DNA of 64,000 nucleotides from Rhodocytophaga aerolata (GTDB taxonomy: Bacteria > Bacteroidota > Bacteroidia > Cytophagales > 172606-1). Location of the stretch: contig NZ_JAUKPO010000029.1 of assembly GCF_030503435.1 (NCBI RefSeq), positions 1 through 64,000 of the forward strand, given 5' to 3'. Within the stretch, counting starts at the first letter, position 1. Every line of letters starts with the position of its first letter. The position numbers and the translations under genes were made by a program. Positions 1 through 64,000 of the stretch are shown here, one piece after another. The notes beneath the pieces were generated by a model. It ran no database searches. It saw only the letters and a program-made list of their open reading frames with translations, and was not told the DNA's origin.

Positions 1-65
1 ACCACATACCCACAGCCTAACGACAATAACTGACACAGTCTAATTTACACTCCCTCAGTTCTTGA

Positions 66-3000
66 CTACTGCATATTATTAGTTGTTTTAAAAATATATG
101 TAGGAGTATCTTTATCATTTCTTACCGATCTAGATAGTCCTTCATCGTGGATCCATTTAATTTGATTATCAATTGTTTCATCAAAAGGATAGTTAGCATA
201 TTCTATAACTTTACTCCAATAACCAACACCTTGGTCAAACCTGAAAATAAGTTGTTTCTCATTAGCAAAATGTATTTTTAATATTCTTGCATGGCTGATG
301 ACTGACCTATCGGCAAGAAGATTTACATTACAGTTACTAAATCTTTCAGAAAATAATCGTAGCATAATTGCTTCTTGCTGTGTTTCTTCCTCAATACACC
401 AGTTTTTGAATATGGCCCTTATTCTTGGGTTATTAATTTTTAATTTATCTGACTTTAAAGTGATCACTTCAAGTGTTGGATTTTGCTCTTTATTTCCAGA
501 TCTATCAATAATTGAAGTTGCTATTCTTGAAAAAAGAAGTACTGCGAGAGGAGAAACTAGGTAAGGATCTGTATACGAAATTTTCTCAATTTTTTGTGAA
601 GCAAGTTCTTCTTTCAAACCTGGTATTTTTGTTTCTAACAACTCCCAGAAGTGGTTTCCAAAGGATCTGATATCACCATTGAGTTCATTTAAGATAGCTA
701 CTTCTCGATCTCCTGTTTTTTGTACTGGTAGTAGCGTTCTTTTATTAACTATAGTAGAGGGTACAACTAAATTTAAGGCTGATGATTTTACTAGAAGATG
801 TTCATCTGTTTCTCCCCAGTTTTCAGTTAGAGTTGACGCCTGGTTTGCCTTTGAAGCAAATGTGAGATGATGAGTAGCAGAATGTATATGAGCTAAAATT
901 ACCCCATTTTTAATCATAGGCATATGATCACTCGTATGAAGTTCACAAGTATCACTGATGGATAGCAATCCAAATAGATCTTGTTTCTGGTCGTCTTGTA
1001 GTTTTACAAGCTCCTTGCTATCAATGATCAGTTTAACTTTATTAAAACTTATGCCATAGGACATTAATCTTGTTTTTAATGATGACCCTGCAATATTCCA
1101 TTCATGTATAGGCCCATTAAGATAAATTGACAATTCACCTTTTAATCTTTTTGAGGCCAAGTCTAACTCAGTAAAAAAGTTTTCAGTACAAAAGATAGAT
1201 TGATCACCAAGTAGTTTATCTTCCTCAGGCAACTCAATCATCTTAAGAAAGTCGTCGTTTAAATATGCAAGAGCAATATTTCTATCAAGGTATTGGGATA
1301 TCCTTTTTGTGTCATGCTGTATCAAGCAGTGTTCACATGCACCACTGCAGTGTGCTTTACAAATCAGATAATCTTTAGCCCATGTAAAGATTTCTCTAAG
1401 GTATTGGGGAGCTGATGAAGCAAAGCCTGACCCACCTCCGTTGGTATCATAAATACATATGGAGTAAACAGGCCGTGCTTCTCTTTCAATTAAAGCAGGT
1501 TTTACCTTTACACCAAGCTCCTCAGAATTAATACCCAAACTCGCGGCCAATCCGTTTCGTAGTGCTACAGCTAATGTCCAGCATAAGGTAAGATTATTTT
1601 CTCGTAAATGATTGTCATCATATATAAACTCATTGGTGTGAGGATATTTTAAATATAATTCAAACACATCTGTCTTATCCTCATATCCCAGATATAGATT
1701 TCTCTTTATTTTATTTGATGTGGCATCACATCTTTTGCTCACCTGGCCGTTAATTTTTCCTCTCAATATATCATGTCCCTCAACCATGTTAGGGTCAGTG
1801 CCATCTGCTTTCATAGATTCAGCTTTTCCGCACTTGAGACATAAAGCATAACCCTTTCCCGACTCGCCCGAGCTATAGTACAAGATATTACCTTCCGTAT
1901 GAGATTTATAATAGCCTAAAGAAACATTCGGTAATGGTTTAAGAGGGCCACCAGCATCTATCCATGGCTCTTCAGAGGGAACATATCTCTGTACAGATAC
2001 ATCATTGGTTGGAGCGCTATAGAAGCCTGTTGAGAAACCTACAGGCTGAATATATTCAAATTTATTATCTGCAATAATATATGCTCCACAATTATTACAC
2101 TTATTCTGGAAGGAACTTGAGGCCGTACCTGAACTGCCACAGTGACCACAATGCCAGGCCTTTCTAATTTTCTGGTTTTCAACTATTCCTGCATTATCAT
2201 CAGGTATATGCCAGTTAAGAGATAAGCCTTCTGACTTATACACTAATCCATCTAAAACTATGTCTGATCCTGGAGCATATTCCCGCAGAGCCATAGCCAG
2301 ATTGCGGGTTGGCTTTGCCTTGTGTCTTACTAAATTATCTTCTCTTTGTTCATTTGTTTGTAGATGGGCATGCTGCTGCAACTGATAATCATTTATGTTG
2401 TAAGGATTAAATGAGGCAATACCTGTAGGAAATCCATATCCTGGAAGGAAACCTCCTGCTACTAATTCGCTGAGTAAATACTCCTTTTCATGCCTATCGA
2501 TATCCCGAATAATACGTTTCTTGTAAGGATCTTTATCATCTACTCCAGCTACCTGGTTTAATTCTTCCTGTAAAAGAGTAAATTCTTCTAGCCAGCTTTC
2601 GCTTATTTTCCTAAGTGTATCTGCACTTTTAGTGAGTAAATGAGAAATTGCGTTTCCCTCAAGCACACTTCTTGCTACTATGGATTTGATACCCTCTCTT
2701 ATTTTAACATTTATCGTATTTTGTTGCATTTCCTCCATCCAATGAAGCATTCTGTCGCAAATACTTGGCTGGTTTTCCTCCCTGGAAAAAAACCAGCCGC
2801 ACTGCAGATGAATAGCATTTTTCTGTAGATTTACCAGTTCTTCCTTAAGCATATAGCTTAACAGCAAAGCATTAATATGTCGCTGAACTATCCGCTCACT
2901 ACTTAGGGTAATGTTTGGCTGTTTCAATCTAGTTGTAAAAGGCCAGAGTGGATTTCTGAATACGGCCTGATCATGCGGGTTATCCTTACATATGGTTAGC

Positions 3001-6000
3001 GAGAGTGAGCGGGTTTCATTTCTCCGGCCGGCTCTTCCAGCTCTTTGCAGGTAATTGGATGGATGAGGAGGTACATTGTTATTACACACCATAGATAAAC
3101 CACCTATATCAACCCCCATCTCCATGGTGGTAGAGCAACTAAGCACATTCAATCTGCCTTCGTTAAACATACGCTCATACTTACCCAGCCTTTCAGCAGG
3201 TTGTTGTGCAGAATGTTCGGCAGAGCGAAAATACATGCCTCCTTCTGCAATACGATCGTTCAGGTTGTTCCATATCCCTTTTTCTCTCAGGATTTTAATC
3301 TGTCCATTTCCAGCTACCCAGTCTCTTATTTCATTAATTATGTGTTCATAAGTTTGAGTAGTAATTACAGGTTTTTGAGGAAACTCAAGATCTTCACATT
3401 TATAATCTTGTAGTTTTGCTCCTACAGGTAGATAAGGAGTATAGCCACAGAGTGTAGTATCGAGCACGCGTAGTGTTACCGGACATAACCAAGCGTTACG
3501 TACAGTTTTAAACTGAAATTTATTAAGCTCTAACTGGAAGTTTCCCTTTTGATCAACATTGCTTAAGAGGCCAGATGTTGTGGTAAGTGCTGTCCATGCT
3601 TGTGACATCAAATTGTTTATAATGTCAACTTCTTCCTTGGTAATTACATCTACATTGTAACCTAATACATGAGCAAGAAGCCGAATTAATCTGTGCTGCC
3701 GGATACCTCTATGATTTTCAAACTGTGGCCATCTTTTGTGTCTGTTATCCTGGGCATCTATACTATGAGGTGCTAATAGGTATTTTGGTGTGAATCTTCC
3801 TCCTAACCAGTTTAACCATTCTTTATGAAAATATATAAATATTCCATCCCTCACATAAAAATCAAGTATGATTTTAAGAAAATCTATCCAATCAGAATGT
3901 TGAAGTCCTTTCTGTAACCATTGTTTGGGCGATGAATTCACTCGGTTAAGACCTTGGTAATATATAGCCACCATTCCAAGAGTTTCTGGTGAGTTAGCAC
4001 GTTTAGGCCTTCTGCTAAACTCACGTACTAAAAGAACCTTTATAAGAACATCTGCATCTTTAAATAAAACAAGATTCAAGCTAGAATAGTAGTCCAGCAT
4101 ATGTGTACGAACATCCTCTTCTCTTCGTAATTGTTCGATAAGCTCTTCCCATGAGATTAGTGTATTTTTGAGTTTATATATGTCATTATGATTTTGTTTA
4201 ATTAGATCTAGCAAGGCAGGGATTCCATTAGCAACACGTTCCAACTCTTTTATTTGATTTTCCTTCTCTAAAATTTCTTGTGAATTGTCTTTTCCGATAA
4301 TTGTCTGATATACCAGTCCCCGGATCCTGTTGCGCTCGGAATCTTGCTGCATTTTAGCAGATATACGTGCAGTTCCCTGTCTACTATCTGTAAAAGTGAT
4401 CAAAGAGCGCCCTCGCATGGGTCTGCTTAACGGCTCATTTTTGCCATCGGGGCAAAACTCTAATAAGGTAGGCACAATATTACTGATGTAGAAAGGTGTA
4501 CCCAGATAAGCTTGCCTGAAGACTGATCTGTTTTCTGTTTCATTGAAATTACAATTAGCACAAGCAATGTCTCCTTCAATCAAATGAACTGCTATTCCGT
4601 CGCCGCCTCTTCCTCTCAATTCTCCATGCTTATTTATTGAATCAACTCTAGCATTTGCACCTATAGAAGGTGCAATAATCACTTTATTTGGATTGCTTCC
4701 ACCATTGTTTCCCGCGCTATCCTCTCCATCCTCTGCTTCCACATCTAAGCTGAATTCATCTATTTGTTCCCTAACTGATTGAATAATTCTACCTGCTGTA
4801 TTTCTATATGCTTGCAGATGAACTGTGTTACACTCATTACAAAAAATCACTTCATACACAGGAGCTCCACAGTCACAGTTTATTCGCTGATGAGTATATA
4901 CATTCCCAAATTTCCAAGAGTGGTCACTAAGCGGAGTCTCCTTTTTCTTGCTGCATGCAGGATCAATGCAAGCCCATAGTCCATGTAATACACGATGAAA
5001 TAAGTGGCCTCTCAAAGGTAAAAAGCTACCATAGATCCCATTGATAGAGGGATTGGAGCAAAGGTCTATCCACTCTAAAGTTGCTGTTTGCTGTTCTGCA
5101 ATGGAGGCTGCACCCTGGGGAAATATACTAGAGGTTAACTCCTGTAAGGTCCGTGGCTTTACTTTTAAAGCATCTCTTAGTTTTCTGGCTATAGAGCTTG
5201 AATTTAGCGCCTGATATCTCGCCTGCTCATCATCAATTGCCAGAATATCTAGTGGAGTACCCTTATAGGGTGTATGAATATCAGGTAGCACAGGAATATA
5301 TCTTTTTCCATCTATGATTTCAATATTGGCTATATCTATACCTGCCAAGTCAGCCAAGTATTTTTTTAATGCATCCTGGGCTGATTGGTCTGTGCCAATA
5401 GTAGCCGATGTGGCAATGAACCGCACATTTTCAGGCTCTACTTCAAATGTATGTAGTGTGCGCCTGATCAATAGAGATAGTTCTGCTGCCTGGGAACCAA
5501 TATATGTATGTGCCTCATCTAAGACAATCCACTTTAATTTTCCTGCAGACTTTTCTATAATTGGTTTATCCTGGTTTCTGATTAGCATGTACTCAAGCAT
5601 AGTTGGGTTAGTAATCAGAATAGGGGGAGGGGAGTTACGAAGGTTTTGCCTGGATACCACCTCATTAGGCGTTTGATTGGCTATAGCTGCCTGTATACTT
5701 TCTGGTGTATTTCCATTGTATAAACAAAATCTGACCTGTCCCTGAAATGCGTGGGTCCAGGCTGATAGGCGCTCCCGCTGGCTATTAATTAAAGCGTTTA
5801 AGGGATAAATAAAAAGTGCCTGTACACCTTCAAGTTTTGCACTTAGTTGGGTTTGTTGATTTATCAGATCATTCAGAATAGGCACCATGAAACACTCTGT
5901 TTTACCTGATCCTGTTCCGCTGGTTACTACTAATGACTTTGGTTTTGGCTCATTTAGTATCCTCCATGCTTTTAGCTGATGAGTGTATGGGTTATTATGC

Positions 6001-6296
6001 TTTTTAAAAGCTTGTTTTTTAAACTTTTCTGGTGGGCTATCCATGGCTTTTACAAGTGATGGGTGCAGAAGATCACCTGATAATTCCTCTATTGTTTCAT
6101 TGGCTGGCGTCCAGGGAAATACCGCTTCAAAAACAGGATTTGCCAGAATGTTAGTAGTAAAATCTTTGTCTACTGTCAGGCTTTCCCTTAAGTGCTTTCT
6201 CAGGGGCTGCGATTTTAAACCCAAAACTCCTAAAGTAGCTTCAACAGACCTTTCTCTCAGCTGGTGTATGATTGATTTATAATAGTTGTTCGTCAT
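66..6296 (-). CDS. DruE-like giant DEAD/DEAH helicase with DUF1998 region
   Basis: A 2076-aa superfamily 2 helicase, the last gene of the defence array. Visible motifs are Walker [10 protein letters not shown] at about residues 125-133, DEAH at 260-263, motif III SATIG, and the C-terminal lobe with [11 protein letters not shown] followed by QRAGRAGRR near 1085. Several cysteine pairs lie between and after the helicase lobes (near 445-490, 1380-1402 and 1492). A C-x3-C-x3-C-x2-C cluster near 1650 is typical of the DUF1998/MrfA-type C-terminal domain. Length and fused architecture match DruE of Druantia better than DISARM, where the DUF1998 part is a separate protein. It starts 3 bp after the stop of the 1113-aa gene, so the two are almost certainly co-translated. 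Helicase assignment is sure; the Druantia assignment is an inference from size, architecture and partner. Confidence 0.85.
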
Positions 6297-6299
6297 TAT

Positions 6300-9200
6300 T
6301 TAAAAAGTTCTATAATTGATCCAGTAATAAATTTGAATGATGTCATAAGTGGCATTAAACCACTCCCTGTCAAAATCTTGTATTTCTCTGATGTAGTACA
6401 CTTCAAGGGCGTTATTATCAGCGATTGGGATAAGTTCAGGTTTAATAGTTTTAACTGCCAGCAAAACCGGAAGATATATCACTGATTTTGTATAGCGATT
6501 CAGATCTACTGGAAATAAATTCTGTAAATCTGACGGCAGTACTTTAAATATTTCTGTCATTTGTGTTGATAAATAATCAGGCCACCTTTCATCTTTTCTT
6601 CGGCTTAGTAAGCCTGGAATGCCCTGTTCACCAAACAATAAAAAATTTATCTGGTACTTTATAAACTGATTGGTAGAAACTGCATCTGAATTTTCTATCT
6701 CCTTGCCAAATACCTGGTTTCTGATAATATATGTCAAACAATCTAATCCCCAGGCACTAACCATGTATTGTAGTTTGTTTTCGATAACGGTTTGAGCAAA
6801 CGCTGGAGTGATGCCTGTTAAATAATTATAGTAAAATCTGGCAGTATCAATCCATTTATGAATAGGAATTGCTTCCCATAATATAGGATATTCGCTGCCT
6901 ATCCGTTCTATTAACTCATTTTCCTGAATGAAGAATAAAGCGGTAAGGGCGCGCTCACTTCTACTAAAAGCTGTCCATACATCAAATGTATTTAAGGGAA
7001 GATGCTTGGTATGTTTCCAAAGCAATGTCAACTCGCTCCAGTTAGAGTTACCAAAATCAGTTGCTATCTTCCTGGACAATCCAGTAAGCTTGGCTATTCT
7101 CTTATTTCTGTCACTCAGTTCAGCTGAATCCTTTATATAATGTATCTCTGTAAGTTCTTCCTGATTCTGGCTTACTTCTCTGTTCATTTGGATGAACAGC
7201 TTCGGCCTGAACATGACAGATGAATCCTCGCCTGGAAATATGATCCATTTACCGTCCGGTTTGTCAAAACCAATCTGCCATTTACCATACTGCCCATCCT
7301 CAAGTACTGGCTCTAGTGTCTGTATATCTTGCTGAGCTATTTCTTCATCCAGTCTAAATGTATGAACAGTGGCTTTTGATAGATTCTCTGGGTTGCCACT
7401 AAACGATACAATCTTATTGAAATAATCAATATTAAGGGTAGAAGAATATCTTTTAATGCACAAGGAGGGCCCTTGTTCTATCGTTATTTTTACCTCCGCA
7501 TCCAGATGATCTGATACTGCGAACAATTTCTTAATTACACTGAGAAAATTAATAACTGGTACTTCATGATAAAATGTATCAACCTTAATAGTTTTTACTA
7601 TTCTTATATATCTGGAAGCTTCAATTTCCAATTGAAATACCAGTGTAAATACTTTTTGTATACTGGTTGGATTGAATAAAGCTATTCGTAAACCATGGAT
7701 CTGATCCAAAAACCTTGTGGTTCTGCTGTCCAGTTGATTCCCGCGATTATCGAACAACTTTACACCGCTGGATGGAAAGGGAATCTCCAGGTTTATTCTG
7801 CTATTTTGAAGCTCATCTAAAGCAATAGTTATCAACTTTGGAGGTGTTGACTGCTCTGACCTTACATATATGTTATGGCCATCTTCCGTTTTATTTATGT
7901 TTCCACTGATACCTTTTCCCAATATACTCACCTGAAATACTGAGGAGTTTTTCAGCAGAACTCTTCCTTCAGTAGTGGTTTCACTTTCAGGAGTTATAGC
8001 AAAATCTTTGGGTAACACCGCTATTTTCCTGCTAAATAATACTTCGTCTTCTTCACCTAATAGCCTCAAGAAAACTATTCCTGGCTTTGCTTTTGAATAC
8101 TCCTGCCAGATACCATTTATTTGTTTAACCTGAATGTTTTTATAGCATTTAGCTTTGCTCAGAGTAGTATTATTGATTTTATAGAGTGTAGGAAAACCTA
8201 AGTATACTTCAGTGTTTGCAGAAGAGAATTGATAGGTATTACCGTACAGTAGGTATGAATAATTCTCTTCTGAGTCAGAACTAGTAGTAATCCTGAAATT
8301 TTCTTCCTGAGAAGAAAGAACGCATGATCCTCTCAAAGAATAAATGTCCCTTTGCTCATCCAGATGTGCTATGATAGCTATATCACCAGATCTTGACCAG
8401 TTTTTGTTGGCGACGATCATAGCTGTACTAGCATGGGTGCGGAAGCTAGCCTGAGCTTTCAAATACCATGTTTCATTTTTCTCTACAAATATCCATGGAG
8501 ATTCTTGATCTATTTTTTCTCCTCCTGGCAAGGGTAGTTCAACAGAAAATTCACTCTCCGGCTGTCCCAGAAACAATTTCCAGCTGCTGTAAATTGCTTC
8601 TGATCCCAAAGGGTATTGCACATCATATATTTTAAATCCTGTCTTAGTAGAGGTTTGTGTTTTATAAGCTATACCTATTTGCTTTTTTTCGCCGGAAGAA
8701 CTTATTAATTCAATGTCTACTTTAGATGAAAGCTTCTCAAGAGTACCTTTATTAAGCCTTAAGTCAGTTTCATCATATATACCTGTAGGTATATGCAATG
8801 TTGTTCTGATCTTCCATGCGTCATTTACCTGTTTAAGTGTTCTTGATAAGCTGATCTTATACGGTTCAGGCTCAGGGCTAGAAGCCACTTCTGTTAAAAG
8901 TTCATTTAGAAATGCCTGACCTGCCGAACTATCAATTTGTATAGGGAAAGATTCCCTCCAATCTGGTTTGTTCTGATCCAGAAATGTAGTGGGTGATTTT
9001 TCCTGACCTAAGTTATATTCCTTCTTTAACTTAACTGCCTCTTCAACCATTTGTGCCACCAATACATACAATCCTTTTTTACTTATACTCGGAGGAAGAT
9101 TTAGCTCTTCAGCTATTTGCTCTACAATTTTGTAAGATTCATTCTCAGATAAAGCAGTAAGAGATAGTTCAGAATAAGCCCTAATTATTAGTTGCTTGAG

Positions 9201-9641
9201 CCGATGGTTTTCGTGTTGTAGTACTTGCGCAGGTAAACCACATTCAATGATAATAGTGGCTAAATAATCATGATGGCCATTTGCATCCTTATATATGCTG
9301 CGGCGCCAGCTTCTCGAACCACTCATCACCAGTTGATTTCTTTGAAGGGCATCTATCTTCAACCGGATGGATTCAAAAATAGGATCCCATGTCCAGTGGC
9401 CTTCTTTGTAATTTCTCCGCCACCATTCAGTAGCATATAACACAAAACAAGCATCCCATCGTTGATAGTTAGTATGATTTGGCTTATTCTGTTTTAGAAG
9501 ATTCTGTAATTGATCGTATTCAGTGTTATTAACACGGTATTGATACAAAGGCCTGCCATCTGGAAACTCGATCTTTCTGTGCAATAAAAATTTACTAAAC
9601 CAATGTGCGGGAGTTATAAATTTGTTAGAAGTCTGATACAT
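6300..9641 (-). CDS. Large unknown protein, candidate DruH-like partner of the DUF1998 helicase
   Basis: A 1113-aa protein directly upstream of the giant helicase (3-bp gap). No signal peptide, membrane segment or standard catalytic motif is evident. The N-terminal third is rich in charged helices and tryptophans, and the centre looks beta-rich. In Druantia type III a large protein without annotated domains (DruH) is encoded immediately before DruE, so position and size suggest a DruH equivalent. I cannot confirm homology by eye. It lies 88 bp after hsdR in the same direction. The alternative is an unrelated partner of the helicase. Confidence 0.7.
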   Translation of the reverse strand: MYQTSNKFITPAHWFSKFLLHRKIEFPDGRPLYQYRVNNTEYDQLQNLLKQNKPNHTNYQRWDACFVLYATEWWRRNYKEGHWTWDPIFESIRLKIDALQRNQLVMSGSRSWRRSIYKDANGHHDYLATIIIECGLPAQVLQHENHRLKQLIIRAYSELSLTALSENESYKIVEQIAEELNLPPSISKKGLYVLVAQMVEEAVKLKKEYNLGQEKSPTTFLDQNKPDWRESFPIQIDSSAGQAFLNELLTEVASSPEPEPYKISLSRTLKQVNDAWKIRTTLHIPTGIYDETDLRLNKGTLEKLSSKVDIELISSSGEKKQIGIAYKTQTSTKTGFKIYDVQYPLGSEAIYSSWKLFLGQPESEFSVELPLPGGEKIDQESPWIFVEKNETWYLKAQASFRTHASTAMIVANKNWSRSGDIAIIAHLDEQRDIYSLRGSCVLSSQEENFRITTSSDSEENYSYLLYGNTYQFSSANTEVYLGFPTLYKINNTTLSKAKCYKNIQVKQINGIWQEYSKAKPGIVFLRLLGEEDEVLFSRKIAVLPKDFAITPESETTTEGRVLLKNSSVFQVSILGKGISGNINKTEDGHNIYVRSEQSTPPKLITIALDELQNSRINLEIPFPSSGVKLFDNRGNQLDSRTTRFLDQIHGLRIALFNPTSIQKVFTLVFQLEIEASRYIRIVKTIKVDTFYHEVPVINFLSVIKKLFAVSDHLDAEVKITIEQGPSLCIKRYSSTLNIDYFNKIVSFSGNPENLSKATVHTFRLDEEIAQQDIQTLEPVLEDGQYGKWQIGFDKPDGKWIIFPGEDSSVMFRPKLFIQMNREVSQNQEELTEIHYIKDSAELSDRNKRIAKLTGLSRKIATDFGNSNWSELTLLWKHTKHLPLNTFDVWTAFSRSERALTALFFIQENELIERIGSEYPILWEAIPIHKWIDTARFYYNYLTGITPAFAQTVIENKLQYMVSAWGLDCLTYIIRNQVFGKEIENSDAVSTNQFIKYQINFLLFGEQGIPGLLSRRKDERWPDYLSTQMTEIFKVLPSDLQNLFPVDLNRYTKSVIYLPVLLAVKTIKPELIPIADNNALEVYYIREIQDFDREWFNATYDIIQIYYWINYRTF

Positions 9642-9729
9642 ATATTCAATTAAATATTATTCAAACTATTTTCAATAGTTTTTTTCATGTGTTAGGCTCT
9701 AGAAGTGTATGTGTGCAATAGAAAAAATA

Positions 9730-12700
9730 TTAAGCCACTACAGCATTTCCATTAATAGTATCTATGATTTTAAGTAGCCGCTGCACGTCATCTTGAGGAA
9801 ACACCCCTTGTACTCCATTAGAATTGATATCTGTGAAGGGTGGCTCAAAGAGCATACTCCTATCTATAATACCATTAACTGATAGGTGAGAAATAATAGT
9901 ATCAATAAATTTTATCTGGTCAGCGCGGAGATTGCCGGCACTTAAAAATTCAGAAAAAGCATTTTTTGCTGCATTCACATCCAAGCCTACCAAATTGCGG
10001 ATGAAGACACTGATAGGTTTATCTGTACCGAACTCTTTCTGAAAGTCTTCTTTGGTACCTCGCTCAACTCCATCGAATAATATACGCTCTAGTTCCTCTA
10101 GTTCCTGAAGCGTAATGGCCTGATTGGTACGTAAGCGGCTAATAGTAATATGGTTAAAATTTTCCTGCACAAAACGTTCTACCCGTAGCCTATAGTGAGG
10201 TAGGCCTGATTTTAGTGGGATAATATCCCTTTCTGTCACCTGCGAAATAGTATCGGTGAAATTGGTGTATAAGATAGGCTGCTCTTTTGGATCTATAAAT
10301 TTTACCAGTTCCCGAAGCTTTTGACGGATTTGCTCTAGTTGTGGAATGCTTACTCCTTGCCAGAAATCGTCTTTGCGGATTTGCCTGATCAGAGGCATCT
10401 GTGTGGCAATTACAGGTATGTTATTTTTTTTGCTTAGCCCATTTGCAATATTTTGGATGCGATCAATGTAGTTCTGCTGCCTGGCATTACTAGTATTAAT
10501 GGCCAGTTGCAAATTAATTAGGAGAATATCAAAACGTTTGGCCCCTTCATCCTCTTCTTCTGCTTGTGGCAAGAAAGAAAGCTCCCGATTGATATCCAGT
10601 AGATCTGTTTTAGAAAGATTATCCCAGCGAGAACGGTTTTTATACTCCCGTACATATTGCCAGTGCTGACGTACAACAAAGTTTTCTTCAGATAAACTTG
10701 CAATACTTTTGTATAAAGAATCTAATAATTCTTTTCTTACTTTCTGGTGGTTCTCCTCCTGGTAAATATCTTCCCTGAGCATTTCTGCCAATTGCAGCCG
10801 TGCTCTAAACATTCGTTGGGTAAGCGATTCTTGTTGAGCTAGTTCTACACCTTCGGGGAAGCTATCAAAAAATTCAAAGTTTTCGCACAGATCAAAGATG
10901 TAGAAGAATTGCTTATCCAAACCTGGACCAAATAAATCTTTGCTGAGCCTGGTGCCCCTGCCTACCATTTGCCAAAATTTGGATTTAGATTTTACCGGCT
11001 TGAAGAATACTAGATTCACAACTTCCGGCACATCCACACCAGTATCAAGCATATCTACTGACACAGCTATTTGTGGATATTTATTTTTCTCTGAAAAGTT
11101 ATCTAATAAATCCAGTGCTTTGGTATCCTGGTAGGTGTCATAATTATCTATTACTTTCAGGAAATGCCCATTGTACTTCGGGTACATCTTATCAAACCTT
11201 ACAGCAATAAATAGGGCATGCTTGTGATTACGGGCAAAGATGATGGTCTTACCTAACTTATCGCCACCTTCTACTTTCAGGCCATTCTCCATTAGATAGG
11301 CTAAGGCTTTATCAACCGTATCCTTATTAAATAACCAATTGTTCAAAGCAGACGAATCTATTTCTTCAGGTAATTCTCCGGTTTCTTCATCCCGGAATGT
11401 TAATTCATATTCTGCTTTTTCTTTCTCACTTAATTGATTATATCGAATACCCTCTCTTGGGAACCGGATAGGAACGGATATGGCCTTTGGGGGCACCAGG
11501 TATTTATCTGCTACAGCCTGGCCAACTTCATAAGCATAGGTAGGATCTCCATCTCTTAGTTCAAAAAGTTCATATGTATTCTTATCTACCTCTGCTTTAG
11601 GTGTAGCCGTGAGACCAATTAGTAAGGCATCGAAATAATCAAAAATGGCCTTGTACTTCATATACACCGAACGGTGGGCTTCATCTATAATAATTAGATC
11701 AAAATGACCTACGCTATAGAAGCGGCTATCTCCTGTTCGTACCCCATCAATACGGTTCATGATGGTAGGGTAGGTGGAAAATACCATCCGGCTGGTACTC
11801 ACTTCTTTTTCTTTGGTCAAATCAACCAGGGACAGATGAGGGAGATATTGGCTGAATGAATTTTTGGCTTGTCTGACAAGAGCATTGCGGTCAGCAAGGA
11901 AAAGTACTCGTCGCACCCAGCCGGCTTTCATTAGCAGGTCTACCAGGGCAGCGGCTGTTCTGGTTTTACCTGAACCAGTCGCCATTACCAGTAAGGCGTA
12001 GCGGGCTTTATTTGCAAAAGCTTCTGTCACTCTACGGATACCTTCCTGCTGGTAATACCTGTCTGCAATGGCTTTATTTATCGTCATTTTGGATAGATCT
12101 TTCCGCTCCTTTCGGCTGTTGACTATCCATTGCAATTCATCTTTGGTATAAAAACCCTGGACTGTTCGGGGAGGGTAAAAAGTATCGTCCCATAGGTAAG
12201 TCTGAAAGCCATTTGTATAGAAGATTACCGGCCGCTGTCCGGTCATTTTTTCCAGGCAGTCGGCATAGAGTTTGGCTTGGTGCTGACCTTCCCTAGGATC
12301 TTTCAGGGTACGTTTGGCTTCTACCAGGGCCAGTGGAAGGCCGTCGTCTCCCCATAATACATAATCTACATAGCCGTTTCCAGAAGGATTGGTGCTTACA
12401 GGCATTCCTTTTACCGGATATTCATGTGTGTTAGGACCTTTAGGATCCCAGCCAGATTCACGTAGCAACAGATTAATAAACAGGCGGCGGGTTTCTGCTT
12501 CACTGTAAGGCAGCTCTGCTGTAAAAGGAACCTGCTGATTTTCTGCTTTACGCACTTGAATCTCTTCTAATTGCTTTTGCAGTTTTTCCAACTCAGCTTC
12601 ACTATTTTTAAGCAATTCTTCCTTTCTTTTCAGTTCTTCCTGCTGTAATGCCAGCCGTTTTTCCAAGGCTTGCAATTCATCCAGTGTTTTGTCAACAGCG

Positions 12701-13125
12701 CCATAGACAGGAATTAAACTTTCATCGAACTTGGGGATTGCCGGACGCACTTTGCTGTAGGCGTAGGCAACAAAGGAGAGAAAAGCATACAGGTATTTAA
12801 CTGCTGCCAATGCTTCCTGTTCGGTAGGAGCTGTTTTGTGTGCGGCGCTATTTCCCACTCGGCGGATGTAGTTGAGGTTATCAAACATGGCCGGAAGTAG
12901 GTTATTTTTGAAACTCTGCTCGAAGAGCAGGTTACTGAGACTGTTTTCATAAGGCCGCTTCAGGCTGCTGTCGTTATCGTAAAGCCATTTTACGCTTGTT
13001 TCAAGGCTGATGCGGCTATAAAAAGAGGAAGTGCGGGGAGCAGTTTTAGCATGTTTCTCTGCCTCCCGCGCATGTGTATAAAGCTCCTGCCATTCCGCCT
13101 GTAAAAAGTCAAAGTTTGAACTCAT
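9730..13125 (-). CDS. hsdR: Type I restriction enzyme R subunit (HsdR)
   Basis: An 1131-aa restriction and translocase subunit of a type I system; with HsdM and HsdS it would cleave DNA lacking the host methyl mark. Residues 1-125 form an N-terminal helical DUF4145-like domain, followed by a coiled coil at about 145-195. The HSDR_N nuclease core shows D254 and E269-x-K271 (ALVEAKRT). The helicase motor has Walker A MATGSGKT at 381-388, a DEAH box (IIIDEAHRS), GLTATP, DMLDTGVDVPEV and motif VI QMVGRGTR. The C-terminal part resembles EcoEI-type R subunits. Length is normal and the frame is intact. Its start overlaps the stop of the PLD gene by 4 bp, so it is separated from hsdM/hsdS by three non-RM genes, which is an unusual order. 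Confidence 0.95.
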   Translation of the reverse strand: MSSNFDFLQAEWQELYTHAREAEKHAKTAPRTSSFYSRISLETSVKWLYDNDSSLKRPYENSLSNLLFEQSFKNNLLPAMFDNLNYIRRVGNSAAHKTAPTEQEALAAVKYLYAFLSFVAYAYSKVRPAIPKFDESLIPVYGAVDKTLDELQALEKRLALQQEELKRKEELLKNSEAELEKLQKQLEEIQVRKAENQQVPFTAELPYSEAETRRLFINLLLRESGWDPKGPNTHEYPVKGMPVSTNPSGNGYVDYVLWGDDGLPLALVEAKRTLKDPREGQHQAKLYADCLEKMTGQRPVIFYTNGFQTYLWDDTFYPPRTVQGFYTKDELQWIVNSRKERKDLSKMTINKAIADRYYQQEGIRRVTEAFANKARYALLVMATGSGKTRTAAALVDLLMKAGWVRRVLFLADRNALVRQAKNSFSQYLPHLSLVDLTKEKEVSTSRMVFSTYPTIMNRIDGVRTGDSRFYSVGHFDLIIIDEAHRSVYMKYKAIFDYFDALLIGLTATPKAEVDKNTYELFELRDGDPTYAYEVGQAVADKYLVPPKAISVPIRFPREGIRYNQLSEKEKAEYELTFRDEETGELPEEIDSSALNNWLFNKDTVDKALAYLMENGLKVEGGDKLGKTIIFARNHKHALFIAVRFDKMYPKYNGHFLKVIDNYDTYQDTKALDLLDNFSEKNKYPQIAVSVDMLDTGVDVPEVVNLVFFKPVKSKSKFWQMVGRGTRLSKDLFGPGLDKQFFYIFDLCENFEFFDSFPEGVELAQQESLTQRMFRARLQLAEMLREDIYQEENHQKVRKELLDSLYKSIASLSEENFVVRQHWQYVREYKNRSRWDNLSKTDLLDINRELSFLPQAEEEDEGAKRFDILLINLQLAINTSNARQQNYIDRIQNIANGLSKKNNIPVIATQMPLIRQIRKDDFWQGVSIPQLEQIRQKLRELVKFIDPKEQPILYTNFTDTISQVTERDIIPLKSGLPHYRLRVERFVQENFNHITISRLRTNQAITLQELEELERILFDGVERGTKEDFQKEFGTDKPISVFIRNLVGLDVNAAKNAFSEFLSAGNLRADQIKFIDTIISHLSVNGIIDRSMLFEPPFTDINSNGVQGVFPQDDVQRLLKIIDTINGNAVVA

Positions 13126-15800
13126 GAATATTGAATTTTCTTAAATTCTTTTTTGCTAGGTAAAACCGAGCCATCAGCTATATTGTACCATCCATCCATT
13201 AAGAATTCCTTAGCTTCGCAATTGTACTCATGCCCTGGATGCACCAATTTTATAAATCTTATTTCTTTCGTTGGATCCTTTGGTGATAGTACATCAGCTA
13301 TAATACCATATCCTTTGGTAGATGAAAAATAAAAGGAACCTTTAGAAAGCTGTGGCTGATTGACTTTTGAATATAACATTTTCTTGTATCTGGTTTCACA
13401 TCCTTTCACCACATTCAATGCTTTTTCAATTAAAAAATTTTGAATCTGTTTGCTTTTAAGTTTTCTAAACTCTTTCGAGAAGTTTGGCTGATATTCTCCT
13501 AAATAATTTCGTGCATTGTAATGAAGTATCTCTACCCAATCGCTAAGTTGTCTGGTGTACGAAGTGCTCTGGTATACCACCGATAAGCTGATAAGCGTTT
13601 TTGTCAGTGCTATTTGTTTGTATAATTCCTGCTTCCTACTTAAGTACGGATCCTCTAGTTTAACAAACCCTTTAGAACCTGCACAATAAAGCATGAATTT
13701 ACCTATTACATCAAGAGCTAAAGGGGCAAAGCTATCGTAATTCTCATATTTACCGCTCTTGGAAAGCCACACTTCTTTTTTATTGTTTTTAATATTTTCT
13801 GCATCAGTACTTTTATTGATTTCCTGATCTACAAGATCCAGGAGCACATGCAGCACAATCAAATACATAGAAAGATCGGCAATGCTCAATTGATATTCTT
13901 TCTTTGCATCATGGTTGATTAAAGTATAGCCATAATTCGAGAAGAAATCTATGTTGCGTTTCTTTTGTCTGCTAATCATTTTTTCATCCCACTTAGAGCC
14001 AAACTCCCTGATATTTTCTCTTTCAGTGGATAGGTTCTGGAGTTCAAAAGTCGCTTGCTCTTCTTCCTCGTCTTGGTAGGCTTCTTTTTCTTTTACTTCA
14101 TTAAACAACTTCAGTATGGCATCTGCAATTCTAATTGAATGATGTTGGCTGATCAATTTTTTTATATCTGGTGAAGCTTCAGAGGAAAGGAGTTGGTTAA
14201 ATTCATCATATGTGAGAGAAGAAATATTCTCCTCATTTTCATTATCCTTCAAAAAGGTGATTTTACTAGTATAATTCTTCTCATCAACTGATATTTGAGT
14301 ATTACTATTGTAAGCTTGAATAGAGTGATAATATTCTATTAACTCAAAAGGGTTGCTCCAGCCATTCTCAATGCTGCTGATCAATCTGATTAACCGTTGG
14401 TTTTCTGGGGATGGATTAGTTTTATGCAGTTGCTCAACATCATGCACCACTTGTTTATTTGAAATAGGCTTGCCAGTAGTATCAAACAACTGCACATAAG
14501 CTAATAAGCTAATATCTATTTTTTTATCGATTACAATGTTAATAAGCTTCTCACTAGTGGTTAGCTGAGTTACTTTAGAGAGCTCATTTCCTGCTTTATT
14601 AAAGATGCCAATTACAAACTCCTTTAAGTAGATGGCTTTAGATAAATGAATTTCTACTGACCGGCCCATTCGGTCTACAGTAAGCAAACAGGTTAATTTA
14701 TTAACTCTTTCTTTTTCTGAGTTGTCTTTGAAAAAGTGTTCGTTAAGCTTCAGATCTCTTATATCTATAGGTTTACTTTTAAGCTGTATACCTAGTTCAT
14801 CCAAGTAGCTTCGCTTACTTCTGCTCCTTTTTAGAAGATAGGAAGCTTCCTCATTTGCACCTGGTTTTTCCAGGTCTCCCAAAGCAGCTATAGTAGCATT
14901 CGAGCTTCCAACTAAACAATATTCATAATCAGTTGTGAAGAAATGAAACAACTTGGCATGCTGCACTTTTTTTTCTTTCTCTCCTATAGCCTTGAAAGCA
15001 TCTTTCCACAGATAAAAATTAATATTAGATTTTTCATCAATATCAACTGGTGGATTACCATAGTTATCCTGCAAAATAACCCGGACATTGGCATTTGGAA
15101 ATAACTGGGATAACATTAACAACGCCTTCCCATTGCTGTCATAAAAAGGGGCTAATACAGTAATCTCTGTAACCTCTTTTTTGGGAAGCAGCGTATATAA
15201 ACCTTTCAGAATGGAAAGATTTGGAGCACTACCTAAGAAAGCCACATCTGTTTTCTCGTCCAGTTTAAAAAAATTAGGTTCGCTCTGATTTTTCGCATGC
15301 TCTAGCAAAGAGCAGTTCTTTTTCATCCAGTTGAGTTTCTGCCTGGAAATACCTTCAATTGGCTTGTATAATCTTTCAATATAATGCCAGACCTGATGCA
15401 GCAGAGGAAGTAGCGAATGATCTTTGATGTTGATGTAGTAAGCTCCCCATAGTTCATAGTTCTTTCCGTGTCCGGAACTGGTTAAATTACCTGAACCAAT
15501 CAGGAACAAAGCTTCTTCATATCCTAGAAACAAGTTGATTTTTGGGTGAAATACACCCTTGCAACTTATTCCATTGATTGCGTACGTACTTGCCAGTTGC
15601 CTTAGGTTACTTGTAAACGCACCTAAATTATTATCCAGCATCTGCTCATCTACCAGGACAGATATGTTGTAGATCCCTTTAGACCGAAGCGTACGTACTG
15701 CTTGCTCTTCCAGGAAATAAAAATCTATAGAATAGCTGGTCAGAATACAGGAATGAAATTTTCCATTTGGAATTTCATTGAATAATTTTCTCTGCTCCAT
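13122..15800 (-). CDS. Phospholipase D-fold protein with two HxK motifs
   Basis: An 892-aa protein with a PLD-type nuclease fold in its first 330 residues. HPK at 85-87 is followed by GSGNLT at 102-107, and HAK at 281-283 is followed by GSSNAT at 298-303. These are two HxK half-sites that would combine into one active site. The remaining 560 residues are helical and unrecognised. PLD-fold nucleases recur in defence loci (for example DrmC in DISARM), acting on DNA or limiting self-damage. It starts 3 bp after the preceding 529-aa gene and overlaps hsdR by 4 bp (ATGA), so all three are translationally coupled. The role in this array is inferred. Confidence 0.85.
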   Translation of the reverse strand: MEQRKLFNEIPNGKFHSCILTSYSIDFYFLEEQAVRTLRSKGIYNISVLVDEQMLDNNLGAFTSNLRQLASTYAINGISCKGVFHPKINLFLGYEEALFLIGSGNLTSSGHGKNYELWGAYYINIKDHSLLPLLHQVWHYIERLYKPIEGISRQKLNWMKKNCSLLEHAKNQSEPNFFKLDEKTDVAFLGSAPNLSILKGLYTLLPKKEVTEITVLAPFYDSNGKALLMLSQLFPNANVRVILQDNYGNPPVDIDEKSNINFYLWKDAFKAIGEKEKKVQHAKLFHFFTTDYEYCLVGSSNATIAALGDLEKPGANEEASYLLKRSRSKRSYLDELGIQLKSKPIDIRDLKLNEHFFKDNSEKERVNKLTCLLTVDRMGRSVEIHLSKAIYLKEFVIGIFNKAGNELSKVTQLTTSEKLINIVIDKKIDISLLAYVQLFDTTGKPISNKQVVHDVEQLHKTNPSPENQRLIRLISSIENGWSNPFELIEYYHSIQAYNSNTQISVDEKNYTSKITFLKDNENEENISSLTYDEFNQLLSSEASPDIKKLISQHHSIRIADAILKLFNEVKEKEAYQDEEEEQATFELQNLSTERENIREFGSKWDEKMISRQKKRNIDFFSNYGYTLINHDAKKEYQLSIADLSMYLIVLHVLLDLVDQEINKSTDAENIKNNKKEVWLSKSGKYENYDSFAPLALDVIGKFMLYCAGSKGFVKLEDPYLSRKQELYKQIALTKTLISLSVVYQSTSYTRQLSDWVEILHYNARNYLGEYQPNFSKEFRKLKSKQIQNFLIEKALNVVKGCETRYKKMLYSKVNQPQLSKGSFYFSSTKGYGIIADVLSPKDPTKEIRFIKLVHPGHEYNCEAKEFLMDGWYNIADGSVLPSKKEFKKIQYS

Positions 15801-15803
15801 AGC

Positions 15804-17393
15804 TTATTCCTGATTTAAAATTTTATATCCATTTTTTGTAAGCTGCCCATCGGAATTAATTAGACGTAAGTCAGTCATAAATTTTCTGAGAGTAGAAAGT
15901 CTCGGTGAGGTAAGTGCAGGCCCTATATTTTCTAACCAGAGAAGATGATTATCCTCTAGCATTAGCTTCAAAACATTGTCCTCTCCTGAACCCATCTTTT
16001 CATAGGCGACAAATAAATGGCGGTTTATAATCCAGTAATACACTTTTTCAATAAAAGTTGCTATTTCAAGGTATTTGTTTTGACCGACTAATTCTCGTAG
16101 AGCTACCACAGCATTACCTGTTCTTATCAGATCCAGATCTTGAGCATACTCCTGTAAAGGTGTTAAGTCCTTTTCATTCTCCTGAAACAGAGAAATAAGA
16201 GTTAGGATATTTAAAGCAATGATATCTGCTAAGTTTATATCTGCTAAGTCCATATCTGATACTTCTTCAGTTAAAGCATATAAATAATCTACCGTATATC
16301 CCTTTCTCTGACATAGCACAATTGAATCCTGAACTGTAATAGTAGTTTGTGTATCAAGCTTGTATTTATTTCTTAACACATCAAGCACTTCCGCCTGTGT
16401 TTCCTGGATATACTCATTTACCCGGATGGGCACAGAAATAGCTTCTAATTTGAGTAACATTGCCCATAGAATGGATTCTAAAGCATAATGTGTAAATTCA
16501 TTTAGTTCGTAATAATACCATCCATATGCTGCTTCACTGCATAAACTCTTTTCTGTTGAACCTTTGGTATGATAAAGGTAATAAGGCATATAAACTTGCC
16601 TTTGTGGATTATTTAAATGATCTAAGAAAAGCTTAATGCTCTGCTTACGCAAGGAGAGTGGTTTGCCTGATAATGTAAAATCATTATCTTCGCCCAGGAA
16701 CATAGTAAAGTAAAAATGCCATTCTTCTGTGCCTGTAATCTCCTTGGATAAGGAGAAGCCAGTAAGTTCTTCTGCCTGATTAGAATTAAGCTTACCTTCT
16801 TTTACAATAGAAAGGAACAATGATCTCTCATGGGGAGATATACTTTTATTATAGGCATCGGCAAGGTGTTTGCCTTTTTCACTTCTCCTTATGAACTTGC
16901 TCCTCTCATATGTTTCTACTAATCCTAAATTATGGAGAGAACCAAAAAAATATTGCCCAAAAGCACCTGAATCAGATTGCCAGTATGTATCATTGTTGCC
17001 TTTTACTGTGTCAGCCCCTTTTGCTATATCATAATAACCATTGTCACCGGTTCCGTTTTGTATAGCTTTCTTGGCAAACGTACTTCCACTGACATTCTGT
17101 TCTTTGGGTTCATTCAGGGACATGATAAATGCTAACAGAAGTTCTGCTCTCCGGATGTAGTTGTACTGAGCGGTAGCACTGTCTTTAAAGCCTGCCTGGT
17201 TATGATACTCTTCCAGCACCCAAAGGTAAAACCCGTAATACCGGATGCGCTGAGTAAGATTGGTTAACCCAGGTAAAAGTTTACTAAAGACTACGACGGA
17301 ACTATTCTGAATACCCAAAGGATCTCTCCCTTTTTTAGTATCACTGCTTTGCGCCCAAAAGGGTGCAACATAGCTACCAGGCTGATAAGGCAT
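15804..17393 (-). CDS. Unknown 529-aa protein coupled to the PLD gene
   Basis: A 529-aa protein I do not recognise. It is soluble, mostly helical by composition, and has no signal peptide, Walker motif or metal cluster. The N-terminus contains conserved-looking aromatic and glycine positions (PGSYVAPFW, RIRYYGFYLWVLEEY), which suggests a definite folded family. It is encoded 3 bp before the PLD gene, so the pair probably works together. A 73-bp gap separates it from the membrane-protein gene upstream. Confidence 0.75.
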   Translation of the reverse strand: MPYQPGSYVAPFWAQSSDTKKGRDPLGIQNSSVVVFSKLLPGLTNLTQRIRYYGFYLWVLEEYHNQAGFKDSATAQYNYIRRAELLLAFIMSLNEPKEQNVSGSTFAKKAIQNGTGDNGYYDIAKGADTVKGNNDTYWQSDSGAFGQYFFGSLHNLGLVETYERSKFIRRSEKGKHLADAYNKSISPHERSLFLSIVKEGKLNSNQAEELTGFSLSKEITGTEEWHFYFTMFLGEDNDFTLSGKPLSLRKQSIKLFLDHLNNPQRQVYMPYYLYHTKGSTEKSLCSEAAYGWYYYELNEFTHYALESILWAMLLKLEAISVPIRVNEYIQETQAEVLDVLRNKYKLDTQTTITVQDSIVLCQRKGYTVDYLYALTEEVSDMDLADINLADIIALNILTLISLFQENEKDLTPLQEYAQDLDLIRTGNAVVALRELVGQNKYLEIATFIEKVYYWIINRHLFVAYEKMGSGEDNVLKLMLEDNHLLWLENIGPALTSPRLSTLRKFMTDLRLINSDGQLTKNGYKILNQE

Positions 17394-17466
17394 AAAATAA
17401 AAAATGAAAAAAGTATTGCTTATATGAATACTAAATTATTGCCTGTTGTATCCTTTGAAGTACTTT

Positions 17467-18243
17467 TTATTCTACTATTGTAGTGGTATCTATTTTAAGG
17501 TGTATTTGTTGAGAAATATACTCCATTACTGGCCTATCCTTGTTCTGCATGTGGTAGCGGAGACTTTCTTTGGTATCCCATACATAGCCATCTTTGAAAG
17601 CAATCTCGTAGTAAGGTAAGGTATCGGTGCGGCTTTGTGTGGTGCGTCGGTGGTCTATATAGGAAAGCCTGGTAATATCTTGCAAGGAATAGTGCTTTTC
17701 ACGGACATCCAGTAGGGGATTAATCACCAAGGTATCTCCTTTGATGCCGGCATACCAGTCGTAGCCGATGAGAAGGGTGATAATGCCTGCAAAGAGGCCA
17801 AATAGCACCAGGCCATTCATTACTCGCTTGCCATCCATACCATATTGCTGGCTACTGGCTTCGTAGAGCAGGGCATATTTACGGCCCATAATGCGCCTCA
17901 TCATGGCTGAAATAAAGTACAGCGATAAGGAAAAGCCAAAGGCCATGCCGGGCCAGATCAGGCAGAGTTCCATAAAAGGAAATGCCTGCTCAAATTGCTG
18001 CCTGGGGAAAGGAATAAGTTTAGTTAATCGGTAAAGAAAATCAGTTGCCAGAAATACACAGCCAGTGAGAACTGGAACTATCACTAGGGCAGCTATCCAG
18101 TTGTAGCGGTTGAGCTGCGGTTTTAGCAGCTCCATTTCGCCAGGGGTAAACTTGCGGAAGCTCTCCTCCGACTTGTGCGGAAACAGTAGTGGTAAAAGCA
18201 GGAGCAGGAGTGCAGTTAATAGTTCGGCCCAGAATTGCCCCAT
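17467..18243 (-). CDS. Four-helix membrane protein in the defence array
   Basis: A 258-aa integral membrane protein with hydrophobic segments at about residues 6-21, 49-70, 92-114 and 143-161. A C-terminal soluble tail of roughly 95 residues looks beta-rich, somewhat like bacterial PH domains. It begins 3 bp after the hsdS stop and is thus part of the same transcript. Type I RM loci do not normally carry a membrane protein; in other defence systems such proteins are often membrane-disrupting effectors or anchors. No family is recognised, and the effector idea is inference only. Confidence 0.7.
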   Translation of the reverse strand: MGQFWAELLTALLLLLLPLLFPHKSEESFRKFTPGEMELLKPQLNRYNWIAALVIVPVLTGCVFLATDFLYRLTKLIPFPRQQFEQAFPFMELCLIWPGMAFGFSLSLYFISAMMRRIMGRKYALLYEASSQQYGMDGKRVMNGLVLFGLFAGIITLLIGYDWYAGIKGDTLVINPLLDVREKHYSLQDITRLSYIDHRRTTQSRTDTLPYYEIAFKDGYVWDTKESLRYHMQNKDRPVMEYISQQIHLKIDTTTIVE

Positions 18244-18246
18244 GAG

Positions 18247-19518
18247 TTAAAACAAATTTAATTGCATGGACTTAGATAAAACTGATTCCTCTACAACACC
18301 AATTTCTGCTTCCACTAACTCCTTCTCAAACAATTCTCCACGAAAGGCTTTTTGTAATAATGTATTGAATAGATCTTCTGATTTCTTCAAGCTTTGCTCT
18401 GCTTTTGTTTTCTGGCTTTCTATATTCTTTAAGGTTTGGACAAAGTTTTTTTGTAATTCGATAGGTGGTAATGGTATTTCAATGTTTTTCATGATTCCAA
18501 CATTGACAATATCCATAGTTCCACCTCTAGAAACATTTTCTATCTGATTTCGGACACCCTGAGATTGAAGTAGTTTTTTTAAAAATACAGGTAAAACCAA
18601 ATTTGTATTTAGAGTAATTTTCATGAGACGAGGATTAATAATACCGGGTTCAAAATTTTCTGGAACTATACTAATTTTCCCATAAGTACCTACTAAACTT
18701 ATTAAAATGTCTCCGGCTTGTATCCTACAACTTTCTAAACTTCTATATTTAGCCTCATCTATGTAATATTCTCCAAAACTTAAGTCATCTCTAATGACTT
18801 GTTCTTGTCCATAAATTTTGTACCCTTTAGCAACATAAAATTCTTTCTTCAAGGCAGAACCAAAAGGGCCAGCTTTGATACTGTATTTATCTTTAGAAGC
18901 AACTTCTTCAATTCGGTATATCGGCCAACACTTCTCATTCCTGGCAGGATCACCAAATATCTCCAAAAACACAGATTGGGTAAGTGCTTCGTACTTGGCA
19001 ACCAGCTGGCGGTTTAGCTGACGGATACGGTCGGCTTTGTCCAGTACGGCTGCAATGCGCTTCTGCTCTTGGAGGGAAGGGAGGGGGATTTCAACCTTAG
19101 ACAAAATTGCTTTTGAAATTTCTTTAAATGTTGATCCTGTTCCTAAAGAAACAAGATACCCTTTCATCCATTTAAGGCAAAAGAATAAATAAAGAGAATC
19201 AACAGAATCGTTGGGTATCAAAGATTTAAATCCTTGATTTGTACACATCTCTACTGTATTTATTGCTAAATGTCCAATAGGAGCCCTAGAACTTAGTAAG
19301 ACAGAATTCTTTGGCAGTAGTACAGTAGAGCAACTATCATAGCCTGCCTTAGTGATTTTTTCAGGTGCATCATGGATATAAGGTGTATCCAAATCAGTTA
19401 AATCTTTAGGAGTTACCCAAGGAATAGTACCATTCCAGTATTCAGAGACAGGTCTACTAGGCGTTGATCCAGAAATGATTTCACAGCAATCAGATAACTT
19501 AACTAATTGATATTTCAT
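18247..19518 (-). CDS. hsdS: Type I restriction-modification specificity subunit (HsdS)
   Basis: A 423-aa DNA-recognition subunit. It has two target-recognition domains, each followed by a helical spacer. The first half ends in the conserved region IPLPSLQEQKRIAAVLDKAD near residues 145-165. The second half repeats it as IPLPPIELQKNFVQTLKNI. It recognises the bipartite target for the HsdM/HsdR complex. The start overlaps the hsdM stop by 4 bp (ATGA), as expected for co-translated type I subunits. The frame is intact. Confidence 0.95.
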   Translation of the reverse strand: MKYQLVKLSDCCEIISGSTPSRPVSEYWNGTIPWVTPKDLTDLDTPYIHDAPEKITKAGYDSCSTVLLPKNSVLLSSRAPIGHLAINTVEMCTNQGFKSLIPNDSVDSLYLFFCLKWMKGYLVSLGTGSTFKEISKAILSKVEIPLPSLQEQKRIAAVLDKADRIRQLNRQLVAKYEALTQSVFLEIFGDPARNEKCWPIYRIEEVASKDKYSIKAGPFGSALKKEFYVAKGYKIYGQEQVIRDDLSFGEYYIDEAKYRSLESCRIQAGDILISLVGTYGKISIVPENFEPGIINPRLMKITLNTNLVLPVFLKKLLQSQGVRNQIENVSRGGTMDIVNVGIMKNIEIPLPPIELQKNFVQTLKNIESQKTKAEQSLKKSEDLFNTLLQKAFRGELFEKELVEAEIGVVEESVLSKSMQLNLF

Positions 19519-20459
19519 CCTAAAAGCTCCTCCAAATCTATAAGTTCTCTTCTTCTTTTTTCATCCAAATTTTTAATGTCTGCTATGATTTGATGTGGCT
19601 TATCATAGCTTTGAACTGTATAAACTGTTTCTTTGTAGCGGTTAATAGACAAATCATAAGTATTGGCTTGAATATCTGCAACTGGTACAAAGAAAGATTT
19701 ATCTGTCCGCAGCCTTTCCTTTTCAGCCTCCAGGTTTTGCCAGCGTTGCAGGATATCAGGTATATCATTTTGGGTTATCGGCTGGCGTTTATCATCCAGA
19801 GACAAACCATCGGCCTGCATATCATAGAACCAAACTTTGTTGGTACCACCGGAACTGGTTTTGGTAAAAATGAGGATAGCCGTACTTACCCCGGCATAGG
19901 GCTTAAACACACCAGAAGGCATAGAAATCACTGCTTCTAGCTTCTGCTTCTCAATAATTTCTTTGCGGATAGCCACATGAGCGGTAGAAGAGCCAAACAG
20001 CACGCCATCAGGCACAATCACGGCTGCCCTTCCACCAGTTTTCAGAAGCCGCAGCATCAGGGCTAAAAACAACAACTCAGTCTTTTTGGTCTTTACCACC
20101 CGCAGCAGTTTATCATCTACCGAGTCGTAATCCAGGGAACCCTTAAATGGAGGGTTGGCCAGAATCAGAGTGAACCTTTCTATTACATCTGCACTGACTT
20201 TGGAAAGGGCATCCTTGTCTACCAAGTTCGGGTTTTCAATGCCATGCAAGGTCATATTCATGGCCCCAATCCGGATCATGGTAGCATCAAACTCAAAACC
20301 ATTGAACATACGGCTATTGAAGTGTACCTTCAGTTCTGCTTTGTGGAACATCTCCGGGTAATGCTCCCGCACATATTCCCCGGCTGCTACCAGGAAGCCT
20401 GCCGAGCCAAAGGAAGGATCGCAAATGGTATCTTCCGGCTTTGGCTGCATCATATCCAC
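19515..20459 (-). CDS. hsdM: Type I methyltransferase HsdM, C-terminal (catalytic) part, separated by a frameshift
   Basis: A 314-aa fragment carrying the N6-adenine methyltransferase core. SAM motif I appears as DPSFGSAGFL and catalytic motif IV as NPPF, followed by PDGVLFGSS and the usual HsdM C-terminus. The annotated start is a GTG inside the family segment IIKFIVDMM. The same frame continues upstream through that segment, so this is not a natural N-terminus. The missing N-terminal part lies at 20467-20976 in another frame. On its own this piece lacks the HsdM_N dimerisation domain. Confidence 0.85.
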   Translation of the reverse strand: MDMMQPKPEDTICDPSFGSAGFLVAAGEYVREHYPEMFHKAELKVHFNSRMFNGFEFDATMIRIGAMNMTLHGIENPNLVDKDALSKVSADVIERFTLILANPPFKGSLDYDSVDDKLLRVVKTKKTELLFLALMLRLLKTGGRAAVIVPDGVLFGSSTAHVAIRKEIIEKQKLEAVISMPSGVFKPYAGVSTAILIFTKTSSGGTNKVWFYDMQADGLSLDDKRQPITQNDIPDILQRWQNLEAEKERLRTDKSFFVPVADIQANTYDLSINRYKETVYTVQSYDKPHQIIADIKNLDEKRRRELIDLEELLG

Positions 20460-20466
20460 TATAAAC

Positions 20467-20976
20467 TTAATAATTGGGGGTACGGAACTGCCCGTTTTGT
20501 CCCGCAGAGGCTATTTTAGAAAGCAAGTATTCATACAAATCACCTTTGGTATCTCGATCTTCCATAGGTATAGCTGAAATCATGCTCACCACCCGCTCCA
20601 GCAGGTTAGGCGTAGGAATCATAAAGGTAGCCCCTTTCATGTACCGGGCATATGTGCTATTTTCATGAGCTGCCAGCTCCTTCATAAAGTTAAACACCCC
20701 TTTGTCCTGTATCATCAGGCGGTACATTTCTTCGGCATCCAGGTTCTTGAACCGGCTCCAGCGTAAGGGGTATTGTTCGGGTGTGAATATAGGATCTTCA
20801 ATGGGTTTGCCAGTAATATTGGCTTTGTTTTCCTTCAGCGTATGCAGTTCGTCCAGCCGCTTAATAAATAAAAGATAAGTAATTTGTTCAATTACCGTTA
20901 GTGGGTTGGCAACTCCTCCGGACCAGAAAGCTTCCCACAGCCGGTCTATTTTTGAGCGTAATTCTCCTGTAAGCAT
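20467..20976 (-). CDS. hsdM: Type I methyltransferase HsdM, N-terminal part, ends at a frameshift
   Basis: A 169-aa fragment with the HsdM_N helical domain (LWEAFWSGG, LLFIKRLDELH, DLYEYLLSKIASAGQNGQFR). It breaks off after GQFRTP, exactly where intact HsdM proteins continue into a segment like RHIIKFIVDMM. The coding strand has a run of five C (20476-20480) at the junction. After it the frame needed for IIKFIVDMM is +1, and the current frame reads NY then stop. Relative to the remembered family consensus FRTPRHIIKF, about five nucleotides are missing. Dropping one C or adding two would also restore the frame. Confidence 0.85.
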   Translation of the reverse strand: MLTGELRSKIDRLWEAFWSGGVANPLTVIEQITYLLFIKRLDELHTLKENKANITGKPIEDPIFTPEQYPLRWSRFKNLDAEEMYRLMIQDKGVFNFMKELAAHENSTYARYMKGATFMIPTPNLLERVVSMISAIPMEDRDTKGDLYEYLLSKIASAGQNGQFRTPNY

Positions 20977-20982
20977 GAAAAA

Positions 20983-21225
20983 TTATTTAATTTTTTGTTT
21001 TTGCATTAAATCTTTGAACCAAAGTAAGATTTCAAGTAAGGCATTAAACTGGCTTTTTAATGCGTAATGAGAAGCAGTTCCCATGTAATGATGCACTCCA
21101 GCTTTACTTGTAGTTTTTTGTAAACAGCGGGCAAGATAATAAATATGTACAGGCATATATGCAGTTTCAGGCGATTTAAACTCTTCGTATCCTAAAGTAT
21201 GATTAAATGTAGGTTCTCCTGCTAA
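20983..21225 (-). other. C-terminal fragment of the broken receiver protein
   Basis: An open frame of about 80 codons without its own start, beginning LAGEPTFNHTLGYEEF. It includes AYMPVHIYYLARCLQ and HHYMGTASHYALKSQF and ends LMQKQKIK at the stop 20983-20985. Its protein-like composition and exact abutment with the preceding fragment show that it is the displaced C-terminus rather than intergenic DNA. Confidence 0.6.
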
Positions 21226-21526
21226 CGACCTTATAAATTTTACCTACTTGTACTTCATCACCGGCGACCAAATAATCAGGTACTATTCTAGCGTGGACTT
21301 CATTTATCCGTCTAAAAATTGCTTCTAGAAATTGACGCATCAATCCAAGGGTTTTCTTTATTTCAGAATTTTCTATCTTACTCAAACATTTAATTATGTT
21401 AATTAAGTCTGCTTGCTGTTGATTAGGTAAATATGCCTTATCAAACAATTCAAAAATATCAGGATAATCATTTTTTATTTTACTTTCAGGAAGCTTTATG
21501 ACCTCTAAATGAAGATAATCGAACAT
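21203..21526 (-). CDS. Middle fragment of the broken receiver protein
   Basis: A 107-aa ORF starting at an internal ATG. In the same frame upstream the sequence reads GQIDKGSDRVEDGVEIFVKG, continuing the receiver domain. Its last residues (VSRRTYI) come after the second frameshift near 21226 and are not native. Helical, soluble, no other domain recognised. Confidence 0.5.
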   Translation of the reverse strand: MFDYLHLEVIKLPESKIKNDYPDIFELFDKAYLPNQQQADLINIIKCLSKIENSEIKKTLGLMRQFLEAIFRRINEVHARIVPDYLVAGDEVQVGKIYKVVSRRTYI

Positions 21527-21570
21527 CTTATCTCTGTCTCGACCTTTTACAAATATCTCTACACCGTCTT

Positions 21571-21909
21571 CTACCCGATCGCTTCCTTTATCAATTTGCC
21601 CGGTATATATACAATAAGGGATATATCTATTATTTTACTAGATATTTCTTTAAGCTTTTTTTGTCCTTTTAGCAATGATTTAAAATTCTCAGTACCTTTA
21701 GTTTGGGAGTCATCAATAAAACCTTGAGCATCAAGAATTACAGCATCGAATTTATATAGCTTATCTTCTAAGGCTGCAAAACCTTCTTCAATATTACTGT
21801 AAGGTTCAATTATAACTCTGGCTTGATTTGCAGCGAGCATAAAATCTTGCATATCATCTTTTTCATCATCAATGAATAACACATTAATGGGGCGTCCATG
21901 TTTTGGCAT
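21571..21909 (-). CDS. Receiver-like domain fragment (first piece of the broken regulator)
   Basis: A 112-aa ORF covering most of a CheY-like receiver. It has acidic residues in VLFIDDEKDD near residues 10-18 and a DAVILDAQG strand with the candidate phosphorylated aspartate. It ends in an out-of-frame tail (PGKLIKEAIG) created by the TA-repeat insertion, so the last roughly 10 residues are not native. See the pseudogene entry for the reconstruction. Confidence 0.6.
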   Translation of the reverse strand: MPKHGRPINVLFIDDEKDDMQDFMLAANQARVIIEPYSNIEEGFAALEDKLYKFDAVILDAQGFIDDSQTKGTENFKSLLKGQKKLKEISSKIIDISLIVYIPGKLIKEAIG

Positions 21910-21910
21910 A

Positions 21911-24715
21911 CTATTCTATGATTAGTGGTAATAAAATTTCAAATTGAATATTGAATGGAGAAAATTGAGATTCATAATTCGGCTTAAACTCCCTAAAAAT
22001 ACCTCCATGTTTTTGAATGATAGTGTTTATAAAACTACCCCCAATTCCAGTATTTGAGTTTTCTCCTGCTCTTCTCCCTCTCTGTATCAAATCTTTAAAA
22101 GTAAATCCATAGGGGAATGGTGCCCCATCGTTTTTATAGATAATATTTACGTAATTCTGACCTGCTTCTTCCACTTTAGAAAATTCAAAAAGAATGTTAT
22201 ATGGCTCAACTCTTTGTTCTCTAAACCCGTACTTTTCAGCATTCACAATAAGATTTGAGATAGCATCTTTTATCAGCGCTTTATCAACATTAGATTTAAA
22301 ATCAAAATTTTGGGATAAACTTTCGTCTTTAGTAAGATGAATTTTGTAATTTCCTTTTTGAATGTATAGAGGAATTATTTCATTTTTAAAAAATTGATAT
22401 AAATTAATTACTTTTCTATTAAGCGGCCTATTTTCTTTTTCAAGCCATCTTATTTCGATTTCTAATGAATTTATTGCATCATTAATATTCAACTTTAATC
22501 TGTTAAATACTTGTTGTAGGGAATCTATTTTTAGATGATATGTCTCATTCAGAGGTTTTGTAACTGGCTCAAACCAATTGATTGAAGTTTTATCGTAAAC
22601 TTTATCTTCTAAATAATTTTCAATAACTTTTATTCCACTTGATACTCTTTCCAGTTTTTGCATGAAATTATGTTTAAAATTAGAAAGGGAATTATATTCT
22701 AGTTTTTGAATATAATCCTCTACTTTTAATAATTCCTCCTCCTCTTTTTTTACTTCAAGATATAATTCTTTTTTATCTAATAGACGGCGATATTGTTCCT
22801 GTATATCAGGAACCCTAATATATAGCTCAAAAAAATCTGATCTGAATAAAGCAGGAATAATCCTACCTCCTCCTCTTATACTTTTTAACTGTTCAACTAC
22901 TAGATCTGAGTAAAGCTCATATATTAAATGTTCCGGAATAATTATTTTGTCGTTAATTGAAAAAGCTATGATCCCACGTTCTACTATAATGGGTATACCT
23001 TTATAATGGAAATATGTAGGTTTTAATTTTGAACCTCTTGTACTAATAAGTATAGCGTCATTGTCTATTAGTATTCCCTTTTGCTTAGGATTAAATGTGA
23101 GTTTATTGATAGCTAACTGACAGTCAATGACAGATTCCGATAAATCATTGATCCGGACAAATGGAATAGAGGTACTTGCTTCTACTATTTTTCTATAGTT
23201 TTTTTTTACTGTTTCTTTTACTTGTTTTATGTTTTCCCCATGAATTTTTAGATTTCTAATAATTTTACCTGCTTTGCTTACATATTTCTGTACTGATAGA
23301 TCGAAATCATTTGTGATAATTTCATCTTTTTCAACAACCCTAGAAATATTTTCCTCTTCTCTGAATTCAAAGTAGATTTTTTGAATTGTATCAAAATTGA
23401 TGGTTTCTCTTCCAAACTCCTTTTTTGATAAACCTTGGTATTTATTTTCATTACTATCAGAATTGATAAATAAAACTTTTTCATGGTTCATATTTTTACC
23501 ATTTCTAAATATAAGAAGAGACGTCTTTACCCCTGTGAAAGGAAGTTTTATTCCAGCAGGTAAGGAAATTACAGCCTCCAACATATCCTGCTTAACCAGT
23601 AGCTCTCTAACTCTTTTACTATTTGTATCTTTTGAAAACAGAATGCCATCAGGAATAACTATGATAGCTTTTCCTCGGTTAGCTAACCTTGATATAATCA
23701 TTTCCAAGAAGATTACTTCTACTTTTTGAGAGCCATATAAACTTGAATTGCGGCCCTTTGATACTATCTGATTATCAAATATTCTATTACCAAATGGCAA
23801 GTCCGAAACAATCAGATCAGCAGCATTATATCCAATTGCTGGTTCATCAATTGAATTACCTCCAAAAATCTCTGCTTGAAAATATCCATGCATGTGTAAG
23901 TTCATAATTGCACAAGCGCGTACTGTTTCATCTATTTCCTGGCCAATTAACTCTAAATTATTAGCTGTGCCTAGTTGATTTTTATTTTGAAGTTCATTTA
24001 GAATAGCAGTAAAAAAACCACCTAATCCTAAAGCTGGATCATATACAACACCATCAAAGTTATCTATGAGTTTAGCTATTAATATTTTTAAAACTTTAGG
24101 ACTGCTATATTGACTTTTAGCTAAATTTGGATTTTGAAAACTATATATAAAGTTTTCAAAGTAAGGTCCAAAATTATCTTGATTTACACTCTTTATACTT
24201 AAATCATAATTATTGATAATATCAATAATCTTTTGAGATGTATTTTCATCTAGATTTTTAATTTCGTTAATAATTGATGATAGAGAACCTTTAAAAACTT
24301 TACTAATATTTATATCATTTAATAGATGAGTTATTTCTATGTATGATAATTTACTATCAACGGAAATTGGTTGGTTGTTTAGATGACTTATCCTAGCAGC
24401 AAAAATGAATGCGGGTACAAGATTTCTAACAGAATATCCCAAATTTCTAGAGAAATCTGCAAGTTGCGTAAACATCTTCTCATAGTCCGTTGATTTTTTA
24501 TTCACTGATTCTTTAACCAGACGAATCCTATTATTTTCAATCAAAAAAAGATTAGGGTAATTCCTAACACGAGCGGATATTTGTGAAGAAGGAACAGGTT
24601 CCCCATCTCCACGCTGATACAATCTTCTTCTATTAACTTCATCAGCAATATGTCTTGTTGACAAAGGATGGCCAAGATCTTCCAGGACTTCTACTATAGC
24701 TTCGTGTAATGTCAT
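21911..24715 (-). CDS. HARE-HTH / N6-methyltransferase / specificity domain / histidine-kinase fusion
   Basis: A 934-aa multidomain protein. Residues 1-68 are a HARE-HTH DNA-associated domain (LHEAIVEVLEDLGHPLSTRHI). The methyltransferase core follows, with SAM motif I DPALGLGGFF near 222-231 and a catalytic DLPFG near 306, then PDGILFSKD. Residues about 510-650 look like an HsdS-type target-recognition domain. The C-terminus is kinase-like: a helical segment with a candidate histidine in FKHNFMQKL near 680, then a GHKL ATPase with N-box DAISNLIVNAEKYGF near 817, G1 YKNDGAPFP and G2 TGIGGSF. It would couple DNA methylation or recognition to ATP-dependent signalling, with the receiver protein encoded 1 bp downstream as target. 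Domain calls are by eye. Whether it autophosphorylates is unknown; GHKL folds also act as pure ATPases. Confidence 0.85.
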   Translation of the reverse strand: MTLHEAIVEVLEDLGHPLSTRHIADEVNRRRLYQRGDGEPVPSSQISARVRNYPNLFLIENNRIRLVKESVNKKSTDYEKMFTQLADFSRNLGYSVRNLVPAFIFAARISHLNNQPISVDSKLSYIEITHLLNDINISKVFKGSLSSIINEIKNLDENTSQKIIDIINNYDLSIKSVNQDNFGPYFENFIYSFQNPNLAKSQYSSPKVLKILIAKLIDNFDGVVYDPALGLGGFFTAILNELQNKNQLGTANNLELIGQEIDETVRACAIMNLHMHGYFQAEIFGGNSIDEPAIGYNAADLIVSDLPFGNRIFDNQIVSKGRNSSLYGSQKVEVIFLEMIISRLANRGKAIIVIPDGILFSKDTNSKRVRELLVKQDMLEAVISLPAGIKLPFTGVKTSLLIFRNGKNMNHEKVLFINSDSNENKYQGLSKKEFGRETINFDTIQKIYFEFREEENISRVVEKDEIITNDFDLSVQKYVSKAGKIIRNLKIHGENIKQVKETVKKNYRKIVEASTSIPFVRINDLSESVIDCQLAINKLTFNPKQKGILIDNDAILISTRGSKLKPTYFHYKGIPIIVERGIIAFSINDKIIIPEHLIYELYSDLVVEQLKSIRGGGRIIPALFRSDFFELYIRVPDIQEQYRRLLDKKELYLEVKKEEEELLKVEDYIQKLEYNSLSNFKHNFMQKLERVSSGIKVIENYLEDKVYDKTSINWFEPVTKPLNETYHLKIDSLQQVFNRLKLNINDAINSLEIEIRWLEKENRPLNRKVINLYQFFKNEIIPLYIQKGNYKIHLTKDESLSQNFDFKSNVDKALIKDAISNLIVNAEKYGFREQRVEPYNILFEFSKVEEAGQNYVNIIYKNDGAPFPYGFTFKDLIQRGRRAGENSNTGIGGSFINTIIQKHGGIFREFKPNYESQFSPFNIQFEILLPLIIE

Positions 24716-24836
24716 TTTTAAAATAATTTGTTATTTTCAAGTTATATATTCTCTGATCAAAGAATCTTGATTAAGCAAAATGCTATTTATAAATAATCTA
24801 TCTTCTTTGAAATGAAATTTTATATTATGATAACCT
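24716..24836 (-). other. 121-bp gap inside the defence array
   Basis: AT-rich spacer between the SbcC-like gene and the methyltransferase-kinase gene, the largest internal gap of the array. I see no hairpin terminator and no convincing promoter. It could hold a secondary promoter that allows methylation genes to be expressed without the inducible upstream one. Confidence 0.4.
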
Positions 24837-27254
24837 CTAAATTTTGATAGTATTTCCTTTTAACTCTTCAGCATTTACAGAATGACAAGTAAAAATAATC
24901 ACTTGCTGGCTTTGAGCATATTTATTCAGCGCAGAAGCTGCTGCCCCTTGCCTCTGGGCATCCATATCTACCAACGGATCATCCAGTATCAGAAAACCTT
25001 TCCGGCCAGCCAAGTGGTGTTCAGCCATGGCTAAGCGTAATGCTAGAGCCAGGCAATCGGTGGTTCCTTTGGAAAGCAGGTCTGTGGGGAGTGCGGAGCC
25101 ATTACTTCCAATACTTACCGGTATGGTTTCCTCCATTGCAAGTTCGGTGTATTTCTCGCAGGTCAGTTCACTTAGATACACTTTGGTGCGGTCATACAGG
25201 GGATTGAAAGTCTGGGAATGGATAGAGTCTAGAATTGTTTTTAATTCTTGGCGGATTGTACAATAAGCTTTGTGTTCGTCTACCACTCGTGCATATTCCG
25301 CTTTGGCAAGTTCCAGATCTGCCACCAATTCTGCGCTGCTAAAAGCCGGTTCTTCCTTTTCCTGTTCCTTTCTAGCTATAAGCTGCCCATTGTAATGCAT
25401 CCGGAGTTCCTTTTGCAGCTTTTCTATCCTTTCATATTCGGCAATTAACGCTTCCGGTCTGGAGTAGCCAGCCGGTAGGGGAGTAATCTGCTGTTGGGCT
25501 TTATGCAGTTCATCTAGTTTTTGCTTATTGGCTAAGCCTTTCTCCAATACCTCATTCTGGTTACCATGTTCTTTTTCGTACATCTTTAAATTGTCTTCTA
25601 TCTCCATAACCGACTTTCTGGCAGATCCCAGTTCCCTGTTGCATCGGTCCAGTTGTTTTTGTATATCTTGTGAACTTCTAGTATGTGGCAGGGTATTTAT
25701 TTGGGCAACTCTGGCGCTTATCTCCTCAAAGGTGCTGCCATTCAGAATAGCCTTTAACACGTGTTGAGTATTTGCAACTTTTTCCCTGGCTTGACTATAT
25801 TCTTTGGCACAAACTAGTAAATCCGTAACGGATTTCACCTGGTAAGAAAAAAGTAACTGAGACAATGCTGAGTTTGCCTTATCCAGATCAGCCATTAACT
25901 GTTCTGTGCCAATAGCCGTGGATTTTACCCATAGTGACAAAGTGTCTGTATCTATTGAAAAAGCACCAACAGCCTCTTTTTGTATAATTTGTCCTAGCTG
26001 TAACTGAAAGGAATTTTCTGGTTCACCGCCAGATTTCCAGCTGCCTTCAACAGCAGCTTTTGCCTCTATCCCTATATGCAACTTCTGGGCTTCCAGTTCA
26101 ATGCGTATGTGCTGTATATGAGATTCCAGCTCCCTTGCTTTCTGGCACACATCTTCAGTGATGGCAGGCAACTGTTTAAGTAGGGTAGTAGCTTGCTGTA
26201 GATCTTCCATTTTTGCTGCAGCCAACTGGTGCTTCTCAAGCAATGCAGCGGCTCCTTCTCTTTGACGGGCGTTTTTTTGCTCAGCGGTTAGTTGATCAAT
26301 ATCGGCTGTTAAGCGTTTAATGCTTTCCTTCTCAAAAGTTTGCTTCGCCAATAACTCAGGCCACTTTTTGAGCACTATTCGCAAAGTGTCTCTGGTAAAT
26401 ATGGCTTTTTCTATTTCATGGTTAAGCTTATCTATGACTTTGGCGTCTGCCAATGCTCCTGCATTCATTTTCAGAAACTCGTCTGTTCCTTTTAAATTAC
26501 TAGCAATTCCCTCTGTAGCAGATATAAGAGCATCCATCTTTTTCTCATAAGCAATAGTTTTACTCAGTTGCAACTCAAGGCTCCGGTACTTATAGTATGA
26601 TTGTAAAATTTTACCAACATCCCGCTTATAGGGATTATCTACGTCTTTTCCATTCATCGGCCTATTGAGCTTGAAATCCCAGTTAAGTTCATAGTCATAT
26701 ATAAGCTGATCAACCTCATTAGTCAGATGATCTATATTTACTCCTCCCTGTGCTATAATGGCATTCCGGAGTACATTGGATAAGTCGTGCTGCACTTCTG
26801 CAGATGCCTTCAATTCATCTACTGTCTGCCCCAGCTTAGATTGAAAGGTGAAAAATACGTTGCTGTAAGTGGCTTTATTCAATCCAGTCAATTGTGCCAA
26901 TTTTGCAGATACTCCATCCTCATCTTTCAGTTTATTTCCATCAGGCATCTGCAGCAAGGATTCATGTGCAGCTCCCCAACGTTTTTTCAAAATATACTCC
27001 TGATTATTAACTTCAAAAACTACTTCAACTTCTGCATAGTCGCCACCTCGTGCAGGTATCATTTTAGACTTGATTTTCTGAAACTCTTTCGCTTTAAGAT
27101 TAGTCGGTACAAACAGAGCAAACCAGAGGGCTTTCTGGAAAGTACTTTTACCAGCCTCATTGGGCCCTAAAACTACATTCAGAGAAGAGGTAAAGCTGAG
27201 GCTACAATTTACAATTCCAGCAAAAGGAGCAGTAGTAATTTTCTTGATGATCAT
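24837..27254 (-). CDS. SbcC/YhaN-like SMC-type ATPase
   Basis: An 805-aa ABC-class DNA-repair-type ATPase. The N-terminal lobe has Walker A GPNEAGKST near residues 30-38 after FAGIVNCSLSF. Long coiled-coil arms fill the middle. The C-terminal lobe carries the signature LLSKGTTDCLALALRLA and Walker B FLILDDPLVDMD, with a switch histidine in FTCHS. There is no CxxC zinc hook that I can see, which favours YhaN-like over canonical SbcC/Rad50. With the metallophosphoesterase 34 bp upstream it should form an Mre11-Rad50-type nuclease that processes DNA ends. Length is shorter than typical SbcC. Confidence 0.85.
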   Translation of the reverse strand: MIIKKITTAPFAGIVNCSLSFTSSLNVVLGPNEAGKSTFQKALWFALFVPTNLKAKEFQKIKSKMIPARGGDYAEVEVVFEVNNQEYILKKRWGAAHESLLQMPDGNKLKDEDGVSAKLAQLTGLNKATYSNVFFTFQSKLGQTVDELKASAEVQHDLSNVLRNAIIAQGGVNIDHLTNEVDQLIYDYELNWDFKLNRPMNGKDVDNPYKRDVGKILQSYYKYRSLELQLSKTIAYEKKMDALISATEGIASNLKGTDEFLKMNAGALADAKVIDKLNHEIEKAIFTRDTLRIVLKKWPELLAKQTFEKESIKRLTADIDQLTAEQKNARQREGAAALLEKHQLAAAKMEDLQQATTLLKQLPAITEDVCQKARELESHIQHIRIELEAQKLHIGIEAKAAVEGSWKSGGEPENSFQLQLGQIIQKEAVGAFSIDTDTLSLWVKSTAIGTEQLMADLDKANSALSQLLFSYQVKSVTDLLVCAKEYSQAREKVANTQHVLKAILNGSTFEEISARVAQINTLPHTRSSQDIQKQLDRCNRELGSARKSVMEIEDNLKMYEKEHGNQNEVLEKGLANKQKLDELHKAQQQITPLPAGYSRPEALIAEYERIEKLQKELRMHYNGQLIARKEQEKEEPAFSSAELVADLELAKAEYARVVDEHKAYCTIRQELKTILDSIHSQTFNPLYDRTKVYLSELTCEKYTELAMEETIPVSIGSNGSALPTDLLSKGTTDCLALALRLAMAEHHLAGRKGFLILDDPLVDMDAQRQGAAASALNKYAQSQQVIIFTCHSVNAEELKGNTIKI

Positions 27255-27288
27255 AGTATGGAGTAGTAAGAGTTTGAAATAGATTAAT

Positions 27289-28434
27289 TTATTTTTTCAG
27301 TTGCTCAATCAGTTGGTTAGCAAGTTGCAGAGCCAGACCATTCTGAGTATTTGCTGAAAGCTTGTGTAAAAGCTGGAAGGGGAGGGTACCTGAGCAATAA
27401 TAGGTATTGATGTAAGCCTCATCAATGTTCAGGTCTACCCGGTTATCTATTTCCAGATAAAAAATCTCTTTTTCTAACTTATGAATTACCTCCCGCAAAT
27501 AGACTATATCATCCTGGCTCATTCTTCCACTCAAGGAGAGTTTTACCAGAGAACCTTTCGGGTTCAGCTGCTCCATGGTATGAATGAAGCTGTCAATATC
27601 CGTATGATTGTTGAGAGTAAAAGATAAGGTATGGAAGCGTAGTTGACCGGTATTAACCTGCTCCATATAGATGGCTTTTTCCTTATTGATTTCTATATAC
27701 CAGCTGCATCCACCATGGCGGCAATCAAATCCATCGGGAGTATGGGTAGCAGCATAGAAAAAACCTGGGTTGGCAGTTTGTGCTTTAAGCGGGTAAGGTA
27801 CGTGAATATGCCCAAGCAGCCATAAATCCATATTAGCACTCGCAAGTTCTTCACAGGTCATATTAAAGTATTTGTCCCCCGGAAAACCTCTGCCTTCTAC
27901 ATTTCCATGTGCTATACCAATATTGATGGCATCAGTATCTTTTTCGGCTGCAATAATCCAGTCAATAGTGTGTGTAGAGCTATGTTTACTTCTGCAAGGA
28001 GCAGGATAAAAAACAACCTTATTTCCTTCTATTTCACACTCTAGTGGCTCATAATTTTTCAGTACAACAATTTTGTCGTCTGACAATTTACTTATAAACC
28101 TTCCCCAGAGGCCATCGGAACTGCTCTCATAGAAATCATGATTGCCAGGCAATACTAGTATGGCTTCTCCTTTGAATTTATTGAGAATAGCCACAGTGGC
28201 GTTGATATCCGAAACTTTTACATGCAAACTCTCAAACAAATCACCGGATACTACAAGAAAGTGGGCCTGCCTTTCATTTCCACTCTCCACTACTCGTTCC
28301 AAGGCTTCGAACCTTTCCTGAATTAATCTTTCCTGATGGGAAGGGGAGTAGTATCTTCCGGAAAACTTTTTACCGATGTGGTTATCAGCAGTGTGAATGA
28401 TTCTAATAGAGGACTTTTCTTTTGAATTAAGCAT
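27289..28434 (-). CDS. SbcD/YhaO-like metallophosphoesterase (Mre11-type nuclease)
   Basis: A 381-aa calcineurin-like phosphoesterase and the first gene of the array. All metal-binding motifs are present: D-x-H in HTADNHIG near residues 15-22, GDLFE, GNHDF, AHGNVEG and GHIHVPYP. It is the nuclease half of the pair with the following ATPase. The ATG at 28434-28432 lies about 28 nt downstream of the predicted start of a sigma-54 promoter, so the leader would be very short. Confidence 0.88.
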   Translation of the reverse strand: MLNSKEKSSIRIIHTADNHIGKKFSGRYYSPSHQERLIQERFEALERVVESGNERQAHFLVVSGDLFESLHVKVSDINATVAILNKFKGEAILVLPGNHDFYESSSDGLWGRFISKLSDDKIVVLKNYEPLECEIEGNKVVFYPAPCRSKHSSTHTIDWIIAAEKDTDAINIGIAHGNVEGRGFPGDKYFNMTCEELASANMDLWLLGHIHVPYPLKAQTANPGFFYAATHTPDGFDCRHGGCSWYIEINKEKAIYMEQVNTGQLRFHTLSFTLNNHTDIDSFIHTMEQLNPKGSLVKLSLSGRMSQDDIVYLREVIHKLEKEIFYLEIDNRVDLNIDEAYINTYYCSGTLPFQLLHKLSANTQNGLALQLANQLIEQLKK

Positions 28435-28472
28435 AGGGGTAGAGTTTATTAAAACATAGTTGATTTCTCTTA

Positions 28473-28488
28473 TGCCAAAAACAGGCCA
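28473..28488 (-). promoter_or_regulatory. Sigma-54 (-24/-12) promoter of the defence array
   Basis: Read on the minus strand the site is TGGCCTGTTTTTGGCA. Compared with the sigma-54 consensus TGGCAC-N5-TTGCA it keeps the essential GG at -24 and GC at -12 with exact spacing. Transcription would start near 28462, upstream of the phosphoesterase start codon. The divergent gene 100 bp away encodes a sigma-54 activator, which strongly supports the call. Confidence 0.75.
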
Positions 28489-28527
28489 ATAAGAAAAAGG
28501 CTCTATATTTGAAAATTTGATAGTTTG

Positions 28528-28568
28528 ATATAGTAAAATATTCTATGATATAGTGGTTTTTACTATAT
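28528..28568. promoter_or_regulatory. ATATAGT repeats, candidate enhancer (UAS) for the sigma-54 activator
   Basis: ATATAGT occurs at 28528-28534 and 28548-28554 (20 bp apart, same face of the helix). The inverted form ACTATAT is at 28562-28568, which makes a 7-bp palindrome with a 7-bp spacer with the second copy. The cluster is 40-80 bp upstream of the -24 element and ends 20 bp before the activator ATG, so binding could both activate the array and autoregulate the activator. The region is AT-rich, so some repeats may be chance. Confidence 0.5.
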
Positions 28569-28587
28569 TGGCTGTAAATCTACAGAC

Positions 28588-30081
28588 ATGGCAAAGCTTC
28601 TTCTATCCTGGATGGGATATATAAATGATTTTGTTAAAGACGAAAAAGGCAATAGCTTAAAAGAGGTATCAGAATTAGGGCCTAACTATACATTTCATCA
28701 ATATTTTTATTCTAATGAGAATTATGATGAGCATATAATTTTATATACTGCTCAGAAAGATGAAAACTGGGCGGTGTTGTTACTGAACAAGTTGCTCACA
28801 ACTTTTCCTAATAGGAGTATTGAGAGTTGTTGCTTAAATATTAATGATCCCATAAATCTGCATGAGGTAAAAGGCAAGATAGAATCTTATCTGTTAAGCA
28901 AGAAAGATAGGGATATTGATATATTCTTCTCTCCCGGAGCTTCTATGATTCAGGTTAGCTGGTTTCTATGCCATCAGTCTCTGAATCTTAAAACCAGGCT
29001 TCTTCAGACCCGACCCGGCCGTTTCTCCAGTAAAAAAGATAATATGCCTGAATTGTTGGAAATTCAGGTGGATAGATCTGCTACACCTGTTAGTGCAGTG
29101 ATAAAAGAAGATACGATACTGCAAAGAGAGAAAGGAAAGTCAGATTATGATGGAGACTATGTTTTAGCGCCCAGCATTAAGCCAGTCTATAGAAATGCCT
29201 TACTTATTTCTCAAACTGACCATGTAACTACCCTCATCAGAGGGGCTACTGGTACCGGCAAGGAGCATTTGGCTGAGTTTATACATAAGCATTCTCCACG
29301 GAAGAATAATATTTACTTGTCTGTTAACTGTGCGGCTTATTCTGATGAACTACTGGGTTCTGAATTGTTTGGCCATGAAAAAGGCAGCTTTACTGGGGCT
29401 GTTGCCAAGCATGCCGGCATTTTTGAGCAAGCTAGTGGTGGCACCGTATTCTTGGATGAAATAGGAGATATCTCTTCCTTCATGCAACAATCATTATTAC
29501 GCGTACTGCAAAACAAAACCATTACACCTATTGGAGGTACACCAAAAAAGGTGAACGTGCGGGTGATAGCTGCCACCAACTGTAATCTCGAAAAAATGTG
29601 TACAGAAGGTGATTTCCGGTGGGACCTGTTCTACCGTTTGGCTGTAGCAGAACTGGAATTGCCCTCTTTGCAGGAAAGAGGCCCACAAGAAGTAGAGCAA
29701 TTATTAGATCATTTTATCAGCGTAAAAAGAAGTCTGTATGGCCGGGCGCATACGCTTAAGCTAAGCAAAAAGGCTAAAGAGCATATACTGTCGTACCCAT
29801 TTCCCGGTAATGTTCGTGAGCTGGAAAATTTAGTAGATACATTGTATGTATTCAATGAGCGCGAAGTGGAGTATGTAGATTTGCCCCACAGGATTCGTCA
29901 GCCTAAAAGTGAGTACTCATTAAAATTAGAAGATGTAGAAAAAGAGCATATTATAAAAGTGCTTCACCTGAAAAAAGGAAACAAGCGGCAGACAGCCTTT
30001 GCTCTAGATTGCACAGAAAAAACCTTAAGTAATCTATTGAAAAAATATAAATTATTGGAAAGCACTGTATTTGATAGCTGA
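28588..30081 (+). CDS. Sigma-54-dependent activator with CARF/RtcR-like sensor domain
   Basis: A 497-aa transcription activator. Residues 1-165 form an N-terminal alpha/beta sensor in which IDIFFSPGASMIQ (110-122) occupies the position of the ligand-binding loop of CARF domains, as in RtcR. The AAA+ domain has Walker A GATGTGKE at 219-226, the sigma-54 contact loop GSFTGA at 266-271 (GAFTGA with Ala to Ser), and Walker B TVFLDE at 286-291. A Fis-type helix-turn-helix (KRQTAFALDCTEKTLSNLL) closes the protein. It is divergent from the defence array, with a -24/-12 promoter between them. By analogy with RtcR and CARF proteins, a nucleotide or RNA-end ligand may release its activity; the ligand here is unknown. 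Confidence 0.88.
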   Translation: MAKLLLSWMGYINDFVKDEKGNSLKEVSELGPNYTFHQYFYSNENYDEHIILYTAQKDENWAVLLLNKLLTTFPNRSIESCCLNINDPINLHEVKGKIESYLLSKKDRDIDIFFSPGASMIQVSWFLCHQSLNLKTRLLQTRPGRFSSKKDNMPELLEIQVDRSATPVSAVIKEDTILQREKGKSDYDGDYVLAPSIKPVYRNALLISQTDHVTTLIRGATGTGKEHLAEFIHKHSPRKNNIYLSVNCAAYSDELLGSELFGHEKGSFTGAVAKHAGIFEQASGGTVFLDEIGDISSFMQQSLLRVLQNKTITPIGGTPKKVNVRVIAATNCNLEKMCTEGDFRWDLFYRLAVAELELPSLQERGPQEVEQLLDHFISVKRSLYGRAHTLKLSKKAKEHILSYPFPGNVRELENLVDTLYVFNEREVEYVDLPHRIRQPKSEYSLKLEDVEKEHIIKVLHLKKGNKRQTAFALDCTEKTLSNLLKKYKLLESTVFDS

Positions 30082-30213
30082 TTGTTATAATTTTTTAAAA
30101 TTGAATAGTATAATTAAATTAGAATGAAATAAGATAGCTAATGATTTTATACTCAAGGGTGCTCCTGATACGTAAAAAAATTCTTTTTTACCTCAAATAA
30201 CACATACTATCAT

Positions 30214-30396
30214 ATGATGAACGAAGCGAAAATATTTGAACTTATTGCTGAAATATCCAAAAAGCAGGATCATAACATCCAAATTATGAATGATATTATG
30301 CTACAAATCAGACAGGATACGGAGATAGTAAAAGAAAATAGCAAAATATTATTGAATGCAACTAGGAGCTTAGATGATCATGAGAGTTATAGCTAA
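30214..30396 (+). CDS. Small hypothetical protein downstream of the activator
   Basis: A 60-aa ORF with amphipathic helical composition (IFELIAEISKKQDHNIQIMN), no membrane segment and no cysteines. It lies 132 bp after the activator stop on the same strand. An A/T-only hairpin (30172-30191) lies just before it. Coding is plausible but unproven. Confidence 0.4.
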   Translation: MMNEAKIFELIAEISKKQDHNIQIMNDIMLQIRQDTEIVKENSKILLNATRSLDDHESYS

Positions 30397-30666
30397 TATG
30401 AAAGGTATTTAAGCTGCACAAAGTGGTCTGAAGTTAGAAAATAATGCTACTTGAAAAGAACTTACCTGTTAAAAGTTGTTTGAGTGTGCTTAGATTTATT
30501 TATATAGAGTACTAATAACTTAACCAATATAGGTTAATTGTTAAATGCTGATATACTAATTATTAGGATAAATAATAATTGTGCTTTATCTGTAATATTT
30601 AGCAGCAAATAATTGGTTTAATTATTTGCTTATTCTATTTATAATTTTTTCACGCATAAAAATGTA

Positions 30667-30701
30667 CACTCCTGCCGTGAATATTTTCACTCCTGTAGTG
30701 A
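30667..30701. promoter_or_regulatory. Twin operator-like repeats CACTCCTGnnGTGA
   Basis: CACTCCTGCCGTGA at 30667-30680 and CACTCCTGTAGTGA at 30688-30701 are 21 bp apart, two helical turns. The second sits in a perfect TCACT/AGTGA palindrome. This pattern suits a dimeric DNA-binding protein. No adjacent gene identifies the regulator. Confidence 0.4.
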
Positions 30702-31194
30702 GTCTAATAGACTGGTAGAGCTTTTAGTAAAAAGATTATCAATTACTTATAAGAAAAGTATTTGCTAATACTATCCCTATTGTGGCTCTTCCCTCTCCTT
30801 CGGTTTTTTCCTTCCTTACCGATACTGTTCGGGTAGAGTATAATGAGAATCATATATGTAAGGAATAAACCTCAGGATAGTGTAAGAGCTTTCTTAGTAG
30901 AAAAAAATTTTTATATCTCCCAAAAAATTTTTTATATGCTATAGAGAAAAGGGAATAGGAAGCTATACCCCCCTATGCTAAGTATAGGAAAACCGGTCAT
31001 GTTTTCTGTCTGTCGTACGAGTCCAAAAAATAAAAAATCTGCTTCTTCTTTTATAAATCGATTCGAAATGTTGGACATTCTTTTACCAGGATCATAGTAA
31101 AAATTTTGTAACAGATTAAGAGAAAGAGAGAGGCTTAAAACGTTGTTTCTTACCTAAATCAGATAGGCTGAAACCTTAATTTTTTAAGTAATTA

Positions 31195-31234
31195 TGATCA
31201 GTTGTATTTTGTGTATTAAATAACTTTGATCAGT
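31195..31234. repeat. TGATCAGT direct repeats before the orphan HTH gene
   Basis: TGATCAGT occurs at 31195-31202 and 31227-31234, each next to a TAATTATG sequence but in swapped order. The second copy ends 4 bp before the ATG of the HTH gene. Possible autoregulatory sites or remains of an insertion end. Confidence 0.35.
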
Positions 31235-31238
31235 AATT

Positions 31239-31709
31239 ATGTATGTCAATTATCAGGAACTTATTTCCCAATCCGTAGAGGAACTCAGGCAACTGGAGCA
31301 AAAGCAGAAAGAGGTAGTGCTGCTTAAGCGTCTGCAAGTACTGCGACTGCTAAAAAGCGGACAGGCGAAAAACATGGAAGAAGCCGCCACCCTCGTTGGC
31401 ATCAGTGCAGTCCAGGCTAGGCGCCTGTGGAGAGAGTATAAACGTTTTGGTCTGGATATAGCCCTTATTTGCCTCAAACCGGGGAAAAATAGCCGCCTGA
31501 AGTTGACAAGTGCTGCATTACATATTGAAGCAAGAGTAACAAGTGGCTATTTCCGTAGCCTCAAGCAGGTACAGGAGTTCTTGCTAAAAAAGTATCAGGT
31601 AGGATATACACAGGCAGGTGTATGGCACCTGCTTAAAACACTCAATCTTGAGCTGATGCCCAAAAAAGCCAGGCGAGGTTATAAGGCTAAAGGCAAACAG
31701 CTAAAGTAG
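31239..31709 (+). CDS. Orphan IS630-type helix-turn-helix protein
   Basis: A 156-aa protein with a leading helix followed by two helix-turn-helix segments: RLLKSGQAKNMEEAATLVGI near residues 37-56 and YTQAGVWHLLKTLNLE near 120-140. This matches the DNA-binding N-terminal half of IS630-family transposases. No DDE catalytic half follows in any frame in the next 550 bp, and no terminal inverted repeats were seen. It is either the remnant of an insertion sequence or a domesticated DNA-binding protein. Confidence 0.6.
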   Translation: MYVNYQELISQSVEELRQLEQKQKEVVLLKRLQVLRLLKSGQAKNMEEAATLVGISAVQARRLWREYKRFGLDIALICLKPGKNSRLKLTSAALHIEARVTSGYFRSLKQVQEFLLKKYQVGYTQAGVWHLLKTLNLELMPKKARRGYKAKGKQLK

Positions 31710-32256
31710 TAACTCCTTCATTGGATCCTTTTCATCCGATCATTATCTCTTAATTTCATCTTTTTGGTCTTCCCTCCTTAAGCTGGGAAAGAGTGGCTTT
31801 TTAGGGCAAATTTGCACACTTCCTATTTGCACTATCAGGGTATTCTTTTGCACTTTAAGCAGTGAGATAGATTTGCTTGGTAAATCCCTCTAAATCGCTT
31901 GTCATTGCAGAGATGGTTCTTTTTGCCCCTCAACCACACGCATTTCTCTTTTGATAATACTGCCCTGTCTGAGCAGATTACTGATGCATTTCTGCTCTTT
32001 TGCAGGTATAAAATAGCTATACCTGCATCAACAGGCCCATATCGCCCATGTAAGCTACTATAGCTGCCATGTGTATAGTATAAATTTGCTACATCAATCG
32101 ATAGATAGCATTACTAAAATATACCCACTAAAACAGAACAACTACCATACTGCCAATGTGCCTGAAAAGCTTTTTTAAAATCAGGCAGCAGGCTTTCTAT
32201 GGCATATTTCATTTATCTCTTCATTAATTCTAAAGCTCTATCCTCTATTTACTACA
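31710..32256. other. Intergenic region with three TTTGCAC repeats
   Basis: About 550 bp without a supported gene. TTTGCAC recurs at 31811-31817, 31826-31832 and 31847-31853. No transposase remainder, RNA gene or terminator was recognised. Confidence 0.4.
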
Positions 32257-32958
32257 ATGACAGACAATCGTATTTCTCATCACAGGCAGGCTGTGATCAC
32301 GACAGAGTTACTGGCCGAAAAGCTTGGCATTAACATCAATAACCTGATGCAGAATTTTAACAACAATGCAGAACGTTACCTGGAAGGGGTGCATTACTAC
32401 AAGCTGACGGGTGATGCCCTGAAAGATTTCAGAAACCAGTACCCCGAATTGAAGATTTCCGGCAGAATCCGAAATTTGTTTCTTTGGACGGAAAAAGGCT
32501 GCTTCAACCATGTCAAGAGCCTGGGCACCGAAGAAGCATGGGATTCTTATCAACTCCTGGTAGAGACCTATTTCCGGCAGCGCACCCAGCTAGCAAAGAA
32601 ATCAGCTTCCCTAAACCTGCCTTCTACACAGGAAGAACTCTTGCTGGAGGCCGTAAAACTGATGGTAGAGCAGAAAAAAGAGCTGACCAAACATTCACAG
32701 GAGATAGGTTCGCTGCAGAAAGATGTGCGGGAGATTATGGCTAAGGTAGACATCACAGAAAAAGAATACTACACGGTGAATGGCTACCATAAACTCCATA
32801 GCCGTTATATCCGCACAGATCAGGCACAGGCCTTGGGTAGAAAATGTGGTAAACTCAGCCGCAGCAAAAATATTCCTATTGTTAAAGTTTATGATGCTAG
32901 ATATGGAACGGTTAATACCTACCATGTCCAAGTACTGAAAGAAGTACTTGGGTTTTAA
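32257..32958 (+). CDS. ORF6N-domain phage antirepressor-like protein
   Basis: A 233-aa protein. Residues about 10-105 resemble the ORF6N/KilA-N-type DNA-binding region (ITTELLAEKLGININNL, WTEKGCFNHVKSLGTEEAW). A charged coiled-coil linker follows (125-165). The C-terminal 65 residues (YYTVNGYHKLHSRYIRTDQA) look like a separate antirepressor-type domain. Such proteins derive from temperate phages. It stands alone beside a tRNA gene, pointing to a mobile-element remnant. Confidence 0.7.
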   Translation: MTDNRISHHRQAVITTELLAEKLGININNLMQNFNNNAERYLEGVHYYKLTGDALKDFRNQYPELKISGRIRNLFLWTEKGCFNHVKSLGTEEAWDSYQLLVETYFRQRTQLAKKSASLNLPSTQEELLLEAVKLMVEQKKELTKHSQEIGSLQKDVREIMAKVDITEKEYYTVNGYHKLHSRYIRTDQAQALGRKCGKLSRSKNIPIVKVYDARYGTVNTYHVQVLKEVLGF

Positions 32959-33088
32959 ATTAAACTTTATGTATAGGAGATAGTATATCTATAGAGTTAG
33001 CATCATTTAAACGCTTTGAATATGCTAATACCATCTTAAGATTTCTATATTAGCTTACCTTTATTTGATGCTAGTTTGATTCCACTTT

Positions 33089-33110
33089 ACGGAACCTATA
33101 ACGGAACCTA
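33089..33110. repeat. Short tandem repeat ACGGAACCTA x2
   Basis: ACGGAACCTA at 33089-33098 and again at 33101-33110 (12-bp period), between the antirepressor gene and the terminator beside the tRNA. Function unknown; the position is compatible with a recombination-site remnant. Confidence 0.35.
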
Positions 33111-33117
33111 ATAATAA

Positions 33118-33150
33118 AAAAGCCCTTAATTACTAAAATTAAGGGCTTTT
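33118..33150. terminator. Bidirectional terminator between antirepressor gene and tRNA
   Basis: Perfect 13-bp stem (AAAAGCCCTTAAT and its complement) with a 7-base loop. It is flanked by A on the left and T on the right, so it can work for the plus-strand antirepressor gene and the minus-strand tRNA. Confidence 0.85.
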
Positions 33151-33153
33151 AAG

Positions 33154-33227
33154 TGGACGCGTAGGGAGTCGAACCCCAAACCTTCTGATCCGTAGTCAGA
33201 TGCTCTATCCAATTGAGCTACGTGTCC
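33154..33227 (-). tRNA. tRNA-Arg (anticodon ACG)
   Basis: 74-nt cloverleaf on the minus strand. The acceptor starts GGACACG and ends CGCGTCC plus A; position 5 would be an A-C mismatch. The D-stem is GCTC/GAGC, and the anticodon stem TCTGA/TCAGA encloses CTACGGA, giving ACG (Arg, CGU). The T-arm is TGGGG-TTCGACT-CCCTA. No CCA is encoded. Its 3' end faces the accessory region to the left, the usual side for integrated elements. Confidence 0.93.
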
Positions 33228-33490
33228 AATGCGGAAGCAAAAGTACAGGATTCTTTTTACTAACAAAAATATTTCCAATGAAATTGTGTTTAATTCTTAT
33301 TACGGTCTACTATACGTGAAAAGCAGTAACCTACAGCTGCATTGCTTTTTTGCCACAAAGTTGCAATTGCAACTTATAGCAAACATCCCCGTTGAGAATT
33401 TCATTGTGCTTCTATAAGCATCGGAAGCCAAAGTTAATTCAATCACCTTTTAAACCAGAGGAGTCGTTCCACTCCTTAGTCAAACCATCT

Positions 33491-34648
33491 ATGAAAGCAC
33501 TTGTATTTCACAAACCCAAAGACGTCCGGGTAGAGACTGTAGAAGACCCACGGATCGAAGAGTCCAGGGATGCCATTATCCGGGTAACTTCTACAGCTAT
33601 TTGCGGCTCAGATCTGCACATTTACAATGGTATGTTTCCACAACCCAGAAATATGATATTAGGTCATGAGTTTATGGGTATAGTGGAGGAAGTAGGTAAA
33701 GGCGTGGGAAATCTTAAAAAAGGAGACCGGGTAGTGGTGCCTTTTCCTATTGCCTGTGGCAAATGTAACTTTTGTGCCATGGAGTTGCCCACCCATTGCG
33801 AAAACTCAAATATTGAAAATTATGGTCCGGAGGGCGATTTAATGTCAGGCAAGGGAGCAGCCTTATTCGGCTATACCGATTTATATGGCGGATATTCCGG
33901 GGGACAGGCAGAATACGTCCGGGTTCCTTATGCCGATTATGGACCACGGAAAGTGCCGGATAACCTAACCGATGAACAAGTTTTATTTTTGACTGATATT
34001 TTTCCTACAGGCTGGGCTGCTATAGACTGGGCCGGTTTGAAGGGAGGGGAAACAGTAGCTGTGTTTGGCTGTGGCCCGGTAGGTATTATGGCCATGAAGT
34101 CTGCCTGGCTGCAAGGAGCAAAACGGGTCATTGGTATCGACATTCAGCCCTACAGATTAGAGATGGCCCGCAAATCTGCTAAGGTGGAAACCATTAATGC
34201 AAAGGAGGTAAATGCTGTAGAGGTAATCCGGGATATGACTGGGGGCTATGGCGCCGATGTATGTGTAGATGCGGTAGGCATGGAAGCAGACAGAAGTTTT
34301 GCCGAAAAAGCATTAAACGTTGTTCAGTTAGAAAAAGGAACTATGAAAATTCTGGAGCACTGCCTGGAAGCCGTTAGAAGGGGAGGGGCTGTAACAGTCG
34401 TGGGGGTGTATGGAACACCCTATGATAATTTTCCGCTGCACCGGTGGTTCGATAAAGGTATCCGGATGATGGGTGGCCAGGCTTGGGTACAACGCTACAT
34501 CGACCACTTGATTGGCCTGGTACGAGATGGTAAGGTTGTATTAGATGACATTATTACCCATACCGTACCCCTGGCACAAGCATCAAAAATGTATGATATT
34601 TTTAACAAGAAGCAAGATAACTGTGTTAAGGTTGTATTGAAGCCTTAA
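33491..34648 (+). CDS. Zinc-dependent alcohol dehydrogenase (threonine/formaldehyde dehydrogenase type)
   Basis: About 385 aa from the ATG at 33491, which gives the normal family N-terminus MKALVFHKPKDVRVE; the open frame extends 33 codons upstream without conserved sequence. Catalytic zinc ligands appear in ICGSDLH and GHEFMG, and the structural zinc cysteines in ACGKCNFCAMELPTHCEN. The Rossmann motif is VFGCGPVG. It oxidises an alcohol, or a glutathione-aldehyde adduct, with NAD; the substrate cannot be told from sequence. A strong terminator follows, so it is monocistronic. Confidence 0.88.
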   Translation: MKALVFHKPKDVRVETVEDPRIEESRDAIIRVTSTAICGSDLHIYNGMFPQPRNMILGHEFMGIVEEVGKGVGNLKKGDRVVVPFPIACGKCNFCAMELPTHCENSNIENYGPEGDLMSGKGAALFGYTDLYGGYSGGQAEYVRVPYADYGPRKVPDNLTDEQVLFLTDIFPTGWAAIDWAGLKGGETVAVFGCGPVGIMAMKSAWLQGAKRVIGIDIQPYRLEMARKSAKVETINAKEVNAVEVIRDMTGGYGADVCVDAVGMEADRSFAEKALNVVQLEKGTMKILEHCLEAVRRGGAVTVVGVYGTPYDNFPLHRWFDKGIRMMGGQAWVQRYIDHLIGLVRDGKVVLDDIITHTVPLAQASKMYDIFNKKQDNCVKVVLKP

Positions 34649-34667
34649 TAATTCAATAGCTTGAACA

Positions 34668-34697
34668 AAAAAAGGCAGGTATTTTCCTGCCTTTTTT
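34668..34697 (+). terminator. Rho-independent terminator after the dehydrogenase gene
   Basis: 12-bp perfect stem AAAAAAGGCAGG with a 6-base loop and a run of six T. It also serves the convergent minus-strand gene ending at 34718. Confidence 0.88.
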
Positions 34698-34717
34698 AGT
34701 AATGTATGTAGGTTAAA

Positions 34718-35905
34718 TTAGTTCAGACTTATATCATCTGGTGTTCCAACCTGGACAGGGTCACTTGAAAGCCAATTTTCAGCTTGTACTCTGTCTTTGA
34801 AATACCGGAGCCTTACCGAGTTTACTGATATAGAATCCTGACCATGTACCAGTGTATCGCAAGTGTAAGGAACCAGTTCGGCAACTTTTGCAAGACCTGC
34901 ATTGAACAGCAGATTTTTGTTAGCAATCGCCGGAGACATAAGTGTCCCATCGGCATCTGGGGTAAGTGACGATAAGTCAATAAGCATTGTAAAACCTTCC
35001 GACATCAACGGAGCAATTCTGGAAATATGTTCTCCAAGTGTGCTGTTCCCGCGCAGGTTATACCATTCTTGTTTCACAACCAAGTCGACTCTGTTTAGTA
35101 GCCGATGCGCCTGCAATTGGTACAGCTCATTCTCTGCCACCAGGTAAGCTGAGGTAGAAGTAGTAAATTGATGTACAAAATCATCAGAATCTGTATGATA
35201 GACTTTCGTAGGTTGATCTGCATTTGCCTCCGTTACAGGGGATGTTGACTGCTCATCGGGCGTATCAATAATTACTGCTTGATGTGTGGGTGTATGGGTA
35301 GAGGGTTCTGTCATCCCCAGTAGCGTATCTTCTGCTACTTCCGGTTGATGTAACCTACTGGTACTTTCTATAGGTTCTGCCGGAAGAGTGGTCTCTGGAC
35401 GTATAGATTCTACCGAGCCATGCCCAGAGGTATCAATCAGCCCATTGTCAACACTATAAATACCTGTTTTACCAATGTCGCCTATATTTCCTTTGAAGGA
35501 ATTATCGTGTGTGTCTTGTTTTATGTCTGTATTGGCTATAGCCTGATCATACGTAGATGTTTGGTCGTGTGGCGGCTGGCCATCTACCGGTGAGATGTAG
35601 TCTGCATCTGCAGGCATTCTGTCTTGTTCCAGTATCTCGGTATGTACTGGTCCGCCACCTACTAGTTTGCCGTTCAGGCTGAGAATGCTGTTTAATGGGA
35701 TTATCCGGTTTTCCAGACGTGCATATTCAACTCCGCTTTCTGTAAACAAATCCTTGATGGGACTGATTATCTTTTGTTCACTGCCGTCCTGGTCGCGGAA
35801 GGTTATCTCACAATTCTGACCGAGCGTAGCTGCAGCCTCAAGTTCATCATAAAAATCGCCGCTGATGGATTTATATTGCCTATTAGGGTTTTGTTGATTT
35901 GACAT
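34718..35905 (-). CDS. Two-domain protein with possible Rof-like and SpoIIAA/STAS-like ends
   Basis: A 395-aa soluble acidic protein. Residues about 16-80 (CEITFRDQDGSEQKIISPIK) suggest a small beta-barrel like Rho-binding antiterminator Rof. Residues 95-250 are a low-complexity hydrophilic linker rich in T, D, P and H. Residues 255-385 (FTMLIDLSSLTPDADG, LLFNAGLAKVAELVP) look like a SpoIIAA/STAS fold. Both domain calls are weak fold impressions. It is monocistronic between convergent terminators. Confidence 0.65.
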   Translation of the reverse strand: MSNQQNPNRQYKSISGDFYDELEAAATLGQNCEITFRDQDGSEQKIISPIKDLFTESGVEYARLENRIIPLNSILSLNGKLVGGGPVHTEILEQDRMPADADYISPVDGQPPHDQTSTYDQAIANTDIKQDTHDNSFKGNIGDIGKTGIYSVDNGLIDTSGHGSVESIRPETTLPAEPIESTSRLHQPEVAEDTLLGMTEPSTHTPTHQAVIIDTPDEQSTSPVTEANADQPTKVYHTDSDDFVHQFTTSTSAYLVAENELYQLQAHRLLNRVDLVVKQEWYNLRGNSTLGEHISRIAPLMSEGFTMLIDLSSLTPDADGTLMSPAIANKNLLFNAGLAKVAELVPYTCDTLVHGQDSISVNSVRLRYFKDRVQAENWLSSDPVQVGTPDDISLN

Positions 35906-35997
35906 AATTTTACAGGTTTTTAGGGTGTTATTCTATTGTACGGGTTTCTCAAATATACAGTTGTATTGCTTACCTACCCGAAAAGGTATATAATACA

Positions 35998-36024
35998 AAT
36001 GGCTGCTCTTTATGAGCAGCCATT
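35998..36024 (-). terminator. Terminator hairpin after the sensor gene
   Basis: 11-bp perfect stem AATGGCTGCTC with a 5-base loop, 44 bp past the stop of the minus-strand sensor gene. The flanking T-run is poor on that strand. Confidence 0.65.
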
Positions 36025-36067
36025 GAAAAAGTTTTATGCAGAAAATAGGGGATATAGCCTATTGTTG

Positions 36068-37981
36068 TTAGCTCGCTATTTCCATTCCATCCAGAATCAT
36101 CAGGTAACGTCCATCGGTGATATTATCGGAGGCTACTACCCCTGCTGACGCTTTCACCTGCAAATGCTCTCCTTTTCTGTTTTTAACAGTTATTACATCA
36201 GACCAGAGATTATTTAAGTTCAGCTTGGTCTTTATTTGATCCATCTTGTTATGCAGCTTGAATACATTTTCTATGGAGTTGCCTATCACTTCTTTTGTAT
36301 CAAATTGAAGATAGGACTGCACCATATGATTTGCATAGGTAATTTTATACCGGTTATCAAATTCAATGATAAATTGTGTGCGGTCAAAAATGTTTTCCCT
36401 GGCTTTTGCATCTTTTTGTGCCCGTTGCATCTCCTCTTGTGTGGCCTGCAGTTCCTCCATATTCTGACGCATTTCTTCCTCCTGAGCCCGCATTTGCTCG
36501 GTAAGTATTGTAGAATCTTCTAACAACCTCTGGGTACGTTCATTGATCTTCACTGAGGAAACGGTGGAGGCAATGCTTTCGGCAATTTTTTCGATAAATT
36601 CTATTTCATACGTAGCAAACTCATTGAAAGAAGCCATTTCAATAACCCCGTATATTTCATCATTCACTTTTAAAGGTACAATCAGAATGCTCTTTGGATT
36701 GGCTTCTCCTAGTCCGGATGTAATAGTAATATAGTTCTGGGGTACTTCTGTGAGGTAAATGGTTTCTTTTTCCTGCCATACCTGGCCAGTGAGCCCTTCG
36801 CCTTCATAAATATGCTGCTCTATGTATTTCTTTTTGTCCCAGGCATAACATGAGGTTAACTCCAGGTAGGGCTCACTTTCCGTATCATTCACAATAAAGA
36901 AGCCTCCCTGATTGGCCTTCATGTATTTTACCAGATTGGAAATAAGCTCGTCGCCTAGTTTATTAATGTTATCATTGTTCCGTCTGAGGATTTCGCTGAA
37001 TTTAGCTACTCCTTCAGTAGCCCAGTTTCTGCGTTTATCGTCTTCAGCTACTTTCTCCAGGTTATTCCGCATATTGATCAGTGCATTTCCTAACACATCA
37101 TGTTCACTTAAGGGAGTAAAGGATGCCTGGTAATTCCCGTTTCCGATATTTTCGGCAAATAATGAAGTAGAACGCAAACCTACCACTAACTTGTCCACGG
37201 CTTGTGCCATATCGCCAATTTCATCGGTAGCAAAACTTTTATTCGTGCTTTCCGGAAGTTCTCCGTTACTAAGCTTCTGAATGATGTTGCGGATATAATT
37301 GATCGGCGACACAATCGTTTTTGTCAGGACAAAGGCGGCAATTAAGCCAATGACCACAGATAAAATACCGGCAGTTAAGCTTACCATACGCAAGTTTGAG
37401 AATGAGCTTAATAAAGCTATTTTTGTCTGGCTTTTTTCTTCATTCTTACTTACAATAATTTTGTTCAGCATAGATGATATTTGCCTGGTTCTGGGTAAAA
37501 TATCATCGTCGATCATCATTTGGTTGCTGAATTTTTTTGCTTCATCTTCGTAATCGTCGAAAGAATTCAGATCAGCCATAATGCCACTTTCTATGTTAAG
37601 TAGCAGATCAAAGTTTGCGAATACAGAATCTATCTGTCTTTGTTGTTCGGCGGTCCAGTGGGGTTTTAACTCCTGAATCTTTTCTTTCAATTCCGGATAG
37701 TCCGTTTTGTGTAGTTTCGTTAAGGCTTCTTTGTCTTCAGTGTTGGCACGCAGATATACCCAGTTAGTTATATACATTCTGGACTTGGAAACCAACAGGT
37801 TAAACTCATTCAACGCGTCTTTGGATGGGTCTACAATATCGGAGGTTTCGCGGATGATATTTGCACTTTTATTTAACGTGAGTAAACCTAGAGTGGCATT
37901 TATCATAAAAATAAAGATAAGAGCCAGAAAACCTCCCATTATTTTTTGACTGATACGGAATTGATAATTCGTAATACGCAT
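36068..37981 (-). CDS. Membrane sensor: four-helix-bundle, HAMP, GAF, coiled coil, PAS; no kinase
   Basis: A 637-aa membrane protein. The first membrane helix is at about residues 14-33, followed by a periplasmic four-helix-bundle domain. A second membrane helix lies near 195-218 (LSVVIGLIAAFVL), then a HAMP domain and a GAF domain around 330-480. The charged coiled coil EQMRAQEEEMRQNMEELQ leads into a PAS domain (IIEFDNRYKITYANHMVQSY). No histidine kinase, GGDEF or receiver is present. It must therefore act through a partner. It is a paralogue of the 481-aa protein encoded upstream. Confidence 0.85.
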   Translation of the reverse strand: MRITNYQFRISQKIMGGFLALIFIFMINATLGLLTLNKSANIIRETSDIVDPSKDALNEFNLLVSKSRMYITNWVYLRANTEDKEALTKLHKTDYPELKEKIQELKPHWTAEQQRQIDSVFANFDLLLNIESGIMADLNSFDDYEDEAKKFSNQMMIDDDILPRTRQISSMLNKIIVSKNEEKSQTKIALLSSFSNLRMVSLTAGILSVVIGLIAAFVLTKTIVSPINYIRNIIQKLSNGELPESTNKSFATDEIGDMAQAVDKLVVGLRSTSLFAENIGNGNYQASFTPLSEHDVLGNALINMRNNLEKVAEDDKRRNWATEGVAKFSEILRRNNDNINKLGDELISNLVKYMKANQGGFFIVNDTESEPYLELTSCYAWDKKKYIEQHIYEGEGLTGQVWQEKETIYLTEVPQNYITITSGLGEANPKSILIVPLKVNDEIYGVIEMASFNEFATYEIEFIEKIAESIASTVSSVKINERTQRLLEDSTILTEQMRAQEEEMRQNMEELQATQEEMQRAQKDAKARENIFDRTQFIIEFDNRYKITYANHMVQSYLQFDTKEVIGNSIENVFKLHNKMDQIKTKLNLNNLWSDVITVKNRKGEHLQVKASAGVVASDNITDGRYLMILDGMEIAS

Positions 37982-38380
37982 ATTTTTTCTGTAAAATGTA
38001 AAGTTGACAGGGTATAAAATCAGGTAAAAAAACTCCTTTACAGGAAATACGCTTCAATATACTAGTTCTTCCTAGAACACCATCCGCCACCTGAGTCAGT
38101 GGGTTCAAAGCCTGTTTTAATCTTTTAGTATTTCAACCGTAAACACATAAATCGGATTGAAAACTGACATTGTACCACCTAAAAACTTTCCTTAGCCATA
38201 TCCGCTTGCTCTATAAATCAAGTAAACTTAACTGGTTAGAATACGGCCTACTTACCAGAATTGATGGTTTTTGAGGTAGTAAACGTCAACCAGACAGGGC
38301 AGAAGCAATCAGTGCCGGAAACAGGAAGCGGGTAAGGAAACATACCTTTAATATTTCTTACACTTGTATCAAAACAGCGT
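37982..38380. other. Intergenic region upstream of the HAMP/GAF sensor
   Basis: About 400 bp between two minus-strand sensor genes. No supported gene and no clear terminator or promoter was seen; the leader of the 637-aa gene must lie here. Confidence 0.4.
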
Positions 38381-39826
38381 CTATCTGTTCTCCTGACCAG
38401 GAAACTGCGTTAGCCTGGATTCCAGATTCCGGATGAGTTCATCTTTATCCTGAAGTTTATTTTCGTAGGCGGATACTTTACGTTCCAGTTCTTCTTGCGT
38501 GGATTGCAGTTCTTCCATATTCTGACGCATCTCCTCTTCCTGGGATCTCATTTGCTCATTAATTAACTGAACTTCTACCAGCAATGAAGCTGTTTGCTGA
38601 TTGTTCCTGGCAGTAGATAAGGCAGCTGCTATGGTTTCCCCAATCTTTTCCATAAAGTTTCTTTTATAAGCAGGTATGTCTTCAAACGAGGCCAGTTCTA
38701 TGGCTCCAATCAACTGTTCATTATTCTTTAAAGCAACAATCAGCAGACAGGTAGGATTTGCTTTACCCAGGCCGGAGGTAATCTGAATATAGTTCTGTGG
38801 TAAATCGGTAAGGTATAAACTATCTTTCTCCAGCAATACTTGCCCAAGGAGTCCTTCCCCTATTTTGAATGATTTTTGCTGATGCTTAATCCGGTCGAAG
38901 GCATAGCAGCCTTTTAGTACCAATTGAGGATCTTCATCCCCTTCTACTACAAACAACCCACCTTGGTTTACCTGCAAGTATTTTACAATATTCTTGATCA
39001 GTTGTATGGAAAGTTCTTCCAGCGGTTGGTTAGCTATCCGGAGCAGCTGGCCGATTTCAGCCATTCCTATATTAATAAATTTGTCTTCTTCCTCTTTTAC
39101 CCGGGCAGCCAGTAAACTGTTTCTCATTTTCTGCAAAGAAGTGCCCAGTTCATCGGATGTGGAAAAATGATACTCTGTATCCAGATTGCCTAAGCTTATG
39201 GTTTCGGCAAAAGCAATGCTTCGATGCGTATTTTCCACCTGTTCCTGAAGCAATAACATATTCTTTGCATTGTTTACCGTTTGTATGCGTAACTGGTAAG
39301 CCCAAAGTCCGCATACAAAGACAATGGCCGAAGCTAACAGAGCATGAAAAATAAAAGCTTGCATACTCATATAATCCATTTGTGTAAAATAGATCTCTTT
39401 GTATCCCAGGTATTGCAAGTAGGCAAAACTACTATGATGCAGTATTACTAATAGAATGAGCGGGAGTTGTAGCTTCCAGTTCTGATACACGACCAACAGA
39501 ATGGCACCCAGAAAAGCAAAAAAGTGCATTTCAAACAGGCCATGCATCTGGTATATGAATTGTGCCATAAATACGGCCAGCACGGCACTGGCAACATATC
39601 TATGTAAATAGGAGTCTGGTAAGAGTGTTTTTGTTGCCAGATAGATGAATAGGCAGATGCTGCCGGAAGCCGCAGCTATGAGCCAGGTATCGTAAAAGAA
39701 AGCAAGGATAAAACCAAAAACATAATAACCTGCCATAAAGTACTGGATGGTCCGGTCTGCGTTAATGTCAATTTCCTGAATAAACGAGTTGATAGAAGTT
39801 GTTTTATTTGTACGAGTGTTGTTCAT
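38381..39826 (-). CDS. Multi-spanning membrane protein with GAF domain and coiled coil; no kinase
   Basis: A 481-aa protein. The first 190 residues carry about six hydrophobic helices (ILAFFYDTWLIAAASGSICL, HALLASAIVFVCGLWAYQL). A HAMP-like linker follows (TISLGNLDTEYHFSTSDELG), then a GAF domain near 265-410. The C-terminus is the coiled coil EQMRSQEEEMRQNMEELQ, almost the same as in the 637-aa paralogue. The protein ends there without a PAS or kinase domain. Confidence 0.8.
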   Translation of the reverse strand: MNNTRTNKTTSINSFIQEIDINADRTIQYFMAGYYVFGFILAFFYDTWLIAAASGSICLFIYLATKTLLPDSYLHRYVASAVLAVFMAQFIYQMHGLFEMHFFAFLGAILLVVYQNWKLQLPLILLVILHHSSFAYLQYLGYKEIYFTQMDYMSMQAFIFHALLASAIVFVCGLWAYQLRIQTVNNAKNMLLLQEQVENTHRSIAFAETISLGNLDTEYHFSTSDELGTSLQKMRNSLLAARVKEEEDKFINIGMAEIGQLLRIANQPLEELSIQLIKNIVKYLQVNQGGLFVVEGDEDPQLVLKGCYAFDRIKHQQKSFKIGEGLLGQVLLEKDSLYLTDLPQNYIQITSGLGKANPTCLLIVALKNNEQLIGAIELASFEDIPAYKRNFMEKIGETIAAALSTARNNQQTASLLVEVQLINEQMRSQEEEMRQNMEELQSTQEELERKVSAYENKLQDKDELIRNLESRLTQFPGQENR

Positions 39827-39866
39827 GAGATTTGTATGAGTCTATAAAGTAGATTTTTCTCAAAAA

Positions 39867-40493
39867 TTATTTCTGTAAAACAAGTTTAGCCGGCAACTCA
39901 CAGCCATAAGATCTGGTAGCTAGTTCCATAAACACCGGAGAGGGTTTTCGGGCTAGTAAGGAGTCGATAGCCATTTGGGCAAAGTTGGAATTGGCAGCTG
40001 TGCAATACCGCGATCTATTATAGTTTCCACGGTAGTATAGCTTTCCTTTTGTATCAATCAGGGCTGCCTGAGGCGTAGAATAAACTCCGCAGGCATTAGC
40101 CAGGGTATGATCTCTGTCTACAATTACAGGTACTGGCAAGTCATAGTGATCCTGAAAAGAACTAGCAGCAGTGGTGATATCCTCATCCTCGGTATGAATA
40201 ACCGCATAAACTTGAAGCTGATCTTGGTACTGGCTAATTAACCTCCGGACATGTTCCATGTTGAATCTGGAGCATGGACAGTCAGGATTGAAGAAATGCA
40301 GAAGAATGGGTTTCCCTGGTATCATACCTGGCAATGAAATTAACTCCACTGCTTGTCCTGTATTTACTGCATGGTAATCGTTTGGAACGGGTGTAGGAAG
40401 CAAGTACTGGCTTTCCTGATACCAGAAGATTGCCAGCAGACCACCGAAGGACAAAACAAGAAGGAAACTCACAAGGAAAATTTTGCCTTTCAT
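39867..40493 (-). CDS. Membrane-anchored thioredoxin-fold protein
   Basis: A 208-aa protein with an N-terminal hydrophobic anchor (IFLVSFLLVLSFGGLLAIFW) and a periplasmic thioredoxin-like domain. The active-site region is FFNPDCPCSRFN, a C-P-C arrangement rather than the usual CxxC, and the cis-proline region is STPQAALID. It resembles TlpA/AhpC-type redox proteins, but the altered motif makes ordinary disulfide exchange uncertain. Confidence 0.75.
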   Translation of the reverse strand: MKGKIFLVSFLLVLSFGGLLAIFWYQESQYLLPTPVPNDYHAVNTGQAVELISLPGMIPGKPILLHFFNPDCPCSRFNMEHVRRLISQYQDQLQVYAVIHTEDEDITTAASSFQDHYDLPVPVIVDRDHTLANACGVYSTPQAALIDTKGKLYYRGNYNRSRYCTAANSNFAQMAIDSLLARKPSPVFMELATRSYGCELPAKLVLQK

Positions 40494-41119
40494 GAAAATA
40501 GATTAGAATAGTGGAAATAGGCTTCAGGAAAGGCTGGTTAGCCTCCATTTTTTCATGGCTGAATAGTCGTAGTCTTGTTTGAATCAATCAGAGTTTATGA
40601 GTAGTGGTCTAACTATCAATTGTGTATAAACTCCTGTAAGCTGGCTTTAAGGTAATGCAATCTATAGCTAGCTATCTAAATCCTACTTCTAAAGAATTTA
40701 TCAAGCTATTTTGTGATGCTTCCTTATTATGCAAAATATTAGCTATTTGTAGATATAGTTTAACAAAAGATGGCTGAATATTACAAATTACCGGATTTTG
40801 TAAAACATGCAGAAAGTAATGCCTGTCTAAGTACATAGCAGGAAGGTGTATTAAACAAAAGAGCTGCAAAGTTTGCAGCCCATTTAGTGATATAAGGATT
40901 CTACTAAGTCTTGTATTTACCTATATGAATGATTGCTCCAGACGAGCATAAAAGCACAGTAACCACATATTTGCTTTAAATATATAAAAATTAAGCAATT
41001 TTATTTTTATAAAATACAATTTTGCCAAATTTTTTTCAGCAAGGGTGGAGAAATTTTGAAGTCAGATAAATTCTCTAAGGTAAGCATATTCTGGTGCGGG
41101 GTATTTTTCTTTCATAGCC
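40494..41119. other. AT-rich intergenic region before the outer-membrane operon
   Basis: Divergent space between the thioredoxin-like gene and the plus-strand operon. It has long A/T stretches near 40980-41035. An open frame at 40672-40869 has no coding character. No confident promoter could be assigned. Confidence 0.4.
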
Positions 41120-41299
41120 ATGAAACAAAGATCAGACAATTTCATAGATTTGATATTATTGCTTATATTTTATAGCAGTTTGGGTTCCATGCTGCATGGT
41201 TTTATGTTCAACTTGCAGCTTTTTGCACCAATCAAGAGACAGAAGCGGATAGGCCTGCTGTCTAAGTTAAGATCCGGAATATGTATAAATTTTGTTTAG
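41120..41299 (+). CDS. Possible small membrane peptide upstream of the outer-membrane operon
   Basis: A 59-codon frame from the ATG at 41120 to TAG at 41297-41299, with a hydrophobic segment (FIDLILLLIFYSSLGSMLHG) and a basic tail (IKRQKRIG). It overlaps the start of the next gene by 19 bp, compatible with translational coupling. No homology known; it could be chance. Confidence 0.25.
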   Translation: MKQRSDNFIDLILLLIFYSSLGSMLHGFMFNLQLFAPIKRQKRIGLLSKLRSGICINFV

Positions 41300-42018
41300 T
41301 CAGCGCATGGTTTTGCCTCATTGCTGTAATCCGAACAGTGGCTCAACCAAGTCAAGCAGATAGTACCAGTTTACCACAGGCAATATCTAGCGCCAAGCAG
41401 TTTTATCTACAAAAAACTCAAAACCAACTGCATTTATACAACGGGGTGGAATATATTACAGGCACTGAAGGCTATGTAAAAGGGCACCCCTATTTTAACT
41501 CAGATGTAGCAGAAGAAGGCACTATTTCTTACGACAACATTGTATATGCTCAGGTGCCCCTCCAGTACGATATTTTCAAAGATGAAGTAGTGGTGGAACA
41601 CATGGATAACGGGCATAAAATTAAACTGCATAGCCAGAAAATACAGCATTTCTCATTGGGTGGCCATACCTTTGTCCGGATTCAACCTAACAACACAGCA
41701 ACTTCCACTATCCGGCCCGGTTTTTACGACAGACTTTACGCAGGCCACGTTACCTTGTATGCCAGGCGAGTGAAGATAGCGCAGCAGGCCACCAGGGGCG
41801 TAAGCAAAGAATATCTTCAAAAAAACAGTTATTTCATAGAAAAAGACAACCAGTTTTATCCGGTAAAGAATAAGTCATCCGTACTGCGGGTGTTCAACGA
41901 TCAAAAAAAAGCCCTGCAACAATATTTAAGAGAAACCCACATGAAGTTCAAGCAAGATCCGGAGTATGCCATGGCCAAGCTTGCCGAACAGTATAGCCAA
42001 TTAGTAAAACCTTTATGA
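41281..42018 (+). CDS. Secreted protein of unknown function in the TonB-receptor operon
   Basis: A 245-aa protein with a signal peptide (FCLVSAWFCLIAVIRTVAQ). The mature part is probably beta-rich, with many aromatic residues (YNGVEYITG, YDRLYAGHVTLYARRV). No known domain recognised. Its stop overlaps the TonB-receptor start by 4 bp, so the two are coupled and may act together at the outer membrane. Confidence 0.75.
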   Translation: MYKFCLVSAWFCLIAVIRTVAQPSQADSTSLPQAISSAKQFYLQKTQNQLHLYNGVEYITGTEGYVKGHPYFNSDVAEEGTISYDNIVYAQVPLQYDIFKDEVVVEHMDNGHKIKLHSQKIQHFSLGGHTFVRIQPNNTATSTIRPGFYDRLYAGHVTLYARRVKIAQQATRGVSKEYLQKNSYFIEKDNQFYPVKNKSSVLRVFNDQKKALQQYLRETHMKFKQDPEYAMAKLAEQYSQLVKPL

Positions 42019-44795
42019 ATTATTTCAACCGCCTAGTTCTGTTGCTGGTTAGTTTATTTCTTTTCTGTAACGCTGCCTTGTGTCAAACTACCAATACTCC
42101 GCTCATCAGCGGCGATTTTGTTGATGTATCCTTCAGGCAATTTGTAGACGAAGTAGAATCCAAAACACCTTACTTTTTTTATTACGACTCTGCACATACC
42201 GACACCTTGCGCGTAACTATCCGCGTGCAGGAAAAACCGCTGAATACCGTACTCAGGCAGTTATTTAACGGAAAAGAGCTGTATTTTGCGATAGATGCTC
42301 AAAACCGGGTATACATTAGCAAAGGCAATGTTATCCGGACAGAATTACCCATTGGCTTTTTTGAAAATACGGAACCAGCTTCGACTACCTATGATGTAGC
42401 AGCCCTGGATTACCTGGAAGATAAAGAAAAATCAAAGGTACAGGCTTCTCTGGCAAACAAGTTATATGAAATTGGTAAAAAAACAGCCTCCATTCAGGAA
42501 GGGAGAGCTACTATTTCAGGGCAGATACGGAGTGCAGAATCCGGAGAGCCAGTTATTGGGGCTTTGCTTTTTATTGAGCAGCCACGTATTGGTGTGGCTA
42601 CTGATCAACTGGGAAATTATTCTATTACTTTGCCTAAAGGACGCCATGAACTGAAAATAAAGAATGTGGGAATGAAAGATACCCGCCGGCAAATAATGCT
42701 CTATGCTGACGGAAAACTGGATATTGAACTACAAAATGAGGTGGTTGCCCTGAATGAAGTTGTGGTGCAGGCAGAGAAAGATAGAAATGTAACGAGCGTA
42801 CAGATGGGCGTAGAACGGCTGGATATTAAAACGATTAAACAAGTACCCACCGTTTTTGGGGAAGCCGATGTTTTGAAGGTGGTTCTTACATTACCTGGCG
42901 TAAAAACAGTGGGAGAGGGCAGCAATGGATTCAATGTACGTGGTGGGGCTACCGACCAGAATTTGATTTTGTTTAATGAAGCTACCATTTATAACCCCTC
43001 TCATCTATTTGGCTTTTTTTCTGCCTTCAACCCCGATATTATTAAAAATGTAGAATTATATAAAAGTGGCATTCCGGCAAAGTATGGAGGCCGCTTATCG
43101 TCTGTTTTAGAAATAAACAGCCGGGATGGAGACAAGAAAAAATTTGCCGGTTCAGGAGGTATTGGATTGATTACGGGCCGGCTAACTTTAGAAGGGCCTA
43201 TTATTAAAGATAAAACTTCTTTTATAGTTGGGGCACGCTCAACGTATTCTGACTGGTTGCTAAAACAGCTGCAAAATGCCAGTTTCAACAGAGGGTCAGC
43301 TTCTTTTTATGATGTAAACCTGCACATCAGTCATGAAGTAAATAAGAATAATAACTTGCATTTTACCGGGTATTTGAGCCGCGACCGGTTTCAGCTTGGC
43401 AATGATACCTTATATGGGTACCGGAATCAGAATGCTACTCTTCGATGGGCGCATATTTTCAATAACCGATTAAGCAGTGAATTTACAGGTGGATTCAGCC
43501 GGTATCAGTATGATGTATCGAGTGACAAAAATCCTGTAAATGCGTACGATCTCTCTTTTGAAGTAAATCAATCCAGTCTGAAAGCTGATTTTAGTTATTT
43601 CCTGGCCGAAAGGCATAATATTGATTTTGGCGTAAGTACCCTGTATTACAAACTGTTCCCAGGAAGTTATTTACCCAAAGGCAGTGAATCGTTTATTTCC
43701 CCAAATATCGTAGAGCCGGAACAAGCCCTGGAAAGTGCCCTCTATGTTAGCGATGAATTTGAAGTTTCTCCTAAACTCTCGGTAAATATTGGTTTGCGGT
43801 ATTCGTTGTTTAATTACCTGGGTCCGAAAAATGTGGCGTATTATCCCATAGGTATACCTAAGGAAGAAGGAAACAGCATAGATACCATTGCCTATACCCG
43901 CGGAGATTTCATTAAAACCTATCATGGGCCAGAATACCGGCTTTCTGCCAGGTATGCATTAAACCAGAGTACTTCGCTTAAAGCCAGCTATAATAAAATG
44001 CGCCAGTATATGCATATGCTCTCCAATACGACGGCTATTTCACCCACCGATATATGGAAATTGAGTGATGTACATGTCAAGCCTCAGATTGGCGACCAAG
44101 TGTCAGTAGGCTTATATAAGAACTTTTTCTCTGGAGCCATTGAAACATCTGTAGAAACGTACTATAAAACCATGGCTAATTTCCTGGATTATAAAAGTGG
44201 GGCACTCCTGATATTAAATCATCATATAGAAACGGATATTATCAATGCGGAAGGCAAAGCCTATGGAGTGGAAGTAATGGTTAAAAAGCCGGCTGGAAAA
44301 CTGAATGGGTGGATGAGCTATACATACTCACGGTCTTTGTTGCGGGCAAATGATCCAGTAAATGCAGAGGTAATTAACCAGGGCGAATATTACCCTAGCA
44401 ATTTCGACAAGCCCCACGATTTTACCTTCATTGGCAATTATAAATTCAACAGGCGCATCAATGTATCCCTGAATTTTACCTATAGCACCGGAAGGCCTAT
44501 TACATTGCCTCTTGCCAAATATAGTCAGGGAGGTGCACAACGTATTTATTACTCTGATCGGAACCAGTATCGCATACCGGATTATTACCGGGCAGATGTA
44601 GCTATGAATATTGAAGGAAGTCACAAAATAAAAAAACTGGCTCACAGTTCCTGGACAATCTCAATCTATAATGTAACTGGTCGCAGAAATGCCTACTCTG
44701 TATACTTTACCTCAGAAAGGGGATCTATTAAAGGATACAAGCTTTCGATTTTCGGCATGCCTATTCCAACAGTTACCTACAACTTTAGATTTTAG
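42015..44795 (+). CDS. TonB-dependent receptor with STN and carboxypeptidase-like domains
   Basis: A 926-aa outer-membrane importer. Signal peptide at 1-24, then an STN domain (about 30-95, SGDFVDVSFRQFVDEVE) normally used for signalling to an anti-sigma factor. A CarboxypepD-like beta domain follows near 165-250 (ISGQIRSAESGEPVIGA), then the plug (GVKTVGEGSNGFNVRGGATDQN) and the beta-barrel ending in an aromatic residue (TVTYNFRF). No FecR/FecI pair lies beside it, so the STN domain may signal elsewhere or not at all. Imported substrate unknown. Confidence 0.9.
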   Translation: MNYFNRLVLLLVSLFLFCNAALCQTTNTPLISGDFVDVSFRQFVDEVESKTPYFFYYDSAHTDTLRVTIRVQEKPLNTVLRQLFNGKELYFAIDAQNRVYISKGNVIRTELPIGFFENTEPASTTYDVAALDYLEDKEKSKVQASLANKLYEIGKKTASIQEGRATISGQIRSAESGEPVIGALLFIEQPRIGVATDQLGNYSITLPKGRHELKIKNVGMKDTRRQIMLYADGKLDIELQNEVVALNEVVVQAEKDRNVTSVQMGVERLDIKTIKQVPTVFGEADVLKVVLTLPGVKTVGEGSNGFNVRGGATDQNLILFNEATIYNPSHLFGFFSAFNPDIIKNVELYKSGIPAKYGGRLSSVLEINSRDGDKKKFAGSGGIGLITGRLTLEGPIIKDKTSFIVGARSTYSDWLLKQLQNASFNRGSASFYDVNLHISHEVNKNNNLHFTGYLSRDRFQLGNDTLYGYRNQNATLRWAHIFNNRLSSEFTGGFSRYQYDVSSDKNPVNAYDLSFEVNQSSLKADFSYFLAERHNIDFGVSTLYYKLFPGSYLPKGSESFISPNIVEPEQALESALYVSDEFEVSPKLSVNIGLRYSLFNYLGPKNVAYYPIGIPKEEGNSIDTIAYTRGDFIKTYHGPEYRLSARYALNQSTSLKASYNKMRQYMHMLSNTTAISPTDIWKLSDVHVKPQIGDQVSVGLYKNFFSGAIETSVETYYKTMANFLDYKSGALLILNHHIETDIINAEGKAYGVEVMVKKPAGKLNGWMSYTYSRSLLRANDPVNAEVINQGEYYPSNFDKPHDFTFIGNYKFNRRINVSLNFTYSTGRPITLPLAKYSQGGAQRIYYSDRNQYRIPDYYRADVAMNIEGSHKIKKLAHSSWTISIYNVTGRRNAYSVYFTSERGSIKGYKLSIFGMPIPTVTYNFRF

Positions 44796-44802
44796 TTAGC
44801 AC

Positions 44803-45981
44803 ATGCAAAAACCGCTATTCAGCTATATATGTGGATTAGTACTAGTCTGGCTTACGGGAAGTTGTGTAGAGCCGTATCTGCCGCCACCTATTGAAGCGCC
44901 TGAAGGATTATTGGTGATAGATGGTTACCTGAACAGTGGAATAGGTGAAAGCCAGATCCGGCTGAGCCGTACCCAGAACCTGGCAGATACCAGCGTTGTA
45001 AAGGCAGAAGTATCAGCAAGTGTCTTTTTTGAGGGAGATAAAGGAAGTAAATATCCACTGACGGAGAAAGGGAACGGACTATATACCCTCGAAAGTATAC
45101 AACTAGAGAATAGTGAAAAATACAGACTGAAAATTAACACGAGTAATGGTCAGGAATATGAATCGGAGTATGTAGCAGTCAAAGCTACCCCACCAATAGA
45201 TTCGGTCAGCTGGAAAGTAGAGAATGGCGGTTTACAGCTGTATGCCAATACCCATGATGAGCAAAACAACACCTGGTACTACCGCTGGCGCTTTGAGGAA
45301 ACCTGGCAATATACTTCAGCTTTTGAATCTACCATGGACTTTGTCAACCGGCAACTAGTGCCCAGAAGTGAAGACATCTACCGGTGCTGGCGCACAGAAC
45401 CTTCCACCAACATTATCATTGGGTCATCTACCCGCCTCACCCGGGATGTGATCCAAGAGTTTCCTTTGCAGTTTCTGCCTTCCGATTCAGAAAAGCTAGG
45501 CATCCGCTACAGCATCTTGGTCCGGCAATATGCGTTGAGCAAAGAGTCCTATGAGTATTTGCAGAAGTTAGAGAAGAACACAGAGAACTTAGGTACCTTA
45601 TTTGACCCGCAGCCTTCCCAGCTGACAGGCAACCTGCGTTGTGTGAGTGATCCTGCCGAGATAGTCATCGGCTACTTTGATGTGTTAGCTGAGCAGCAGC
45701 AGCGCATCTTCATTGGCAAAGAACAACTGCCTGCCTGGGCGGTTACTACCGGCTATGAAGCCTGCCGAAATGATACGGTAGATATTGAAAGTCCTCCCCG
45801 TCCTGGAGAAGCTCAAATACCAAATGGGTATATGTTTATAGAAAGAAGATTGTATATAAAAGTATTTGATGATATGGGCAACATTATTAACCGGCCAACC
45901 ATTGGTGCCGTTATTTCTACAACTAACTGTGTAGACTGCCGCACCAGAGGCACGAATATAAAACCCGATTTCTGGCAATAG
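44803..45981 (+). CDS. DUF4249 lipoprotein, copy 1
   Basis: A 392-aa lipoprotein with lipobox LTGSC near residue 20. The N-terminal beta domain (IEAPEGLLVIDGYLNSG) is followed by the DUF4249 body. It starts 7 bp after the TonB receptor stop. DUF4249 proteins typically accompany TonB receptors of this type as surface or periplasmic partners. Positions 45206-45776 are identical to 46414-46984 in the next gene. Confidence 0.88.
   Translation: MQKPLFSYICGLVLVWLTGSCVEPYLPPPIEAPEGLLVIDGYLNSGIGESQIRLSRTQNLADTSVVKAEVSASVFFEGDKGSKYPLTEKGNGLYTLESIQLENSEKYRLKINTSNGQEYESEYVAVKATPPIDSVSWKVENGGLQLYANTHDEQNNTWYYRWRFEETWQYTSAFESTMDFVNRQLVPRSEDIYRCWRTEPSTNIIIGSSTRLTRDVIQEFPLQFLPSDSEKLGIRYSILVRQYALSKESYEYLQKLEKNTENLGTLFDPQPSQLTGNLRCVSDPAEIVIGYFDVLAEQQQRIFIGKEQLPAWAVTTGYEACRNDTVDIESPPRPGEAQIPNGYMFIERRLYIKVFDDMGNIINRPTIGAVISTTNCVDCRTRGTNIKPDFWQ
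45206..45776 (+). repeat. 571-bp identical duplicate within DUF4249 copy 1
   Basis: Base-for-base identical to 46414-46984 by line comparison, whereas the flanking coding sequence of the two genes has diverged strongly. Indicates recent gene conversion or unequal exchange. Confidence 0.9.
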
Positions 45982-46016
45982 AAATTCGGGAAAATACACT
46001 ATTTAAATATATTAGG

Positions 46017-47186
46017 ATGCTACCTAAAAATTATGTTTGGCTATACATACTGCTGCTCTTTATTAGCAGCTGTGTAGAGGAGTATCTGCCACCACCCATT
46101 GAAGCGCCTGAAGGGTTATTGGTGATAGATGGTTACCTGAACAGCGGGCAGGAAGCCAGTACAATTGTTCTTTCCCGTACGCAGAATCTGGCAGATACTG
46201 TTAATCCCATAGCTGAAACAGGAGCCAGGGTTATTGTACAAAGTGAACAACAGGAGTCATACCAGTTTATGGAAACCGGCAATGGGGTGTATACACTGCC
46301 GGCTATAAATGTAGTTAGCGGACAAAAATACCGGCTTCAGATACTAACTGCCTCTGGCCAGGAGTATGAATCGGAGTATGTAGCAGTGAAAGCTACGCCT
46401 GCCATCGATTCGATCAGCTGGAAAGTAGAGAATGGCGGTTTACAGCTGTATGCCAATACCCATGATGAGCAAAACAACACCTGGTACTACCGCTGGCGCT
46501 TTGAGGAAACCTGGCAATATACTTCAGCTTTTGAATCTACCATGGACTTTGTCAACCGGCAACTAGTGCCCAGAAGTGAAGACATCTACCGGTGCTGGCG
46601 CACAGAACCTTCCACCAACATTATCATTGGGTCATCTACCCGCCTCACCCGGGATGTGATCCAAGAGTTTCCTTTGCAGTTTCTGCCTTCCGATTCAGAA
46701 AAGCTAGGCATCCGCTACAGCATCTTGGTCCGGCAATATGCGTTGAGCAAAGAGTCCTATGAGTATTTGCAGAAGTTAGAGAAGAACACAGAGAACTTAG
46801 GTACCTTATTTGACCCGCAGCCTTCCCAGCTGACAGGCAACCTGCGTTGTGTGAGTGATCCTGCCGAGATAGTCATCGGCTACTTTGATGTGTTAGCTGA
46901 GCAGCAGCAGCGCATCTTCATTGGCAAAGAACAACTGCCTGCCTGGGCGGTTACTACCGGCTATGAAGCCTGCCGAAATGATACCGTAGATGTTATGGAC
47001 ATACCTCCTTTGCCATCTGGCTATATGTTTATTGAGAAGCAGTGGTTTTATAAACCCATTACAGGACCAGTAAGAGATCCTTCAGCACCTTTGTTTGTCT
47101 ATACAGAAGGAGCCGTTATTTCACCCATTAGTTGTGTAGACTGCCGCACCAGGGGCACGAATATAAAACCTGATTTCTGGCAGTAA
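46017..47186 (+). CDS. DUF4249 lipoprotein, copy 2
   Basis: A 389-aa paralogue of the preceding lipoprotein with lipobox LFISSC near residue 19. The N-terminal 130 residues differ markedly from copy 1 apart from the first segment (EEYLPPPIEAPEGLLVIDGY). The central 190 residues are identical to copy 1, and the end again differs until the shared tail CVDCRTRGTNIKPDFWQ. It lies 35 bp downstream of copy 1 in the same operon. Confidence 0.88.
   Translation: MLPKNYVWLYILLLFISSCVEEYLPPPIEAPEGLLVIDGYLNSGQEASTIVLSRTQNLADTVNPIAETGARVIVQSEQQESYQFMETGNGVYTLPAINVVSGQKYRLQILTASGQEYESEYVAVKATPAIDSISWKVENGGLQLYANTHDEQNNTWYYRWRFEETWQYTSAFESTMDFVNRQLVPRSEDIYRCWRTEPSTNIIIGSSTRLTRDVIQEFPLQFLPSDSEKLGIRYSILVRQYALSKESYEYLQKLEKNTENLGTLFDPQPSQLTGNLRCVSDPAEIVIGYFDVLAEQQQRIFIGKEQLPAWAVTTGYEACRNDTVDVMDIPPLPSGYMFIEKQWFYKPITGPVRDPSAPLFVYTEGAVISPISCVDCRTRGTNIKPDFWQ
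46414..46984 (+). repeat. 571-bp identical duplicate within DUF4249 copy 2
   Basis: Second member of the identical pair; offset from copy 1 is 1208 bp. Both boundaries are sharp: single-base differences at each end are followed by diverged sequence. Confidence 0.9.
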
Positions 47187-47205
47187 GTTGCCTTTAATAA
47201 AGTAT

Positions 47206-49614
47206 ATGAACCAGACCATCCTTACCCGCATACATTTAATCTTCTTTCTCATGGTCAGCTGCGCTGCAAACCTGTTTAGCCAGACGGATGCATCAGAGGA
47301 GGTAGTTCAGAAATTTAATAACTATAGCCGGCAAGCTTTACAAGAGAAATTATATATTCATACAGATCAATCGGTTTACCTCACCGGCGAATTGCTCTGG
47401 TTTAAAGTTTACTATGTAGATGGCACCCTACATCAACCGCTAGACCTAAGCAAAGTAGCTTATCTGGAAGTACTTGACCAGGATCAGCGGCCAGTATTGC
47501 AAGCCAAAGTGGCTTTATCTGACGGGAGTGGGAATGGTTCTTTTTTTCTGCCTGCTTCCCTAAACTCCGGGAATTATCTGATCCGGGGATATACCAACTG
47601 GATGAAAAACTTTGACAAGGCATATTTCTTTGAAAAACCAGTAACTATTATTAATACTTTCCGGCAGATAGGTGCCTTGCCAGTAAAAGATACGTTGCAT
47701 TATGAGGTGCAATTCTTTCCGGAAGGAGGGAACCTTGTTGAAAATATAGCCAGCAAAGTGGCCTTCCGGGTAACTGATCATTATGGAAAAGGAGTGGGCT
47801 TTAAAGGTGTAGTGCTTACTGCCGAAAACGACACGGTTGCCAGGTTTCAGCCACAAAAATTCGGCATAGGTCATTTTTTATTTACTCCACTACCTGGCAA
47901 TCAATACAAAGCTATACTCCGGCTTGCCAACGGAAAAGAGCTTATCCAAAAACTGCCTGAGATACATTCTCTGGGTTATACTATGCAACTGGAAGAATCA
48001 GCTGCAGGAGAGATAAACGTAACTGTGCAGGTTGCATCCACCACTCCGTTGCCGCATGTCTATTTACTTGCACATACCAGGCAGCAAATAAAGATCGCAC
48101 AGAAGCAAGCATTACAACAAAACACTGCAACCTTCACTTTTTCAAAACAAGTATTGGGAGACGGTATTTCACACATCACTATTTTCAATGCAAGCAACCA
48201 GCCTGTTTGTGAACGTTTGTATTTCAAAAGGCCGGAACAAAAACTGGTAATTAGTGCTAAAGCTGATCAGGAAATACATAGCTCCCGTAAAAAAGTGGTG
48301 TTGGATATTTCTACCCAGCATACATCTGGCAATCCGCTTGCTGCCCAATTATCGGTAGCCGTATACAAAACAGATACTCTGCTGACCGGGGATAATCTAA
48401 CATTGCCGAGTTATCTCTGGCTCAGCTCTGATTTAGCAGGAAAGGTTGAGTCGCCTGACTACTATTTTACCGAAAATGGTCCACACGTTCAGCAGGAATT
48501 AGATAACCTGATGCTGACACATGGCTGGCGGAGATTTAGCTGGCAACAAATGATGAAAGGAGATCGCCTGTCTTTAAAATATATTCCTGAATATGAAGGC
48601 CATCTGGTTCAAGGCCGTATAATTCATACAACCCAAAATACACCTGCCGCCAATATATCTGCATATTTGTCTGTTCCGGGAAGATATCCTCAATTATATA
48701 TAGCTCAAAGTGATTCGGCAGGGGAATTATTGTTTGCTGTCAAAGAGGTATATGGTGCACGGCAGCTTATTGCCCAGACAAACTCCCAACGGGATAGTCT
48801 ATACCGGATAGAATTGAAGTTACCTTATTTTGAAACAAGTTCTTCGTGGCAACTACCTTATTTTTCATTAGCAGCGCAGACAACAGATGCCTTGCTTACC
48901 CGAAGCTTGAGCATGCAGACCCAGAATACATATTTTGCTGGGAAAAGAAATCATTTTACTGCTTTTCGTCCGGATACAGCCACTTTTTACGGGTCACCAG
49001 ATGCCAGATACCATCTGGATGAGTACACCCGGTTTCCGCTGATTGAAGATGTATTGAAAGAATATGTGCCAGGTGTGCAAGCCAGAAAGCGGAGAGGCAA
49101 CTATTATCTGGAAGTGTTAGACTTGCCTCATAAAATTAATTTTACGGATAATCCCCTGGTTGTAGTAGATGGAGTACCTGTATTTGATATGAACCGGCTT
49201 ATGTCATACAATCCCTTTAAAGTAAAGCGGCTGGATGTTGTTACCAGGAAGTATTACCTGGGGCCAGAATCGTTTAGTGGCGTGTTGGGTTTTGCTACGT
49301 TTACAGGAGAAGTGGCCGGTTTGCCTTTAGACCCAGGAGCAGTTATTCTAGATTTTGAGGGCTTACAACAACAACGGGAATTTTACGCACCCTTGTATGA
49401 TACTCCCCAGCAGCAGGAAAACCGCTTGCCCGACTTTAGACATTTATTGTTCTGGTCGCCTACAGTAAAAACCAATAAAGATGGTAAGACTCAACTGGCG
49501 TTTTACACATCTGATATGGAAGGGGAGTATACTGGTGTATTGGAAGGTATAACGCCGGATGGTAAGATAGGGCATTCAACCTTTACAATTACCGTGCAGC
49601 ATCCTCCTAAATAA
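47206..49614 (+). CDS. Large MG2-like secreted protein with TonB-plug-like segment
   Basis: About 802 aa from the ATG at 47206; an in-frame TTG at 47188 would add six residues ahead of the signal peptide and is less likely. After the signal peptide come macroglobulin-MG2-like beta domains (EKLYIHTDQSVYLTGELLWF, SGNYLIRGYTNWMKNF). The C-terminal third has a plug-like stretch (FPLIEDVLKEYVPGVQ, NPLVVVDGVPVFD). Such proteins accompany TonB receptors in Bacteroidota and probably assist substrate handling at the surface. It is the last gene of the operon. Confidence 0.8.
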   Translation: MNQTILTRIHLIFFLMVSCAANLFSQTDASEEVVQKFNNYSRQALQEKLYIHTDQSVYLTGELLWFKVYYVDGTLHQPLDLSKVAYLEVLDQDQRPVLQAKVALSDGSGNGSFFLPASLNSGNYLIRGYTNWMKNFDKAYFFEKPVTIINTFRQIGALPVKDTLHYEVQFFPEGGNLVENIASKVAFRVTDHYGKGVGFKGVVLTAENDTVARFQPQKFGIGHFLFTPLPGNQYKAILRLANGKELIQKLPEIHSLGYTMQLEESAAGEINVTVQVASTTPLPHVYLLAHTRQQIKIAQKQALQQNTATFTFSKQVLGDGISHITIFNASNQPVCERLYFKRPEQKLVISAKADQEIHSSRKKVVLDISTQHTSGNPLAAQLSVAVYKTDTLLTGDNLTLPSYLWLSSDLAGKVESPDYYFTENGPHVQQELDNLMLTHGWRRFSWQQMMKGDRLSLKYIPEYEGHLVQGRIIHTTQNTPAANISAYLSVPGRYPQLYIAQSDSAGELLFAVKEVYGARQLIAQTNSQRDSLYRIELKLPYFETSSSWQLPYFSLAAQTTDALLTRSLSMQTQNTYFAGKRNHFTAFRPDTATFYGSPDARYHLDEYTRFPLIEDVLKEYVPGVQARKRRGNYYLEVLDLPHKINFTDNPLVVVDGVPVFDMNRLMSYNPFKVKRLDVVTRKYYLGPESFSGVLGFATFTGEVAGLPLDPGAVILDFEGLQQQREFYAPLYDTPQQQENRLPDFRHLLFWSPTVKTNKDGKTQLAFYTSDMEGEYTGVLEGITPDGKIGHSTFTITVQHPPK

Positions 49615-49782
49615 AACGGCGAATATAAGAGTTAACGAGCCATTTATCCTCGGCTTTATATTTATTAATCATTGTTTAATTGAATTACCATCATCATACT
49701 TATTATTCTCATAAATACATTTACTGGAATATAAAAGGTTTGCGTTTGAGTAAGTATCTATGAATGATGCTTAAACATATAC

Positions 49783-49812
49783 AAAAAGGCTGCTTAGTTA
49801 AGCAGCCTTTTT
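49783..49812. terminator. Bidirectional terminator between convergent operons
   Basis: 14-bp perfect stem AAAAAGGCTGCTTA with a 2-base nominal loop, flanked by A and T runs. It separates the plus-strand receptor operon from the minus-strand susD gene. Confidence 0.88.
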
Positions 49813-49833
49813 CTTATAAATGTGGCCGATGTA

Positions 49834-51261
49834 TTACCTTACATCCCACCAAAGTTTATTAGTAAGCACGTCTTGGCCAATAGCTGAAACAGCTTGTGCA
49901 TAGTTGGTTGGGTTCAGCGTTTGTTCTAATACTGGATAGGTAAACCGAACAGGTACCGATGCTACAAATGCGTCGGCCGGGGCTTGTAATTGCGGAGAGT
50001 CTAATCTTCTCCACTCTGTCCAAGCATCCCAACCCCGGTTATAGAGGGCAATCCATTTCTGTTGGCCAATTTTCTCCCGGAAAGTAGCGCCAGATGTCAG
50101 GTAGTTTACTTCAGGTTTTAATAGATAGGTAGCCGCATCAATTGCTGTTCCCCCCCAATCTAAGATAGAAGCTGTTACAGCTGCATTATAATGTTCAATA
50201 GCTGTACCACCTACATTGAAACCTCTTTCTGTTGCTTCTGCTAACAAAAATTCAACTTCTGCATAGTCTAACAATACGCCTCTGAACTCAGGATCAATGA
50301 TTTCTTCGGCAGGTTTAGAGAACAGCGTATAGTTGTTACTTGTACCATATGTACCTCCTACATAAGCACCATTGATTGGTGTAAAGTAGAAAGGTAAACG
50401 TGGGTCGCCAAGAGCATTCATTCTATTTACCAGTGTATTAGCCACTATAAAATCCTGACGTCCGCTCTGTACCAAGTCAACCCAGATTGGGTTTGTATTG
50501 GGTGGTGCAGGAAGATATTGGAAAATGGCATTGTCATCATTAGAAGTAAATACATTGGGTGCGGCTTGTTCAGCTAACGTTTGTGCTTTCGCAGCATCTA
50601 CATCGGCAATCACCATGGCCATCTTTAGTTTTAAAGAATTGGCAAATTTTACCCAGCTAGCTATATCGCCACCATAAATCAAATCGCCGGTGCCAAAACT
50701 GTTGGCAGACTCATCCAATAAGGCAATAGCTGCATCCAGTCTGGTTAACAAATCATTGTATACAGTAGAAGCATCATCGTACTTTGGTGATGGAATGGTG
50801 TAGTCTAGGGCCTCTGTATAGGGGATATCACCAAATGTATTTACCAGCACTTGCCAGGCATACACTTCCATAATTTCGATCTGAGCCAACTGGTTTTGTT
50901 TCAAAGCTTCGTCTACAACAGATTCGTCTGCTTCCAAAATAGTGCGGGCCTCTTTCAGGTCTCTCAGGACTGATACATACAATGTATTCCAGAATGTCTG
51001 CGGAATATTCCGGGTATTCAGGTCATATCTGGGTTCATCGGTGTAAGTAGTAGTTGTCCAGTGTTGAGCAAGTAAACGAAACACATTATCGTTTACACTA
51101 GTGCTGGTCATAATATCCGTCAGGTTTTTCTGTGCATTAGAAAACAGTGTAACTGCCGGAACTTCCGTGGCACTTTTAGGATCTGTGTTGAGCTCTGTCA
51201 GATCATCCTGGCAGGCTAACGTAGAAAATAAAAATATAAATACTATACTAAGTTTTTTCAT
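49834..51261 (-). CDS. SusD/RagB-family lipoprotein
   Basis: A 475-aa surface lipoprotein with lipobox STLAC near residue 17 and a TPR-rich SusD-like body (NTFGDIPYTEAL, SWVKFANSLKLKMAM, LLAEATERGF). It is the lid and substrate-capture partner of the SusC channel encoded 9 bp upstream. The substrate (glycan or peptide) is not indicated; no glycoside hydrolase is nearby. Confidence 0.93.
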   Translation of the reverse strand: MKKLSIVFIFLFSTLACQDDLTELNTDPKSATEVPAVTLFSNAQKNLTDIMTSTSVNDNVFRLLAQHWTTTTYTDEPRYDLNTRNIPQTFWNTLYVSVLRDLKEARTILEADESVVDEALKQNQLAQIEIMEVYAWQVLVNTFGDIPYTEALDYTIPSPKYDDASTVYNDLLTRLDAAIALLDESANSFGTGDLIYGGDIASWVKFANSLKLKMAMVIADVDAAKAQTLAEQAAPNVFTSNDDNAIFQYLPAPPNTNPIWVDLVQSGRQDFIVANTLVNRMNALGDPRLPFYFTPINGAYVGGTYGTSNNYTLFSKPAEEIIDPEFRGVLLDYAEVEFLLAEATERGFNVGGTAIEHYNAAVTASILDWGGTAIDAATYLLKPEVNYLTSGATFREKIGQQKWIALYNRGWDAWTEWRRLDSPQLQAPADAFVASVPVRFTYPVLEQTLNPTNYAQAVSAIGQDVLTNKLWWDVR

Positions 51262-51270
51262 GGCAAATAA

Positions 51271-54200
51271 TTAGAATCTTAATTGAACATTAAATCCAAG
51301 GTTGCGGGTAGTAGGATAGCTACCTACCTGATAGCCTTGCAGGTTACCAGAGCTTAAGCCATCTTCAGGATCAGCATAAGGCAGTTTTTTATGGAAGATG
51401 AACAGGTTTCTTCCGATAACTGATACATCAATACCACGGAAAGGCTGAATTCTGTCTACCCAAGCTTGTGGTACAGAGAAGGTTAAGTTAGCTTCTCTCA
51501 GTTTAATGTAGCTGGCATCATACACAAATCCGGCTGCAGGATTTCTGGCATATCCGAAAAGGCCATAGTTGGTAGCACTTACTCTTCTCTCGTTTGGTGT
51601 GCCATCTTCTAGTACGCCAGGTACAATATATCCGCCACCGTTGGCAATGCTATTTCTTAAGGGATTGCCCAGGTCGTTTAAGCCGGCTGTTTCAGGATAA
51701 CCACCGGTAGCCAGGCCATAATACATATCCAGTGAGAAAACATCGCCGCCTTGTCTGGTGTCAATTAAGAAACTCAACGATACATTTTTGTATCTCAACG
51801 TATTTTGAATACCGCCAATCCAGTCAGGGTTGATATTTCCGATGATTTCATTGGAAGTAGCAGAGCGGGCATAGTATCCGGTTGGTAACACTATTTTCTC
51901 CCCGTTCTCATGATAGACAAAGTTCTGTCCTCTGATTGTTCCATAAGGTTCGCCTAAAGCAGCATTGATAGATACACCACCCTGGAAGTTACCCAATGGA
52001 AGGTTAGTAATACCTGGATATAATGCTTTTACTTCGTTTCTGTTGCGGGTCCAGTTCACATTTACAGTCCAGGTGAAAGATGGTGTTTTGATAGGGGATA
52101 CAAAAGCAGTAACCTCCCAGCCTCTGTTTTCAACATCACCAGCATTGATATATCTGGACGTATACCCGGTAGCTCTTGAAATACCTACAGGGATGATCTG
52201 GTCAACTGTATTTTGCTTATAATAAGTAACGTCAAATCCTAAACGGTTATCCAGGAAAGCCATTTCTACACCAGCCTCATAACTTTTAGTACGTTCGGGC
52301 TTTAACTCAGGGTTATTTTTTATGTTAGGTACGGAGAAAAGAGGTGTAGAGCCAAAACCTGTTGGTTTATCAAAAACATCCAGAATACTTTGAACAGGAG
52401 CCGTATTACCCACTTCAGCATAGTTCAAACGTACCTTTCCGGCAGTTAACCATGGCGTGTTTTTCATCAATTCAGAGAAAACGAAGCTGGTAGATATAGA
52501 AGGGTAATAATATACATTTGCGCCAGCAGGTAAAGAAGATGCTTCATCTCTTCTGGCTGCCAGATCCAGGAATATGAAATCTCTGAAACCTATGGTAGCA
52601 CTGGCAAAAATACCATTTACCTGAAGGTCGGAATAAACTTCTTCAGGCGCTTCAATTGGATTCAACGAGTTTGATAAAGAATATAAATTAGGTACAACCA
52701 GACCACCATTGGTTTCTGCGTAAATAGATTCAATCGTTGTTCTCCGGATGTTGGTACCAATTACACCTTTCAAATTAAAGCTTTCAGAAAGGTCTTTATT
52801 CATGTTCACTAACAGATCGTAGTTGTATTCGCTGAAGGTACGGTTGAATCTGGAATACTCAGAAGGAGAGAGGCTACCCACAGCATATCTTTCTTCAGCC
52901 ATAAAATCGTTTCTGTCCAAAGATATACGTCCCAATACATCAATCCAGTCGGCAATTTTGTAGGTTAAACTCACATTACCAAAATATCTGGAACGTACGT
53001 CATTCTGATAATTTTCATAACGAGTCCAGTAAGGGTTATCCCAGTATATCGGCACTGGATTATCAGACAGTGGATTTGCCCAGTTCCAGGTTACGTTTTT
53101 GCCTGACCGGAAATACGCATCTTTCTGCTCTAGAATGTCTACGTTTGTTTGCCACCACTGACGCATATTGGTAGCAATGTTTTTATCATCATAGCCAGTA
53201 CCATATCTACCCAGACCCTCAGTCAGGGTGAAGTTGATGGAGGCGGAAGCGGTTAATTTATCCGTTACATTGTAGCCAGCGCCGAAGTTGATAAAGTTTT
53301 TCTTTAGTTCACTGTTTGGTAAAATGCCTTGTTCGGTATTTCTGCCATAACCTAATTTGAAATATCCTTTGTCGCTACCACCATCAACCATAATGCTGTG
53401 AGAAGAGGTTATAGAGTTTTTAAAGAATTTGATAGGATCATTCGCAGGAGCAACCCAAGGAGTAGGGGTTCTGTAGAAAGGAGAAGTAGGATCAAAGGCA
53501 TTCCACTGGTATACTGACAAGTTTGGATCGAAAGGACCACCATAAGAAGCATCTTCAGTGGTAGGTACAATTAAATCTGTGATTCCATCTCCATTTACGT
53601 CTGCTTCATTAAAGTAGGCATCTTCATTTGGTCCGTAGTAAGCACCGTAGCCGCCTCCATATTGTCTCTGGAAGGTAGGAAAAGTATTTTTGTTAAGCAT
53701 ACCTACGGTCATACCTGAATTAACAGTTACACCCAAGCCTTTTCTACCTTTTTTGGTGGTAATCAAAATCACACCATTGGCGGCCCGTGAACCGTACAAC
53801 GCAGTAGCTGCAGCACCTTTCAACACGTTGATAGATGCAATGTCGTCCGGATTGATATCTGCTGCTGCGTTACCATAATCGTACCCGCCGCGGCCCGTTA
53901 CCTGGCTACCTCTCTGAGAAACAGCATTATTACTGTTTACGTTAGAGTTATCTATTGGCACGCCATCTACAATAAACAGTGCCTGGTTATTACCAGTCAG
54001 TGATTTGTTACCACGGATAACCACGTTGGTAGATCCACCCATGTTATTGTTTCTGGTAATCTGCAGACCAGCTACTTTGCCTGATAAAGCATTCACAAAG
54101 TTGTTTTCCCGGACTTTAGCAATAGATTCGCCACTTACTTGCTGGGCAGCATAAGGTAATTCGTTTTTGGTTCTTTCGATACCCTGCGCAGTTACGACTA

Positions 54201-54516
54201 CTTCACTGAGTGCTTGCACATCAGAAGCCAATTGAACATCCACCACGGAACGGGTGCCAACAGGTACTTCCTGTGTTTGTAGACCAATAAAACTAAAAAT
54301 CAGCGTAGCATTGGTCGGTACGCTGATACTGTAGCCTCCATCAGCACCGGTTGTAGTACCCGAGGTGGAGCCTTTTACTAAAACGTTTACACCAGGTAAA
54401 GCTGATCCATCCTCCGTGGATGTTACTTTCCCTGTAACTGTTCGATCTTGCGCCTTTAGGTGGTTGGTTAAGCAGGCTAACAAGATGAAACTAATCAGTA
54501 GAATCCTTTTCATCAT
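51271..54516 (-). CDS. SusC/RagA-family TonB-linked outer-membrane transporter
   Basis: A 1081-aa transporter. Signal peptide 1-22, then a carboxypeptidase-like domain (RTVTGKVTSTEDGSALPGVN), the SusC signature plug (NKSLTGNNQALFIVDGVPID, KGAAATALYGSRAANGVI) and a beta-barrel ending NLGFNVQLRF. With SusD it imports oligomeric nutrients using TonB energy. No regulator lies next to it. Confidence 0.95.
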   Translation of the reverse strand: MMKRILLISFILLACLTNHLKAQDRTVTGKVTSTEDGSALPGVNVLVKGSTSGTTTGADGGYSISVPTNATLIFSFIGLQTQEVPVGTRSVVDVQLASDVQALSEVVVTAQGIERTKNELPYAAQQVSGESIAKVRENNFVNALSGKVAGLQITRNNNMGGSTNVVIRGNKSLTGNNQALFIVDGVPIDNSNVNSNNAVSQRGSQVTGRGGYDYGNAAADINPDDIASINVLKGAAATALYGSRAANGVILITTKKGRKGLGVTVNSGMTVGMLNKNTFPTFQRQYGGGYGAYYGPNEDAYFNEADVNGDGITDLIVPTTEDASYGGPFDPNLSVYQWNAFDPTSPFYRTPTPWVAPANDPIKFFKNSITSSHSIMVDGGSDKGYFKLGYGRNTEQGILPNSELKKNFINFGAGYNVTDKLTASASINFTLTEGLGRYGTGYDDKNIATNMRQWWQTNVDILEQKDAYFRSGKNVTWNWANPLSDNPVPIYWDNPYWTRYENYQNDVRSRYFGNVSLTYKIADWIDVLGRISLDRNDFMAEERYAVGSLSPSEYSRFNRTFSEYNYDLLVNMNKDLSESFNLKGVIGTNIRRTTIESIYAETNGGLVVPNLYSLSNSLNPIEAPEEVYSDLQVNGIFASATIGFRDFIFLDLAARRDEASSLPAGANVYYYPSISTSFVFSELMKNTPWLTAGKVRLNYAEVGNTAPVQSILDVFDKPTGFGSTPLFSVPNIKNNPELKPERTKSYEAGVEMAFLDNRLGFDVTYYKQNTVDQIIPVGISRATGYTSRYINAGDVENRGWEVTAFVSPIKTPSFTWTVNVNWTRNRNEVKALYPGITNLPLGNFQGGVSINAALGEPYGTIRGQNFVYHENGEKIVLPTGYYARSATSNEIIGNINPDWIGGIQNTLRYKNVSLSFLIDTRQGGDVFSLDMYYGLATGGYPETAGLNDLGNPLRNSIANGGGYIVPGVLEDGTPNERRVSATNYGLFGYARNPAAGFVYDASYIKLREANLTFSVPQAWVDRIQPFRGIDVSVIGRNLFIFHKKLPYADPEDGLSSGNLQGYQVGSYPTTRNLGFNVQLRF

Positions 54517-54558
54517 GGTTTTTGGTTTTGTTTAATAAAATAAATTTATTCTAAACTT

Positions 54559-54566
54559 CAAACATA
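54559..54566 (-). promoter_or_regulatory. Candidate Bacteroidota -7 box upstream of the SusC gene
   Basis: TATGTTTG on the minus strand fits the Bacteroidota -7 consensus TAnnTTTG and lies 43 bp before the start codon. A T-rich stretch about 20 bp upstream could be the weak -33 element. Confidence 0.4.
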
Positions 54567-54969
54567 ATTTATTTTTATTACATGGAAAAGTGCTGAATAA
54601 AATTTCTGTTAATTAATTATTTGCAGAATATTTTTAGTCCCTGACTGTTTTTATACTTTTTTGGTGTTTTGTCTATTTCAAAGAATGTTTTCTTGTATTT
54701 TTTGATTATTAAGCAGATAGAGAAAAAAATATAGGAAAATATATTCTTTGGCAGGTTTTACCATGTAGAAATAAATTGTATGCTTATTTATAGTGTAAAA
54801 AATACACTTTTGTGAGTAAATATTACTTATATCATAGCCGATAAAGTGCCTTGAGAAATGGAAGGATGGTTACTTGATAACCAAATAGAGGGCAAAACCG
54901 CCCTACGTGTGGGAAATACCTGGCAAAAAGGCGAAAAGTAGATCTTGAAGTGTTTCAATTGGCTTATAC
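54567..54969. other. Intergenic region upstream of susC
   Basis: About 400 bp of AT-rich DNA. A 27-codon plus-strand frame beginning MEGWLLDNQIEGKT near 54858 looks like a gene fragment but is too short to assign. Nothing else supported. Confidence 0.4.
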
Positions 54970-55011
54970 CCAAAGCCCTCCGTTCATATAATTTTGAACG
55001 GAGGGCTTTGG
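54970..55011. terminator. Strong hairpin after the giant secreted protein gene
   Basis: 17-bp perfect stem CCAAAGCCCTCCGTTCA with an 8-base loop, 24 bp past the minus-strand stop at 55035. Little T-run follows on that strand, but stem strength and position support a terminator. Confidence 0.75.
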
Positions 55012-55034
55012 TTTACTAAATCAGCTTTATGTGA

Positions 55035-58000
55035 CTATTTATTGTGAAGAATGAGTAATTTCTTATACCAGGAGCTTTTGTTCCGGCTGGAAAGGTGTAC
55101 CACATAGCTGCCTTCAGCATAGGATGCAACGTCTATCAGAACTTCCTTCTGTCCTTTGGCCAATACGCCTTGCGCTATTTTTCTACCAACAACATCGTAG
55201 ATAGTCCATGTATATTCCTGGGTAACAGGTTGGTTAAATGAAATAGATGTTTTCTGCGTTGCCGGATTTGGATAGAGGGTAAATGTATTGGTTTCAGCCA
55301 TTGCAGGTTCCATACCAGTAATAATGGTAGGAATAACAGATGGCTGTTTAAATATAGCCTGGTAAATTTCTTTGGTCCGATCATTCTGAATAAATACTAC
55401 TACTGCCAACTGAGAGGCATCTTTAATATTTACCGGCTGCCACGAAACTTCCATGGAATGCGTGTCGCCTGGTTGCCATGTTCTGGTAAACTTAGTTCCG
55501 GCAGCATTAGGAAGCATTTTTCTTAAAACATTATGAAAGACAGGGGCGCCATCATATAAATTCGTTAATTGCTTTTCAACCACAGCTACGTGTACAGTAA
55601 GCGTATCGGAAACATTAAGTAAAGCAGTCAGGTCAGTTTTAATAGTTAAGTACTGGTCTGCAGTAACTGGAAACGCTACATCAATTTTGAAAGCTGTTTC
55701 AGTGAGTTTTCTTCTGGAAAGTATGGGTAAACCCCAGCCGGAAAACTTTTGATTTACAGTATACCCATCAATGGCAGTTCTAGGACTTTGCGGAATACCA
55801 TAAAATAAGGCTCTGGCACTTGGATCAGCCGGATTTACTTCATTTAACGGATCGGCACCAGGAAAATTGGTATGGTATTGAATACTTACCACTTCATCTG
55901 TATCAACTGACAACCGGTTAATAAATGCATTTTCTTCAAGAGCTTCCGTGCTGGATGAATTCGTGAAATGTTCCAGAAGCACCGTACGGTCCCTTTCACC
56001 AATGTATACATCGTCAAAGGCAAAGCCATCCAGAATCTGATTTGGCGGGTTATCGTTGTTACTGCCAAAGGCAATCCGGAAACGTACAGAGGTGTATCCT
56101 TTTAAGTTATCTAGAGCAAATTTGGCGCTTTGCCACTGGTCGTCCATACCAGACCATCCATTCTGCCCGATCACCTGGTTGCCAGGGTTACCAATAATGG
56201 CCGATTGATTATACCAATTGATGCCTTCACCAATAGTTCCTACATTGAACCAGGTTAATCCACCATCTACAGATGACTGAAGTACAGCTCCGTCAAAACC
56301 TTGCTGAGTATGATTCCAAATATTTAAGGAGATCATAGGCTTTGTTAACTTGCTGAAATCGAAACAAGGCGAGTAGACATATGATTTCTCATTGATATTG
56401 TACGAGGTAGCTAAGCCAGTGATCCAGGCATTTGTACCTGATGCTGCATAGGCGATGGTACTGCCGGCTGGTTTGCCATGTTCCCAACTGGATTGAATAC
56501 CATCCTGAATCCATCCACCATTTGTTGTTTCAAAATTTTCAAAATAGGGGTACGTGTTGACTGAAGGTAAAACGTAGATTTCTTTTGCTATTGAATTGGT
56601 GCAACCCAGGTTTGTTTTTACAGTAAGGGTAACTATGTATCTTCCCGGGCTAGCGTAAGGATGTGCTACTTGCTCTGTACTACTGAATACCTTATTGCTT
56701 GTACCATCACCAAAATTCCAATCCCATTCGGTAATAGTGCTGAACGATACAGTAGACTGATGAGTAAATTGCACGGATTCACCAAGACAGATGCCGGACC
56801 ATGAAAAATCTGGTTTCGGAATACTACCGATTGTTACAGCCATTGTTTTGGTATTTTCGCATCCGTACGCAGATACTACTTTTAAAGTCACCGAATATGT
56901 TCCGGGCCCCGTGAAAAGGTGGAAGGGATTCTGCTCATTGGAGGTATTCAAACTCCCGGAAACTGGGTCACCAAAATTCCACTCCCAGGCAGTAATAGCT
57001 CCCGATCCGGTAGTAGGAGTCAAATCTGAAAAAGATACTTCATCGTTATCGCAAACTTTTTCAAAACGGAAGTTGGCAACAGGCATCGGATAGATGGTTA
57101 CTTGCTGTTGTTGAGTGCTAGTGCAGCCATTTGAATTCGTATATGTGTACGTTATGGTATGAATACCAGGGCCTGCAAGAGAAGGAATAAAACTGTTGCC
57201 GCTAATACCTGTGCCGCTGAAATTACCACCCGATGGAAAACCTACCAGCTTAGCAGATGGAGCTTCTACACAATACAAACTTTCCAGGCCGCTAAATGTA
57301 ACCAAGGGTAGATCATATACGATTACCTGCTTAGAAGTTGAGTCCGTACAACCATTTTCATTAGTAAATACATAGGTAATCCGATGTGTTCCAGTGCCTG
57401 CTGCCCTTGGATTAAAAAGATAACTTCCTTCAACTGCACCTGGATACACGCCCGGACCTTTGAAAACACCAAGCACACCACCTGGGCCATCATTATCTGC
57501 CGGGAATCCATTCAACTCCGCATGCGCTCCATCGACACAATAGGAAGCATTCAGTCCACTAAAGGTAACATCTGGGACCTTATACAAGATGATTGTTTTC
57601 TCAATAAAATTTGTTCCCCCGCTAACAGGATCTTTATAGGTATATCTTATGGTGTTAGCGCCAATAAATGCATTTGATGGACGGAATACAGTGGTGCCAC
57701 CAATTACACCCGGTCCTGAGAATGTTCCTCCGGCAGGAGTACCTGTCATCAGATAGTCAGGATCTTTTGAACAAAACTGATCTGGCATGGTTCCAATGCC
57801 AACTTCAGGCAGCGGAAGCACCGTAACGGTTTGGTCCTGAAAATTTACACAGCCATTTTCATCATTGTAGGTATACCTGATAACATGCGTGCCCGGGCCT
57901 GCAGCTCCAGCATTGAATACATTAGCAGATAACCCTTTTCCGGTGAAAAAGCCTCCTGCAGGTGAGCCTGTTAAGACAATGGATGGCGCATCCTGGGGAT

Positions 58001-61000
58001 ATTGTGCAGTACCTCCGGGTCCGGTAGAATTGAAACCGGTAAAACTTACTGAAGGTAATGGATGTACGACTACAGAACGTTCGAAATAATTTGTACATGC
58101 ATTAGCATCTGTATAAGTATACCGGATGATATGAGTTCCAACACCTGCCAAAGAAGGTATGAAAAAATTCTTTCCGGCAATACTGTTATCTATGCCCTTT
58201 CCGGAAAAAACACCGCCAGCAGGGAATCCGGTCAATTCACTTGAAGCAGCGTCTATACAATAGGCTGTACCTAATCCAGTAAAAATCACAGTTGGTAAGG
58301 CATTAATCTGAACCCTCACCTGATCGGCTACTTCTGAACAAGGACCAGCTCCATCTGGGTCTACTGTTGTCAAGGTGAGTACCACCGTTTTGCCTATTTC
58401 GCTTGGAGCTGGTGTATAGGTTGCACTTGGCAAATGGATATCATTAAAAATACCTAAGCCTCCACTCCAAGTTACAGTAACTGGATTTCCTTCTAAAGAA
58501 GAAGTACCTGTTAACACTATTGGTTCCCCTTCACAAACAACCATATCTGCACCGGCATTTACAGTAACCACCGGATTAACCTGAAAATTAATCGGATTAC
58601 TAGTTGCCTGGCAGGAAGCAGCTGTGGTTACTAGCACCCGAATACTTTGGCCATTGACGAGAGAAGAAGTTGTATACTTGTTAGAAGGTGAATTTTGCAC
58701 GGGTGCACCATCTACAAAAAACTCATACCTTACAGCAGTAGACGAATTTGCCGTAAACGTCACGGTCTCTCCCTGACAGATGATGTTATCTGCATCTGAA
58801 CTAGTGAGTACGACGGTAGGAAGGGGATTGACCGTAGTGGTGATGCCAGAGCTAAGGGTGCTACAGCCACTGGCTGTGGTAGCTCTGACCGTAACGGTTT
58901 GGCCGTTGGTTAAGCCAGAGGTCAGATACGTTGGAAAAGCTCCTTCCTGTACCAGTGTGCCGTTTATATAGAATTTATAGTTGCTGGCACTAGCCGAGTT
59001 AGCTGTAAAAGTTACCGTTTCTTCCTGACAAATGATGTTATCCGCATCCGAGCTTGTCAGGGTGATTACTGGTAACGGATTGACGGTAGTCGTGATGCCA
59101 GAGCTAAGAATGAAGCACCCACTTGCTGTAGTGGCTCTGACCTTAACAGTTTGGCCATTGGTTAAAGCAGAGCTGATGTATAAGTTGGTGGCAGAGTTTT
59201 GCACCGATACCCCATCCACAAAAAACTCATAGGTGGTGGCAGTGGCTGAATTAGCTTTGAAGGTTACCGTTTCTCCCTGACAGATAATGTTATCCGCATC
59301 CGAACTGGTTAAAGTTACTGATGGCAAGTCGTTAACAGCAGTGGTAATGCCAGCACTCAGGATAGAACAAGCATTAGCTGTAGAAACCCGCACAGTCACT
59401 GTTTGGCCATTGGTTAAAGCAGAGCTGATGTATAAGTTGGTGGCAGAGTTTTGCACCGATAATCCATCCACAAAAAACTCATAGGTGGTTGCAGTAGCTG
59501 AATTAGCTTTGAAGGTTACAGTCTCTCCCTGACAAATAATGTTGTCTACATCCGAACTAGTGAGTACGACGGTAGGAAGGGGATTGACCGTAGTGGTGAT
59601 GCCAGAGCTAAGGGTGCTACAGCCACTGGCTGTGGTAGCTCTGACCGTAACGGTTTGGCCGTTGGTTAAGCCAGAGGTCAGATACGTAGGAAAAGCTCCG
59701 TCCTGCACCAGAGTGCCGTTTACATAGAATTTATAGTTGCTTACTGGTATCGAAGAACTGGCTGTAAAGGTCACGGTTTCGCCCTGACAAATGATGTTAT
59801 CCGCATCCGAACTGGTGAGAGTAAGCACCGGGACCGCATTGACGGTAGTGGTGATGCCAGAGCTAAGGGTGCTACAGCCACTAGCGGTGGTAGCTCTGAC
59901 CGTGACGGTTTGGCCGTTGGTTAAGCCGGTAGTGGTAAAGGTATTCGCCGTTCCACTTTGCACCACACTGCCATTGATGAGAAAATCAAAGCTGGCGGCT
60001 ACTGTTGAACTGGCTGTAAAAGTTACGGTTTCGCCCTGGCAAATGGCATTGTCGGCATCCGAACTAACCAAGGTAACAACGGGCATAGAATTCACCGTAA
60101 TGGTAATACCCGAGCTAAGTGCGGCACAACTGTTGGTAGTGGTAGCTCTGACCATAACGGTTTGGCCGTTGGTTAAGCCGGTAGTGGTAAAGGTGTTCGC
60201 CGCCCCACTTTGCACCACACTGCCATTGATGAGAAAATCAAAGCTGGCGGCTACTGTTGAACTGGCTGTAAAAGTTACGGTTTCGCCCTGACAAATAATG
60301 TTATCAGCATCCGAACTGGTGAGAGTAAGCACCGGGACCGCATTGACGGTAGTGGTAATACCTGTACTAAGCACAGAACAATCATTAGCTGTAGAAACCC
60401 GCACAGTTACTGTTTGGCCATTGGTTAAACTAGAGCTGATGTATAAGTTGGTGGCAGAGTTTTGCACCGATAATCCATCCACAAAAAACTCATAGGTGGT
60501 TGCAGTAGCTGAATTAGCTTTGAAGGTTACAGTCTCTCCCTGACAAATAATGTTGTCTACATCCGAACTAGTGAGTACGACGGTAGGAAGGGGATTGACC
60601 GTAGTGGTGATGCCAGAGCTAAGGGTGCTACAGCCACTGGCTGTGGTAGCTCTGACCGTAACGGTTTGGCCGTTGGTTAAGCCAGAGGTCAGATACGTTG
60701 GAAAAGCTCCTTCCTGTACCAGTGTGCCGTTGACATAGAATTTATAATTGCTAGCGCTAGCTGAGTTAGCTGTAAATGTTACGGTTTCGCCCTGACAAAT
60801 AGCATTGTCGGCATCTGAACTAACCAAGCTAACAACGGGCATAGGATTCACCGTAATGGTAATACCAGAGCTAAGTGCAGCACAACTGTTGGTAGTGGTA
60901 GCTCTGACCGTAACAGTTTGGCCGTTGGTTAAGCCGGTAGTGGTAAAGGTGTTCGCCGCCCCACTTTGCACCACACTGCCATTGATGAGAAAATCAAAGC

Positions 61001-64000
61001 TGGCGGCTACTGTTGAACTGGCTGTAAAAGTTACGGTTTCGCCCTGACAAATGATGTTGTCGGCATCCGAGCTTGTCAGAGTAAGCACCGGGACCGCATT
61101 GACAGCAGTCGTGATGCCTGAGCTTACGATAGTACATCCATAGGCAGTAGTCGCCTTCACCGTTAGTACCTGGCCGTTGGTAAGCGATGAGGTAGTATAA
61201 AGGTTAGTGGCAGAGTTTTGCACCGATACCCCATTGACGAAGAATTCATAATTGACAGCGGTGGCTGAGTTGGCGGTAAATGTTACCATTTCTCCCTGGC
61301 AAATCTTATTGTCACTAGCTGAGCTGGTAAGACTAATAGCTATTTCATCAATTGCTGTATTTATAGAATTACTGGTAGCTGTACATCCGCTGATTGTTCT
61401 CGCAACAACCCAAATATTTTCCCCATTCGTTAAGGCTGAAGTTGTATAAGTCTTAGCTGTCCCGGCTTGAACAGTAACACCATCCAGGAAAAACTCAAAA
61501 TAGGTAGCAGTGGAGGGTGCTGTTGCCGTAAATACTACAGCTTGGTTCAAACATATTTTATTATCACTATCACTGCTAGCTAAAGAAACCGTCAATGATT
61601 CAATAGTGGTTTTGATTGTTTGGCTATTTAGAGAACAAGCACTAGTGTTTGCTTTTACATATACCAGCTGCCCATCAGTTAACGAGCTCGTTGTAAAAGT
61701 ATTAGAGGTACCAGATTGTACAGATAATCCATTGACAAAAAACTCAAAACTGGTGGCAGCTGAAGAAACAGCTGTAAATGTAACTGCTTCTCCCGGGCAA
61801 ATAGTGTTATCCGCATCGGAACTTGTCAAAGTCAGGGTAAAGTCTATAACTGTGGTTGTAATGCCTGTACTGGTGGAAGAACATCCGTCAGCTGAAGTTA
61901 CCAGAACTTTTAAAGTTTGCCCATCCGAAAGAGTAGAAGTAGTGTAAACATTGCTAGGTGAGTTTTGTACAGACACGCCGTCTACAAAAAATATATAGTT
62001 TGTTCCTGTTGGAGAATAAGCTGAAAAAGTTACTGTCTCACCTGGGCAAATGGTGTTGTCTAGATCACTGCTGGATAAAACAATTAACGGTAAGTTTTTT
62101 ACTACTGTACTTATGGCACTGCTCATGGTTGAGCAACCCTGTGCTGTAGTTACCAGCACAGCGATAGATTGTCCGGAAGTTAAGGAATTGGTAATAAACT
62201 GATGAGAGGTGCCATTCTGCTTAGAGATACCATCCACAAAAAACTCATAATTAACCGCTGTGGCCGAATTAGCTGTAAAGGTCACCTGTTCTCCCTGACA
62301 AATGGTGTTATCCGCATCTGAGCTTGACAGGCTGACAGCAGGCAGCGGATTGACCGTTGTAGTAATGCCTGAGCTGGTCGCTGAACAGCCGGTAGCCGTC
62401 GTAGCTTTCACTGTTACGGTTTGGCCGTTAGTCAGCAATGAAGTGGTATACAGGTTAGTGGCAGAGTTTTGTACCGATAGTCCATTGACAAAAAACTCAT
62501 AGGTGGTAGCCGTTGGGGCATTAGCTGTAAAGGTGATGCTTTCTCCCTGACAGATCTTGTTATCACTATCTGTGCTGCTTAATGTGGCAGTAAGTATGTT
62601 TACAAATGTTGTCACCCCTGAGCTGGTGGCTGAGCAGCCGGTGGTTGTAGTGGCTTTCACCGTTACGGTCTGGCCGTTGGTCAGCAATGAAGTGGTGAAA
62701 GTATTAGCCGGGCCATTCTGCTGAGAAAGACCATTAACGAAGAACTCATAACTGCTGACTGTAGCTACACTGGCACTGGCTGTAAAGGTTACCGCTTCTC
62801 CCGGACAAATAGTGTTATCGGCATCTAGGCTAGTAAGTATGATTACCGGAATAGGAGATACGGTAAAAGGGATCAAATTGCTGGTTGAAGAACAGCCATT
62901 ATTATCCTTCACTGTAACGGAAATAACCTGTCCGGAAGTTAAGGAATTGGTAATAAACTGATGAGAGGTGCCATTCTGCTTAGAGATACCATCCACAAAA
63001 AACTCATAATTAACCGCTGTGGCCGAATTAGCTGTAAAGGTCACCTGTTCTCCCTGACAAATGGTGTTATCCGCATCTGAGCTTGACAGGCTGACAGCAG
63101 GCAGCGGATTGACCGTTGTAGTAATGCCTGAGCTGGTCGCTGAACAGCCGGTAGCCGTCGTAGCTTTCACTGTTACGGTTTGGCCGTTAGTCAGCAATGA
63201 AGTGGTATACAGGTTAGTGGCAGAGTTTTGTACCGATAGTCCATTGACAAAAAACTCATAGGTGGTAGCCGTTGGGGCATTAGCTGTAAAGGTGATGCTT
63301 TCTCCCTGACAGATCTTGTTATCACTATCTGTGCTGCTTAATGTGGCAGTAAGTATGTTTACAAATGTTGTCACCCCTGAGCTGGTGGCTGAGCAGCCGG
63401 TGGTTGTAGTGGCTTTCACCGTTACGGTCTGGCCGTTGGTCAGCAATGAAGTGGTGAAAGTATTAGCCGGGCCATTCTGCTGAGAAAGACCATTAACGAA
63501 GAACTCATAATTGCTGACTGTGGCTATGCTGGCACTGGCTGTAAAGGTTACCGGTTCTCCTGCACAGATATTATTGTTGGGATCTGAACTGCTTACAGTA
63601 ACAAGTAACGGATTGACATCTATTAAAAGGCTATTGCTTTGTTTTTTGCAGTTTTCCGCCGAAGTTACCTCTACATTAACCGTCTGATTGTTTGTTAGAA
63701 TAGACGTTGTAAACTGATGTGAAGGCCCATTCTGCTTAGAAAGGCCATCCACAAAGAACTCATAATTGACTGCTGTGGCAGAATTAGCTGTAAAAGTTAC
63801 TGATTCACCAGGACATATTGAATTACCTCCATTTGAACTGGATAAAGAAACTGATGGAGCTGTATTGATAGTCACTGAAGCAGTGTTAGCAAGTTCAATA
63901 CTACACCCTGTTACCGGATTTGTTGCTTTAACGATTAGGGTATATGCACCCGGAGAAAGTACGCCGGTAGATAAAGTAATGGTATTTCCTGTGCCTCCTA
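55035..64000 (-). CDS. Giant secreted Ig-like/PKD repeat protein with T9SS sorting tail (partial)
   Basis: The gene runs off the right edge. The frame is open to 64000, and upstream of the nominal GTG at 63875 it reads GGTGNTITLSTGVLSPG, so no true start is in the window; at least 2985 residues are present. From the N-terminal side: 21 Ig-like repeats of about 84 aa (core ICQGETVTFTA with NGQTVTVRATT), down to about 58570. Next come repeats of the type GTHIIRYTYTDANGC to about 57080, and two PKD domains (EWNFGD, DWNFGDG). A MAM/jelly-roll-like part follows (56550-55990), then an Omp28-like region and a type A sorting domain (LYPNPATQKTSISF). Exported by T9SS and probably cell-surface attached; likely an adhesin. 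Confidence 0.9.
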   Translation of the reverse strand, partial: GGTGNTITLSTGVLSPGAYTLIVKATNPVTGCSIELANTASVTINTAPSVSLSSSNGGNSICPGESVTFTANSATAVNYEFFVDGLSKQNGPSHQFTTSILTNNQTVNVEVTSAENCKKQSNSLLIDVNPLLVTVSSSDPNNNICAGEPVTFTASASIATVSNYEFFVNGLSQQNGPANTFTTSLLTNGQTVTVKATTTTGCSATSSGVTTFVNILTATLSSTDSDNKICQGESITFTANAPTATTYEFFVNGLSVQNSATNLYTTSLLTNGQTVTVKATTATGCSATSSGITTTVNPLPAVSLSSSDADNTICQGEQVTFTANSATAVNYEFFVDGISKQNGTSHQFITNSLTSGQVISVTVKDNNGCSSTSNLIPFTVSPIPVIILTSLDADNTICPGEAVTFTASASVATVSSYEFFVNGLSQQNGPANTFTTSLLTNGQTVTVKATTTTGCSATSSGVTTFVNILTATLSSTDSDNKICQGESITFTANAPTATTYEFFVNGLSVQNSATNLYTTSLLTNGQTVTVKATTATGCSATSSGITTTVNPLPAVSLSSSDADNTICQGEQVTFTANSATAVNYEFFVDGISKQNGTSHQFITNSLTSGQSIAVLVTTAQGCSTMSSAISTVVKNLPLIVLSSSDLDNTICPGETVTFSAYSPTGTNYIFFVDGVSVQNSPSNVYTTSTLSDGQTLKVLVTSADGCSSTSTGITTTVIDFTLTLTSSDADNTICPGEAVTFTAVSSAATSFEFFVNGLSVQSGTSNTFTTSSLTDGQLVYVKANTSACSLNSQTIKTTIESLTVSLASSDSDNKICLNQAVVFTATAPSTATYFEFFLDGVTVQAGTAKTYTTSALTNGENIWVVARTISGCTATSNSINTAIDEIAISLTSSASDNKICQGEMVTFTANSATAVNYEFFVNGVSVQNSATNLYTTSSLTNGQVLTVKATTAYGCTIVSSGITTAVNAVPVLTLTSSDADNIICQGETVTFTASSTVAASFDFLINGSVVQSGAANTFTTTGLTNGQTVTVRATTTNSCAALSSGITITVNPMPVVSLVSSDADNAICQGETVTFTANSASASNYKFYVNGTLVQEGAFPTYLTSGLTNGQTVTVRATTASGCSTLSSGITTTVNPLPTVVLTSSDVDNIICQGETVTFKANSATATTYEFFVDGLSVQNSATNLYISSSLTNGQTVTVRVSTANDCSVLSTGITTTVNAVPVLTLTSSDADNIICQGETVTFTASSTVAASFDFLINGSVVQSGAANTFTTTGLTNGQTVMVRATTTNSCAALSSGITITVNSMPVVTLVSSDADNAICQGETVTFTASSTVAASFDFLINGSVVQSGTANTFTTTGLTNGQTVTVRATTASGCSTLSSGITTTVNAVPVLTLTSSDADNIICQGETVTFTASSSIPVSNYKFYVNGTLVQDGAFPTYLTSGLTNGQTVTVRATTASGCSTLSSGITTTVNPLPTVVLTSSDVDNIICQGETVTFKANSATATTYEFFVDGLSVQNSATNLYISSALTNGQTVTVRVSTANACSILSAGITTAVNDLPSVTLTSSDADNIICQGETVTFKANSATATTYEFFVDGVSVQNSATNLYISSALTNGQTVKVRATTASGCFILSSGITTTVNPLPVITLTSSDADNIICQEETVTFTANSASASNYKFYINGTLVQEGAFPTYLTSGLTNGQTVTVRATTASGCSTLSSGITTTVNPLPTVVLTSSDADNIICQGETVTFTANSSTAVRYEFFVDGAPVQNSPSNKYTTSSLVNGQSIRVLVTTAASCQATSNPINFQVNPVVTVNAGADMVVCEGEPIVLTGTSSLEGNPVTVTWSGGLGIFNDIHLPSATYTPAPSEIGKTVVLTLTTVDPDGAGPCSEVADQVRVQINALPTVIFTGLGTAYCIDAASSELTGFPAGGVFSGKGIDNSIAGKNFFIPSLAGVGTHIIRYTYTDANACTNYFERSVVVHPLPSVSFTGFNSTGPGGTAQYPQDAPSIVLTGSPAGGFFTGKGLSANVFNAGAAGPGTHVIRYTYNDENGCVNFQDQTVTVLPLPEVGIGTMPDQFCSKDPDYLMTGTPAGGTFSGPGVIGGTTVFRPSNAFIGANTIRYTYKDPVSGGTNFIEKTIILYKVPDVTFSGLNASYCVDGAHAELNGFPADNDGPGGVLGVFKGPGVYPGAVEGSYLFNPRAAGTGTHRITYVFTNENGCTDSTSKQVIVYDLPLVTFSGLESLYCVEAPSAKLVGFPSGGNFSGTGISGNSFIPSLAGPGIHTITYTYTNSNGCTSTQQQQVTIYPMPVANFRFEKVCDNDEVSFSDLTPTTGSGAITAWEWNFGDPVSGSLNTSNEQNPFHLFTGPGTYSVTLKVVSAYGCENTKTMAVTIGSIPKPDFSWSGICLGESVQFTHQSTVSFSTITEWDWNFGDGTSNKVFSSTEQVAHPYASPGRYIVTLTVKTNLGCTNSIAKEIYVLPSVNTYPYFENFETTNGGWIQDGIQSSWEHGKPAGSTIAYAASGTNAWITGLATSYNINEKSYVYSPCFDFSKLTKPMISLNIWNHTQQGFDGAVLQSSVDGGLTWFNVGTIGEGINWYNQSAIIGNPGNQVIGQNGWSGMDDQWQSAKFALDNLKGYTSVRFRIAFGSNNDNPPNQILDGFAFDDVYIGERDRTVLLEHFTNSSSTEALEENAFINRLSVDTDEVVSIQYHTNFPGADPLNEVNPADPSARALFYGIPQSPRTAIDGYTVNQKFSGWGLPILSRRKLTETAFKIDVAFPVTADQYLTIKTDLTALLNVSDTLTVHVAVVEKQLTNLYDGAPVFHNVLRKMLPNAAGTKFTRTWQPGDTHSMEVSWQPVNIKDASQLAVVVFIQNDRTKEIYQAIFKQPSVIPTIITGMEPAMAETNTFTLYPNPATQKTSISFNQPVTQEYTWTIYDVVGRKIAQGVLAKGQKEVLIDVASYAEGSYVVHLSSRNKSSWYKKLLILHNK
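62170..62751 (-). repeat. 582-bp identical repeat inside the Ig-like array, copy A
   Basis: Identical to 62929-63510 at an offset of 759 bp, which equals three Ig-like repeat units (253 codons). Part of a recent three-unit duplication. Confidence 0.85.
62929..63510 (-). repeat. 582-bp identical repeat inside the Ig-like array, copy B
   Basis: Second copy of the 582-bp segment at 62170-62751; identity ends where the two copies differ by single bases (62752 versus 63511). Confidence 0.85.

Follow-up and report, generated by a model that had tools for sequence, protein, structure and literature searches.

An identical tract in two tandem DUF4249 lipoprotein genes points to recent exchange beside a TonB-dependent transporter

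The DUF4249 lipoproteins of Bacteroidota form a family that is uncharacterised, and two of its members lie in tandem in the stretch of Rhodocytophaga aerolata DNA analysed here (64,000 nucleotides, called the window). The two genes are identical in the middle, while much of the sequence on either side has diverged strongly. This raises the question of how such a mosaic arose, whether it recurs in other tandem DUF4249 arrays, and what the shared and the differing parts may be for.

An identical tract in a transporter operon

Both genes belong to a conserved operon on the forward strand. Its first gene is an open reading frame for a 245-aa secreted protein of unassigned family (41281..42018), here called small, which gave no Pfam or NCBIfam match at E 0.001. 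It is followed by the one TonB-dependent transporter of the operon (926 aa, 42015..44795), with CarboxypepD_reg-like, plug and beta-barrel regions (CarbopepD_reg_2, 8.1e-17; Plug, 2.7e-08; OMP_b-brl_4, 2e-10) and a weak STN match (5.1e-04, under the STN cut-off). Then come the DUF4249 frames, copy 1 (392 aa, 44803..45981) and copy 2 (389 aa, 46017..47186), which match Pfam DUF4249 (PF14054) with E-values of 8.0e-54 and 8.4e-54 and with 183.4 bits each, against a curated cut-off of 28.5 bits. The last operon gene encodes an 802-aa protein (47206..49614) with a weak MG2-like domain (1.3e-05, 25.9 bits, under the Pfam cut-off of 32.8). In the arrays of relatives, tblastn matched small at 18 of the 24 loci taken with wide flanks (L045-L093) and the 802-aa protein at 35 of 45 loci. 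Scans for promoters and terminators near the operon did no better than chance.

Copy 1 has a lipobox-like Cys21, and a cysteine occupies this column in 130 of 133 DUF4249 proteins, the lipobox being judged by eye. With this conserved cysteine after the signal peptide, both copies are predicted to be surface lipoproteins. In structural models DUF4249 is largely beta, and its two-domain Ig/FnIII matches are generic. Structure comparison returned such generic matches alone (Z <8, low TM-scores), so that no homologous fold is claimed. A sequence search of solved structures gave nothing meaningful for DUF4249 and, at E 0.001, nothing for the transporter.

The earlier note had reported cores identical over 571 bp, and this is exact: positions 45206..45776 of copy 1 (residues 135-325) equal 46414..46984 of copy 2, both on the forward strand. 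The tract comprises roughly the whole second Ig/FnIII-like domain, whose limits are tentative. It is a single unbroken run, the next longest in the alignment of the reading frames being 29 nt. By the Nei-Gojobori method, dS is 0 over 190 tract codons, while synonymous sites are saturated at residues 46-115 (pS 0.83, dN 0.55) and 326-376 (pS 0.75, dN 0.60). In a shuffling test, identical synonymous codons run for up to 184 in a row where 25 are expected (P=0.0002, the lowest value that 5000 shuffles allow).

The same note had described the tract as sharp-edged and its flanks as strongly diverged. The right edge is indeed sharp, but the left one fades across residues 116-134 (dS 0.90). Likewise, residues 46-115 and 326-376 are as diverged as claimed, but two terminal stretches are not: residues 20-46 of copy 1 (44860..44939, +) are 91% identical to 46068-46147 of copy 2, and the C-terminal motif CVDCRTRGTNIKPDFW (45904..45980, +) is 87% identical to 47109-47185. 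The dS of 0.27 at residues 22-45 and of 0.40 at 377-392, beside saturated dS, suggests that older exchanges may have touched both ends.

A tract identical at every silent site between flanks that are not is the mark of recent homologous exchange, and the silent-identity tract found here is flanked on both sides by diverged silent sites. On this profile, we conclude that copies 1 and 2 are old duplicates whose second domain was exchanged recently. Most likely, one copy recently overwrote the other, either by ectopic gene conversion, as the note had proposed and the dS profile supports, or by two unequal crossovers; the two processes leave the same final sequence. A tandem pair identical in the middle would also result if the whole gene had been duplicated recently and selection had then diversified the two ends alone. 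This is contradicted by the dS profile, since selection on the protein does not saturate the silent sites of the flanks while 190 tract codons stay unchanged, and we regard it as very improbable.

An assembly artefact, in which reads of the two copies were merged and the identical middle is not real, must also be weighed. The genome assembly is in 202 contigs, and a 571-bp exact repeat is difficult for short reads to resolve. However, because the left and right flanks differ, only the order A-core-C-B-core-D is possible in the contig, and merging needs true copies that are nearly identical, so stretches diverged like the flanks could not have merged. One-contig relatives (G001, G050 and G218) also carry significant tracts of the same kind, although these are only 83-101 bp long. 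Altogether, we find an artefact improbable to a high degree. A DNA search of the 9.07-Mb genome matched at this place alone, and a scan of genome contigs for orthologues of the window pair gave three distant loci (28-29%). Among 58 relatives there was no close orthologue of the pair, the best matches having 53% and 50% identity.

Exchange in the tandem arrays of relatives

Tandem loci were chosen by eye from adjacent matches, and the survey counts are among the matches listed. On this basis, a silent-identity run reaches P<0.001 (5000 shuffles) in 20 of the 66 neighbouring tandem DUF4249 pairs, and these strong pairs fall in 16 of 44 arrays. With 1000 shuffles, P<=0.001 was reached by 19 of the 66 listed tandem pairs versus 3 of 352 between-genome controls, which reuse genes and have a lower median synonymous identity (0.47 versus 0.58 for tandem pairs). 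Because of this difference we used the subset with a synonymous identity of at least 0.55, where 19 of 38 listed tandem pairs and none of 81 controls reach the same threshold. In 38 of the 66 listed pairs there is no run even at P<0.05, a level at which the test is not clean (38/352 controls pass, and 14/81 of the closer ones).

The signal is concentrated in one genus, g14, which accounts for 18 of the 20 strong pairs among the matches listed (18 of its 54 pairs); outside it 2 of 12 listed pairs are strong, namely the window and L050. Multi-copy arrays give several non-independent pairs, and L081 and L106 are orthologous arrays that may record one event. The pairs of L045, L046, L048, L049, L050 and L052 were known before the test was designed, whereas the other loci were fetched blind to the signal. 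Locus L113 of G337 was included because two matches adjoin there, but it has one frame of at least 250 aa and so gives no pair. The seven-copy array of G136 shows no silent-identity run at P<0.05. When DUF4249 loci at separate places in a genome were compared (13 comparisons), the longest run was 27 nt; since such copies have diverged further as well, the result is no proof that closeness is needed.

The 20 significant tracts among the matches listed do not share one position: 6 lie in the N-terminal domain, 12 at residues ~217-321 and 2 elsewhere. In the five-copy array L099 an identical core is present in all ten copy pairs, with 126 bp common to all five, so that the search for further cassettes that share the core but not the ends, recommended in the earlier note, was positive in a relative. 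Its picture of a common core with variable ends captures only part of this, given the N-terminal tracts and the usual differences in the two variable segments considered below. We conclude from these comparisons that exchange recurs in tandem DUF4249 arrays, with the position of the tract varying. An extreme constraint on DNA or RNA, such as a regulatory element or structure that keeps the middle identical, has the perfect identity itself in its favour and nothing else; it is contradicted by the silent-site differences between genomes, which run gene-wide (the 352 controls above), and by the shifting of the tract in other arrays, and we consider it scarcely credible.

Two segments that usually stay copy-specific

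Two segments of the protein usually remain specific to each copy. VR1 comprises residues 178-198 (45334..45396 in copy 1, 46542..46604 in copy 2, both +), and VR2, residues 322-376, is the C-terminal variable extension after Cys321 up to Cys376 (45766..45930 in copy 1, 46974..47135 in copy 2, both +). The limits were set after the first 29 relative pairs and then used unchanged on 36 more. In the window VR2 differs between the copies (22 of 60 columns identical), whereas VR1 is identical, the tract having erased any VR1 difference, so its protection is not absolute; among the 20 significant tracts of the matches listed, that of the window alone covers the whole of VR1.

Four genome comparisons with orthologous arrays show what these segments follow. 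Identity in VR2 is 0.45-0.91 between orthologues versus 0.23-0.37 between siblings, and in VR1 0.59-0.96 versus 0.40-0.52. Outside the two segments, siblings in G239/G218 and G163/G182 resemble each other at least as closely as orthologues do, while for G086/G098 and G163/G174 the body is also closer between orthologues and no homogenisation is visible. In the latter two comparisons the tree groups the copies by position across species, and therefore the duplication there predates the species split, which also argues against a recent whole-gene duplication. In G239/G218 the copies instead cluster by genome in the tree, and an older duplication is suggested by VR1 and VR2 alone. For 115 array genes, we counted how often the closest match is a sibling copy: for 40-57% of them in each of the ten windows that lie in residues 22-151 and 222-311, but for 25% at VR1, 27% at VR2, and 18-23% in the three windows that cover residues 322-391.

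Tandem gene families are known to show concerted evolution in which some segments are locally protected: as here, the body is homogenised within a genome and those segments are kept by copy across species. In the literature searched we did not find it described for DUF4249 or for partner lipoproteins of transporters.

The segments could instead be loose loops with no role in ligand choice, the tracts ending where diverged DNA blocks strand exchange, as heterology is known to block recombination. Apart from the signal peptide, VR1 and VR2 are the least conserved segments even among unrelated homologues, and the pattern is therefore partly a matter of low constraint; VR2 is also modelled with low confidence. 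Yet both segments are under purifying selection between orthologues: dN/dS is 0.04-0.32 in 12 of 13 orthologue pairs, hand-chosen from closer matches and genus g86, with dS saturated in the thirteenth. In L084_1/L085_1 VR2 is less conserved than the rest (0.65 versus 0.82 identity), but in L084_2/L085_2 the segments outdo the body (VR2 0.83, VR1 0.95, rest 0.70), unlike unconstrained loops. We hold the loose-loop reading to be rather unlikely, though the most serious of the alternatives.

Antigenic variation had been suggested from the window pair. According to this reading, the array is a store from which frequent recombination makes new surface variants, and it would suit predicted surface lipoproteins with recurrent conversion, the cassette-like arrays of G263, which have a single core in common, and the arrays of 2-7 copies detached from the transporter. 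Several results speak against it. Nearly all surveyed frames are long (132 of 133 among the matches listed have at least 330 aa, and one, L097 1376-2194, has 272 aa), so no store of silent fragments is seen among frames of at least 250 aa. No inverted repeat of at least 40 bp occurs at 40000-52000. It is the body that conversion makes uniform, whereas the variable segments usually escape it; classical antigenic variation works the other way round. Between species, VR1 and VR2 are kept by copy in the four comparisons and are under the purifying selection just described, and quick change of the variable segment between close relatives was not seen in orthologous arrays of different species. The suggestion of the earlier note is thus not borne out in these relatives, and we judge antigenic or phase variation improbable. 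The tracking of copy identity between species by VR1 and VR2 looks rather like stable specialisation, and substrate range is a possible role of the array variation. Gene conversion in surface-protein genes is also described for MgPa of Mycoplasma genitalium (PMC2169797). In such a system, exchange between related sequences in one genome likewise remodels a surface protein; there exchange creates variation, whereas in DUF4249 it homogenises the body and the variable segments usually stay copy-specific.

A possible partnership with the transporter and a proposed mechanism

In the window and in relatives DUF4249 genes adjoin the TonB-dependent transporter, but not in the detached arrays. A transporter match lies within the fetched stretch in 36 of 45 relative arrays, and its length fits one gene, except in L093, a locus with two operons. 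The remaining 9 of 45 were called remote by the missing match in the fetched stretch, and six of these nine genomes were followed up. Five of the six contain a transporter operon without DUF4249, with remote arrays of 2-7 copies. In 6/6 follow-up loci small adjoins the transporter, and in 6/6 the 802-aa protein adjoins the transporter or its DUF4249. From these gene neighbourhoods we infer one transporter with exchangeable DUF4249 partners.

In the SusC/SusD-type systems of Bacteroidota a surface lipoprotein partners a TonB-dependent transporter, and the SusD fold is helical. DUF4249 differs in being modelled mainly as beta, Ig/FnIII-like structure, and the window transporter matches TIGR04056 (SusC/RagA) only partially, with 53 bits against a cut-off of 368.25. 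Another likeness is offered by BT2172 and BT2173 of Bacteroides thetaiotaomicron, likewise described as a transporter and a DUF4249 protein in a conserved operon. According to PMC11003636, disruption of BT2172 (the transporter) or BT2173 (DUF4249) has similar consequences, and the genetics cited there speak for joint action. They are described there as a pair, whereas here there are at least two DUF4249 genes per transporter, exchange between copies, and detached arrays.

Taken as a whole, the observations are probably best explained by recent exchange between tandem copies within a set of lipoproteins for one transporter, with VR1 and VR2 private to each copy. The exchange would be driven by RecA-type recombination acting on direct repeats of the same operon, as gene conversion or as duplication followed by deletion through unequal crossover. 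At the surface, the DUF4249 lipoproteins would work with the one TonB-dependent transporter next to them. Conversion would hold the transporter-facing body uniform across the copies, and selection would keep VR1 and VR2 private. These segments, framed by the conserved cysteines 195, 321, 376 and 379, are probably ligand-contacting, and the array may thus supply one channel with several partners that capture ligands and can stand in for one another.

A more specific version, which we put forward tentatively and with less than even confidence, is a modular receptor repertoire, in which one TonB-dependent channel would be served by up to seven alternative surface lipoproteins, some encoded far off, whose transporter-facing bodies gene conversion would keep interchangeable, with ligand specificity lying copy by copy in the cysteine-framed VR1 and VR2. 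The mosaic pattern suggests which parts have to be shared and which carry copy identity, and so points to the residues to mutate. If the arrays do serve one transporter, they would be a natural experiment on how a TonB-dependent channel changes its uptake by changing its lid.

A tract of identity in tandem lipoprotein genes

The two DUF4249 lipoprotein genes belong to an operon-like run on the plus strand, which comprises a secreted protein of 245 aa (41281-42018, the first gene), a TonB-dependent transporter of 926 aa (42015-44795), copy 1 (44803-45981), copy 2 (46017-47186) and a protein of 802 aa (47206-49614) in which an MG2-like domain is weakly matched. The first gene accompanies the transporter in many relatives, and for its product neither Pfam nor NCBIfam gives a family match at E 0.001.

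The identical core that an earlier note had reported was confirmed by pairwise alignment as a single unbroken run of 571 nt (45206-45776 and 46414-46984), corresponding to residues 135-325 of copy 1, whose numbering is used throughout. The flanks, described in that note as diverged, are indeed saturated at silent sites in residues 46-115 and 326-376, but the short ends are not, with dS of 0.27 (residues 22-45) and 0.40 (residues 377-392), which suggests older exchanges there. No further copy was found by a DNA search of the genome.

To evaluate this run, we considered only codons whose amino acid is shared by the two copies, and took as the statistic the longest stretch of them without a silent difference. 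In the window pair this stretch reaches 184 codons, against a mean of 25 on shuffling (P = 0.0002, the lowest value that 5000 shuffles allow), and since the test conditions on identical amino acids, protein conservation cannot account for it. The controls were all 352 between-genome pairs whose protein identity is 55% or higher; of these, 38 reached P < 0.05 and 3 reached P ≤ 0.001. At a synonymous identity of at least 0.55, the corresponding numbers are 14 and 0 for controls (n = 81), and 25 and 19 for tandem pairs (n = 38). The P < 0.05 class holds false positives, because controls pass too, and weight is therefore placed on the strong class. Homologous exchange between the tandem copies, put forward in the earlier note as gene conversion, is well supported; it may have been a single non-reciprocal conversion or a duplication followed by deletion through unequal crossover, with either copy as donor. 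Tandem paralogues are known to undergo gene conversion; our literature search, with most subscription journals outside its reach, did not find this described for DUF4249 or transporter-partner lipoproteins.

Other repeats are present in the window. A minus-strand open frame of at least 2946 aa (55035-63875), which extends past the window edge, is made up of Ig-like repeats with a 252-bp unit, and its end resembles a type IX secretion sorting domain. Inside this frame, 62170-62811 matches 62929-63570 at 98.8% identity over 642 bp (other repeat pairs, about 70-84%), a second recent duplication or conversion. A 77-bp repeat with 80% identity occurs at 36423-36499 and 38481-38557, the second copy lying within the frame 38381-39826.

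Silent-identity runs in arrays of relatives

The sample consisted of 66 adjacent DUF4249 tandem pairs from 44 arrays, the window included, with the relatives' arrays taken from among the matches listed. A run was detected at P < 0.05 in 28 pairs and at P < 0.001 in 20, spread over 16 arrays; the window-type run is not unique to the window. Six of these strong runs fall within residues 9-100 and twelve within 217-321, the remaining two being those of array L112 (183-259) and the window (133-324). In the five-copy array L099 an identical core is found in 10 of 10 copy pairs, with 126 bp common to all five. DUF4249 genes at separate loci within one genome, which are also more diverged, showed no such run in 13 comparisons (longest, 27 nt). 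Several observations count against a general rule: 38 of the 66 pairs lack a run at P < 0.05, none is seen in the seven-copy array of genome G136, and a single genus (g14) supplies 18 of the 20 strong pairs (18 of its 54), the other genera contributing 2 of 12, those of the window and L050.

Two segments that usually stay different

The limits of two variable segments, VR1 (residues 178-198) and VR2 (residues 322-376), were chosen after viewing the first 29 relative pairs and then fixed for 36 further pairs. In the latter, identity is lower at VR1 than over the rest of the protein in 33 pairs, and lower at VR2 in all 36, with median identities of 0.71 (rest), 0.48 (VR1) and 0.28 (VR2). The middle of VR2 lies outside all 20 strong runs, and VR1 is covered wholly only by the window's run and partly by that of L112. 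The window pair is unusual in that its VR1 segments are identical, and its proteins now differ mainly at the signal peptide, residues 46-115 and VR2.

Taken alone, the difference between siblings (copies within one array) could mean loose loops, as these segments also vary strongly among unrelated homologues. Comparison across species is what informs here, and orthologous arrays were compared in G086/G098, G163/G174, G239/G218 and G163/G182. VR2 identity is 0.45-0.91 between matching copies versus 0.23-0.37 between siblings, and VR1 identity 0.59-0.96 versus 0.40-0.52, the VR2 contrast being modest in G239/G218 (matching 0.47 and 0.45, crossed 0.37 and 0.30). The rest is as alike or more alike among siblings than orthologues in G239/G218 and G163/G182; it is more alike between orthologues in G086/G098 and G163/G174, so that no homogenisation is visible there. 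Across 115 genes of 46 arrays, scored in 30-residue windows, the share of genes whose best match is a sibling is 40-57% in each of the ten windows lying within residues 22-151 and 222-311, 34-38% in windows 142-171, 182-211, 202-231 and 302-331, 24% in 162-191, and 18-23% in the three windows of residues 322-391 (VR1, 25%; VR2, 27%). The dN/dS of VR1 and VR2 together is 0.04-0.32 in 12 of 13 hand-chosen orthologue pairs, with dS saturated in the thirteenth. Between-species identities, best-match counts and dN/dS thus indicate that the segments in these relatives are copy-specific and mostly stable, without rapid change.

The AlphaFold model of copy 1 is confident (mean pLDDT 89.9, 73-sequence alignment). 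Its matches among solved structures are generic two-domain Ig/FnIII proteins (residues ~35-312, Z < 8), so that a two-domain reading, by which the window tract would approximate the entire second domain, is tentative. VR1 contains modelled strands at 178-181 and 184-187, and VR2 is largely a C-terminal extension of low confidence (57-69 in blocks of residues 331-370). Cys195 never varies, and at least 90% of the 73 sequences carry Cys321, Cys376 and Cys379; all four lie at VR1/VR2 edges, and may form disulphides that join the two segments.

Transporter context and a proposed mechanism

A transporter match is present in the fetched stretch of 36 of 45 relative arrays and an MG2-like match in 35, matches being incomplete from L095 onwards, where flanks are short. 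There is one transporter per operon, and DUF4249 genes usually lie between it and the MG2-like gene, with one copy past the latter in L052 and L112. Nine arrays (L075, L095-L102) have no transporter match in the fetched stretch; a transporter 57-61% identical over near full length exists somewhere in all 16 genomes searched, including those nine. Six of those nine genomes were examined further, and in five (G136, G263, G272, G331 and G332) the transporter operon consists of small protein, transporter and MG2-like genes, with no DUF4249 frame of at least 150 aa inside, and the remote arrays hold 7, 5, 2, 3 and 2 copies, respectively, G331 having an additional lone copy elsewhere. In the sixth, G265, a DUF4249 gene adjoins the transporter and a remote array has three. 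In the match listings of the three other genomes with remote arrays, G268, G275 and G315, one transporter is adjoined by DUF4249 and another has no listed DUF4249 neighbour (in G315, a partial match).

The G136 array (L075, 5143-13985) has seven consecutive DUF4249 genes, no adjoining transporter, and neighbours encoding DNA polymerase III alpha and LysM proteins. The five genes of L099 (G263, 2023-8091), also apart from a transporter, differ from one another at VR2 and, for the most part, at VR1.

Detached arrays agree with one channel served by several remote partners. In the literature searched, DUF4249 is named in one paper, according to which the consequences of disrupting BT2172 (transporter) or BT2173 (DUF4249) are similar (PMC11003636). 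We propose that DUF4249 copies would be physical partners of the transporter, and that the body would be homogenised because it must remain compatible with one shared transporter. VR1 and VR2 would contact the ligand and so set that of each copy, and selection would keep them apart between copies. If VR1 matters for specificity, the ligands of the two window copies may resemble each other more than those of other pairs do.
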